The position numbers and the translations under genes are program-made. Shown here piece after piece: positions 1-64,000 of a DNA stretch of 64,000 nucleotides. The stretch is from positions 16,248,451 through 16,312,450 of the forward strand of contig OY783213.1 of NCBI GenBank assembly GCA_963678705.1, written 5' to 3'. Below the pieces are notes generated by a model. That model did no database searches, was not told the DNA's origin, and saw only the letters and a list, made by a program, of their open reading frames with translations. The DNA is from Panorpa germanica (Eukaryota > Arthropoda > Insecta > Mecoptera > Panorpidae). Within the stretch, counting starts at the first letter, position 1; each line of letters begins with the position of its first letter.

Positions 1-516
1 TATAATTACTATTTGGATGATGAAAGTGTCCAGAAACGAGCAAGCCAAATCGATAACACAAAAATTCCACGTGCCATTAGTTTATTTTTACCGATTCCTC
101 AAGAAAGAACATGTGACGATGCTGAAATACCGTACAAATATTGCACTTGTGACCAAAATACAACAAAGTATATAAATGCTGCATTTAATAGGTATTTAGC
201 GGATCAAGTAGTTCAGTGGATTAACTTGAAAATAAAAGAACATCCGCAATGTAGTTTGGTTTATTTCAGTAAAGTAGTATATGCCACTCTCGAAAACCCA
301 CTGTTTTTCAACAACGTTGATAATTTGGTTAATGATTGGCGTCTTGTAATTAAGACAAATCATGGATCAATGACTTTTGTGGCTTCAGGGACAATTATCA
401 ACAAAAAGAAAACCATTGTGAAAACCGTAACATCTATTTCCACGTATCGGCATCGTAGCGAATGTGTTGATATCGATGATATCAAGCCATTCTGTAATTG
501 TAAACCGGAGTGGTAA
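1..516 (+). CDS. DUF229-family protein, C-terminal part (gene cut by the window edge)
   Basis: The frame is open from the first base and encodes the last 171 residues of a protein ending in TAA. The segment around FLPIPQERTCDDAEIP and the following YCTC, then a beta-rich tail closing with FCNCKPEW, matches how DUF229 (Pfam PF02995) proteins end. That family is large in insects and nematodes and has an alkaline-phosphatase/sulfatase-like fold in its N-terminal half, which lies left of the window. Six cysteines, with the paired CTC and CNC motifs, suggest an extracellular or luminal domain. No signal peptide can be judged because the 5' end is missing. An AATAAA hexamer lies about 290 bp after the stop. 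The family call rests on motif memory, not on a search; biochemical function is unknown. Confidence 0.78.
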   Translation, partial: YNYYLDDESVQKRASQIDNTKIPRAISLFLPIPQERTCDDAEIPYKYCTCDQNTTKYINAAFNRYLADQVVQWINLKIKEHPQCSLVYFSKVVYATLENPLFFNNVDNLVNDWRLVIKTNHGSMTFVASGTIINKKKTIVKTVTSISTYRHRSECVDIDDIKPFCNCKPEW

Positions 517-805
517 GGCTGGTAGATTAAATGAACAGTTGTTTGTTAATTGTCTTTAAAAATGATCTTACTTAGTCTTATAAGTGGGAAGTTTATTAAA
601 ATGAATTGCTTTTTTTATGCTAGACTTATTATTCTCTAGACGTAGACGTAGATTCTTTTCAGTATCGATGCATCGGTTTTGAACTTAGAGCATAGAACGT
701 AGAATAGTCTACGATTCCTATAGATTAAAAGTGTGTCCAAAATGTTTGCGAGAGAGAAAGGTATATGTTCCTATTTGTTCTGTAACAGTTGTCAAAGTTT
801 TGAAT

Positions 806-811
806 AATAAA
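806..811 (+). promoter_or_regulatory. Candidate polyadenylation signal for the DUF229 gene
   Basis: The first AATAAA found after the stop codon of the DUF229 gene, about 290 bp downstream. AATAAA is frequent by chance in DNA this AT-rich, so the assignment rests on position only. Confidence 0.4.
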
Positions 812-1932
812 ATTAATATTGTTCCAAAATTTTGAGATTTTAATTATGACGGAGCCTACTCAGACGAGCGAACTTATTGAAATGATAGATTGAGTTTCGT
901 GGTTAATTTTTAAATTTACAAATCACGGAATTAAATCGAAGAAAACGCAGACGATGGTCAACTGGAAAGAAACGAAAGAATACAACGTTGTGTCGAACAT
1001 TTCAAGTCATGAGCACAAACATACGCAGGCTAAGAAAACCTGTGCCTTATGTTAAATTAAACTTAAGAAATAAGTAAATACAATAAGGAAATAGTATAAG
1101 TATTTAAGAATAATATTTATTCCCCAATTTCAAGATTCTTAAATGATTCGTCGTTTAATTGCTACTAAAAATACAATTAAGTTTTATTCTATTACTTAAA
1201 ATGATCTTAATTTTAACTTAATGTTTACATAACGCAAGAAATTTATTTATCTTTAGTAAAGTATAGTACTAAAACTAACTGTATTTATACGCAATCTACA
1301 GCCGGCGCCTATTTCCAAACACAGAGAACACACAGTTATAGGTTTGCAGACGTTACTTGATTCTTGATAGTCACCATTTTTCTTATCAGGATTTATAATC
1401 ATTTTTAAATCTGGTAACAAAGTAAATAGAATTCTGTAACTTTATTTCTGAGAATTATTTTTATATTTACACTTTATACATGTTTTTATTATGCATGTTC
1501 ATGCATGTGTTTTATGGTGGTTGCTATGGACTACTGGCTTTTATTAATTTTATGCTTATTCATATGTAAATATAAATATTGCACGGTGAATAGTGTTTCA
1601 TATTGAAATTAATTTTATTTTGTATTGAATATCATTTATCATGAATTACAGAGGCGGATTGTATTACAGTGAATAGATTTAAAAGCCCCAAAGAACACTC
1701 GTTGTGCACAATGTTGCGCTCGTCCCTGATTCAAGCATGTTCCTGGTTACTAATACACTCTCACATTTTACTTAAAATCATTTTTAAATATAAATAATAA
1801 AAGTAACTTTTATATTTGTGCGATAAATATTTGTTATTATTAAACCAGCAAAAATAGGGATTCTTTTTAGCTTTGACGTATTTTTTATCAGCAGAAGAAT
1901 TTATTTTTTTATTTTCTCCGCTAGTACATTTA

Positions 1933-2010
1933 AAGTATCATTCCCACTCACTGTTTTGATATTTAATTTACTATTTTTATCTAGATTTCAAGTTTTCAGA
2001 ATAGGCAGAA
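1933..2010 (+). repeat. Short piece of dispersed CATTCCCACTCACT repeat
   Basis: Starts with the shared end AAGTATCATTCCCACTCACT and closes with a TCTAGATTTC..AGAATAGGC module. The same module is found, reversed, at the right end of the longest copy (55032-55503). The middle is missing, so this is either an internally deleted copy or two adjacent fragments. Confidence 0.5.
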
Positions 2011-4272
2011 TAAGGGTAATACTTTTAATTTAGCAAAATCTAAACATAAAAGCTACTAATTAATTTTGTTATAGTGTGAAATCCAATTGCGTGATTACTA
2101 CGTCTTATCTGTTTTATTTTATCAAATACAATTTGTATAGATAATTATTAATAGAGAAATACGCTTCTGACGCTTGTTCAAATTCAAATTTAATTAAGTA
2201 ATATTTTTTAAACAATTTCGTTCACTAGTTTTAATTTATTTGAAAAAGTAAATGGAAAGAAGTCTTTGAAATGAATTAAATTTTATCTTCAAAACAAGAA
2301 AACCAAAGAGAATAAAATTGTTTAATAAAAATTAATTAATTAAAAGTACTTGCGCCCAAATTTTGATAAACCAGCATACTTAATTAAATATTACCTATCA
2401 AATCCCGCAGTCGGATCTTAGAATATTACAAATATATCGCGCAATTTTAAAGTTTATTATTTAAATACTTCTGTCCTTCATACAACTCTGTTAAAACATT
2501 TTATACACGTTGCATTTTATGCGTTGATTTTTATGCAACGAGTTACCTGTAGTACCAGTCAAGGTTACTGCAATTCGTTACAAGATATACTTCATTTAAA
2601 ATTCCCGCCAAAAGATTATTTTTTATTATTTGCAATTATCGCGAAGCATATGAAATGAAATGTCTCTTGCCTTACTTGGATTTGTTTTTTTTTTCTTCTA
2701 TAATACTCGTTTCAGATAGCATCTTAAATCTCGATCTCTCAAAGCAAAACGAATACCTGTTGGCTTGTATTTTGTAAAGACGCTAACTGGTCAGGTAATT
2801 CTTGGCTGGGTTGGAGTATAATACCAGACCACAACAACGTGCTAGTCCAAGAGCTGTCGAACCATATATTCCCCTCCTCCTTTATTTACAATAATATTTA
2901 GCCAATATACTAAATTAATTATAGGATTTGACTCAATTATACTTTATATGCAAATACTCTTAAATTTGAAACGAATATGTAAATTAAAATGAAAGATATC
3001 ACAGCACCTGAGTAGAATTTTACTTTAGCAAGGATCCCCATGAGGCACTTGTCAGGCACGCCTAACTTAATGATAAGGTACAGAAGGTAACGAGGCAGCC
3101 TCACAAGTCAGGACAACTCTAGTGTAAAATATATTAATATAATTAAAAATAAAATTTTATCTACATGGAACTGTTCTAACTAAAGCTGAGTCTTTCGCTT
3201 CTACATTGAGCTTGGGTTGCGCAAACGAGACTTGCATACCAAGTTATACAAGTTTCAACCTTGCACTTCAAGACAATTTTCTACTTGTGTAGATAAGCAC
3301 ATATATTGCGAGCTCTCCGTCTAGAAAGAAGACAAGTATTCAGGTATTGAGGTACTAAAGCTGGACGCAACGCGCACACTCTCTCCGTAACTACCCATTA
3401 CACACGGTTGTCCGTTGAGAATGTAAAATAAAACAATAAAATCCATTCAGTGTAATGTTAAATGGTTTTAAAGCAAGGCAGCCAACTGAACCGAAGCAAG
3501 TAAAACAGCTTGAGTGCGTCAACAAAACAGTTTTGTACACAAAAAATATTTTATCAACTTCATGATAGTAATACAGCGGCATGCAATGTATATATTGCAA
3601 TATAATAACTCGTTCTCATCCTAGACGTAATCAAATTCAGAGAAATCTAAAGCAGAGTATCATCGACTACTATTTATATGGAAATAAAGTTTACGTTTTA
3701 TATAGTAAATCCGGTAAACACACTTACGCGTATTTAAGGTTTATTTAATATTTAAAAAAATATGATTTAAAAAACACAAAACATAGTCAAGTTTAAAAGT
3801 CGTTTCAGAGAGAAATGTTATATCAGTGGAAACGGTCCTTAACAATATAAGAACTGCAGATTAAACAATAGAAACGATCCTTATTATTCAAATTTCATAC
3901 AATTCATTTCATATCTCAAGAAAACATTAGCTGTGTGTGCCCTACATATTATAATTTATTCATTTGATCCTTCTATAGAAATCTTTGTAAGAACTTTGAT
4001 ATACGTAATTTAATTCATAACTATATAAGTGAGTTAGTTAGTTCTAAAACGAAAATTATAATCATTGCAGTTGTTTGTACAAATTACCGCATGTGTGGTA
4101 GCGGTGCTGTCATAGGAAAACTTCTCCTTTAGTGCTTTATTTTGTGTAACTTTAATGTAATTTTGAACTTGTGAATTCAAATTACTGTATTTAATATAAT
4201 TTATTTATTTCTTCAAATTTCAAAAACTGAAACTTACATTTTTCGTTAAAACCTTAAACTAACACTAAAACT

Positions 4273-4298
4273 CAGTGAGTGGGAATGGGGCTTTATAT
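4273..4298 (-). repeat. End fragment of dispersed CATTCCCACTCACT repeat
   Basis: Contains CAGTGAGTGGGAATG, the reverse complement of the conserved end of this family. Flanking DNA cannot be aligned further by eye, so only the terminal ~25 bp are claimed. Confidence 0.35.
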
Positions 4299-4383
4299 AA
4301 TTCAAGTTCTAAATATATTTTTTTTTCTAAAACAGGTTGAAGTAATTCGTTTGAAATGTGAAAGCTTCTGACGTATTAAGTTG

Positions 4384-4480
4384 CATGTCGCACTAGTGTG
4401 GACGTATTGTACAACTTCTTCCAACAAATGTTGGATGTCACATATTTAAGTCGCACCAGTGTGTACGACACATAAGAGAT
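4384..4480. repeat. Two spaced copies of a GTCGCAC(T/C)AGTGTG motif
   Basis: GTCGCACTAGTGTGGACG (about 4388) and GTCGCACCAGTGTGTACG (about 4452) lie roughly 64 bp apart in the same orientation, with TTGTACAACTTCTTCC between them. The arrangement resembles subterminal repeats of a degraded non-autonomous DNA transposon, but no terminal inverted repeats or target duplication were found. Confidence 0.3.
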
Positions 4481-5056
4481 AATGTGACATTGACGGACGC
4501 AGTTACGCAGTACAACTAAGTAGAACTTCTCAAAACAAATCATTCAAAGTTAGATATTTACAAGACGAGGAGTCCAACGAGTACGCGTAGGGTGTACGCG
4601 GAGGCGAAGGTTTGTCTGTATTTCCGTCTACTACGAATAGACATCGTTGAAATATAGAGTGTATAAATATCCGCTGTTTAAACTGTCTATATTTACAATG
4701 TGTAGGTGTTAAAAACATTATAATGGGGTGATAATTAGACTGTATCAAACCGCTTCTTAATACTACAGCATACAATATATAAATGGCTGTATGAATCATA
4801 TTGACAGAAAGAATTAAATATGTTCAAACATATAAATGTCGGCTAATAACTTTATAGACAAGTCAATAATATAGAACTCTCTAAAAGGAAATGTTGACCA
4901 AGCTATTAGGTGTAAGACAAGACGGGTTTCTTACCTACTGAATATATTAAAGTATAAATAATAATGTGTTATACATATTGTAAATATGTAAAGACAGGAA
5001 AATTAATTTGATTAAAGGGGATCGTAGGCAATCTGCAATAAAATTCTTTTATGTCT

Positions 5057-5220
5057 GAACGGAGTGATAGAGGTAAAAGGCAGAAGAGGGAAAATGAAGT
5101 CTGAAAGGAATAGTGCAAAGATAATAGACGGTTTGTCGAGAGGGGACAAGGAAAGCATGAGGTGAGAGACGGAGCTACAGGCAAAAAGGAAGGAGAGCAG
5201 GAAACGGTCAGGAACGGAAA
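5057..5220 (+). other. Purine-rich tract
   Basis: The + strand is strongly enriched in A and G for about 160 bp and contains no long simple repeat. Frames through it carry no recognisable domain. Comparable tracts occur at about 6003-6260 and 9379-9585, all purine-rich on the same strand. Confidence 0.5.
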
Positions 5221-8200
5221 GCTTTATTACCTTTATTAACTTTCGATTAAAAGTGCTAATATAAACAAAGGGATATACAAGTTTTTTAATTATTTTACTC
5301 AATAACACCTCTCTGAGTGTAATGTTGATTTTGAGTTGATCACCAATGAGACGTACCCCTTAATGAAATTCAACAAATTTGTTCTTTAGTTACACTAAAA
5401 ATGTATTTTCAAAATTAGCAAAGTTATGTCAAATTAATGAATAATCCTTTATAACTAGGTTGATGTAAATTTTGTTTATTACTAAATTAAACAATCATGA
5501 GAAGTATGCTGCATTTAATAACAACCGTTACATTCATAATTCAATGGTAAATAAAGTGGAAACATAATGTTTAATTATATTAATTAACATTTGCGTTGTT
5601 ATGTTATTAAAGCAATTTAGAATTACACACAAAAAAGTTAATTGGCATGGCCATCAAAAATATTCGGCCTTCAGATCTGTCCTACAAGTATAATTTTGTT
5701 CTAGTTGTTGCAAGGCTCTGATGAGGATTTTGTCAGGCATGCCTTATAATGTAGCTTAGTTGGGAAATCCTTATGAGCAGGTTACTATGACCCAGTGATT
5801 GGATGCGCAAGCTTCATGGAAACCCGATTAAGAATCTATCGAGTAACTCCTGATCAAGTCAATCTTTGAACTATCCGATCGGGCCTTATATGTTACACTA
5901 GTTAAACAAGCGTTAGAACCCTGTTGTGCAAACCCTATTAACGCATTCTTTTACAATGTCTGATCGGGACGTCATCTGTGAAGCCCTGATTACATCGATG
6001 ACGATCTTTCAAACAGAGAATAATAAGATCGTGGACAAGAAACGAAAGTGACCGAAAAAACAAGAGGTTAGATTAAACTACTGGAAAATGTGGGTGGAAA
6101 AATTGTAAGGAGATGGTACGACAAACAAAAATTAAAAGAGAAATTTATCAGATAAGTAAAAATCACAGAAATAATAAAAGAGTAGAACATAAGAAATGAC
6201 AGACAGGAAAATAATATGATTAGACCAGGATTATGATAGGAAAAAATGAAGTAATTTTAAGATTAATTAAAAAGCAGCTCTATCCAGATTGGAACAATTT
6301 TTTGCGACTAAATATGTTATGGTTATTGTTCCACACAGTATGAGTATTTTTAATTACTGCAATCAATGTGCAGCTGTGAATTTTGCTTAATATATAACTA
6401 CAGTACATATTGTTGCAACATCCCCGTTCTCGGCCTTTCCTGCTGCCACAAATATCAATTGTAATTCTCTTTGTGGTAATTTCCCAATGGAATTACCCCA
6501 AGCTATGCATATATGAAGCTAATCATTGCAATTGCCATCAATCATTCACATTTCGATAATTGTATTATTTCAAGCCGCACTTCAACAATGAAGTAACGAC
6601 CGTTCCAATGGACTCCATGCGCAGAATCCTTTGCATCCATAAAGATGACTCACACGTATTGAGTAAATCAAGACGGATATTAATGCAGCATCCCACGACA
6701 CTCGGTACATGGCACAACAAGGCTTGTTGCTCTTGCTGCAGCTTTATTGTCCTTTGTCTTAAAATTGCATATAAATCCGCTGACTCAATACAAAACATGT
6801 AAAAATAAATTACAACATGACTTCTTATGTATAATTCATTATTATTATACACCCAATGCTTGTCAAATTAAAATTTGATTTAAAACTTGTATTGTATAAT
6901 CAGAATCTAATCACATCAATATGCAGTTGCAAGATCGTCCAGTTCGTTAGTGAGGTATCTTGAGACAATGCACTTTTATTTTCAAATCTTTCGATTTTTG
7001 TGTGGGTATACGTATGCAAAGATTTTGAATATTTCACGCTGGAACTATACACACAAGAAGTGAAGACAACAACAAGTGACAATGGCAGCGCACGTTCGGG
7101 AAACTCCTTTCTCTAACCAGTCTAAAGTTTACAAATGTCATTTCAAAATTAACGAAGAAAAAATGCTTTCACCCTGCAACGCTTAACTTCAACTGTCTGG
7201 CAGTTAACAAGTATCACGTGTTACTAGTTAGGTTGTTCCCATTACTTGAACCCTTTAATGTGAACTTCATTTTGAAAGTTAACTAGACTAATTTATCGTC
7301 ATAACTCAAGCAATGTCCCACATGCACCGAGTTCAAATACAAACAACTTATTTAATGATATGCATGAATATTTTTATTTATTATGACCTACTATAAAATA
7401 AGCACGAAGAAACTCTCATCAATTTAATCAATTACACATGACATTATATTAATAATAATAGTAATAAATCAATTGCCTTCAAATATTCTACAAGTGGCCC
7501 AGAATGCAATGTGCGCTTTATATATACGAGTTTAGCCGAGTCATGCGCTAATCAATTTGTTTAATAAACGAACACGTGCTCTACTAAATTACTGTCTTCT
7601 TGATGGTACAGTTTTATAAATAAATAAATAAATACCTCTTCGTGTACCTGTAGAGAAATAACTCATATTAGACTTCATGTATGTAGGTCTAATAATATAC
7701 CTGCCTAGGTGTATGCACGTGTACATATTTTATTATACGAGAATGTGCACAAAATATGATGCATTCAGAATAGCTGTATTGTAGGAAGCTGTATATTTCA
7801 AAAGGACGAAGGAAATTTGATCGAAAATTGTATTAATATTCCAGCAAACCGAATTTTGAAAAGATGAATACCCATTAGGCCAGTACGTGTTATAGCTTGC
7901 ATTTATTTGAGTGCATCTTTCTTCAACAGGAGAAGCTTTCTTGAAGCTATGAAACAAAATGCAGCAGTTTTAATGATAGAGCAGAGTAGAAGATTTCCAG
8001 CACTGTTCTAAACAATGGAAAACTCACATGGAGCTATCTAAAGATAGAGTAGTGGTTTATATTGAACGGGATAGTAATTAAATATGTTCAAATTTAAAAT
8101 AGAAAGTTTTACAGTATCTGTCTGGTTATTTTATATCCACATTTAGTATATTTATTTAAACTTATTTAAATTTCGATTGCAAATAAATGTACAAAGTACC

Positions 8201-11038
8201 ATTTCTTTCAGATAGTTATTCGGTCGTTTGAGGGTCAACCTGAATCGGAATTCTTTCTACAGGCAATTGAACAGGTTGTTCCACCACTGTTGCAAACTTA
8301 CATGATAATACAATTTCCTCCATCTCTCCGCAGACACGTTCCGCGATAATTCCTCCATTCGGCTGCAGTCGAACCGCTATACCGACGATAGTAGAACATA
8401 CTATATATCGTAGAACAGGTATTTGAACCTGTCAAGAAAGTAGTATAACGAGTACACAGCTACGTTTAAATTGTCTGCGCGAATAATTTCAAGTGTTTCA
8501 TGTAGAAAACGACTGGTACCTGTAATTTAATCTCTCGTTTTATCGAACACCGCCTGCAGGAATTTGCTGATATGATAAAAATCCTCACACTAATAAACAA
8601 AGCTATGCGATTATATTTTACCGTGTTTTATTTTGTAGATTCGTTTATTTCTAGAAAATCACGTTTTATAATATAAACAGTTTATTTTGAAAGTGGAGCA
8701 AGTTCAGTTTTGAAAACAATTAAAGCGCTAAACTCAATAGCTAATTTAAGATTTATTTTTGCTTATAACTTGTTTATTATAAAAGTTATAACAAATTGTA
8801 ATTATTAAGAGTTGTAAATGATAATATTATCTATAAAAACACATATTACAATAATTATAATATTATTACTATTACTATTAATAATACATCAAAATCTATT
8901 GATTGAAGCATACGGTCTGTATCCCAAAAATCTCACGAGACAGAAAAATACATTTATTCTTTACTACCTGCTATATTTTTATAATAATAATAACTTTCTA
9001 ATTTTAAACTTAATTATAACTCCTAGATTTGGACCACCCAAGATGTGTATACCTAAAGGTTAGGACGATCAATTTTTTTTAGAAATATAAACAATTAAAT
9101 AGGGTTTTGAATCTTTAATTGAGGTAAGAGGTAGAGATTAACCATAATTTAAAAAATAAGGTAAAAGTATTGTAATGAAAAAAAAATTAATATTACCAAT
9201 TATTATCGAAAATGAACAGACACTTTCTAAAATTAATATTGCTTATATTATTATTTAAAATCTCAGGTCAATAATTGACGTCATATTTGTTAAATTGATT
9301 TAAATCTTATCATTATTGTTACCGATGCGCCTATAGAATGTTTATGTTTATATATCCAAAGACAATCTTACTAAGTCAGACAAGCATATCTTAAAAGAAG
9401 AGGCAGAAAAAAAGTAAAGAAGAAGAGTGAAGGTAGGTGAGACAGAAAGAAGCATGTGGATGTGGAAGACGTTAGACAAGGAGAAAAATAAAATGAGAAA
9501 AAGAGGAAGAAAATGTCGACTGATAAAAAAATAAGAGGCACACAGTACATGAGAAGAAATTAGTTAAGAAAAAGAATTAGTTTTTAATGTAACTTCAAAT
9601 AATTTTATTTTATATTAGTCTTAGCTTGTTATTTATATTTAAATATCAGCGCCGTAAATTGTAACGTCGCTACCCGTAAAATTCACTCTGCGATTTCTGT
9701 ATAGCAGCGCCACTTCCTATTATTATTATGATTACTATCCTAAGACTTTGTTTATATTTTAAACTGATGCAATAACCCATTAATTAGACAAGATTAAGCA
9801 ATACAAATTAATGATCACTCTTATCTCTTGGCCTATAGATCTTAGAATTAATTACAACGATAAAGATTAAAAACAATGATAAAATAATTTACAAAAACTA
9901 ATATAATATTTAAATCTAAATTATGGAAAATGTAAAAAGTGACCTATTACTTGTAAGTTACTTATAGCTGACTGTGTGGTAACAAAAACTTTTTATATAA
10001 TACATAGAATATATATTATATATAATGACGTGCTAATAGTGACGTCACTACACTCTCAATTCCAGAGATGTCATAAATTGATAACTTTTTATAGCATAAG
10101 CAATTTGCATGTAAAAAATCAATATTACGAATATGGTATATCCAATCATAAGAAGGTGATTCACAACCCTATTGTGACTTAGCTGTAAAAAAAAACCTAT
10201 TAAAACGTTTTCTGATAACCCATACGTCTGAAATAAATAAGACCGGATCCTCAGGGTTTAAAAATTATATGAAATTTTCCTTATGAGTATATAAAATGAG
10301 AGCACCGATTTAGAATCGTTTCATATAAAACACTTTAATACAACTCTTATAGATATCCAAGGTATTTGTTTCAAATGAGATGATACTAAATCCGCCGTTG
10401 TTATTGGGACACCCGTTATTACAAAACATATTTCATAATACTGTTTAGTATATTTATTGCTTTGAATATACCCATAATGCCCTGTTTAATATGCTTAATT
10501 GACATTAATAGCAATTTAGATCCACTTTAAAACTATTATTAAATCCATAAAGATAACATGGCACATATTCATGGTTTTTTGCTGATAATCGTTTTGTATT
10601 TTCATAATAATTATATAGTTATACCTTCCTTATGTGTTTTTGTTAACTTTTTAATTCACGTATTAAACTGTTACGCTGATAGAATTTGTTAAACCATTAC
10701 CTAATATCATTTATATAATTATCGCCGATTATAAAAAGTGATCATGTTTTTTTTGTTTTGTTTTTTTTAACAAAACATATGGTATATTAAATTTTTTAAC
10801 ATTTTCTACTTCTATTACTTAATTTTACGATTAACGAAATTAATGTCTCGAAATAAACGCGGTGTAATGCGTACAGCACGATGTTTTTTATTTAATATTA
10901 ATTATCTGAGTAGAAAGTATTTGTATGGCATTCTAAAAACATCAACTTTAGCAAGATTTAGTTTGTACTTTGATTTAGAAATATTATATTTCGCATTAAT
11001 TGTAATACAATAATTATGTATTTTGTAGATATAGATAG

Positions 11039-11220
11039 TATAGTTCAAATCACAAGAGATCAGAGTTAGTTCATGCTTAAAAGAGGTTATAACACTTGAA
11101 TATATCAACTACAATCATGAATTTTATCTTGTTCATTCCTATATACATTATAAAACAATGTGTGAAACAATGCTTGTATTAAGGACGCGTTACTGCCGAA
11201 CTTTCCTAATTTAAAGTATA
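11039..11220. mobile_element. MITE with TA-flanked ~35-bp terminal inverted repeats, copy 1
   Basis: The left end TATAGTTCAAATCACAAGAG and the right end ..AACTTTCCTAATTTAAAGTATA are diverged inverted repeats of the ends seen at 31096-31312. The internal part has the same layout as copies 2 and 3, including a ..CGCGTTACTGCCG.. segment before the right end. It has no coding capacity. The TA at both outer ends suggests the Tc1/mariner superfamily, by inference. Confidence 0.6.
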
Positions 11221-11300
11221 CATACATTTGCTAAGTTATGCCATTGCCAGTCAAGGAAAAAATTTATTTCATATGCGGGAATCGAATTCAAACCCAATTA

Positions 11301-11520
11301 TATAGTTAAAATTATGAGAGTGCGCCAGTGACTCTCACTTAAAAGAAGTTATAAGAGCCTTCTGGTAAATCTACGTTACGATGTTCATTTTATCTCATTC
11401 GTTCTTATATACATTATTAAAAAATTAGTGGAACAGTTCTTCTCCATTGCATCGTAAATTTATACGACACAACTTTTTTTAAAGATGAGTTACAGTCGAT
11501 CTCTCGTAATTTGAACTATA
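11301..11520. mobile_element. MITE with TA-flanked ~35-bp terminal inverted repeats, copy 2
   Basis: The left end TATAGTTAAAATTATGAGAG and the right end CTCTCGTAATTTGAACTATA are inverted repeats of each other. The left arm continues as GTGCGCCAGTGACTC. Copies 1 and 2 are only about 80 bp apart, either nested insertion in a preferred site or local duplication. Non-coding. Confidence 0.68.
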
Positions 11521-14500
11521 GCTAATTATTATTATAAGAGTATTAGAGTATATGTAGGACCTAAATATTACGGCTTCCTAGAGAACTAGAATTATAAATG
11601 AAATATTAACTTTTAAGAATCTGAAAAAAGTAAGTAAAGTCAGTAATTGTATTAGGACATGTATTGAAACAAATACCGCTAAACATAAAATGTGATTATT
11701 ACCATATTTAAGTACTGATAACATTTTACAAAACCTAATAATATTATATGTAAAACGACTGTAGGAAAAAATCACTCACAAATCCAATGACCTTTCGGGA
11801 TTAAAGATTTAATGTTATTTAATTGCGGTTTTATAAAACATATGACTCATCAAAGATAAAAACTTCCTCTTATTTAGTAAAAATGATACGATGCCTAAAA
11901 TTTCTAAGAAGTAACTTTAGCACAATCATAGTTTAAATTAATTTGTATCGTGGTCCAAGTGAATTTGAAACCACACACACTGCCTTTCTTAGTATTTCAG
12001 ACTTTTTAAGCGATGTCCTACAATTTCCTGCATTCTTCATAAGATGAATATCCACCAAAATATGTGGAAATATATTATGCTATTGCTACAAATTCTATGG
12101 AGTCACGAAACACGAAGGCGGAGGGCCTTAATCGCCCTTATTTTTCACTATATATGTTTTTGTCCGCTTCCGTTCTCTTCTACGTTTTATTCACTAACTC
12201 CAATGTGTTTGAAGAGAGCAGTGCGGGCGCTTACCTTTACAATTCATTCAGTCGATAACATGTCAACATTAAATAAATTACAGCGAAACACAAAACTCAG
12301 CTACTTCCTCCTGACATTTCTTACTATCTAATGTAATCCCATAAACCAAACCCTTCTCTTCAAAATGAACATTACTTTTCTAATAATATTCCTGGGTAAA
12401 AATAAACCCCTTTCTTTACTAATAACAGGTTAACAGAATCTTAAATGGCTGTAATAACGACATCAACCATTTGACGTCCGGCTCCGACACGATCGCTTCC
12501 GATGTTAACCCTTCACTCATCGCTCCACCGTTCAACATTTACTCCATCATAATTCTTCCGGTTTGTTACATAACACTAACACTAACAGTGCCGGCACTCG
12601 GTACTCGACACTGACATTACGTTGAGGATAAATGCTTCCTCATCGGATTTACACTTGTACAACACGTGATTATTTCGTTGGCATCTATAAATAAAAGTGT
12701 GTGTTACATGGATAAGTCTTAGAGTTAAATACCGTCTGTAACTTCCTTGTTTTGTGGTCAAAGTTTATTCCTTAAGACTAGTGGAATGATCAGTCGAGAG
12801 ATCATACAGGAAATAAATTAAACGTAAATGAGATTTTATTTAGAACATGAATGTATTTTAAAGAATTTATTAAGTCCAGGAAGTTAGCAGTCGGTTCCAA
12901 CAGTCTCATAGAATCTAATGGGACAACCACATTAGGGGTTAGTCATAAATTACGTCACACAAATTCCATGGTTTCTTAACTGCATCCCCCCTTTTGCTTT
13001 GAAGTTGTTTTTTTTAGAATTCGAGGCAATTAACAAGGTCATATTCGCCTGAAGTTAATTTATTTTTATAAAATAAATTTAGCGAGGACTATACAAACAT
13101 TTCTATTATTAACTAACAGTAAAAACTTGAACACTGAATGTTAATTATGCCATTAGGAAATATCTTATTCAATTTCCGATGTTATTACTTAATTATTAAT
13201 TTCAAGTAATCAAAACTCAAATCAACATTCGTTAAATAGAATTTCCGTTTTGATTATATATAAAATCTAACAGTAGTTGATACAGTTAATAACACTATTA
13301 TTCTATTAATGTAAAATTAAATTAAATAATGCTAACTGCAAACGTATAGTTTTTGAGAAAAAACCAAAAAAATAAACAAGTTTAAAAAAATATAAATTTC
13401 TTTTTGTACAAATTTGTGGCGCCGCAACAGGTGGGGGGGAGAATAACGTGTTACAAAACGTAACAATGGGGAGAAGAAGTTTAAAAGGCTCAAAAATTCT
13501 AATGACTAATCCTTAATGTGGTTTCTATCTAAATCTATACAGAAATCACCACAAACAGAAGCACTACTGAATTACTTCTGCAAAACCCATATGATGTTGT
13601 CGACGTAGCTCTTTGGAAACAGTATGCCATCAGTCGTCAATCGCTTTGAACATCCATTAATATGACAAGATTGGTCGAGATGAATTTATCCGCTAGGTAA
13701 GTTTTAGTATGTAGTTAATTCTTTTTCTTTTGGTTTTAATTAACCGTGAGGAAAATTATTACTCAATGCGGTCTAGGCATTACGATCTCGCACCATATGA
13801 CGTTCATGTCGTTGAAAATAACTACACTCTTTTACAGATATTTTCGAACTAGTGCCTGCGTATAACATGCGGCCGATTTGAATCGTTTGCCTCCGTCAAT
13901 TTGTTGTTGACAAAAATATATTAAAAAGAATTGTTGAACACACCTGTCGGGATATCCAATAAACTCAATCATTTAATTTATACAATGCATGTAGCAGCAA
14001 AGTATTGATGTATAAGTTTTGCAAGTATAATTCAAGTAAGCGTCATTAATCCTGTCGGCATTCATCGGAAGCTACCCGAATGTTTATAAAGAAAGACGAG
14101 ACATAAACGATTTAATTTACATATTGTCGGTTATTGATTGTATTCAAATTTGTATATTAATTTAAAAGTTGAACACTAGGGGGTTTGAGTTTGTTGTGTT
14201 TCATAACAGTACTGTTGTGTATTTGATATTCTTATATTTTACATATTCAGTACTGTGTACCATGATTTAATGATTATGCAACAACAACAGTATTACCAAA
14301 CTAAGAAAACAAACAGTAAATGCAAATTTACTTGTCAAGTTAGATAATGGCGCTTGTTCGAAGTCTTTGTAAGTGATAGATTATGCTAATGACTTCATTC
14401 AAGTGATTAACATTAAAAAAGCAGACTTAATACTAAACTGTTTGATTTGTACACAATTATGTCAACTGGTAACTGCAATTATACGTACTGTAAGCGTTTA

Positions 14501-17500
14501 AGTGTCCTCTTAATATGTACGTACTGTCAATGCTACTAGCGTCACAGCCAATCAAAGGTAGTTTCATTTTGTTACCGTTATAAATTGACAGAACAGGACC
14601 GCATTTTGCAAACCACAATACGTAAACTCAGCTTGATTAACGTCAGAAATTATAAGTTTATGTCAAAACATAATCTTTGTTATGTAATCTTACATTATAT
14701 TAACATAAAAAGTGGTACGCAAAAGGTTAAAGTTCTTATATTAAAAAAATTAAATACACATTGTAGATGTAAAATGATGAGTTGGTTGCGTAATGTTCCC
14801 TCCACATTACAATAAAGTACTGTACGAAAAGGAGTAAGGAGTACATTGAGAAGGCAGAGAGAAGGAGGGAAATGGAAATATATTTTAGTATAATATTACA
14901 TTTACCAATAAAAAGAACTAGAAGTAAAACTAGTAGTAACAGAAGCTAAATATCTCAGTTTTACTTTTTTACTTTTTGTTGCTTGCCACAGAAATTCTTA
15001 CCACAAAAATGTTGAAAGTTCCGCAAACCCTACAATTACAATACCTTTTTTGTATGAGAAAATTGTAGCAGAGGAGTAAATGCATATAGAAGCAGCGGAC
15101 TGCGAAATTAAAGGAATCGTTTCTGTTAGCTTAATGAAAGATTTTCGAAATGTAAAAAGGATAAAAAATAACTTTAGTAATACCTTGAATACTTCGTCTA
15201 ACTCATTACAAAAGAATATTATTGAAAACTGCTATAATTAGCCTGACACACTTATACATATATATATAATATTGTTATTCCAAATTCATGATTATAAATT
15301 TATATTTTAACTTAAATAAAACATAAAAATAAATAGTTAAGGATCCTCAAATTGTTAGCGATATTTGGCCCTATGAATAGTCCCAGGACAACGCTTGGAC
15401 ACGGAGACTTCAAGTTGAGAGTTTAGCACGGGACATTAGACACACAACACATAGAGATTCAGTATTAGAACTTCGACACATACAGATCGGTTAAGAGACC
15501 TTAATTATAACTATGAGGAGAATTATAAGATATTAGAACAATTACTGAATATTAATTGAGAGAATGCTAACAAAACTAAAGAGTCTACCTAATTCTAAGT
15601 ACCTCAAACAGCAATCGAGTAAGAATCTCAAGTAAATAAATGAAGAATAATTTTCACAAAAATATATAGGCTACAATACTGACCTAAATCATTTACTATC
15701 TCAAAAAAGAAAGTTTATTCATTTACATATGTAATAAGATCAATAATAACCGAATTTAAAATTCCATTACAGGTTGAACAAAGCTGGACCAGTTTATCAA
15801 GATTTAAAACGTACGTATACATACATATTTTATTTGGAAGAAACAGTTTATCTGTGTACGATCCGAGATGTAGAACGCTACAGTCTGTCTGGCTGGTTCT
15901 GTATCTATATAAATAAATCATGTTATCACAGGAGGCTTGTCAGGGAGGTAGTGGTGTGGAGGGACGGCTGGAACTAGTAATTTAATCTTTCCATTCAATT
16001 CTTCTAACTGAATATATAACCAGTGCAATATGTTTAAATAAGATTACACACTAAACACAACATACAATAGATACCAGTGGTAGCGGATTCAAAGGGCCAT
16101 AAAGCAATAATAAATGCATTGATTTAAATAGAAATTTCTAATACTACTCTTATAGAAATATACTTATTTCTTATGCTCTCTTGGTTCTCCCTAATCAGTT
16201 ACTAAATTGCTAAGTAATACAGTTATGATTTTATTTTTGTGTTTTATGTAATTTAGAATATAAACTTAAGCATTAGAGTTAGTTTAAAGTTTTTACCTAA
16301 AATGTAAGTTCCAGCTTGTAAAATAGCTTATATATATAAGCTATATATAACTTATGATTTTATAAAAGTGCAAAATAATTTACAGGAAAAGTGTACGACC
16401 AGAATATAAGAAAATTCAAGAGGATAAACTTTCATTATAAGTAAATTTAGTGCAGTATATTTTCAATTACTTTATTTATGTACCACTCAATTAAAAAAAT
16501 TCACAAGCTGTCACTGCATAGTATAAATATTAATTTACATAAATAATACAAAGGCATACTTGTTTTAAATTAAATTAAAATACATAAACAAGAGCCGCAT
16601 TAGTTGAAGTGATAGAATATTAATTTAAAATAAAATATATAATTTCTCTCTTTAAAGCAGCCTTATCAAACTTATACTCATAGTAATTCAAAAAAGGATT
16701 TTTTTATACTACTATATAATTTACAATTCGTTACTGCTTTTACGCAAAAAATATATAAGCACATACTTCAGTTTAAATATTAGCGCTTAAATATTTTCAC
16801 TTCAGTTCTATCAGTTCAATCACAGACTGTGTCGCTACAATATTCTGACTTATAGTATATAGTATAGTATTCTACGATAGTAGTGATACTTGAGGTCTTA
16901 TGAAACAAGGGTAAAAAGTGCCAACCAATACTGTTTATGTATCACACGTGTAGCAATAAAATATAGAATTCAAGTCAAATTAAACTTCAATTCTTCAAAA
17001 ATAAACAAACACAAGTCTTGTCATCTTTACAATAGTCATTTGTAAGTAAATTACATAATAATTAATTCCAATTATTATTTGGAGAGATATGAGCAGACAC
17101 CATCCGCTGGAGACTAATTATAACAAATGAATAAGACCGTCAATACCATTCCACAAAGTTTTACCACAGTTTTCCCTGTGATGACGTCAACAATTATTCT
17201 GGATAAGTTTTGTCGGTTGAAGTTGGTAATATTGGAGAGATACGAGTGATATTATTAGTGACGTAACTCGTGGTGTATGTTTACGTTCGGAAATCACTGA
17301 TTTTGATTCATCATCGTCATCCATGTACTATTTTTAAAAAAAGATTAACGTCATTTTGATTAATCATGTTTTGTTACTTTATCAAAACACTTGTTCGATT
17401 GGATATTAGTGATTGACGTATACGATTAGCTAGTGCGAAAAGTTGGTTATCTGGCCACGTAGTTCGATTTCATATCTAGTGAACATAGTAGGGAATTTTT

Positions 17501-18352
17501 TACTTATGTTCTTATTATCAGATCTATTATAAAAAGAAAACAATCTATTCATTTTTCGTTTTATTCTATTTTTAAACTGAGAACCATTCTTTTTCTGAGC
17601 TGAGGTTGGCAAAAACATGCTAAAACTGTATTTCTTTGATTAAGCCTACCCAAAATGTCTTTGTTATTAAAATATCCATAAAAAATTACACAATAATATA
17701 AATAAATATCTGTCGAATTAATATTGTTAATTGTACCCATTATTAATTTAATATTTTACTTGTTAACAGTTTTTTCTTAAAAACTTCTCGTGTTTGAAAT
17801 ATTTCTTTAAATCTGTTCTCTTGGTGAGTTATATACAACCAAGATTTATCTCCAGGTCTAGTCTACCTGCTTCAACACAAAGGTTTAAGATACAAAATCA
17901 AGATTCTCATAGCTAAGCTAAGCTTGTGTTATACCTGCCTTTAATAAGATTATGCATTAAGCTTTCCTTTTGTTCTGTGGTAGAACACAACAGATTTATA
18001 AAGATGATTACATCATTTCTTTAAAAAAATAAATTACGAGAAAGGTTTTCAGACGTCATAATAACCATTATAATAAAAAGTTGGGAACGCTGATAAAAAC
18101 ACAATACTTTTGTCATTTAGTAAATGTTGAAACAGTCGTAGGAACTTTTGAAGGATTTATGATTCATGCGCTATAAATTTTAGTTGAGAAATATTTGACA
18201 TTGAAATAACATAACATTAGAGTTAAAATAGATGCTGTTGTAAACTGTGGAATGTTTCAAGATTGTAAAAATAAGACTCCTCGGTTAAGTTTTAACAGTT
18301 TGTTTGTAAACAGAAATTTTATATTCATTTTATTTAAATATCTTTCCTTCTT
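11521..18352. other. Gene-free AT-rich stretch
   Basis: No exon is supported. Contents noted: a short purine-rich run near 14829-14875, a perfect 20-bp palindrome TAGCTTATATATATAAGCTA at 16324-16343, and a slightly GC-richer patch at 12100-12260 whose two overlapping frames have no recognisable domain. Confidence 0.55.
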
Positions 18353-18630
18353 AAGTATCATTCCCACTCACTACTTTAATTTAATTTTGTATTTTGTATT
18401 TAATTTAAATTGTTTAGCATATTTTTTTGTAGAACCTTACAAAGTCCAATGTCTTAAATTAAAAATATTAAATTAAGAAAAACTGTATTATATTTTAACC
18501 TCCAAAATGTAACAATCTGTCAAAATTCAGTAGGATTTACTTTTAAAAGAAGTTTAACGTCAGTTTTTGAAAAAATTTAGAAGTGAAAACAATTTCTATT
18601 ACTAATTGTTATTAAAAATAGCAATTTTAA
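18353..18630 (+). repeat. Dispersed CATTCCCACTCACT repeat, ~280-bp copy
   Basis: Begins AAGTATCATTCCCACTCACT and runs colinear with 55032-55385: an A/T-rich stretch, then GAACCTTACAA(A/G)GTCCAATG, ATCTGTCAAAAT..CAGTAGGATTT, and ATTTCTATTACTAATTGTTA. Relative to the 55-kb copy it lacks about 60 bp after the GTTTAGCATAT segment. No open frame and no terminal inverted repeats visible. Confidence 0.72.
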
Positions 18631-19291
18631 TTATTTCACATACATTTGTCGAACGGTACAATTATTTATGAATAAGAAAAAAAAATAACATATAAATAAA
18701 AAAAAACAATAAGTAAAGGTTAATAGTATTTACAATATCTCTTTCATAAAATGTCAAGTGAAAAATAAAGAAAGTGCAAGACAATCAAATGAAATTTAGC
18801 CATGAGAATGATAGCCTTTAGGACTATAAAGATTAAATATTTATTATTAACTTTTATATATAATATCTTTAGCTATAAACATAAAACTTAATACGTTAAT
18901 AAAGTCTATATATTTTGAGATAAATATTTAATTAAAAATTAGCAATTGATTTACTAAGGACGGTCGCACACTTTTCTGAAGACAATCTTTTCAAGGTTAT
19001 TGACTTTTGAGATAACTCCGAGAAGAATATTCGAGATGTATGTATTACAGCGATATTTGTCAAGTTTATCTGCACTATAATCTTGTTTGGTTGCATTTAT
19101 GAGGTATTTGAGTAATGGACACAACTGTGTAGAATTGTCCGCAGACTATTATTAAAAAAATTTATGACTACAGACATTTTATTATTTGAAATATAGCTAC
19201 ACAAACAAATGTCGCCTTGGTGATTGACTGAAAAAGAGTCTGGACCGTCCAAATCAAAACAGGTACATAATATAAAAAATATACACAGTTA

Positions 19292-19666
19292 CCCAGTAAA
19301 CATTTTGGAGTAAATTCGACTTAATTTCTATTACGTATCATGAATTTTTTGTCTGGAACGTGTTCGTTTTCTATTCAGTCGTTCAAAGGAAAGGTCCTTT
19401 TTATGAGCTACAGACATTGCAACGACGGTTCACTGCTGAATTAAAAGCGGAGTAGGTTTATGATTTATGACCGGATAATAAAAATATACCCATGTGGGAA
19501 AGAAACAGAAATACTTAATGAATGATGTTGGAAAAAGAAAGAATATTATTATGAAAAACTAACACAAAATCTGTGACAGGTAGAGAACTTGTAAAGCGTT
19601 AGAATAGAATTGTACGAGTGACTCGAACTTCACCAAATAGGACACTTCACCAAATTGTTTACTGGG
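19292..19666. mobile_element. 375-bp MITE, copy 1
   Basis: Bounded by CCCAGTAAACATTTTGG and its inverted form CCAAATTGTTTACTGGG. It is the same length as 50420-50794 and differs at only about three positions by eye, so at least one insertion is recent. Non-coding. The right end has two direct subterminal CACCAAAT repeats. A clear target-site duplication is not visible, so the superfamily is unassigned. Confidence 0.85.
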
Positions 19667-20079
19667 AGACTAAATATAAATATACTAGTTAGACTAAAAT
19701 TAGACTAAACTATCTAGACCAGAAAGGTAACCTTTATAACTATGATTTCACGAATAATACAGCAGAGACGACGTTATTTTTACCTAAAATTTTTTTTCTT
19801 GGAAATAATTTATATACTAATAATTTATATGAACATTTCTCTCACTTGTAGCTTTTATATGGTTTAAATAGCTCAACCGTGTGTTGCACTGTTGCCATCT
19901 ATATTTAACTGTAGAACCATGAAGTAATGTTTCACCCTAAGTTACAATTGAATTAATTATTTAAGATAAGTCATCTGAGGATAACTTTACAGGGGATAAA
20001 AAACACATTGGACCATGTAAGTTTCTAAAAAAGACACTGAAAATGTAAATTAAATTCTAAAATAAAAATGGTGCATTGG

Positions 20080-20137
20080 GTAATTTATACAATTTAAATT
20101 AAATACAAAATAAAAACAGTGAGTGGGAATGATACTT
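20080..20137 (-). repeat. End fragment of dispersed CATTCCCACTCACT repeat
   Basis: Reverse orientation. It ends in CAGTGAGTGGGAATGATACTT, preceded by CAATTTAAATTAAATACAAA, which matches the interior of the copies at 18353 and 55032 with a small deletion. Confidence 0.6.
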
Positions 20138-22552
20138 TAGACCCCTATTGTGCCCTCGCAGGGTATAATATAGCACCCATTTTACATTTTATTAAAGGTC
20201 TACAGATAGCTATCGGTAAACTGGAGTTCTTTAATTTCTTTAGAACAAAACGTCCTTAAAAAGTTACAAAAAATAAGTCTCAGACCGAGTTTTGTAACAA
20301 TGGGATTAGAACAAACATTGTTGATAAAGAGCCGGGCCTTGTGCAACCGGTGACACAGTTCACAAAAAGTGCCAGATGGTTAAATTGCATCTTGACACGC
20401 TCGCAACTGAGGAGTATTTTGTTGGACTAGCCATTTAAATAGTACTTTAGGCAACAATTACAACAACTTTTGTACGTACATCAATAAAACAACTATGTCG
20501 TTAACATGGAAAATAATGTTTCCTATTTCCTGCGAATTCACGATAAGTAATAATATACCAAATGATATTTCATTGTTCACTATATATAATTAATTTAAAA
20601 TACAAATAGTATAAGACTTTAGGTACGCATTAAGCATACAAATTATTCTATTCTATTCCGACTAATCCCTAAGACAATGAATTTAGTCCGCTCCGTTACA
20701 AATTAAACCACAGCCTAGAAGGAACGTGGCTTCTCAATCAATACCCTCATGAATTATTCATAATATAAACAACGCAAGAACTATAAAGATTTTCAAATGA
20801 AATTTAATAACATTTTCATATAATTTTCAAACAAACAGTATCGACGATAGTCGACGGTAAACATTTTCTCACAGGACTGTTTTATGAGGTCCCGGGTTAT
20901 TTCTACTATTCTGGTTCAGGAGATCGATAGGACGGTTTTCTAGCGCACCATGGCAACTGCTGTTTTTATTAATAGAACGTTTTAATTTAAATAAATAAAT
21001 AATCATTATTTGTAATACATATTTTTTTAACTAATCTATTGATGCATTTGTATTAATTTAGTAGTGCATCTAATTGTAAAATCAACCTGATTACATTCTG
21101 CAGTTTAATTAATTGCTTTGTCAGATAACTGTTGTATACAAACTGGTTTTAGGAATGTTCAGATTTGACACTTAATATACGAACAAATTTTTTATACACG
21201 GTTATTGAGGTTAAATGAGTTTTTTTTTATTATGGATGCAGCATTGCAGATACATCTTTTTACCATCATTGGTAAAAAGTATATAAACCAAAATAATATT
21301 GTACATGAATATAAATACCTGTTAGTCAAAACGTAAAAGAAATTTAAGTTATTATTGAAAATTAAGTACGTCAAAAGTAAGGTTATACAAGTGTTTATAA
21401 AATACATTTTTTATTAAGAACAATACTATATTTACAGAACAGACTTAATTACTAAATAACAATAGATATTATTTAGAATTTTGCAAATACCTAACCATTA
21501 TGGACTGAACAATTGTCATTTCTGCATTTGTCAATCAAACATTTCAATTATTTTACGATCGCTTTCAATCAATGTCAAAATGCTGACGTTATAATGGATT
21601 ACATGCTACCTTTATATGTATTTTTAAAATGAAATCTCTAAACCTATAAAGGTTAACCTTTTACATACATAATGAACATAGAATATAAAAAAATAATAGA
21701 TTATAAAATTCCATAATACACATTTTTAAACCTTTAATTCATCTACAGTGTCAATAACATAATTATAAAATATCTAAAATAACTGGATGTAAAACGAGTA
21801 TAATACATACCTATAAAGTATTATCCATTATTGTTATTATAATTGTAAATCAATAGTTATAATGAAAACAAATATCACTGCACTTAATAAAAATCAAAAC
21901 ATTATGAAATCACTTTAATTTAATGTTATTTTTCACTAAATTATTAATAATAAAATCATATATGTTAATAAAAACCAAACACATACTAAACGATTATTTT
22001 AACTATTTATTTATTGATTCATAATTTTAAATTAATAATATTAATTTCTAAAAATCAAAACACTTTATAAATACTCGAACCAACGAACTATCCACCACAA
22101 AAACTGAAACTGTACTGATTACACGTAAACTTACGTAAAGTTAAAACATTCTGTCAGATGTATACACCAGTGGAAAAGAGTAAACTATATAGCTATTAAT
22201 ATTATTAAATATATTTTGTCTCACTCAGCGTAATATAAAAATAGTATTACTTTTACGTGTGAGTGAACGGGACACACTACAATCCCTAGTTCTACGTTAC
22301 AGCATGTTGAGATATTTAATCCAGTTATCCCCAAACATAGGTCTGCGAGTTGAGTCCGAAAATAATTAAGGGCCTCCGCTTCTTCGTTGTCAGAGAGCCT
22401 CCACAGCTCCAAATCCGGCCCTGACTATCCACATACTCAGTAGGGTGTATTTAAGTTGTTTCGCATTAGTACACTTTAGTGTTTATCAATACACCACTGT
22501 TGTGAAATAGCCCATAGTTCATATGTACGTGCATATTTTACGGTGCATATGT

Positions 22553-22638
22553 ATGTAGATCAAAGTGTCGCCTTCCCCTTTTACGAGTATTGTGTGTTTC
22601 CCACCCGTATAAACGGAAAGCGACACTTTGATCTACAT
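22553..22638. repeat. Short hairpin-forming inverted repeat
   Basis: A 24-nt arm (22553-22576, core GATCAAAGTGTCGC) is matched by its reverse complement at 22615-22638 with a single mismatch, leaving a ~38-nt loop. An outer ATATGTA extends the similarity. The arms are more GC-rich than the surroundings. It could be a very small foldback element or a transcribed hairpin; nothing here decides between them. Confidence 0.7.
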
Positions 22639-24701
22639 ATGTATAAACCATATTATCATTACAGACATATAAAATACATACTTCTACAACACAGTGACGT
22701 ATTGATAAACATTAAAGTAGACACTTTTCAATTATGAAATTATTACTAAAATTATAGTACTTAGCAATGCAAATTGAAGTATTAGAACGTAACTTCGAAA
22801 CGATTTGATTTTATGAATGATGCAACTTCGAAAATGACTGTAATCACAGCCCTAGTATAATTATATTCGAAGAAATGGATTTGGATTATCAGTTTGAAAT
22901 AAAAAGTCTTTTAAAATCTTGAGTTTCGCGATTTCACGTACTATAGTGAAGCACGATGATAATTTGATAATTTATTTAAGATAATTAATAATTAAAATCT
23001 TTAAAAACATTCTCAAGTAGTTGGTGACATTTCGCTTCATGTTTTAAAGCATTAGATGAGGTCTCCTAAAGTTTGGGGATCCCTGTTTAATCATATATGC
23101 TTCTCTGTTTCATCCATTCAATTACGTGGGCGAAGCATATGTTGTCTTTATCACACTACAAAGTAAAAATAAAGTTTTCTGTATTACCGACAGAACTTTA
23201 AATCAAGAAAAAGTTTACTGCATTACCGTATGTTGTGGTGGCACAGCATTATAATAATTTAAAATAAATTAAACACATCATAGAAATGCTCTTGAATTTT
23301 ATAAAACCTTAAGTAAAATATTCACGAATCCGTTTTAAAAAAATGTCAGCAATTAATCGTATTAAAAAAACTTAATTTACTAAAAGTTCACGCACTTTCA
23401 CTACTCGCACATTTTTAATTATTCGTTAATGTCTCGTAGTAGTAATTAAGTTGTTTTTTTAATAAACATTTTTTATTTGTGAACTAGAAAGCAGGAGAGA
23501 ATAACAGTCAATATTTAAACTTAAAGAATTTACGATTTCATTAGAAATACATTTATATCAATTTTATTACAGGTAGTAAATTTAGTAAGTATGAGTATTT
23601 TCTATGTGATTCATTTGCTAAAGTCATAAACTAACACTCATAAAATACATTAAGCGGTAGAAGTATATCACTCAAACTTAAGAGAGTAGTGCCATAGGCG
23701 TACGATTAGAATTTGACTGCGAAAAATAACCATGTCCAAAATATGTCGAAATATGTCAAGTTAGTACAAATTTCAGGATAGTGCAAGTGCACAGCTCCAG
23801 TGGCGTAAGTAGATTGAGACAAAGTAGTAAAAAAAATATAAAGCTTATCTTGTTTTAAAACAGCAAACACGTTTAGAACATGTTACCTACGCAAACAAAT
23901 TGCTAGTTAAGGTAATTGACTGACTTATATAGTGCAGGCGTAATTGAAATTCCTTTTTCTTAATAAAAATAAAATAATTAACTTAATTATTAGAAATTTA
24001 AATGAACATTAATTTAATTTAATAGGATATATAATAAATAATGTTATGTTCAATTTCTAATCTGATATACAAAGTACATTTGTAATATAATACATTATTA
24101 TTGTATTAAATAGGAATAAATTATGTCGAATATAATATGGTTGCGTGAGCCTAGTGGTATGTCTTCAAACAGATATATGATATTGATGTATATCTAGCCA
24201 AGTCATGTATATGAAACACACCGCTGCCTAATAATTGTGTATATAATGGATATTTTCTAATTAAAGAGCACAATGCGACTTAGGCCAGCGCCAAACGATG
24301 CTTAGGAACGTCCTTCCAACGTGTGGTCGATGCTGAAACTAAGTGTGACTAATGCCATATGTCCAACGTTCATGTAGGAAGAAGTTCGGGCTGTCGTCGG
24401 TCTTTTGACCCGCATCAAAAGCGATTTTTCTACCCCACTAAACACTTGATCCACATGTCATGCACTGCTGCACGAATTGTCCCAGAAAGGAAGATTTTAT
24501 ACTTGAAAGTTTATTTATTTACTTGAAAGTTTTTGTTAAACAGTGTCAGTGTCAATAATATCAACAAATTAATAAAATAAATAAATCAATCGGATCAAAC
24601 ATTCTTTCCACCGTGTAGTAAGAAACTTGCCATGTCGATCTTCCAATATTTGACTCACACGTTGTAAAAGATAAAGACAACGCTATATTTACATACTGAA
24701 C

Positions 24702-24722
24702 AGAGAGAGAGAGAGAGAGAGA
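24702..24722. repeat. (AG)n microsatellite
   Basis: About ten uninterrupted AG dinucleotides. Confidence 0.95.
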
Positions 24723-26423
24723 ACGCTAACAATTTTATCTGAGAAAGACTTCTCTCAGATATGCACGTTCCCATAGCCCGTACTAGTAGCGAAACTGTTG
24801 TATCCAAGTGTACGGGCGATCTAAAGGGCCTCATTTAATTTCTTTTTAGCTTTTGGTCCCTTCAGTCATTATTTTATCAGAGATAACATTTTCCAAAAGA
24901 GTTACACACAGATGCTATATACCCAATAAATAGAAGCCTTGAAAAGCTATACAGTATTCAGCGCAATGTAATATATAAATTGGAACTCCCAAAGGATTTA
25001 ACCCTACTCCGCAGTCTGCTCATCTTAACATTTCGTCTGGAGTTTTGACATTTAGGGGCCTTTGACTTTAGTCGACATATTATATACAGATACTGCACGC
25101 TCGTCAGAATATTCTATTATTGTAACATCAAGCTGCTATAGCAGGAAAGAAATATCTATTCAAATACATAAAGAAAACACGATTTATGAATTTAAATATT
25201 TATTCATATTTTAACATAACCTCACAAAAATAAAAACTTGTTTTTGAATGAAATAACGCAAAAACTCATTCCCGTCTGGAAGAAACCAAGCGTAATTGAT
25301 TCCTTCTTTAAAATATACCTGTTTATCATCTTAAAGTTACGTAAAAACCTTTTAAAATATATAAATAGGTTATATGTATTTATACAATAAGGCTCCACAA
25401 GTTATAAAATAACTTAAAATCCATATGCAGGGGTTGAGTTCGTTTCAGTATAACAGTACAAAAGTTTTGCAAGTGTTGTTCTTTTTATATGTACAGTAAG
25501 TTAAAAATTAACCTTGTGTAACTTTATTATGATACAAACTATTTGTATTGTTTATTTTTTATCTTGAAACTAAATTACGACTAGACTTTTTAAACTTCAC
25601 ATGAAACTAGTGTTTCGCCCCGTTTTAGAGCGACGTGTCTTGAATTATTAAAAATAGAAAACCACAAATTTTACAGTGGCGGCAAGAAGCAGGGGGCTAA
25701 TATTTAGTATGTTTACAAAAATAGAAATTCTGTGACGAGGGTGAATGTTTGGAAAATGCTAAAACGTACGTACAAAGTTGAAATTATAGTATGTATGTTT
25801 ACATTATAGTCATTTCACTTGAAACAGTTAATTATAACAATTGATACTAAAAAGGCTGACGACACAGTGAGCGAGAGTACTTGACGCTGACTTCTCTGTA
25901 CCCGGGTTTAATTCACGGACCACAGTATTATTTTCAGTATTAATTAATTATGTGCATACATAATTTTATGATATACTTAAACACACGTATATGATAATAT
26001 ACACGTATATATAGACACGTAATATACACGTAGATATAGACACGTATATTTTTTTCCTATGACAACACCCTAATTTCTTTATTCTCTCAATCACATGAAT
26101 TCTACACTTTATATTTATTTTACTTTTATAATTAAAAAGAAAAATCAAAAACACTTTGATGTAACTTATGTTGCTGTTTACCAGGCGTAAGTACCATGAT
26201 TGCACAACATCTGAATATTTATATTGTATTCTTTGTTATGTATATAAAGAAACTAACAAGTTAAAAAGAAGAACTGAACTTCAATTTATTGTAGGTATAT
26301 ATATATTACTTTTATTCATTATTCCATTTACATACAAATTTATAAAATATTTGATTATAGCCATTCATATTTATTTAAAAAAAAAACATTTCCTGTTGAT
26401 TTAAAATCTATAAAATATAATGC

Positions 26424-26429
26424 TTTATT
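26424..26429 (-). promoter_or_regulatory. Polyadenylation signal of the selenium-binding protein gene
   Basis: AATAAA on the - strand, 25 nt past the TAA stop, so the 3' UTR would be very short. Its position makes it a better candidate than most AT-rich hexamers. Confidence 0.6.
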
Positions 26430-26453
26430 AAAGATGTGTTAATAATATTCGAT

Positions 26454-29400
26454 TTAATCTTTAGCGAGCCAAATATCAGAAGTACAATCTCCTCCAGGAT
26501 ATCTGAAAAAAATATTAAATTAGCTTTATAGCCATCTATGTGTAAATACAGAAACTAACTAGCAATGTAACAAACCTCATTTCATGTGCAAGAACAGGTC
26601 CATTCGGTTCTTTTCCAAAATCAACTAGGAAATTCTTATCAATTTTCATACCGCCTCCTTCTAGGATATCAAGTTTAACCATTGTGGATCCCTTAACAAT
26701 AGTATCGGGGTAGAAATGTCTATCGTAGGGGTAATAAATGCTTCCAGTGATGTAAAGACGTTTACCATCAAGAGATAGTTGCATCATTTGAGGACCTCCT
26801 AGTAAACGACGGTTCTTGATATAAACGGCTTCTGGTTGTTCCTAATAAAAATGATTCTTTTAGATTCAATTGTAATTAAATTTATTGTTTTAATAATAAT
26901 ATTCTTACTTTGAGTTCTTCATCATGAGTTACTTTAACACCTGAGTCTCTAAGAACAGATCCTCCGAGGAAGACTTGTCCAGTTAGACGGGGATTAGCTG
27001 GGTCACTGACATCGTACTGTCTGACGTCACCATGCAGGTAGTTATTGAAGTAAAGATATTTGTCATCCAGCGACAGAAGTATGTCAGTAATGAAGCCTAT
27101 GGAAACAAAAATTTAACGCTGTAACATTAACTGAAGGAAATCTTCATGATCTGAATTCAGTAAACCTTTCTCCTTTTAATATAACATCTACCATATACAG
27201 TTGGATAATATTATTTAAAAGTATTGTTTGTTTAGCATTGCGATAAAACTCACCATTTATCTCAGGTGTTTCATAGTTATCAACTTTCTTGGCAGGTACA
27301 TCAATTACTTTCTGAGTAGCCCAAGTGTTATCTTCTTTGCGATAGAATCTATAACATATATGTGTTATGCAATACTGTTTTATTTGTGTTGAAAGTAGGC
27401 ACGACCGATTCATGTAAACATTGGCATTGTAAACTATATACTAGTATACTAAAGAACTTTTCCTTCAATTATTACATGGATCAATTACCGTGGAATAAAA
27501 TAAAGATCAGATATTATTACCGATAGATATTTGCGTTTACAGCACACCCAACAAATCCTTGAGGTTCTTTGGGATTATGTAGAAATCTTACTTCAAGTGG
27601 TGTAATACCTTCATTGCCTAGGTCAATACTTTGTTTTAGAATACGTTTTTCCCAAGAATAGAAATTCAAAGATGATCCAAATGGTTTAGGCACATCAGAT
27701 TTAGCTCCCCATCCTCTGTAACAAAAAAGATATTGGTACCAATGTTTGATACATGAGAAAAAAAACTGTATTACAAAAATAAGACTAACTTTTTAAGCAC
27801 TCTTGGTGCACCCCATTCCGTAGATACCATTGTATCCCAATAGGGTTGGTACCAGAAATCATATCCAAATTCAGCTTTCTTGTCACCAGCTGTCCAGGTA
27901 CCTAGAATTACAATTGAGCATGTTATTAACATGGAGTGAACATAAAAGATGTTGATTTTTATTGTGAAATAATTACCATGTATATCAAAAGTGTTGCCAT
28001 CTAATAAAAGGAAGTCACCCTTTGCATATCCATCTTTATCCCCCATTGTTGAGATCATAACTTGGCCAGATGCTAAACAATGAGCAGTATGAGGGAATGA
28101 TACGTTCAGTTCACGGAGTTTAGATCCCTCGATTACCTAAAATATATTAATACTTATGTAGTAAGCAAATCTTTTAAAGATTAGTCTATAGAAATTTGAC
28201 GCATTGTCACAATACAAGTTAACAAGGTCCTATTTATTGTTAAACCATTTTCTGTATGGTTCTAGAGTTTTTGAAAAAGTTTGACAGTGTGTTCATTTCT
28301 CTTTAAATTAGGCTTGGCATATGAGGAGATGAAGTGATAATAAGAAAAGAAAATGTTTATGTAGAAGACGGATTAATGCCTTAAATAATTATGTTTTTGT
28401 TTTCTCGAGGATTTTCTAATCAAACACTAAATAAACTATTAACAGAGTGACCATAGAGTAAAAAATATTCCTACTATTATTTAAACATTTTTGTGCTGAT
28501 GATTTACATAAATGCGAACGATTTTTAACATAACTATTCTATTGTTGCATGTGTCTATAATAACAAATCGAAATGCTAATGACTTGGTAGTGCCTGCATA
28601 ATTTACACATATAATGGTTGGACAAACAGGTATGTATTGGCATGATACATCCTAACGGTTGCTGCTTTAAACAATATACATACATATGTATAACAAGATA
28701 AATAATTTAAACAGGAAGTTGTCCTTCACAATAAATTTGCAGAAGTTAAGACTGACGCAAGGTCAAGAGCATGTATGTATGTGGAAAGTTTTATACATAT
28801 TATTATCTCATACTAAATAAATTTGAGGCAATGACTAATAATCAATTAGCGATAATCTCTTTGATGATTGAATTAGTGTGTTACTTACTTTATGCATCTT
28901 TGGAGCACGAGGGTCGGTACCAGTATCCACGATGTAAATGTTATCAGATCCTAAGCATGGTAAAATCAATTTATCTCTCTTGCCATGCATTAATGGACCT
29001 GTATGACAACTTGAACAGATGTTCCAGCCACTGTGGTGCATCTCGTCGCCTTCATTGTAGGTAAATGTACGATGGATAACCTGAACAAAATATAAATATG
29101 TTTATACCTAATCAACAAAAAGCTGAAATCATCCAAGATAGATAGATTTAGGGCATGCATTTTGGTTTTCACTGCACTGGAATTAAATTTCTATAAATGG
29201 GAATTGAAAAGAGTGCGTATGTATTTTTGTAAAAAAATTTGTCATAAATGTATTAATATTTCTTCGATTAAAATGTAAAATCAAACGTTCAAACGACAGA
29301 CGACAGATCAAATCAACAGACGATGATGAAATGTTCTATGAAGTGCATTAGGAATTCTTGAATATAATAATTATCTGTTTTATAAATAAAGAGCAAAAGC

Positions 29401-31882
29401 TATCGCATTTATTAATGGAAAAATTTAAAGTTTTGTGTTAGTAACAGTTTTATAAAATAATTAATTAATTAATGATATAATTATAGACAATTCTAAACAA
29501 ACAACTATTAAAGATTGTGATGGTATCGTTTCATAAACAAATAAGGAGTTAAAGAAAAATAATGGGCTTGTAAATTAATTCTAAATGCGATTTTTTTCAA
29601 CCTTGTTCCATCTATTATCTTTTTTAGTTGTTTAAATATCTAACAGCTGATGAAGATAAAAGATATTTGTGATTTGTTTTTGTTTATAACAAGAAAAAGT
29701 TATTATTAAAAGTCGTAGATAATATTATGATAATTGAAAAGCTGTTATAAAATTTTGTGGTACTTAATAGTTCTCAAGATAAGCAAAGGAACCGATCACA
29801 CACTTATTTTGAAGATGGCAGCCAAATGGAGACGCTCCAAACCCCGAAAAATTCACATTTCAATCCAGATTGGATATTTTTGACATAAGGAAACAAAAAA
29901 GTTGCAGACTGCCTAAATTGCACTGACAAGATTTAATAAATGAAATAAAAAATGTATTTTTTTAAATATGTAATAAAATATAGTTAGTGTTGAGTACAAT
30001 TCTCCAGAAAAGCTAAAATTAAGATTTGTAATATCCCAAAACATTATAGAATAAAAATAATTGACTCAATTTGATACTTACTTGTTGGTATGTAGGGCTC
30101 TGTGGATTGACATCAATGGTTGCAAGGTAATCACCTCCCGGGGCTCCTAATTTGGGTTGTACGCAAACTACATACATCAGCTCCTCCTTGGGTCCCTGCA
30201 TGGCATCCAAGGGTGTTGCATACCCAACACCACCAGGGCAACATTTTGGGCCTTCTTCTTTTGTATCTGAAAGATAATCAGTAACAATTGACGTAGTTTA
30301 TTCATACGCAATACTTGCAGGGTTATCATGAAGCAAAAGATTCAGATAATGCCGCGATTAAATGTCAAACTTAGCAACAGCATGACTTAGCAACAAATCT
30401 GGACTAGGTATTATGCAAACAATATTATTATTTGTTAGTGATAAAAATTATCTGTCACTATTTCAAGCTTATGTTCACATTGATTTTATCAATTAATCGT
30501 TTTCCGTATTAGCAATGGCCTTGTGAAGCATAACATCATTTCTATAAAACTGTATTGTACCTAGTGAACACTAAATGTAAACTCATGAATTATTTAACGT
30601 AATATTTTTTACCTAACGTTACGTTTTATTATTTACCGAAGCTTAACAAAATTCTGTTATATTAAATATTTTGTTAAATGTCATTAAAAGGCATCTAAAA
30701 TCATTTACTAATAAGTATTGGCAATGCTTCAACTTTATCTTCATTTGTATTTCGACAGGTGGAGTGGTTTCGCTATTTGTAGCCAATAAAATAGACATTT
30801 CATATGAACGATTGTGAAAGACTGTAATGTAAATGATCTACATCCTGTTATTCACATTTTTGGAATTCAGTAATATAAATAGTTCAATTAGTAACAATAG
30901 AAAACATTTAAAATGAAACGTTAAATAATATTTATAGTTTGTTTACTTTACTATACTATGCACGATAACTTAGTACAAACAGTTGGTCCTATTATATAAT
31001 TCAAATTCATGGACAATTATTTTAACTAGAAGATAAGAACAATATAATAAAGACAATGACTCGCATTTTTTATGTAAAGTGCAATAATTTGGTTGTATAG
31101 TTCAAATTACGAGAGTTCGCCGTTGACTCATACCTAAAACAAGTTGTGTCACATTATTCTATGTTAGAATGAACAATCACTATCTCGCTAATTTTTTTAT
31201 AATGTATAGAGAAACGATTAAGATAAAAGTAACTATCGTATCGTAGATTTATACGGATCTTATAACCTCTTTTGATTACAGTCACCGCCAAACTCTCGTA
31301 ATTTGAACTATAATCTACTTTTTTGTGTTTGGATTTGCTTTTTTAATTTTTTATATATTCAAAAGTAATTTTTAGGCGTATTTTTGATGTCGCGGAAATG
31401 GTATAAAAGTCTGTTGAATATAATTAATAATCGAAGTTATGTATTCTTGCTTACCACCCTTATAAAATCAAAACTTTATGTGTTGTTCGAGTCAGCTGTA
31501 AGTAATATCTGACGTTTGTTTATGCAATCTCTTTTACACTCCAAGGTTGAATGTTTCAAACGCAATGAAAAACGCAATATTTCGGTGACACTAAGTTCGG
31601 TTGTTGCTTTGTTTATTTAATTATATGCAGTAATAAAAACTGCCAACAATGATGAAGGTCAAAGATCATTAAACAAGTATAGGAATTAGACCAGCGTTAA
31701 AAATAATATAAAGATATACAAAATATTAAAATGCAAACTTAATAATATTATTATTTGTGAAACATAAACTTAACTGCTCTGTACCGAATGTTAAGTAAAG
31801 GGGCAGAAGGAAGACAATATTTGTTAATAACAATCGCTATTAGATATTAAAAACACTTACCGTTTTGCCCCATATTAGACAT
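26454..31882 (-). CDS. SELENBP1: Selenium-binding protein 1 / methanethiol oxidase, complete, ten coding exons
   Basis: Exons in coding order: 31861-31882, 30082-30266, 28889-29080, 27977-28136, 27790-27901, 27521-27715, 27254-27348, 26909-27096, 26576-26841, 26454-26502. All introns are GT-AG, and the joined length is 1464 nt (487 aa), close to the 472 aa of human SELENBP1. Family landmarks in order: [12 protein letters not shown] near the N-terminus, [14 protein letters not shown] (84-97), [11 protein letters not shown] (147-157), GYDFWYQP followed by [20 protein letters not shown] (263-272), GFVGCA, a [10 protein letters not shown] segment, [12 protein letters not shown], and the end [15 protein letters not shown]. 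The fold is a beta-propeller. In animals the enzyme oxidises methanethiol to H2S, H2O2 and formaldehyde. No signal peptide is seen, so it is probably cytosolic. The residue matching human Cys57 is Gln68. The start MSNMGQND follows TTTACGA; a second Met four codons in is a possible alternative. Confidence 0.96.
29081..30081. other. Intron 2 of the selenium-binding protein gene
   Basis: One kilobase of AT-rich intron without recognisable elements. Confidence 0.7.
30753..30786. repeat. GACAGGTG(G/A)AGTGGTTTCGC motif, intronic copy
   Basis: The segment CGACAGGTGGAGTGGTTTCG recurs as TGACAGGTGAAGTGGTTTCG at about 59988-60008, where it lies inside a piece related to the 375-bp MITE. It is probably a decayed fragment of the same element family. 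Confidence 0.4.
31096..31312. mobile_element. MITE with TA-flanked ~35-bp terminal inverted repeats, copy 3
   Basis: The best-preserved copy, sitting in intron 1 of the selenium-binding protein gene. The left end TATAGTTCAAATTACGAGAG continues TTCGCCGTTGACT; the right end is the inverted form, with AGTCACCGCCAAA preceding CTCTCGTAATTTGAACTATA. Length about 217 bp, non-coding. TA lies at both extremities. Confidence 0.78.
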
Positions 31883-32921
31883 TCGTAAATATGAAACCAC
31901 TTGACGACTCCAGATTCCGAACTGAACTAACAGTTTGTAGGAGAATCACAAACAGCAAGAAAACCAGCACAATCTGAAACCCGGCAACGCAACACTGTAC
32001 GTGGAAGCAGATAATACGCAGTGTATGATCACTCTGCCGACAAACTTATGATAGTACCTCGTCTGTTCATTTGTATAAATTATTCCTCGAATCAAGAATC
32101 ACTTACGTTTGTTATTTAGTTCTTAAAAAGTCTTTAAAACGCTGGCAAAAGTATGTCGTTGATTTCTCCAACAGCATGCCTAATCATATCTTATTTCTTT
32201 CTTGTTTTGTGCGAAAAGGAAAGATAGAATTTGTCATTACATTCTGTATATTCATTTATGTTTATGTTTCTTAATAGTTTATCGTGTCGAAGTTACAGAT
32301 ATTATTATAATGCGCAATTTAAATTGCAGTGGTACGTTTGATTTTTAGGTTATGTATGGACAGTGACTCCCTCTTCATTAAAATGAATTTCGCGTGTCAT
32401 GTGATGTGATATTCTGAAGGTCATGGCTTAAGCTATTATAAATATGTATAAAAAATTATTGTCAAAATTGTTTATATAAATAATACATGAGCGGCTCTCT
32501 TAAATGTTAATAATTATTCCATTACGTAAACATATATTTAAGTATTGTTCATTTTGGCTTCGGTATTAAAAAAATATTATTTATTCTTTGTAAATTTGGC
32601 ATCTGTATAAAAATCTGTTTAAATATTTTAGTACTCTAGTTGGACGCTTGTTGGTTTCTATTTAACTGTTACGTTAGTTTCTTTAAAAATAAATAAACTC
32701 GTTTTATTCCTTTTAGGACATTTTTATATGTATATTTACTTAACTTCTATCACTACCTACATCGGTTTTCAAAAGCTAAGTTCGTATTTCAAGGTTTTCA
32801 ATATATCGAAAACCTCACGTTAATATTTCTAATGTTTAATATATGTATAATTTGTTTATTTTATAATTTTCTACCCAGTTAAAGACATATTTTTGCAATA
32901 AAACATTATATAATTTCTATT

Positions 32922-32927
32922 TTTATT
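32922..32927 (-). promoter_or_regulatory. Polyadenylation signal of the 207-aa membrane protein gene
   Basis: AATAAA on the - strand 22 nt past the stop of the 32949-33572 gene. This short spacing supports the gene being complete and intronless at its 3' end. Confidence 0.55.
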
Positions 32928-32948
32928 TGAACCAGTATTTTCTCGAAA

Positions 32949-33572
32949 TTAAACATCGTTGTGATGCTTAAATAATATTCGACACATTTCGCCTTTTGCA
33001 TAACCTCTACAAAGTAAAGTTTTTGACCGTTCAGCGGCGCTGCGAGCGTTCCCTTGAATCCTTCTCGCCCTAACCTCAATTGATACAGTACTGTCACCTT
33101 TATTTTCATCTAATTTCGGATCGAAACCGTTTAGAATTAACTTCGAATCGTCAATATTATATTTTACATTATCGTAATTAACAGTTCGTTCGCTGTTTAT
33201 ATCGTACTGTTTAAAATTAACCGCGTTTTTGTTTATCTTCTTCTTGTTTTCTACGCTTTCCGTGTCGTTTTCTTCAGTGTCGGTATTCACTGAATCGTAC
33301 CCTGAATTTTCGAAATCTCTGTCAGACTTTACAATCATTATCCCATTCGGAAATTGGATGTCTGTCCATTTCTTTAAGTCTCCAATTATTTTTCTATCTT
33401 CAATATTGTTTAGGTCATAAACCTTTATAACCCTATTTGATAATATTTCGTTCTTTTGATGTATTTTCTCGAACTGTAACTTTATCCCTAGCAATATCAG
33501 ACAGAGGATTATTACAATAGACAGTGTCAGTGGCAATAAGACCACGTTTCGTTTCAATATCGATATTTGCAT
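32949..33572 (-). CDS. Unrecognised type II membrane protein with furin-type site (207 aa)
   Basis: The longest intact single-exon frame in the left half. The start codon has a fair context (CAAG before ATG). Residues 1-8 carry two basic residues (K7, R8), then 9-31 form a strong hydrophobic helix without a signal-peptidase-like site: a signal anchor with the C-terminus outside. A 50-residue, probably helical stalk follows, then an acidic stretch (95-108) with an NDT glycosylation sequon at 102. RARR at 168-171 fits the furin consensus R-X-(K/R)-R; cleavage would release a 36-residue basic peptide with Cys188 and Cys197, which could form one disulphide loop. The plan resembles membrane-anchored, proteolytically shed ligands. 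I see no TNF domain and do not recognise the family. A first exon of a longer gene is possible, but the stop and polyadenylation signal argue against it. Confidence 0.6.
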   Translation of the reverse strand: MQISILKRNVVLLPLTLSIVIILCLILLGIKLQFEKIHQKNEILSNRVIKVYDLNNIEDRKIIGDLKKWTDIQFPNGIMIVKSDRDFENSGYDSVNTDTEENDTESVENKKKINKNAVNFKQYDINSERTVNYDNVKYNIDDSKLILNGFDPKLDENKGDSTVSIEVRARRIQGNARSAAERSKTLLCRGYAKGEMCRILFKHHNDV

Positions 33573-33599
33573 CTTGCTAAGATTTATTTAAAGTGCAAC

Positions 33600-34145
33600 C
33601 TAACTTTCAAAGATTCTAAACTAGTTCATTGTATCGTATTCTAGGTCATTGGTCTTTCTATCAAGTCGAGATAAATATCAACTGGTGTCAGTCTTTTAAT
33701 TCGATGTTCTATGACATATAAATTATTTGTTTTGCGAATGCTTGATTTCTCGTATGTTTTTTTGGTATATCATCCTATTTTGGGGTTATCTCTTTTTATC
33801 ACTTTATAAATATTTGCTCCAGTGCTTATTGTAATCTGAAACAAATATAATTTGGTTATTTCAGTTGAAAGATTATTAATAATACAAGTTACTATAAAGA
33901 ATATTTAATTAAATAGGGAGGATCAGAAACTCCCTATTTCAAATAATAGATTCTGTTATCCGTGACCGCGAGTCACTGAACTGACTGTTACTGTTGAAAG
34001 ATTACAACTAGGGCATTGTTCTAGTTAAACCAGGAACGTATCTACATCTACTGAGCCCTCAGAATAAGTAGCGGCCTCACAGGAATAGATATGCGCTGCA
34101 TTTATTTTGTAATAGGTGTAACAATTGCTTTGTTTATACCAAACC
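33600..34145. other. Upstream region of the 207-aa gene; no gene seen
   Basis: AT-rich DNA 5' of the membrane-protein gene. No clear TATA box and initiator pair could be assigned. Confidence 0.4.
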
Positions 34146-34190
34146 AAAAAAATATAGCGCTGATCCAGTGATTGAACTGAAAGATACAAG
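34146..34190 (-). repeat. tRNA-derived SINE-like fragment
   Basis: On the - strand the piece reads AGTTCAATCACTGGATCAGC and then GCTATATTTTTT. It matches the B-box and junction part of the copies at 48979-49052 and 60212-60305. The A-box half is missing or too diverged to see. Confidence 0.45.
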
Positions 34191-34550
34191 TTATTTACAA
34201 GCCTAAGAAAGCATATTATTCTACGTAGTAGTTGAAAAGAAATATTCCAAATGGAATTGAAGTTAATGATCCCATTAGCTCAGCAGCGTGCAATCTTGTA
34301 AGGAACGCGATGAGAAATCAGCATGGAAGAGGTAACCATATCGAACAGAAACATGTTTTTCAACAGACTCTTAACCTATTAAATAAAAACATCCATCCGG
34401 CATGTTCACTTAACCTCAAATAATTGGCGAACGGCACAAATAATTGAACACGCAAGTGTGAATACAACTTTTAAATGGGCTTGAGGTGTGGCCTTTGCAA
34501 AAATAGATGTATCTCTAATGTTAACAAGAAATATTTATTTATGAGTATGT

Positions 34551-34645
34551 AGACCGCACGGTGACTCAGAGTGTTGAGGCGTTGACGCCGCGATCATGCT
34601 CTCACAGTTGCACGCTTCTTGGCCAGCGCTAATTATATTTGAACT
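34551..34645 (+). repeat. tRNA-derived SINE-like element, diverged
   Basis: Reads CCGCACGGTGACTCAGAGTG, then TTGAGGCGTTGACGCCGCG, and later GGCCAGCGCTAATTATATTT. The last segment matches the conserved junction (CAGCGCT..TAT) of the other copies, and the first resembles a tRNA A-box region. It is opposite in orientation to the fragment 400 bp to the left. The assignment is tentative because the B box is poor. Confidence 0.35.
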
Positions 34646-35621
34646 AGGTTTAAATGAATTGTGTAACTTATTATATGTCAAATTTAAGCTTACATTTATA
34701 AGAGCGATGTAGTCCACATGTATGAGACTTTCAACCTCATAAAAACTACTAATATTAGTAAATAATTGTCAAAAATAGAAGTAGTATCCGAAATAATTAA
34801 ATTTGCAAATAAATATTCTTGTTTTAGCAGTATTGTTTTTTGTTTTTTAAATATGTTTGAACAGTACATTTGTTTTAAATAATATACTGATACTATAGCC
34901 ATAATTACAATTTATTGGCTTTATAAATACTTTTTTTTATTATTATTATTATAGTAATATACAAGTTCTAGTGTTAAAAGTGTTGCATTTATCCAGGCGT
35001 ACTACATATATGAATAAATAAAGAAGAATTGTGTAACACCTACCGGTCTCAGATAAATTTTGAAAATGCTATCACAATTATATCTGTATTCTTCTATTCA
35101 CAAACACAATTAATGTTAACAAACACTTTTAATTTTATAACAAGAACCATTTTTAATTTCCACTTAGTGCTTATCTTGTCGAAATGAGTTATAATCATTT
35201 ACAATTTGATGCCATCATGCTAAGCGTCACTTTTTATTCACTACGCTAACATTTATGTTTTGATTCACCAAGGACGATACACTTACATCGTTTATTTTAA
35301 CCGCTTTCTAATTAGTATCGTATTAGAAGCATATAGAAATTCAAAATCGTTTTATATATAATTTGATCGTAATACGTGGGACATGCGCTTTAAGTCTTTA
35401 TATATATAGGGGTGTAGCACCTTAGGGGTGAATCATGTCGGAAAAATATCATTGATCGTTCGAAAACAAAACCTGTGTACATGGGAGACAACATGTACCG
35501 CTATATCTATAAACGCAGGGAAAACTTGCAGATTCTATATTTAATAAATACGTCATTGTGATAACTCAACAAAACTTGCAGGTTAATTCTTTCTCTATAC
35601 TTTGTATATAGATACAGATGG

Positions 35622-35939
35622 TTGTTTAGTACAGGCCATGCGATAATAGTAGCAGTAACTCTTGATAACCTTACTAAATTACATTGGCAACCTCTTGAAC
35701 ACCTACCTTATAGCCCAGACCTAAACCTATGTTACCAACACTTGTTTAGTGAACTGAGGAAAGCATTAAGAGGAACAATATTTGAAGACGACGCTGCGAA
35801 TGAACAGCAAGTATGTAAATCGCTACGAGGACAGCCATTTTCTCTTTTCCTTGAAGACATCAAACAGCTTCTTATTCCATGGACAAAATGTATTTCTGTT
35901 AAAGGAAAGTATGTAGAAAAAAAGGAGCTTCGGTGGTAA
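35622..35939 (+). pseudogene. Mariner-type transposase fossil, C-terminal part
   Basis: A 105-residue frame resembles the C-terminal third of mariner transposases: TLDNLTKLHWQPLEHLPYSP, the third catalytic Asp in YSPDL, then HLFSELRKALRGTIFEDD, and W-x-KCI-x3-GKYVEK near the end. The DNARPH motif expected just before is corrupted, the upstream catalytic Asp region is not found in frame, and terminal inverted repeats were not located. It is therefore a dead, 5'-truncated copy. It could come from a Tc1-like relative, but the motif spacing favours mariner. Confidence 0.75.
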
Positions 35940-36251
35940 ATCACCAATAAATATATTTATTTAAATATTCCGGTTTGTACTTGAATGACGTAAAATAACA
36001 TAAGTAATCATTTTTATTGAGATATGGGTGTTTTTGTTTGATTATTACTAATCGCTAGACTTTAAAGTTTACATGCAATCTATTGTGGGTTAAATAAAAT
36101 AAATATAGCCGTTTAGTCAATTGCACTGATTAGCTCTTGCCAAAATTTATTTGCGTACAATATTAATGCACTAGCGTTCATCCCCGTCGCAAAGCGACGT
36201 CTGTCTTTTATATGTGAATTGAATTTCATCTCAAATTTTAATTTCCTTTTT

Positions 36252-36569
36252 ACCGTGACGAGATATTTTTACCGTGACGAGATATTTTTACCGTGACGAG
36301 ATATTTTTACCATGACGAGATATTTTTACCGTGACGAGATATTTTTACCGCGACGAGATATTTTTTACCGTGACGAGATATTTTTAACGTGACGAGATAT
36401 TTTTACCGTGACGAGATATTTTTACCGTGACGAGATATTTTTTACCGTGACGAGATATTTTTACCGTGACGAGATATTTTTACCGTGACGAGATATTTTT
36501 ACCGTGACGAGATATTTTTACCGTGACGAGATATTTTTTCGGTGACGAGATTTTTTTACCGTGACGAGA
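36252..36569. repeat. 19-bp minisatellite, 17 copies
   Basis: Tandem unit ACCGTGACGAGATATTTTT, with 17 copies by count. A few units carry single changes (CATGACG, CGCGACG, AACGTG, TCGGTGACG) or one extra T. The 19-bp unit is not a multiple of three, and no frame stays open across it, so it is not coding. The GC-rich core ACCGTGACGAG contrasts with the AT-rich surroundings. Confidence 0.95.
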
Positions 36570-36599
36570 AAGTTGGCAACGTTACATATTATATTCCAT

Positions 36600-38370
36600 T
36601 CTATTCTATATTCTTTGCATAGTCATTTTAATTTCGTATTTGTATTTTAAGAGTAAACCAATAATAGAAATGTTAGAGTTGAAAGGAAAAAGGAAAAGGA
36701 AATGCTCTGAATATAAATACCCTTCAAAGGATATCACATCCTGAATATGGTTTGTGAATCTCATATATTCATTTGTATAAGTATTTATTTATATTATACT
36801 TTTAGGGTCCTATTTACTTTGTAGATGTCTTTGCAAACCCAAACACATAGTCAACTCATAGTCTGACATCAGGCTGACGTTCTCGGTCACTGTGCCGTCA
36901 TTTTTAATAGTGATTGCAGTATCTTCTTCTGTTTTTATAAACTTGATACAGTTTATGAAGTGATACCATTTTTGTTTTTATACGTAAATTTGGAAATTTG
37001 CTTAGGAATTTGAACTGTAATCAATTGACCTTGAACTATATCATTTTTACTGACAATTAAAAAGATAATAGAACATATAAAATCATTTCTTCACCTTTTT
37101 TGTTTAATTATGTGGCAAGCATGGGCAATTATTCAAGGCACACATCGACAAAGGGAAATGAATCTCAAACTAAAATTTGCACTGGATAGAATGAAATATG
37201 AATCAACAGAATTAACATTGACCACTTGTCAATTTCAAACGTATCATATATAAACTCATTACAGTTGAAATATTTAGGCACAGACTGCAGCAAATGAATT
37301 TCCACCACAAACGGCTTGTGACTAGATACAATTGATTTTGTATGAGAGTTAAAAAAAGGAAATGGTCATTTAAGATAGGTTTTACTTAGAGCTAAAGACT
37401 AAATACTAGCATATTGAAATTTAAATCATTTAAATTTAATTTTACCCGACGTCTTATAGAGCTAGAACGACACGGGTCTAATCATGTAGCCACCGGTTAC
37501 ATTTTGCGTCTGTTCAATTACCGTGTATAACCTAAAAGCATTTTTAATCTTTTAATTTGATAGCTTTGAAAACGAACTATATATCTTATGCAGCTGTGAT
37601 AATTTTCTTAGTTTAATTATTTAGAATATTTGCAAAAATAAACGAAGTAAAACCTTATACAAAACGACTTTTTTATAGCACCTATAAATATTATTACATT
37701 TTTACAAATACCTGAGATTTTCACTACACCACTGTTTATGGACTTAGATCAATATCTACCCTAATAAAAGCACCCCAATTTGTTACATAGGGTAGTTACC
37801 AATTTTATTACACTCTTCTAACGTTATACTTACTTAAGAAGTCAACATTTAAACTATTCTGACTTATTAGGGACTAAAGTTTATTAAATTAAATCACTGA
37901 CCACATTATAAGAACTGACAGGAGTTGAGGACAAGCATGGAGTGTCCTTGCATCCCTTGGATGTCTAACTACCCTAACCCCATGTGTTTATTTTGTGGCT
38001 GTTAAATTTTAATAACACATTAAGTTGGTTTAGCACATATGTTTTGTTGGTTTATGGTTATTATTCAGATGCAGGAATATTAGAAGGTAATCAGCGAAAC
38101 CGAAAATAAAGTAGTTTAAAGTGTAGCAGACAATCAGGCGCAACTAAGTTTGTAAACTCGAAATAATATTTTCCCCTAGTTTTCTGGTAGATGCAGAGCC
38201 GCAACTAGAAGGACCCTTTAAATATTATATGAATTTATTATTATATTTATATATCATATATTATAATGTCCCAGGTGTACGGTTATATTCTTATGTTTGT
38301 TTTCTTATATTCTTATTTTCTTATACACGATTCGTATGGTAGCTCGAAAACGGCTCTGTCAATGTTTCTG
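36600..38370. other. Gene-free AT-rich stretch between minisatellite and satellite
   Basis: No exon, RNA gene or transposon end is recognised. It separates the 19-bp minisatellite from the large satellite block. Confidence 0.5.
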
Positions 38371-41300
38371 ATGCAGTTATATCCATTTATGTTTAAGAAG
38401 ACGAACTGCATTAAAAAATTTAAAATATCTTAAATACTTTAGATTTTATAAGGGATTCTAAAAACTCATGGACTTTATTTTCAAAAAGAAAAATTATTGA
38501 TTTCTTAATATTTTTTGATGCAATTATATTCATTTATAATTAAGAAGACGAACTGCATTAAAAAATTTAAAATATCTTAACTATTTTGGATTTTATAAGG
38601 GATTCTAAAAATTCATGGACTTTTTTTTTCAAAAAGAAAAATTATTGATTTCTTTATATTTTTTGATGCAGTTATATCCATTTATGTTTAAGAAGACGAA
38701 CTGCATTAAAAAATTTAAAATATCTTAACTATTTTGGATTTTATAAGGGATTCTAAAAATTCATGGACTTTTTTTTTCAAAAAGAAAAATTATTGATTTC
38801 TTTATATTTTTTGATGCAGTTATATTCATTTATAATTAACACGACGAACTGCATTAAAAAATTTAAAATATCTTAACTATTTTGGATTTTATAAGGGATT
38901 CTAAAAATTCATGGACTCTTTTTTCAAAAAGAAAAATTATTGATTTCTTAATATTTTTTGATGCAGTTATATTCATTTATAATTAAGAAGACGAACTGCA
39001 TTAAAAAATTTAAAATATCTTAACTATTTTGGATTTTATAAGGGATTCTAAAAATTCATGGACTTTTTTTTTCAAAAAGAAAAATTATTGATTTCTTTAT
39101 ATTTTTTGATGCAGTTATATTCATTTATAATTAACACGACGAACTGCATTAAAAAATTTAAAATATCTTAACTATTTTGGATTTTATAAGGGATTCTAAA
39201 AATTCATGGACTCTTTTTTCAAAAAGAAAAATTATTGATTTCTTAATATTTTTTGATGCAGTTATATTCATTTATAATTAAGAAGACGAACTGCATTAAA
39301 AAATTTAAAATATCTTAACTATTTTGGATTTTATAAGGGATTCTAAAAACTCATGGACTTTATTTTCAAAAAGAAAAATTATTGATTTCTTAATATTTTT
39401 TGATGCAATTATATTCATTTATAATTAAGAAGACGAACTGCATTAAAAAATTTAAAATATCTTAACTATTTTGGATTTTATAAGGGATTCTAAAAATTCA
39501 TGGACTTTTTTTTTCAAAAAGAAAAATTATTGATTTCTTTATATTTTTTGATGCAGTTATATTCATTTATAATTAACACGACGAACTGCATTAAAAAATT
39601 TAAAATATCTTAACTATTTTGGATTTTATAAGGGATTCTAAAAATTCATGGACTCTTTTTTCAAAAAGAAAAATTATTGATTTCTTAATATTTTTTGATG
39701 CAGTTATATTCATTTATAATTAAGAAGACGAACTGCATTAAAAAATTTAAAATATCTTAACTATTTTGGATTTTATAAGGGATTCTAAAAATTCATGGAC
39801 TTTTTTTTTCAAAAAGAAAAATTATTGATTTCTTAATATTTTTTGATGCAGTTATATCCATTTATGTTTAAGAAGACGAACTGCATTAAAAAATTTTAAA
39901 TATCTTAACTATTTTGGATTTTATAAGGGATTCTAAAAATTCATGGACTTTTTTTTTAAAAAGAAAAATTATTGATTTCTTAATATTTTTTGATGCAGTT
40001 ATATTCATTTATAATTAAGAAGACGAACTGCATTAAAAAATTAAAAATATTTTAACTATTTTGGATTTTATAAGGGATTCTAAAAATTCATGGACTTTTT
40101 TTTCAAAAAGAAAAATTATTGATTTCTTAATATTTTTTGATGCAATTATATTCATTTATAATTAAGAAGACGAACTGCATTAAAAAATTTAAAATATCTT
40201 AAATACTTTAGATTTTATAAGGGATTCTAAAAACTCATGGACTTTATTTTCAAAAAGAAAAATTATTGATTTCTTAATATTTTTTGATGCAATTATATTC
40301 ATTTATAATTAAGAAGACGAACTGCATTAAAAAATTTAAAATATCTTAACTATTTTGGATTTTATAAGGGATTCTAAAAATTCATGGACTTTTTTTTTCA
40401 AAAAGAAAAATTATTGATTTCTTTATATTTTTTGATGCAGTTATATTCATTTATAATTAACACGACGAACTGCATTAAAAAATTTAAAATATCTTAACTA
40501 TTTTGGATTTTATAAGGGATTCTAAAAATTCATGGACTCTTTTTTCAAAAAGAAAAATTATTGATTTCTTAATATTTTTTGATGCAGTTATATTCATTTA
40601 TAATTAAGAAGACGAACTGCATTAAAAAATTTAAAATATCTTAACTATTTTGGATTTTATAAGGGATTCTAAAAATTCATGGACTTTTTTTTTCAAAAAG
40701 AAAAATTATTGATTTCTTAATATTTTTTGATGCAGTTATATCCATTTATGTTTAAGAAGACGAACTGCATTAAAAAATTTTAAATATCTTAACTATTTTG
40801 GATTTTATAAGGGATTCTAAAAATTCATGGACTTTTTTTTTAAAAAGAAAAATTATTGATTTCTTAATATTTTTTGATGCAGTTATATTCATTTATAATT
40901 AAGAAGACGAACTGCATTAAAAAATTAAAAATATTTTAACTATTTTGGATTTTATAAGGGATTCTAAAAATTCATGGACTTTTTTTTCAAAAAGAAAAAT
41001 TATTGATTTCTTAATATTTTTTGATGCAGTTATATTCATTTATAATTAAGAAGACGAACTGCATTAAAAAATTTAAAATATTTTAACTATTTTGGATTTT
41101 ATAAGGGATTCTAAAAATTCATGGACTTTTTTTTCAAAAAGAAAAATTATTGATTTCTTAATATTTTTTGATGCAGTTATATTCATTTATAATTAAGAAG
41201 ACGAACTGCATTAAAAAATTTAAAATATTTTAACTATTTTGGATTTTATAAGGGATTCTAAAAATTCATGGACTTTTTTTTCAAAAAGAAAAATTATTGA

Positions 41301-44300
41301 TTTCTTAATATTTTTTGATGCAGTTATATTCATTTATAATTAAGAAGACGAACTGCATTAAAAAATTTAAAATATTTTAACTATTTTGGATTTTATAAGG
41401 GATTCTAAAAATTCATGGACTTTTTTTTCAAAAAGAAAAATTATTGATTTCTTAATATTTTTTGATGCAGTTATATTCATTTATAATTAAGAAGACGAAC
41501 TGCATTAAAAAATTTAAAATATCTTAACTATTTTGGATTTTATAAGGGATTCTAAAAATTCATGGACTTTTTTTTCAAAAAGAAAAATTATTGATTTCTT
41601 AATATTTTTTGATGCAGTTATATTCATTTATAATTAAGAAGACGAACTGCATTAAAAAATTTAAAATATCTTAACTATTTTGGATTTTATAAGGGATTCT
41701 AAAAATTCATGGACTTTTTTTTCAAAAAGAAAAATTATTGATTTCTTAATATTTTTTGATGCAGTTATATTCATTTATAATTAAGAAGACGAACTGCATT
41801 AAAAAATTAAAAATATTTTAACTATTTTGGATTTTATAAGGGATTCTAAAAATTCATGGACTTTTTTTTCAAAAAGAAAAATTATTGATTTCTTAATATT
41901 TTTTGATGCAATTATATTCATTTATAATTAAGAAGACGAACTGCATTAAAAAATTTAAAATATCTTAAATACTTTAGATTTTATAAGGGATTCTAAAAAC
42001 TCATGGACTTTATTTTCAAAAAGAAAAATTATTGATTTCTTAATATTTTTTGATGCAATTATATTCATTTATAATTAAGAAGACGAACTGCATTAAAAAA
42101 TTTAAAATATCTTAACTATTTTGGATTTTATAAGGGATTCTAAAAATTCATGGACTTTTTTTTTCAAAAAGAAAAATTATTGATTTCTTTATATTTTTTG
42201 ATGCAGTTATATTCATTTATAATTAACACGACGAACTGCATTAAAAAATTTAAAATATCTTAACTATTTTGGATTTTATAAGGGATTCTAAAAATTCATG
42301 GACTCTTTTTTCAAAAAGAAAAATTATTGATTTCTTAATATTTTTTGATGCAGTTATATTCATTTATAATTAAGAAGACGAACTGCATTAAAAAATTTAA
42401 AATATTTTAACTATTTTGGATTTTATAAGGGATTCTAAAAATTCATGGACTTTTTTTTCAAAAAGAAAAATTATTGATTTCTTAATATTTTTTGATGCAG
42501 TTATATTCATTTATAATTAAGAAGACGAACTGCATTAAAAAATTTAAAATATCTTAACTATTTTGGATTTTATAAGGGATTCTAAAAATTCATGGACTTT
42601 TTTTTCAAAAAGAAAAATTATTGATTTCTTAATATTTTTTGATGCAGTTATATTCATTTATAATTAAGAAGACGAACTGCATTAAAAAATTTAAAATATC
42701 TTAACTATTTTGGATTTTATAAGGGATTCTAAAAATTCATGGACTTTTTTTTCAAAAAGAAAAATTATTGATTTCTTAATATTTTTTGATGCAGTTATAT
42801 TCATTTATAATTAAGAAGACGAACTGCATTAAAAAATTAAAAATATTTTAACTATTTTGGATTTTATAAGGGATTCTAAAAATTCATGGACTTTTTTTTC
42901 AAAAAGAAAAATTATTGATTTCTTAATATTTTTTGATGCAATTATATTCATTTATAATTAAGAAGACGAACTGCATTAAAAAATTTAAAATATCTTAAAT
43001 ACTTTAGATTTTATAAGGGATTCTAAAAACTCATGGACTTTATTTTCAAAAAGAAAAATTATTGATTTCTTAATATTTTTTGATGCAATTATATTCATTT
43101 ATAATTAAGAAGACGAACTGCATTAAAAAATTTAAAATATCTTAACTATTTTGGATTTTATAAGGGATTCTAAAAATTCATGGACTTTTTTTTTCAAAAA
43201 GAAAAATTATTGATTTCTTTATATTTTTTGATGCAGTTATATTCATTTATAATTAACACGACGAACTGCATTAAAAAATTTAAAATATCTTAACTATTTT
43301 GGATTTTATAAGGGATTCTAAAAATTCATGGACTCTTTTTTCAAAAAGAAAAATTATTGATTTCTTAATATTTTTTGATGCAGTTATATTCATTTATAAT
43401 TAAGAAGACGAACTGCATTAAAAAATTTAAAATATCTTAACTATTTTGGATTTTATAAGGGATTCTAAAAATTCATGGACTTTTTTTTTCAAAAAGAAAA
43501 ATTATTGATTTCTTAATATTTTTTGATGCAGTTATATCCATTTATGTTTAAGAAGACGAACTGCATTAAAAAATTTTAAATATCTTAACTATTTTGGATT
43601 TTATAAGGGATTCTAAAAATTCATGGACTTTTTTTTTAAAAAGAAAAATTATTGATTTCTTAATATTTTTTGATGCAGTTATATTCATTTATAATTAAGA
43701 AGACGAACTGCATTAAAAAATTAAAAATATTTTAACTATTTTGGATTTTATAAGGGATTCTAAAAATTCATGGACTTTTTTTTCAAAAAGAAAAATTATT
43801 GATTTCTTAATATTTTTTGATGCAGTTATATTCATTTATAATTAAGAAGACGAACTGCATTAAAAAATTTAAAATATTTTAACTATTTTGGATTTTATAA
43901 GGGATTCTAAAAATTCATGGACTTTTTTTTCAAAAAGAAAAATTATTGATTTCTTAATATTTTTTGATGCAGTTATATTCATTTATAATTAAGAAGACGA
44001 ACTGCATTAAAAAATTTAAAATATCTTAACTATTTTGGATTTTATAAGGGATTCTAAAAATTCATGGACTTTTTTTTCAAAAAGAAAAATTATTGATTTC
44101 TTAATATTTTTTGATGCAGTTATATTCATTTATAATTAAGAAGACGAACTGCATTAAAAAATTTAAAATATCTTAACTATTTTGGATTTTATAAGGGATT
44201 CTAAAAATTCATGGACTTTTTTTTCAAAAAGAAAAATTATTGATTTCTTAATATTTTTTGATGCAGTTATATTCATTTATAATTAAGAAGACGAACTGCA

Positions 44301-45660
44301 TTAAAAAATTTAAAATATCTTAACTATTTTGGATTTTATAAGGGATTCTAAAAATTCATGGACTTTTTTTTCAAAAAGAAAAATTATTGATTTCTTAATA
44401 TTTTTTGATGCAGTTATATTCATTTATAATTAAGAAGACGAACTGCATTAAAAAATTTAAAATATCTTAACTATTTTGGATTTTATAAGGGATTCTAAAA
44501 ATTCATGGACTTTTTTTTCAAAAAGAAAAATTATTGATTTCTTAATATTTTTTGGTGCAGGTATATTCATTTATAATTAAGAAGACGAACTGCATTAAAA
44601 AATTAAAAATATTTTAACTATTTTGGATTTTATAAGGGATTCTAAAAATTCATGGACTTTTTTTTCAAAAAGAAAAATTATTGATTTCTTAATATTTTTT
44701 GATGCAGTTATATTCATTTATAATTAAGAAGACGAACTGCATTAAAAAATTTAAAATATTTTAACTATTTTGGATTTTATAAGGGATTCTAAAAATTCAT
44801 GGACTTTTTTTTCAAAAAGAAAAATTATTGATTTCTTAATATTTTTTGATGCAGTTATATTCATTTATAATTAAGAAGACGAACTGCATTAAAAAATTTA
44901 AAATATCTTAACTATTTTGGATTTTATAAGGGATTCTAAAAATTCATGGACTTTTTTTTCAAAAAGAAAAATTATTGATTTCTTAATATTTTTTGATGCA
45001 GTTATATTCATTTATAATTAAGAAGACGAACTGCATTAAAAAATTTAAAATATCTTAACTATTTTGGATTTTATAAGGGATTCTAAAAATTCATGGACTT
45101 TTTTTTCAAAAAGAAAAATTATTGATTTCTTAATATTTTTTGATGCAGTTATATTCATTTATAATTAAGAAGACGAACTGCATTAAAAAATTAAAAGTAT
45201 TTTAACTATTTTGGATTTTATAAGGGATTCTAAAAATTCATGGACTTTTTTTTCAAAAAGAAAAATTATTGATTTCCTAATATTTTTTGATGCAGTTATA
45301 TTCATTTATAATTAAGAAGACGAACTGCATTAAAAAATTTAAAATATTTTAACTATTTTGGATTTTATAAGGGATTCTAAAAATTCATGGACTTTTTTTT
45401 CAAAAAGAAAAATTATTGATTTCTTAATATTTTTTGATGCAGTTATATTCATTTATAATTAAGAAGACGAACTGCATTAAAAAATTTAAAATATCTTAAC
45501 TATTTTGGATTTTATAAGGGATTCTAAAAATTCATGGACTTTTTTTTTCAATTTTTTTTTTATTGATTTCTTAATATTTTTGATGCAGTTATATCCGTTA
45601 AGGTTTAAGAAGGCGAACTGTTTTAACAGATTTGAAATATCTACAGTTTTGTGAATTTTA
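38371..45660 (+). repeat. Satellite DNA, left array: ~49 monomers of ~147 bp
   Basis: Counting from the landmark ATGCA(G/A)TTAT, monomers follow every 146-148 bp from 38371 to 45583. Each unit contains GAAGACGAACTGCATT, the A-tract AAAAAATTTAAAA, ATTTTGGATTTTATAAGGG, AAATTCATGGAC, a T8-9 run and AAAAATTATTGATTTC. Within a unit, TGCAGTT and AACTGCA form a short dyad about 25 nt apart. Diagnostic variants (AATACTTTAG; TTAACACGACG; TATCCATTTATG; AAATTAAAAATATTTT) recur in order and reveal seven-monomer blocks, for example 41757-42787 against 42788-43818. No frame is open. Confidence 0.97.
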
Positions 45661-45710
45661 GAACGGTTTTATAAAAAATATTTTTACATTTTAAAAATCT
45701 TATAAAATCC
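45640..45710. repeat. Inversion junction of the satellite block
   Basis: Here the left array meets the right array in opposite orientation. The last left-oriented monomer (from 45583) is unusually diverged (ATATCCGTTAAGGTTTAAG), and the run TTTTATAAAAAATATTTTTA marks the approximate centre of symmetry. The monomer before it has its A-rich tract replaced by a T run (45550-45562). Confidence 0.7.
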
Positions 45711-48680
45711 ACAAAAGTTGAGATATTTTAAATTTATTGACACAGCTCGTCTTCTTAAAGCCTAAAGCAAATAACTGCATCAAAAGATATTAAGAAATCA
45801 ATAAATTTTTTTTTGAAAAAAAAGTCCATGAATTTTTAAAAACCCTTATAAAATCCACAAATGTTGAGATATTTTAAATGTATTGACACAGTTCGTCTTC
45901 TTAAAGCCTAAAGCAAATAACTGCATCAACAGATATTAAGAAATCAATAATTTTTTTTTTGAAAAAAAAGTCCATGAATTTTTAGAACTCCTTATAAAAT
46001 CCACAAATGTTGAGATATTTTAAATATATTGACACAGTTCGTCTTCTTAAAGCCTAAAGCAAATAACTGCATCAAAAGATATTAAGAAATCAATAATTTC
46101 TTTTTTGAAAAAAAAGTCCATGAATTTTTAAAAACCCTTATAAAATCCACAAATGTTGAGATATTTTAAATGTATTGACACAGTTTGTCTTCTTAAAGCC
46201 TAAAGCAAATAACTGCATCAACAGATATTAAGAAATCAATAATTTTTTTTTTGAAAAAAAAGTCCATGAATTTTTAGAACTCCTTATAAAATCCACAAAT
46301 GTTGAGATATTTTAAATTTATTGACACAGTTCGTCTTCTTAAAGCCTAAAGCAAATAACTGCATCAAAAGATATTAAGAAATCAATAATTTCTTTTTTGA
46401 AAAAAAAGTCCATGAATTTTTAAAAACCCTTATAAAATCCACAAATGTTGAGATATTTTAAATGTATTGACACAGTTCGTCTTCTTAAAGCCTAAAGCAA
46501 ATAACTGCATCAACAGATATTAAGAAATCAATAATTTTTTTTTTGAAAAAAAAGTCCATGAATTTTTAGAACTCCTTATAAAATCCACAAATGTTGAGAT
46601 ATTTTAAATTTATTGACACAGTTCGTCTTCTTAAAGCCTAAAGCAAATAACTGCATCAAAAGATATTAAGAAATCAATAATTTCTTTTTTGAAAAAAAAG
46701 TCCATGAATTTTTAAAAACCCTTATAAAATCCACAAATGTTGAGATATTTTAAATGTATTGACACAGTTCGTCTTCTTAAAGCCTAAAGCAAATAACTGC
46801 ATCAACAGATATTAAGAAATCAATAATTTTTTTTTTGAAAAAAAAGTCCATGAATTTTTAGAACTCCTTATAAAATCCACAAATGTTGAGATATTTTAAA
46901 TTTATTGACACAGTTCGTCTTCTTAAAGCCTAAAGCAAATAACTGCATCAAAAGATATTAAGAAATCAATAATTTCTTTTTTGAAAAAAAAGTCCATGAA
47001 TTTTTAAAAACCCTTATAAAATCCACAAATGTTGAGATATTTTAAATGTATTGACACAGTTCGTCTTCTTAAAGCCTAAAGCAAATAACTGCATCAACAG
47101 ATATTAAGAAATCAATAATTTTTTTTTTGAAAAAAAAGTCCATGAATTTTTAGAACTCCTTATAAAATCCACAAATGTTGAGATATTTTAAATTTATTGA
47201 CACAGTTCGTCTTCTTAAAGCCTAAAGCAAATAACTGCATCAAAAGATATTAAGAAATCAATAATTTCTTTTTTGAAAAAAAAGTCCATGAATTTTTAAA
47301 AACCCTTATAAAATCCACAAATGTTGAGATATTTTAAATTTATTGACACAGTTCGTCTTCTTAAAGCCTAAAGCAAATAACTGCATCAAAAGATATTAAG
47401 AAATCAATAATTTTTTTTTTGAAAAAAAAGTCCATGAATTTTTAGAACTCCTTATAAAATCCACAAATGTTGAGATATTTTAAATTTATTGACACAGTTC
47501 GTCTTCTTAAAGCCTAAAGCAAATAACTGCATCAAAAGATATTAAGAAATCAATAATTTTTATTTTGAAAAAAAAAGTCCATGAATTTTTAGAACTCCTT
47601 ATCAAATCCACAAATGTTGAGATATTTTAAATTTATTGACACAGTTCGTCTTCTTAAAGCCTAAAGCAAATAACTGCATCAAAAGATATTAAGAAATCAA
47701 TAATTTTTTTTTTGAAAAAAAAAGTCCATGAATTTTTAGAAACCCTTATAAAATCCACAAATGTTGAGATATTTCAAATTTATTGACACAGTTCGTCTTC
47801 TTAAAGCCTAAAGCATATAACTGCATCAAAAGATATTAAGAAATCAATAAAAAAGAAATTTGAAAAAAAAGTCCATGAATTTTTAGAAACCCTTATAAAA
47901 TCCACAAATGTTGAGATATTTCAAATTTATTGACACAATTCGTCTTCTTAAAGCCTAAAGCAAATAACTGCATCAAAAGATATTAAGAAATCTATAATTT
48001 TTTTTTGAAAAAAAAGTCCATGAATTTTTAAAAACCCTTATAAAATCCACAAATGTTGAGATATTTTAAATTTATTGACACAGTTCGTCTTCTTAAAGCC
48101 TAAAGCAAATAACTGCATCAAAAGATATTAAGAAATCAATAATTTTTTTTTGAAAAAAAAGTCCATGAATTTTTAAAAACCCTTATAAAATCCACAAATG
48201 TTGAGATATTTTAAATGTATTGACACAGTTCGTCTTCTTAAAGCCTAAAGCAAATAACTGCATCAAAAGATATTAAGAAATCAATAATTTTTTTTTTGAA
48301 AAAAAAGGTCCATGAATTTTTAGAAACCCTTATAAAAACCACAAATGTTGAGATATTTCAAATTTATTGACACAATTTTGTCTTCTTAAAGCCTAAAGCA
48401 AATAACTGCATCAAAAAATATTTAAAAATCAATAATTTTACTTTTTAAAAAAAGTCCATGAATTTTTGGAACCCTTTATAAAATCCAAAATAGTTAAGAT
48501 ATTTCAAATTTTTTAACACAGTTCGTCTTCTTAAAGTTTAGTGGATATAACTGTATTAAAAGTTTTCAAAGATCCTAAATTTTCTCTAGAAAAAAATGTC
48601 CATGAATTTAAAAAAGGTCGCATAGAAACCTAAAAAGCATTGATGTTTAAAGTGTAATAAAGCAGTTGCATCAAACCATG
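45700..48680 (-). repeat. Satellite DNA, right array: ~20 monomers of 146 bp, inverted subfamily
   Basis: The landmark ATAACTGCAT recurs every 146 bp from 45771 to about 48546. Read on the - strand, the units are homologous to the left array but form a distinct subfamily (AAACATTTGTGGATTTTATAA, TTTGCTTTAGGCTTTAAGAAG). Between about 45771 and 47250 units alternate between CAAAAG and CAACAG versions, with linked AAAAACCC/GAACTCC changes, giving a 292-bp dimer. Monomers decay towards 48680. The edge monomer near 48480-48550 carries left-array diagnostic bases. Confidence 0.95.
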
Positions 48681-48978
48681 AAAAACAAATGAAAAAGCCT
48701 ATAAATATAGAAAAGATTACAAAAAGCCAGAACATTAGTTTATCAATTGAACGTGTAGCGGATATTTCTCTATTAAAAATTAGACAACTAAGAATTCTAT
48801 AACAAACGTATAATACACATCCATTGCTAGGCAATGGGGCGAAGAGCTAGTATTATTTAAATTTTGTGTACAATACTGAGCTGAGAGGCTGAGTCCTTTC
48901 AGTAGTTATGGAATGGAATCGAGGAATCGATTAAGTTTATAATTATGTATCAAATAAACTTTATAATTATCAAACTCA

Positions 48979-49052
48979 GAAATAAAGCGCTGGTACAGTG
49001 ATCGAACCTCGTCAATCATCAATGGTCTTGACCACTGTGCTACTCTATTTGA
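48979..49052 (-). repeat. tRNA-derived SINE-like element with A and B boxes
   Basis: On the - strand it reads TAGCACAGTGGTCAAGACC (A-box region, 49042 downwards), then GAGGTTCGATCACTG (B-box, 49009-48999), then CAGCGCTTTATTTC. This is the expected order of an RNA polymerase III internal promoter in a tRNA-related SINE head. The spacing between boxes is short and cloverleaf pairing is poor, so it is not a functional tRNA. Confidence 0.6.
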
Positions 49053-49059
49053 CTTTTAA

Positions 49060-50419
49060 TTTGTAATGTGTAACGAAACATCTTTAATACTTAAAAATAC
49101 TTTTTATGCTTTGCAGAAATATTCAGAAGCTGTCAATGACATCTATTGTGATTTTAGTGAAACCGATAATCCTGATTACAGGTTAGCTCAGGTATAGGTT
49201 TATGCCCAACATAAGGTACAGGACTATTTTTAAATGAAGAATTCTTCATTGTAAATTTTTCCAAGATAGATTGAATTTATGGAATAAATTAATAGAAAGT
49301 GGTTTAATATTTTAATTTCGCTTCGGGCCTCTCAAGTAATGAGTACGGCACTGGTAACACCATATCCTTTTCAATCAATAAAAATAAAGGGACGTTCATG
49401 TAAACGTACACTCAGAAACGGTTGCTTATATTTATTTTATACTTTATCCAGTAAGTCACTCATTTTTACAGTGCAGTTGTGTTTGACGTTGACACCCTCA
49501 TAGAAAATAAGTATTTGGTGTTGCGTGGTGCTAGGCGCAAACTCGGTAGAAAATGACAAAAAAAAAGATTTAGCTTTATGATGACATTTTTGCACTAGGC
49601 ATTTAAGATTGAATAAAAATACTGTAATTTTTTTATATTTCATTTTATTTAATATATTATTTACATTCATTTTATATTATATTTAGTATCCTAATAAATT
49701 ATTACAGCCTTGTATATCTGGTTGCTTATAAATAATATTAGGGGAATATTGGTAATGTTTTAATAACTTAATAGCTATAAAATATTTATGAATTCAGTTC
49801 TTTCTTATAAAAATATACACATTAACATTATACATTAAATATAACATCAGTCATTTGATTTTAAATTATATATCAATAATATAAATAATATCAATTGATC
49901 AATATCAATAATATCAATTATATATCATAATTTAGTAAAGTTCAAACCATCACTATTTAATTTACATTTCTACATTTACAGTGAATTACAAAATTAATTT
50001 ATTATATACATATATAATTAAGGATAATATCCTTTAATAAGAATTCAAAAAATGTATTATTAAAAAATATTAATAAATTTGAACTAAAATAATTAAAAAT
50101 TTGTGGTTTAATTGCTTAAACTAAATATCACTGCTTTATCAGTACTTTGTGTGTGCTGCTTATATGTACATCTTATATCTAAACAAACAATATATACAAT
50201 TTCATATTATATACCTAAACTAATAAATATAATGGTGGTTTTGCACGGTGAGATACGATTCAGATTTTGATAGAGTGCGTTATTATGTAATTTTTGTAAC
50301 TTATATTTTATATAACTATTATGGAACATATATTATGGATTTAGAGCCCGCAAGTTAATTCTTTATTAGGGCCGCCCTGACTCTAATTATGTTTTAAAAT
50401 TGATATATACCACATACTA
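49060..50419. other. Gene-free AT-rich stretch
   Basis: No exon is supported. It includes an AT-rich run of AATATCAAT-type short repeats at about 49865-49930. Confidence 0.5.
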
Positions 50420-50794
50420 CCCAGTAAACATTTTGGAGTAAATTCTACTTAATTTCTATTACATATCATGAATTTTTTGTCTGGAACGTGTTCGTTTTCT
50501 ATTCAGTCGTTCATAGGAAAGGTCCTTTTTATGAGCTACAGACATTGCAACGACGGTTCACTGCTGAATTAAAAGCGGAGTAGGTTTATGATTTATGACC
50601 GGATAATAAAAATATACCCATGTGGGAAAGAAACAGAAATACTTAATGAATGATGTTGGAAAAAGAAAGAATATTATTATGAAAAACTAACACAAAATCT
50701 GTGACAGGTAGAGAACTTGTAAAGCGTTAGAATAGAATTGTACGAGTGACTCGAACTTCACCAAATAGGACACTTCACCAAATTGTTTACTGGG
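50420..50794. mobile_element. 375-bp MITE, copy 2
   Basis: Same length and nearly the same sequence as 19292-19666, with the ends CCCAGTAAACATTTTGG and CCAAATTGTTTACTGGG. Flanked by TA on both sides (..ACTA / TAAT..), possibly the target duplication, although copy 1 does not show it. It lies just beyond the 3' end of the APCDD1-like gene. Confidence 0.87.
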
Positions 50795-50946
50795 TAATAA
50801 CATAAGCATTTTTATCTTATTTTGGAGATCACATTCTTGTGCAGGAAATTTTTCCTATGTAATAATTTAATATGTACATGAAATTAACTATAATACAAGT
50901 ATCAATCAAAATTGAAAATATTCGAAGAATGATTTAAAATTAAATA

Positions 50947-53900
50947 TCAAATTAAAGTTTTTAGGAGGTATGCAAGTAAAACTAACACTGAAATATTTTG
51001 TATTGAGATGGAAGAACTACTATTCATAAATTGTTGATTGAATTGTAAATTTTCAACGTTATCATCACATTGCGCTAATGGTAAGCCATAGGACGTTGGT
51101 CTCTCTTCAAAATCATTTAAATTATATCCCTTGTACTTATGGTTTTTAAAACTACTAGGATTCCCCTCGAAATGTACCTCCTTACTTCCCATTGACAGTA
51201 AAGTGGTTCCATAAATATCCACCTCTAATTTTAAAATATTTTTTTCAAAATCTTTCAAATCTACACCATAAATTGGACAGTATTGATCCCGAATTAATTT
51301 CGGTTTGTTAAGTTTGAATTCCCCCACGTTGCAATAATTTTGAGTTAACATAACTTGCAGCGCCAATTCATCTCGTTTGATAAATTTACTATTTTTAAAA
51401 TGCAATAATTTATTAAATTGTTCTAAAAGCATAAAATCATGCACTGTAATTTTAGTGCTTTTTATATAGTAATCAACATCAGTGGCGCCCTGCAGCAACT
51501 TATTTTTAAAGCTTAAGAAATACTCCCCATTTATCAAAATTGTGTACGTTTCCATGGTGCAAAACGCGTCATCAAAGTAACGAAACTTTGCAAAAAACTT
51601 TCTCTTGTATTCGTTGAAATGAAAATTACGTAGTAGGAAACCACCTGTTGGCTGTGACTCACAGCTTGTAGATTGCCAGCTTCCCGTCAAGTACACCGGA
51701 AGTAGCGCACGTCTCGATAAATATGGCGGCGACATCATAGAAGCCTTAGCTATACTTTCACAAACCACACAATTTGTGGTTAATTTCGTATAATTCTGTG
51801 AGTTGCTCTCCACCTTCTCTCGCATTTGAACTAAAAACTTGGATGATTCGTCTTGTAAGAGATCGGATGAAACTCTAGGTTGAAAACTACCAAGAAATAT
51901 GCTTCCTGGTAATTTAGTATGGAACTCTATCGGTTTATCGAAACTTGCTTCGCCATCAGTAGTCCTGTCTGTATTGTCAAACGTTTTTATCATCGGAACC
52001 TGGTAACCCAGCGCCAATTGAGCCGATTCGGAACTGCCTACTGCTCCGAGGAGAAGCTCCAAGTTTTGTTCGCTTTTTTGCATCTTAATTACAAGCAATT
52101 CACTGAAGTCTATAGCCAGGGCATGAGAGCAGTCCGTTTTCTGTGACTTTTTAGACGTGTGAGCTTTAACTTTTTTACCGCCATACAAAAAATACTCGCG
52201 GTTTGGTCTCCAGTTGCGTGTTACAGATCCTGAAATAAAAAACAAATGAAATAATGCAATACGTCTATATATTTACTACCTTATAACAGAATAAAACATT
52301 TTTAAATTATAAATAATCTTTGTAACAAACCTGGACAAGTATTATTAACTTTTTCTTGTAATTCGCGAGCAATTGCGGTAGAATGAGGAACTACTTTGAC
52401 GCTGGACACACTGAATGCGCCGCTATCAATGTATCCTTCCGCCGAAATGGAATATAGGGGAGAACTGCACCACTCATCTACATAGTGGTGCAAATTCAAA
52501 TTGAATGAATAATTTGGGAAAAATTCATAAGATCGAAGAACAAATTTTGCTCCAACTCTTGACTCGCATCTGAAATTAAAAGAAAATATTATTAAATGAA
52601 ACTATATCCCCAAAAATATGATCAAGAAATAAGGTAACACATAAATTTGAAACACAAATTATTTTTTATAACTTTTAATTCGTTTAATAATAAAGAGCCA
52701 GTTGTTAGAAATTTGGACATGGTTCACAAGCCCGTTAAATATCCCTGATCATGTTAAACTATTAAAATAATAATAATCCTTTAAAAAACAATTAATTTTA
52801 AATAAACAAAATATAAAAATGTCGTTTTAAAATATCTCGTCATGAATATTAATTTATCAGAGCCAGTAATCTAAACAATAAACAAAACACAGATCCCCTG
52901 CATGCCCCACTCCTCTCCTCATCCTCTTCACCAACCCTCAGCCCTCATGTCCAGCAGAACCCCACGTCTGGGCTCCAGCTCCAGCTCCAAGCTGTCACAG
53001 CAGGGTCCTCCAACAACATTTTACTATTTTTATTTATCTAACATATATTTTTTGTTTGTTTTCCTTTTTTTTATATTCACGTTTAAATCTTTCTCAAAGT
53101 GACAGATCATAAATAATTCAACAAAACGTTTGTTGTCTCTTACTATTCCTATATATTAAAAAGAAACAGATATAGTTTTCTGGAAGAAACTTATTCAGAA
53201 ACACATAAAAACCACTTGTAAACATTTTGAAATTTCAATTTAAAATTCACCCCCCATAGTGAGTTTCTTTTAGATAGTTAAAAAAACTATATAGAAATTA
53301 ATGTTTGGGCCGTATAGATTCATATCTTACATGTTTTTATGGGCAAGTCCAGAGATTCTTAAACTGTGATACGTAGCCACAGTTGTTAGGCTGTGTAATT
53401 ATAATTATATCTAAATTCTAAAAAATTGTACCTTTTTTAGATATGATATATTATAGAGAGTTGTATTTCGGGTTTATCTATCATTACAAGAGTTACCTAC
53501 GGAAATAATTTTACGTCGTAATAATAAAACTTCTTAAATAGTCTTTTAAGGATTATTTAATCTTAAGAATTAAGGAAACCCTCTTAAGGATTAAAGGTTT
53601 TTAAAATAGTTCTAAATAAATCACTTTTTAATTTTCTTGTAATTCAATCAAAAATAAAAATAGTTAATAGTAAAAATTATCGAGGTCATATTTCATATAC
53701 CAATGCATTAGTAGTACATATAAAGTCTGTGGATTATTTAAAAATCATTTTTTACATAAAAGAAATTAAAACCATTATTATAACCAAGAAAACTTAAACA
53801 TAAAAGAAAAGGCTAAATCTGTCCAAGAGATATATCAATCCAAACAAACCACCCACCGGAAAACGTCCCGCTGTCAATATTACCTAACTTTGACATAATA

Positions 53901-56091
53901 GTTTTACAGAAACAAGGGTGTGTGGCCTTTTTAGATCTTTGTATTATCATTTGCCCTTATGAATAGTCGTATACTAAATGAATCTGGACCACCCTAAGTA
54001 CTATTATATTATATAGCTTTTAAATAACTCTTAAAATTATTTTATACATTTTAGGATTGTTAGGAATAGAGCATAGAAGCTTTTTTTTCGCAGCTGCTTT
54101 TAGAAGAGGACTGAACTATCATAGTAGAACAAAGGGTAAGAGGACACTATTATTTTGTTAAATTACAAAAGAGTAATTTTCAGTGTGTGTGGTATATTGA
54201 TATATGTCGAAGGATTGGAGGATATGTGTCTCCCTAAGGGTTTGTTTTATTGTCATGATTGTCTTTAGATTTGGTGTGCATTTAGTAAAACAATTAGAAT
54301 ACGTTCTACTTATGGCAAATGCCTGCTTTTAAAATCAAAAACATGAACACGGAAACGTACTTTTACACACAGTTTAAGAATCTCTTTTTAAATAATAACT
54401 TTTACACTAAATGCTCTTTGAATACTTGAATATTATAACAAGGTAAAAATGGCCCTCGTTTTTTTTTTCTAATCTTTTATGTTGGACGTGCTAGTTATAT
54501 AAATATTGTTTTTGACTTTTGAATGTTTTTTTAAGATAGGTTTTAAACGACTGATTAATTGAACTTGTGAAATTTTAAAATCAAGAGCACATCGACTTCT
54601 TAGTAAAACCAAAAATATTATATTTATTTATCGGTGGAATATATCTTTGCAAAAGTTCAAATATTATTTTTGTTATCTTTTCCTTTTTATTATCTTGTTA
54701 TCTTTATTACTTTAAAAGCATATTGACGTAAGATCTTAATGATTTTCTAAATAAAACAAAATTCATATCTCGTATTCTTTATGTATATATATATAGAACA
54801 CTTTATCAAAAATGCAATGAAATGAAGAGAGCACTACGGTGGTCATTAACTTCGAGGCTTGCATTTTGGAAATTTTGGTTTAACAATGATGTTTTTATAA
54901 TCTACTGTACAAAAGTTGCATGAGTCAAGCACAAAATTTGGTACAACATATCACTAGGTAAAGAAAGATTCAGTTACATGTTCTCTACAATTTTGTCGTT
55001 TTATAATTTAAAGACCACAAAGAAGTCTATTAAGTATCATTCCCACTCACTGCTTTAATTTAATTTTGTATTTTGTATTTAATTTAAATTGTTTAGCATA
55101 TGCCAGTACGCGTAGTCATTCACAGTACCATTTTTAATTTAATTTATTTTTTAAGTTTTCTTAGTTCTTTTTTAGAACCTTACAAGGTCCAATGTTTTAA
55201 ATTAAAAATATTTAATTAAGAAAAACTATATTATATTATAACCTCTAAAATGTGACTAAAATCTGTCAAAATGCAGTAGGATTTTTATTTAAAAGAAGTT
55301 TAATGTCAGTTTGTCAAAAATAAAAACAATTTCTATTACTAATTGTTATTAAAAACGGCAATTTCCATAGTTAATTTTATCCAACTGTCGAATTGTCAAA
55401 ATTTATATTACTAAAGACGCATGCGCGCCAACTAAATTAACTAAACTCAAATTAAAACACGAATATGACTAGGAATGCCTATTCTGAAAACCTGAAATCT
55501 AGATTAAAATATTAGAAAATGAGATTTATGATCTGTTAGGTTGGTAACCTTACACAAGGATTGTGATGTCACATGCACTTGGAATGTGTACAACGTTGAA
55601 TCCCTTTAATAATTAAAGAGACAAAATGACTTTTTTAATTGTTAATATCTCTTAAATATATCTCTTAAAATAATTAAATTTGATTGTCTAGTAACCCACT
55701 TTATCAATATATAGTACACTTTTATAGAAATTAAGGCATAGGACACAAGCCCATTAAATTGCAATTATGAAAATACTTAAGACCGGAATCTCAATAATGA
55801 TCTTCTTAAGATCATATAATCTTAATGTATACAACAAACTACCAAACATAAACTCACCCTTTGGAGGTCCATTTTCCCGGAAGATTTTCACTAATCGAAA
55901 CTTTTTCAAATTCCGGTAATATTTCCGTACAAATATCGTTGCCACTGGCTTCAATTGACGACAAAACTAAAACAATTAATCTTAGTTTAGATATTTATTT
56001 ATAAATATTAATTAACATACGACAAACAAGGTTAATATCGTTAATTACCTTTCAACAACATCAAAACAATAAACATTGATTTTGATAACAT
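50947..56091 (-). CDS. APCDD1-like protein, complete, four coding exons (557 aa)
   Basis: Exons in coding order: 56049-56091, 55858-55966, 52331-52569, 50947-52229. Introns are GT-AG and the joined length is 1674 nt. Residues 1-21 form a signal peptide (MLSKSMFIVLMLLK then a hydrophobic stretch). The first APCDDC-type module starts at GKWTSKGCESR (from about 45), with FVLRSYEFFP, a VKVVPHSTAIA strand and NNTCPG. A second starts at GSWQSTSCES (W315, C320) with FLLRNFHFNEY, an FCTMETYTILINGEY segment and a GATDVDYY strand, as in APCDD1. Vertebrate APCDD1 is a membrane glycoprotein that inhibits Wnt signalling, probably by binding Wnt and LRP; the same role here is inference. The protein is slightly longer than human APCDD1 (514 aa). 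The C-terminus (544-557) is hydrophobic and ends without a cytoplasmic tail, after a Ser cluster (534-537). Confidence 0.9.
52890..53015. other. GC-rich block in intron 3 of the APCDD1-like gene
   Basis: About 125 bp clearly richer in G+C than anything nearby, beginning at GATCCCCTGCATGCCCCAC and including a CCAGCTCCAGCTCCA repeat. On + a frame reads through it (SPHPLHQPSALMSSRTPRLG) before running into AT-rich DNA. The block is antisense to, and inside an intron of, the APCDD1-like gene. No domain is recognised; it may be an exon of another gene, a retrocopy fragment or foreign DNA. Confidence 0.4.
55032..55503 (+). repeat. Dispersed CATTCCCACTCACT repeat, longest copy (~470 bp)
   Basis: Starts AAGTATCATTCCCACTCACT and ends near CTGAAAACCTGAAATCTAGA. 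Colinear with 18353-18630 over most of its left part. It sits in the large intron of the APCDD1-like gene. No open frame; the element class is not clear because terminal inverted repeats, a poly-A tail and a Helitron CTRR end were not convincingly seen. Confidence 0.7.
55593..55755 (+). repeat. Solo arm of the inverted-repeat element family
   Basis: ACAACGTTGAATCCCTTTAA, TAATTAAAGAGACAAAATG, the TATAGTACACTTTTATAGAAA segment and CACAAGCCCATT match 57352-57520 and, reversed, 58430-58560. It lies in the intron between exons 2 and 3 of the APCDD1-like gene. Confidence 0.6.
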
Positions 56092-57045
56092 TTTGTCACA
56101 ATAAATTCACTAAACTTATTTCAAAATTCAAATTACACTACGCACATGTTACCCGGTCAACTTGACACAAAACTTTGAAACCAAAATCTGAAATAGGTTG
56201 TATATATCACATTCATCCCCACCCCTTAAAATATTATTTATTTTCTTATGATTTCTTCAAGTAACTTAAATATTAAAAAGGTTACAAACCTTTCCAAAAC
56301 TTTTGTTCAAATAGTGATGAAGAATATGAGACAGGTATATAACTTTGTATAACAATGATATATCTATCCTACTCTATTTGTCATCTTCGCACTTTCAGAA
56401 AATATATTACATTCTAACATTTAATTTTGTGTGTGTTTAAGCTGTTAAAATATAAATAAGTAGAATTCAAGCTGAGTTTAAATTTAAAGAGACTTTAGAA
56501 ATTTTGAAAAGCCACCCGGCTTAAATGTGGTCCTTATTGTGTTACAGGGTATAATAAATATGTCCATTGTCCATTGTATGTATGTTCGTCCGTAAAAATT
56601 CTCTTACAGCTGCACAATTATCTTGATATTTCTATTTGAAAAAATATTTTGACATTTCTATTGATGGATCGACGTGAAGCAGAATGAGTGTATCCATGTG
56701 AACTGACGTTGTAATTGATTGAATTGCAGTATGCACAATTGAACACCTTCGATTTAACTTTAAATGCATTTATTAAACTAATATGGGGAAGAAGAAATGA
56801 ACACTAAATTGTTATCTAAGAATGTACCATTTTTTAATGAAAAATATTTTTACTAATGTTTTAGAATAATATCAGTAAAAAATGAAGATTTTATTGATAT
56901 AACTAAAGGTCAAATATCACTCCTTGTCAGTGGAATAACAGCAACAGTTTGGCACTGGAGGAAACGGGCTCTTATAACTATTTAAATATTCTGAAAGAAC
57001 AAAAAATATAATAAATTTAATTTTTAATTGAAATAAAGACTAGTA

Positions 57046-58667
57046 TGTATATTGACGTTTTTATTCTTTTAAATATAAGATTTAACGGAATTATAGCTAT
57101 ATCAAATTTTAATTTCAGTTTTCCCACATGTTTTAGTTATGCATAAGACGTCATTGAAGAAATAAGTAATATAATTTGATAAAAATGATAATTTTTCCAT
57201 TTTCACAACCATCTGAATATAATACTTGATGGGATACACAACTCAGGTGTTAATAGATATGACGTATCACACACACACTCGTATGCGTCTCTGTTGTATA
57301 AAAGAGGTGCCAAACAGTCAAATGCGACGTACCATGCATTTGCATTTTCTATAACGTTGGATCCCTTTAATAATTAAAGAGACAATATACTTTTTTTAAT
57401 GGTTAATATTTCCTAAAATATAAGGAGTTATAAAAAAATAGTTGGATATTTCAGGTTCTGGTAGCCTTCTTAATCAATATGTAGTACAGTTTTATAAAAA
57501 TTACGTTGTGGACTTACAGTAAGTAAGTAAGTAAGTAAATAAGACATGACTCTTGTGCACTTTCATTTGAATTCACTCATTATTCATACTTCACTATTTG
57601 CACGATGAGTAATTTTTGAATAGTTAAATTACAGTTATGATATTTAACTTAAAAATTAGTTTGTCAATATTCGTTTTGTCAAAAACTGACCACAGTTAAC
57701 TGTCGAAATATGTAACCTTGATATTTTACTGTTATATTCGACCTTAACCAAAATCACAGCTGAGAACGAAGGCATCAACCAAGGTTTATAATTAACAACA
57801 GTTAGTTTATTACATATACCCTAAACGCAGTTAATGCATGTCTTAAAAATTAATTTTGAATGCTGTGTAATTGTAAACGCATGCATTTGCTGTTGAATAT
57901 CATCGAGAGTTTTGAATCATCACTAATTTTTACTGTAGTGCTCTACTTTACACCGTTGCACGACAATATCTCTCGGATATACAAAACAATATTGTACGCA
58001 CTAATTGTAGAAACTAAGATGATAAATATTTTTATCTTAGGACTCACTGGTAACGAGATATTGAAAAGATATCGTTTTCTTCAAGACAAAACTAGCTTTT
58101 TCGTCAATTTGCGCTTATGTGATTAAGAAACACCTTTCTAAAGAGTTCTGTCTATTTAGAGACTATTTTATTTACCTTTTAGCTATTATACAACTACAAG
58201 ATATAAAAAGGTTTATTAGCTAAAGTGGACTGATTTAACTAGCTGCTGTAAACAAACTGATTGACAGATCTTGCTCATATTTGGCATATTAATTGAGTAC
58301 AGTGCTACTTAACTTACGGAAAAAAGAAGACTTGTTATATAATTTCGTCACGGACCTTTTACCCGCTACAAATTCTCATTTCTTTTTGAACATTCATCGT
58401 ATATCCACATAACTAAAAATTTTAATCAAACCATCTTGTAATGGGCTTTTGAACATGCCTCAATATCTATAAAACTGATTAATAATTTCTTCTATCTTAG
58501 TAGGTATTAACAAATAAAAAACGCATTTCTTCCTTTAATTATTAAAGTGATCCAACGTTATAGAAAATTTCAATACAGTGTACGTCATATGTAGCAAATA
58601 TGCCATCTCTTTTATAACAGAGACGCATACGAGTGTGTACGAGAAAAAATAAAAACGCCAATATACA
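57046..58667. mobile_element. 1.6-kb element bounded by long inverted repeats
   Basis: The left end TGTATATTGACGTTTTTATT is mirrored by the right end (58647-58667). Both arms contain CACTCGTATGCGTCTCTGTT followed by a TATAAAAGAG motif, then CTATAACGTTGGATC(C/A)CTTT and TAATTAAAG, and further in the GCCCATTA/TAATGGGC segments. The left arm carries about 190 bp of extra DNA near its start. The centre has one 88-codon frame (57860-58126) without a recognisable domain. It is a non-autonomous foldback-like or DNA transposon; the class is unassigned. Confidence 0.6.
57518..57542. repeat. (AAGT)n microsatellite
   Basis: Five AAGT units followed by a degenerate sixth (AAAT). It lies just beyond the left-arm homology of the inverted-repeat element. 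Confidence 0.85.
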
Positions 58668-59933
58668 TATATTAACATTTATTTCAATCAATTAGAAAAG
58701 GTCACAAGCCCATTTTAATCGATTTCGGGGCACCAGACATTTGTGCCACCCATCCACTTGATCCGTCTCTATTCATAATTAAAATTCTTATAAAAAAATG
58801 GTGTGTTATTTAATATGGATTATACAGATAAAATATGAAATCTGGAGTGGCTTAAAAAATGGTCCTGGAGCTTGAAATTAGGGAATCATATTACCTGACA
58901 TAGAATACACACGTGAAATAAGATGCTTAAATTAAAATAAATCTTCCAGAGCCAGAAACCAGGGAACGTTCTAACAAAACAGGTTTCCCATAAATCAATG
59001 ACAAAATGCAATTTAATCCGATGTTATAATCTAAAGAACTAATCTACAAATACTCTGAACATATTTTTAAAAATCTTTTTGACATTTTTATGTTTACTTA
59101 TAATTTTTAGAAATCTTCATTTGAAATCTGTTGTTCATATGGTGGCAAAACATTTATTTTACCTGAACTGGATTTTTAACTGCATTACTATTCAAAATGA
59201 AATTGAAAAGATTTACAACTCTTTTGGGATGGTCTTTTTTGACATTTTTGAGGCGTTGTAAAAATAAACATTAACTTTAAGCTACCTTATTTAAAGACAT
59301 TCCTCGTATTTTTTTAACAAGATTAACAATTTCAATAATAAATATTTTTATTACTTAGTAAAAATATTTCTTCGTATTAGATATGCATGTCATAAATTAG
59401 GAAATAGAATTTGCTGTCAATCAACTTTCTTCAAACGATAATTTACAATGTCATAAATAAATTTACTTTAACTTGACTTTGTAATTTAAAAGATTAAATT
59501 TTAAATTTTAAGATTTTGCAAACCGTATTTCTTTGACTTCAATGTTTCCATTTTTAATGTTTTAATGGTTTTAATATTTCGGGTTAACCTCTAATTTGAC
59601 TACACCGCACACAGTAGTTTTGATAATATTTTAACGTTTCACACTGGACTGCTAAGTATGGAAGTAAGTTAATAGAAATATAACGTTCTTCTTCCCCTCA
59701 TATCATCATCATTTTCTTACTCATAGGTTCATAAAATAACCTCTCTTTGGAAGAAATATCTTTTTTGAATTAATCACGAAGACCTTTATAAGAATTAAAG
59801 GTTTAGAAAATATCTTTAAACTCTTAGAAGATATCTTTAGATAAAATAAAGCAACTTCAGTCATAAGCCTAAATTTACTAATTAGTAATAAATATTATAC
59901 TATCAAATCAAATATTGTTACTTTCGTCATGTT

Positions 59934-60020
59934 CCCAGTAAACAATTTGATGAAGGAACTCGCTATGTCACTTCATCGTTTAGATTATGACAGGTGAAGT
60001 GGTTTCGCCATTTATAGCAC
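59934..60020. repeat. Diverged end of the 375-bp MITE family
   Basis: Begins CCCAGTAAACAATTTG, identical to the reverse-complemented right end of the 375-bp MITE. It continues ATGAAGGAACTCG and later GACAGGTGAAGTGGTTTCG. Similarity fades after the first 30 bp, so it is a related, older element rather than the same subfamily. Confidence 0.5.
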
Positions 60021-60211
60021 ATAACTCTTTCGTAACAAAAATTCATAGATTTTAATAAATATGATTTTGCGTGTTCATAGGTTCCATCCAGTTATAGATG
60101 TGTTGCACCACTCCGTTTTATTAATATCTAATTGTCATTATAAACGATCCATGGAGCAGGACGAATACTCTGGACCCAGTTTAAATTTAATGTTCTAAAT
60201 TTGATTAGAAA

Positions 60212-60305
60212 CCTAGAGAATATAGCGTTGATCCGAGTGTCGAACCCTAAAAGACAGTAGTCTGGTATTATGCATTATTTCTAACTGTGCGATCTAACCT
60301 TTGAA
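60212..60305 (-). repeat. tRNA-derived SINE-like element
   Basis: On the - strand: TTAGATCGCACAGTTAG (A-box region, about 60297-60281), then AGGGTTCGACACTCG (B-box, 60247-60237), then GATCAACGCTATATTCTC. The last segment matches the junction sequence of the copies at 34146 and 48979. It ends about 280 bp upstream of the CISD3-like gene. Confidence 0.55.
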
Positions 60306-60586
60306 ACATCGCTTACTTAATCATTTCTTTCTCGCAATTGACCTGTTCAGTTACACTTCAAAATTTTTAAAGTATTTAAAGATATCCATAAGGATTATCT
60401 AAGATGCAAACACAATATTTCTTAATATAGTTTTAGATTTTATTCATGGATGTCGCTAAATAACAATTAATATCATTCTGACATCTAAAAGTTAAACAGG
60501 AGTTTAGAAAGGTTATTTCATTTACGAGCATTTATAATTTTTAAAGAATTAAAGAGGACGGAGAAGAAATAATACAAATAAACAAA

Positions 60587-61307
60587 ATGTCACTCTTAAA
60601 TATTCTACGAATAACTAGCCGACCATGTGTATACGTTAATAACGTAATGTGCTTTAATATAACAATTATTTATTTTCATCAAAATTTATAGGTTATGTAA
60701 TTTAACAAAATCTGAAATAAATTTTCTTTTCTTTATAGATTAGGTTATTATCCGCAAAAGCACCCGAAATACCGGACAATCCCCTAAAAAATTTACAAAG
60801 TGCTTCACAACAACCTGAAAATGGAGCTATCTATGATAAAAAGCCATTTAAAATGACTTTCGAAGAAGGTTTGCTTTGCTATTATTTGCACATTATGTTT
60901 ATTTTATAATGAAAGAGAGCATGTTATTAAATTGGTTTTATTTTAGGTAAAACGTATTCTTGGTGCCTTTGTGGAAAATCGAAAAGCCAACCTCTTTGCG
61001 ATGGAACTCATAAAAATGTGCACCTAAGAATTAAGCTAAGGTATCTTCTATTTCTTTCTTTAAGATTAACTTTTGTACTTAGAAAACTATGTATATATTA
61101 ATAGGATAGACACATTATTGAATGCATATAATTAATAGATGAACAAGTTATAGAGGTTTCAAATTTATATTTTTTTACAGGCCCATTCGTTTTACTGTTA
61201 AGAAAACAGGAGAGTATTGGTTGTGTAATTGTAAGCAGACTTTGAAAAGGCCTTTCTGTGATGGAACCCACAAACAACCTCATATCCAGCAGGCAGTTAA
61301 ATCATAG
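60587..61307 (+). CDS. CISD3: CISD3-type mitochondrial CDGSH iron-sulphur protein, complete, four exons
   Basis: Exons 60587-60643, 60739-60868, 60947-61040 and 61181-61307 join to 408 nt (135 aa) with GT-AG introns. Two CDGSH motifs are intact: C69-x-C71-x8-C80-D-G-T-H84 and C109-x-C111-x8-C120-D-G-T-H124. Each is the three-Cys, one-His ligand set of a labile [2Fe-2S] cluster. Two motifs in one chain without a transmembrane helix identify the CISD3 (MiNT) class, which acts as a monomer in the mitochondrial matrix; CISD1 and CISD2 have one motif and a membrane anchor. Residues 1-25 (MSLLNILRITSRPCV..) are Arg-rich and free of acidic residues, as in a presequence. The length matches human CISD3 (127 aa). 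The ATG is preceded by AACAAA, a good insect start context. An AATAAA follows 34 nt after the stop. Confidence 0.96.
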
Positions 61308-61340
61308 TTAAATATCACATATGAGATCTATTCGAATATT

Positions 61341-61346
61341 AATAAA
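61341..61346 (+). promoter_or_regulatory. Polyadenylation signal of the CISD3-type gene
   Basis: AATAAA 34 nt past the TAG stop, the nearest such hexamer. Confidence 0.6.
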
Positions 61347-63840
61347 CTGAACAGATTATTTGTATAAATATATTAATTAGGTGGTTTGTGTAGCTAGTTT
61401 TGAATTCATAGTTTCATAATGGCGACTATATCTTGAAGTATATCATTTCTATTTTGCAGTTGTGCAGTACATCATTTTAATATTATAAGTGTTACAATTT
61501 TATAATTTTCTGTACAGTTTTATAATTATAATAATACAATAATGCTTTACAAGAAATTGGATTTTTATATTAGTTATTTTATCTATTATATTTATTTAAT
61601 AATTGCTTAATTTGTTTTGGGATATTTTTCATAAACTCTATGTATTCTCAAACAAAAAGATAGCACCAGTATATTTTATTGAGTTGAAATTGCTTAATTT
61701 GTTTAATAATCTAATCTTATAATGTGTATAGTATATGAAATACTTAGTTATTTCTAAAAATGAATGAAATACTAAATACTATCTAGAGAATTAGATATTT
61801 TTCTTAATCTTCATACAACATTAGTTTAAAACTCAGTAATTGCTTAAAGATATTGAAACTGATCAATAATTTCTTAAAACTTATTATATATAAAATAAAT
61901 GGACATTCTTGTCAATGCTGTATAAGAAACCTAATCGCAATAGTAAAAAAAACTACAATTAAAGATGTATAGTATTGTATATAGCATTTTTCTAAGAAAC
62001 GTTATATATATAACATTACACATGTTTATATTTTTTAAGTTATTTTGATAATCTACTATAAAATAAATATATATCTAATTGTAATTAATATTTAAAGTAC
62101 ACCAATTTAGCAAGTAGGATGCCCACAAAGTGTAAAAAAGACAGCATATATTGCACATATTATTTCACCAGTTAGTAAAAAAAGATATAAAAGTTTAAAG
62201 TTGATATTATTTTAAAGCATCATACCTGTAGTGAGAGCAGGTATCCCAACTTGGGAACGTAATATGTTGTCATGTTTTACGCACGTTAGTAGGTGAAGTA
62301 CATACCTTTCTTTACTACAATGGTTGCGTTGCATTGGATAGCGTTGCCATATTTCTTAACAAGGTGATTGTAGTTAGTTATATATATACAGATGCTTACA
62401 TGTACTGAATACGGTCTGCAATTATAACACGATACTATATGGAATCCGTAATGTTTGCACTTAATAACTGATTAATCTTTTACTTACGATGGTCACTAGT
62501 GAAATTACGTTAATTTAGGTTAATAATTCACATTAGTTGATTATTTTCGTTTTGTACTATTTTAAAATAGTTATAGAATAATGTGACCGATTAGCAAGAA
62601 TATAAAGCGGTAAATTAGCATTGGTGACCTTCAGTTATTATTTCTACAATTGCAGTATGTGGTGAGAATGTTTGTTATCATCACCATTAAAATTCAAAAT
62701 ACAAAGTTTCTGACAAACTGTCGAGTAAGCTGATTTAATTGCTGTAAATGATAATGTTGTCATTTATGTTAGATAACAAGGTTTATAATTTTAAATGCAA
62801 AGTTTATTTTTATGATAACACTAACTAGTATGAAACAAAGCCAAGTGCATATCAACCACATCAAATGGTATTATTGCAAAACCTTGCAAGTAATTAGAAG
62901 GCTCGGCTAAGTAGGATAATGTAACCGTATTTGCCAAAAATACAATCCGCAAAAGAGTCAGCCTACGCCTGAATTGCTGCTATCCCTGATTACTATAATT
63001 TCAATGCTAAAATACACAAATAATCTGTCCCAACTAAAACACGACTGATCAGAGGCTGTTCTTATTTTTATTCTAGTCCATAGCTGTAGTTTAAACAAGC
63101 AAAATACCTGGGTTACATTATTTGTTAGTTATGTTGTTTCTTAGATAAACATATTTTTTAGGTGAATATCATAACTGTAGTTTAACTGACTATTAAAAAA
63201 TCGACTAGCTACTCGCAACAATGTGTTCCTAAGTAAGAAAAAAACAGACTGTTCATTTTTAATTAAGCATCTATTTTATTTTTTATATGAACGCTGCATA
63301 AAATTATTTTGTATTAGTTAAAGCATCAACTGCTCCTGAATTGCCTGCAACCTAACTTGCACCACCTTAAATTAAAACTGCAAGATTTGATTGATTTTCT
63401 GATTAGTGAAGTAGAAGTCACAACAAATGTACAGACAAAATGTATAGAGCAAAGGGGAGGCTATTAACTAATCTATCTTTACATTTATTATAAATGTGAC
63501 GTCAGATATAGCGGTCTAAAATTGAGAGAAAATACAGATTTCAAATTGTAAAAAACTTAGTCAATTTTTGAATTTACAAAAAACATTTAAAATTCAGTAG
63601 ACAAATATTTAAATAAAAATTCAAAATTTTCAATTAGAGAAAATATAAAGTGAATAGACTAAAAGCACTAAAGGTCCTATAAATGAATATCACTAGTAAA
63701 GAATGTTTATGGAAATGCCAAGTCCAGCAAGGAAGCACATTAACGAAATAAGTTAGATACTAATATGTAAAACTATTTTCTAACTATTCATTAACATTTT
63801 ATTAGCAAGGTTAAGTAGAGATAAGCAAACGTTATATTTC
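61347..63840. other. Gene-free AT-rich stretch
   Basis: No exon is supported between the CISD3-type gene and the edge gene. A slightly GC-richer patch at about 62230-62350 has no open frame worth reporting. Confidence 0.5.
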
Positions 63841-63842
63841 TG

Positions 63843-63880
63843 TATAAAAGCACATAATCCGTTGGTTGTACTTAATCATT
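63843..63880 (+). promoter_or_regulatory. Core promoter: TATA box and initiator
   Basis: TATAAA at 63843-63848 is followed about 33 bp later by TCATT (63876-63880), which resembles the arthropod initiator TCA(G/T)T. The transcript would start near 63878 and have a 5' leader of about 39 nt before the ATG at 63917. The spacing is typical of strongly expressed insect genes for secreted proteins. Confidence 0.65.
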
Positions 63881-63916
63881 AACTGTTTGTACATTGACAC
63901 TGTGAAATACATAATC

Positions 63917-63977
63917 ATGAAAGCATCTCTGGCTATTTCGTTACTCGTGGTGCTTTGTGGGGTGGCGCTCCTTCCGG
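63917..63977 (+). CDS. First exon of a secreted protein gene (signal peptide), cut by the window edge
   Basis: Encodes MKASLAISLLVVLCGVALLP and one further base, then a donor GTAAGT. A short basic start, a Leu/Val-rich core and a small-residue end make this a typical signal peptide. A first exon that ends at the signal peptide is common in insect genes for small secreted proteins (cuticle proteins, chemosensory and odorant-binding proteins, antimicrobial peptides). Which of these it is cannot be told, because the mature part lies beyond 64000. The promoter just upstream supports the start. Confidence 0.7.
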
Positions 63978-64000
63978 GTAAGTTAGCTTATATGTCCCCA

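Follow-up and report, generated by a model that had tools for sequence, protein, structure and literature searches.

The 64,000-nucleotide stretch of Panorpa germanica DNA analysed here (referred to as the window) contains exons of three gene families; a comparison of its DUF229 exon with viral contigs did not reveal a relative. It also contains a satellite block, extending from 38365 to about 48700, in which two arrays of related monomers face each other. The left arm was detected by TRF as a tandem repeat at 38365–45642 (period 147, 49.4 copies) and the right arm as a tandem repeat at 45699–48609 (period 146, 19.9 copies). A monomer search resolved 71 monomer slots in total, A01–A50 on the plus strand (38365–45698, ~147 bp each) and B01–B21 on the minus strand (45699 to ~48706, ~146 bp each), and the arms meet head-on near 45.67–45.70 kb. 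An earlier note on this DNA had described about 49 direct and 20 inverted monomers in this arrangement, which is confirmed with counts of 50 and 21. The block that it placed at 38371–48680 also stands; its limits, however, have to be moved to 38365 and ~48700, and the block belongs to a longer unit at 38254–48850.

The left arm proper consists of monomers A01–A49 of satellite subfamily A (38365–45576, plus strand), as defined by TRF, the monomer search and pairwise identities. It is followed by an odd monomer, A50, which together with a spacer occupies 45577–45698 (plus strand) next to the junction. Monomers B01–B20 of subfamily B form the right arm (45699–48562, minus strand; TRF and identities), and its outermost monomer, B21 (48563–48667, minus strand), is strongly decayed but recognizable by a profile match (E 5e-7). 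With edge monomers excluded, the mean identity is 97.4% in the A core and 96.3% in the B core, compared to 85.1% between the arms, so the earlier description of the arms as homologous but different subfamilies holds. Arm A contains exact block duplications of up to 1,271 bp, while arm B has in part a 292-bp, two-monomer period. Singletons are found at the array ends, a pattern that is evidence for local turnover only. The AA/TT periodicity near 10 bp does not exceed that of shuffled monomers (p 0.88 and 0.47). The CENP-B box motif, allowing up to two mismatches, has no match inside 38365–48700 (35 in the whole window, versus 41.4 in shuffles). Monomer motifs had no matches in viral and prokaryote collections, and a search for the monomer sequence in papers gave one match, which is unrelated.

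At the junction, A50 and B01 are truncated in mirror fashion. The sequence on either side forms an inverted pair of 97 nt (78% complementary), the right half of which is 45689–45785, with a 14-nt spacer at 45675–45688. The predicted fold of a 600-base single strand at the junction, in which 237 of 249 pairs cross the junction, has an energy of −177 kcal/mol, compared to −45 to −63 kcal/mol for three stretches from the array interior. The junction hairpin is a prediction, and the function as a replication barrier or chromatin organiser that the earlier note suggested would be hypothetical. The mirrored truncation could be the scar of a fold-back event, a possible origin of the ancestral pair of arms.

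The junction sequence recurs at 26 further places, with 91–95% identity over almost the full 401 bp, and a pattern describing the junction centre matches at 30 places including the window (0 for a reversed-pattern control). The union of both searches comprises 33 places, the window and 32 others, in the 464-Mb genome. All ten loci that were fetched with ~10 kb per side are two-armed blocks, with left/right monomer matches in their main blocks of 11/12, 14/27, 14/7, 17/43, 19/17, 11/16, 13/22, 34/16, 14/12 and 10/13. Some of the loci also have longer flanks in common. Given that this junction sequence has been assembled at 32 further places, it is very unlikely to reflect an assembly join. An assembly artefact in general has a practically negligible probability: the exact block duplications in arm A could mask a wrong monomer count, but the 33 junctions are independently placed with matching ends, and the window contains no N.

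The ends of the unit were located by comparing loci. The flanks of nine of 11 loci turn alike abruptly at a terminal CTAG, and the same 3′ end is present in 10 of 11 loci (window included), always followed by T. The terminus is CTAG in nine of these ten, in agreement with the CTRR of Helitron 3′ ends, and CAAG in the tenth. The corresponding 3′ module in the window (48668–48850, plus strand, 183 bp) is similar in nine of the 11 loci, with one common endpoint. It contains a 17-nt terminal hairpin (48821–48837, plus strand; −6.9 kcal/mol, p 0.010 versus 300 shuffles), followed by GGCGAAGAG and then by CTAG (48847–48850, plus strand) and host T at 48851. The hairpin stops 13 nt before the 3′ terminus, as expected from the canonical palindrome of 16–20 nt about 11 bp before the end. 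Genome-wide, this 3′ end was found at 144 places (control 0). It lies within 9 kb of at least 31 of the 33 junctions, in a pairing that took in 69 of the 144 places; two junctions have no 3′ end among the places listed. All eight exact 3′ ends that were opened (L029–L036) have monomers within 1.5 kb, four of them being junction loci counted before.

The 5′ module of the window (38254–38364, plus strand, 111 bp) starts with TC after host A at 38253, as in Helitrons, and its inner part is common to the left flanks of four other loci. A clean A|TC end beside the left arm is present in three of 11 loci (the window, C8_18324 and C3_1511). The A|TC motif found at C9_7734 is separated from the array by 1.1 kb and could be that of a neighbour. 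The other boundaries are T|TC in one locus and another, directly adjoining CTAG end in two, while a 5′ end was not found in four of the 11. These ends delimit an element of 10,597 bp (38254–48850, plus strand) whose stop-free frames do not exceed 86 aa and that we regard as an entire non-autonomous Helitron, with the satellite block very probably its cargo.

The mode of insertion can be read from two copies (5,544 and 7,415 bp) that sit in one repeat, where the joined flanks align through an uninterrupted copy of that repeat. At both insertions, whose points lie 5 bases apart, nothing was duplicated and nothing was lost. Judged from two insertions and one empty copy, the element enters between A and T with no duplication, as is canonical for Helitrons; in one of the two, the filled copy has A immediately before the element where the empty copy has G. 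Neither a target-site duplication nor the TT or T-rich target of Helentron/HINE elements was seen at these two sites. A foldback or other transposon with terminal inverted repeats, in which tandem repeats form the inverted arms as in Tetris, would account for both the architecture and the mobility. It is nevertheless very unlikely, given the insertions without duplication, the Helitron-type 3′ end and the outer sequences of the two sides, which do not match beyond chance-like short stretches (best 28 bp, E 0.017). Satellite arrays can move by recombination, and the longer flanks shared by some loci would fit a dispersal of satellite pieces through circular DNA or segmental duplication, the Helitron end then being a chance neighbour or a partner in recombination. 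The one fixed end base in 10 of 11 loci, the two exact empty-site insertions and the 3′ end at no fewer than 31 of 33 junctions make this explanation highly improbable as well. The structure, dispersal and insertion mode of the Helitron are thus seen directly in the locus comparisons.

The A or B identity of the monomers was classified at 13 of the 33 loci (the window, the ten fetched loci and two with a swapped core; 20 lie outside the classification), after monomers shorter than 60 bases were dropped. The arms are A-left/B-right in eight of 11 copies, while A and B are interleaved in both arms of the remaining three. The odd monomer at the junction, present in all 11 loci with 96% identity, was compared to A and B monomers, each class being represented by its first 60. 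Since the head-on junction, the odd monomer and, in eight of 11 copies, the arm assignment are common to copies elsewhere, they are older than the insertion in the window and travel with the Helitron. The difference between A and B arms therefore arrived with the element. As the earlier note proposed, a simple recent inversion does not account for the arms, each of which has been homogenized here: among monomers with at least 130 aligned bases, identity is 97.2% within the window A arm versus 93.1% to other loci, and 96.1% versus 91.7% for B. Some copies, including that in the window, were thus homogenized locally afterwards. The earlier note's proposal that the block originated by a local inversion, with the arms diverging in place, did not survive. 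Such a locally formed macro-dyad, one array being inverted or duplicated head-on at this site, would be compatible with two inverted arms, local homogenization and singletons at the array ends, but is extremely unlikely given the recurrence of the junction at 32 other places, the common ends and the arm assignment shared by eight of 11 loci. A local decay of the array edges was also considered, but other loci have the same odd monomers at the junction and at the right edge, and this reading was rejected for that reason.

Relative to the 3′ end, the core is in the canonical orientation at 25 of the 33 junctions and swapped at six, with two lacking a listed end (69 of the 144 3′ ends used). The swapped copy C19_3425 has 10 A and then 3 B monomers in its left arm and m, 14 A, mmm in its right arm, as expected after recombination between inverted arms. 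A second swapped copy, C21_7777, is a mosaic without a clean flip. The 5′ motif was not found in either of these two fetched copies.

In the mechanism that we propose, both arms and the head-on junction would have arisen in an ancestral form of the element. An autonomous Helitron may supply, in trans, the protein that recognizes the 5′ and 3′ modules, a mode of mobilization suggested by the family to which the element belongs, and rolling-circle transposition would then bring the inverted satellite pair in its entirety to new A|T sites. After insertion, monomer number may have changed in some copies, including the one in the window, and the arms may have been homogenized by unequal exchange, to which the block duplications point. 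Inverted arms within one copy could also recombine and flip the core, as the swapped orientations and one informative copy suggest. A host function is not needed as an explanation. It is conceivable, but doubtful, that the long inverted arms are a working part of the rolling-circle transposon, with a giant hairpin of the single-stranded form aiding replication, termination or survival, and arm recombination making the core invertible.

The element resembles canonical Helitrons and DINE-1, as characterized in passages of PMC4067079, in its 5′ TC, its 3′ CTRR with a palindrome close by, and its insertion between A and T, which leaves no duplication; unlike them, its interior is nearly all two-armed satellite palindrome, with no coding frame. 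The Helentron-type non-autonomous Cg_HINE elements of Crassostrea gigas, which bear satellite-like arrays, are similar in that the relevant passages describe rolling-circle elements with 140–180 bp tandem repeats between left and right modules, a 3′ palindrome and dispersed copies (PMC7492417). Two Cg_HINE types bear two arrays, but the orientation of arrays relative to the flanks is given there as always the same and the longest array as 29.3 monomers (PMC7492417). In contrast, the arms here face each other, reach 50 and 43 monomers and lie between canonical Helitron ends. A passage in a review mentions central arrays "oriented in different directions" in oyster Helitron/Helentron elements, attributing this to another paper (PMC12628747), which counts against full novelty. 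Transposons with tandem repeats in inverted arms are also represented by Tetris, related to the TIR-220 satellite of Drosophila virilis; the passages concerned report that these repeats seed satellite arrays and that Tetris differs from the present element in having terminal inverted repeats and target-site duplications (PMC4079207). Helitrons with satellite arrays are thus known, whereas a pair of long arms conserved in head-on orientation looks new within the open-licence part of PubMed Central that was searched.

Direct and inverted subarrays with predicted hairpins are shared with the macro-dyad symmetries of Tribolium, in which the inversion-site subunits are described as degenerate yet conserved (23.5% and 10.7% diverged), and which the text states are documented in Tribolium only (PMC13081366). 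Here, too, direct and inverted subarrays meet at a conserved inversion site. The Tribolium arrays are megabase-sized and (peri)centromeric, and the passages on them do not describe a mobile element (PMC13081366). The block in the window was instead inserted as a unit and lies near genes, and transposition accounts for the conservation of its inversion site. Copying by a transposon can thus keep satellite arrays in head-on arrangement, together with the sites of inversion, conserved genome-wide without selection for the structure, and conservation of such a site should be taken as a sign of function only with caution. With the arms labelled as A and B, a single family allows transposition to be distinguished from exchange between inverted arms and from growth of the arrays after insertion. 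A Helitron with 71 monomers also bears on the argument, made in a passage on Cg_HINE, that long arrays limit mobility (PMC7492417), although the array in the window may have grown after insertion.

The satellite block belongs to a non-autonomous Helitron with paired long inverted satellite arms, which spans 38254–48850 (10,597 bp) in the window (C10:16248451–16312450; genome of 464,208,970 bases in 249 contigs). The element is classed as non-autonomous because the window copy contains no stop-free frame longer than 86 aa. Within it, a direct array of a 147-bp unit (49.4 copies, 38365–45642) faces an array of a 146-bp unit in the opposite orientation (19.9 copies, 45699–48609). Cutting the arrays into monomers gave 50 units on the left (A01–A50) and 21 on the right (B01–B21), with 31 distinct sequences among the 71. 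Core identity is 97.4% among A monomers and 96.3% among B monomers, but 85.1% between A and B, so the earlier description of the block as two opposed arrays of distinct subfamilies holds.

Array turnover is evident within both arms. Exact block duplications reach 1,271 bp in arm A; part of arm B follows a two-monomer (292-bp) period and includes an exact 861-bp repeat. Singletons account for 8 of the 24 monomers in the outer quarters of arm A versus none of the 26 in its inner half; in arm B, they are concentrated at the array ends (9/10 versus 4/11). The A/B consensus differences are unevenly distributed, with 17 of 21 in columns 1–77 of the monomer alignment and the rest in columns 78–148, whereas of the 43 columns that vary within arms 20 fall in columns 1–77 (Fisher p 0.014); the second half of the monomer may be constrained or converted. 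In one monomer per arm, A49 (45431–45576) and B16 (47833–47979), a short A-tract after TTTTTTTTCA is inverted, likely by micro-inversion.

The window junction contains an inverted pair of 97 nt around a 14-nt spacer, and 600 bases around it are predicted to self-fold far more strongly than stretches from the array interior. The earlier note proposed a search of the assembly for further inverted junctions. A 401-bp junction query, with scoring limited to the best candidates, found at least 26 further places at near full length and 91–95% identity, while the 36-base junction centre (≤3 mismatches) occurs at 30 places genome-wide, including the window, and the reversed pattern used as a control at none. 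The combined count is 33 junctions, the window included. Ten of the 26 further places were fetched with ∼10 kb per side, and in all ten direct monomers face inverted ones at the junction (10–34 hits on the left, 7–43 on the right); two of these loci, C12_5665 and C9_7734 (named by contig and approximate position in kb), also have a few monomers apart from the main block. The junction-adjacent monomer is an inherited part of the unit, since it is 96.0% identical among the 11 loci (55 pairs, minimum 90.9%) and only 75% and 79% identical to the A and B monomers, respectively. A locally decayed array edge does not account for it.

The composition of the arms bears on how the two subfamilies arose. 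Typing at 17 diagnostic sites revealed a left arm of mainly A and a right arm of mainly B monomers in 8 of the 11 loci, and interleaved A and B in both arms of the other three (C8_7640, C3_1511 and C9_7734). Five of the eight have B monomers in the left arm near the junction, the window having none. It follows that the element brought the A/B difference with it, contrary to the proposal that this difference arose by local divergence after an inversion. Local homogenisation, the other half of that proposal, is real yet secondary: window A monomers are 97.2% identical among themselves versus 93.1% to other loci, and B monomers 96.1% versus 91.7%. For left-arm A monomers, identity within the locus does not exceed that between loci (to within 0.2 points) in C17_9437, C21_40605, C3_2192, C12_5665 and C21_15974. 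The first explanation of the block is thus right only in part, and the arm pair itself would have arisen ancestrally.

Outside the arrays, the flanks are alike for ∼180 bp in nine of the 11 loci, and the likeness stops at one point, reading outward ...CCATTGCTAGGCAATGGGGCGAAGAGCTAG. This 3′ end is common to ten loci, the exception being C9_7734; its terminal four bases are CTAG in nine loci and CAAG in one, and a T follows in all ten. A 17-nt hairpin that ends 13 nt short of the terminus is predicted to fold at −6.9 kcal/mol (versus −2.9±1.55 for 300 shuffles, p 0.010). At the 5′ end, three copies (window, C8_18324, C3_1511) read A|TC and C8_7640 reads T|TC. The A|TC motif of C9_7734, 1.1 kb away from the array, may be part of a neighbour. 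A 5′ end beside the arm was not found in four of the 11 loci. End-to-end insertions occur at three loci: another Helitron-like CTAG end immediately precedes the copies at C21_40605 and C3_2192, and at C17_9437 the CTAG is followed by the 5′ end of a second copy. Canonical Helitrons, as characterized in PMC4067079, have 5′ TC and 3′ CTRR ends and a 16–20 nt palindrome ∼11 bp from the 3′ end, and they insert between A and T without duplication; the present element bears these structural marks.

Genome-wide, the 3′ end followed by T (≤3 mismatches) occurs at 144 places and its reversed pattern at none. Using 69 of the 144, at least 31 of the 33 junctions have a 3′ end within 9 kb. Eight exact 3′ ends were opened, four of them at junction loci already counted, and monomers occur within 1.5 kb of every one. 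A number of the 144 carry the loop CCAGG rather than CTAGG, and may represent a related family or an autonomous partner.

The decisive result is the empty-site comparison, which covers two insertions and one empty copy. C8_18324 and C3_1511 both lie inside the same dispersed repeat, an uninterrupted copy of which is located left of C17_9437. The joined flanks of each align straight through this copy, with similarity over ∼40–46 bases left and ∼50 bases right of the insertion in 60-base flanks. The insertion points, AAAAGTA|TACTATATATTG in C8_18324 (the empty copy carries G in place of A) and GTGTACTA|TATATTGATAAAG in C3_1511, are five bases apart, and neither shows duplicated or missing bases. 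The element would have been mobilised in trans by rolling-circle transposition. The dispersed repeat is shared by the flanks of four copies (C17_9437, C21_15974, C8_18324 and C3_1511) and has served as an insertion target more than once.

Central satellite arrays are well documented in Helitron-type elements (PMC7492417; PMC12628747). For the oyster elements, PMC7492417 gives a single array orientation without exception and up to 29.3 monomers; we make a lower claim of novelty because the review PMC12628747, citing other work, mentions central arrays of oyster elements as ‘oriented in different directions’. Foldback elements such as Tetris (PMC4079207) look similar, but their ends differ from those of the present element. 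For Tribolium macro-dyads, PMC13081366 reports conserved inversion sites and suggests a structural role; the present family shows that transposition can account for conservation of this kind.

Relative to the 3′ end, the junction is oriented as in the window in 25 of the 33 cases and swapped in six; the remaining two have no 3′ end among the 69 places used. The inverted arms may recombine with each other, which would flip the core and send A monomers to the right and B monomers to the left. To test for such exchange, two of the swapped copies were retrieved. C19_3425 matches the prediction: its left arm reads 10 A followed by 3 B, its right arm m, 14 A, mmm (plus two weak hits beyond the 3′ end). 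C21_7777 is a mosaic (AAAAAAAABABBAB / mABBBBABmm), which several exchanges fit less cleanly, and C3_1511, also swapped, has A and B interleaved on both sides and is uninformative. Core flipping is thus suggested by a single clear copy together with the swapped orientation of five others, with arm composition read in three of the six.

In the neighbourhood of the element are a DUF229-family exon match (1–513), exons of the selenium-binding protein family (26539–30297) and APCDD1-family exons (50950–52601), the stop of the APCDD1-like frame being ∼2.1 kb from the element end; these gene families mark the window as animal DNA. A frame at 35565–35939, without a Pfam match, resembles a mariner transposase relic. 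A minisatellite of ∼17 copies of a 19-bp unit (TTTTTACCGTGACGAGATA) lies 1.7 kb left of the element (36247–36569). The window also contains a dispersed repeat pair of 98% identity (19279–19666 / 50405–50794) and three further pairs (18351–18627 / 55030–55364, 11301–11520 / 31096–31312 and 57273–57434 / 58479–58638).
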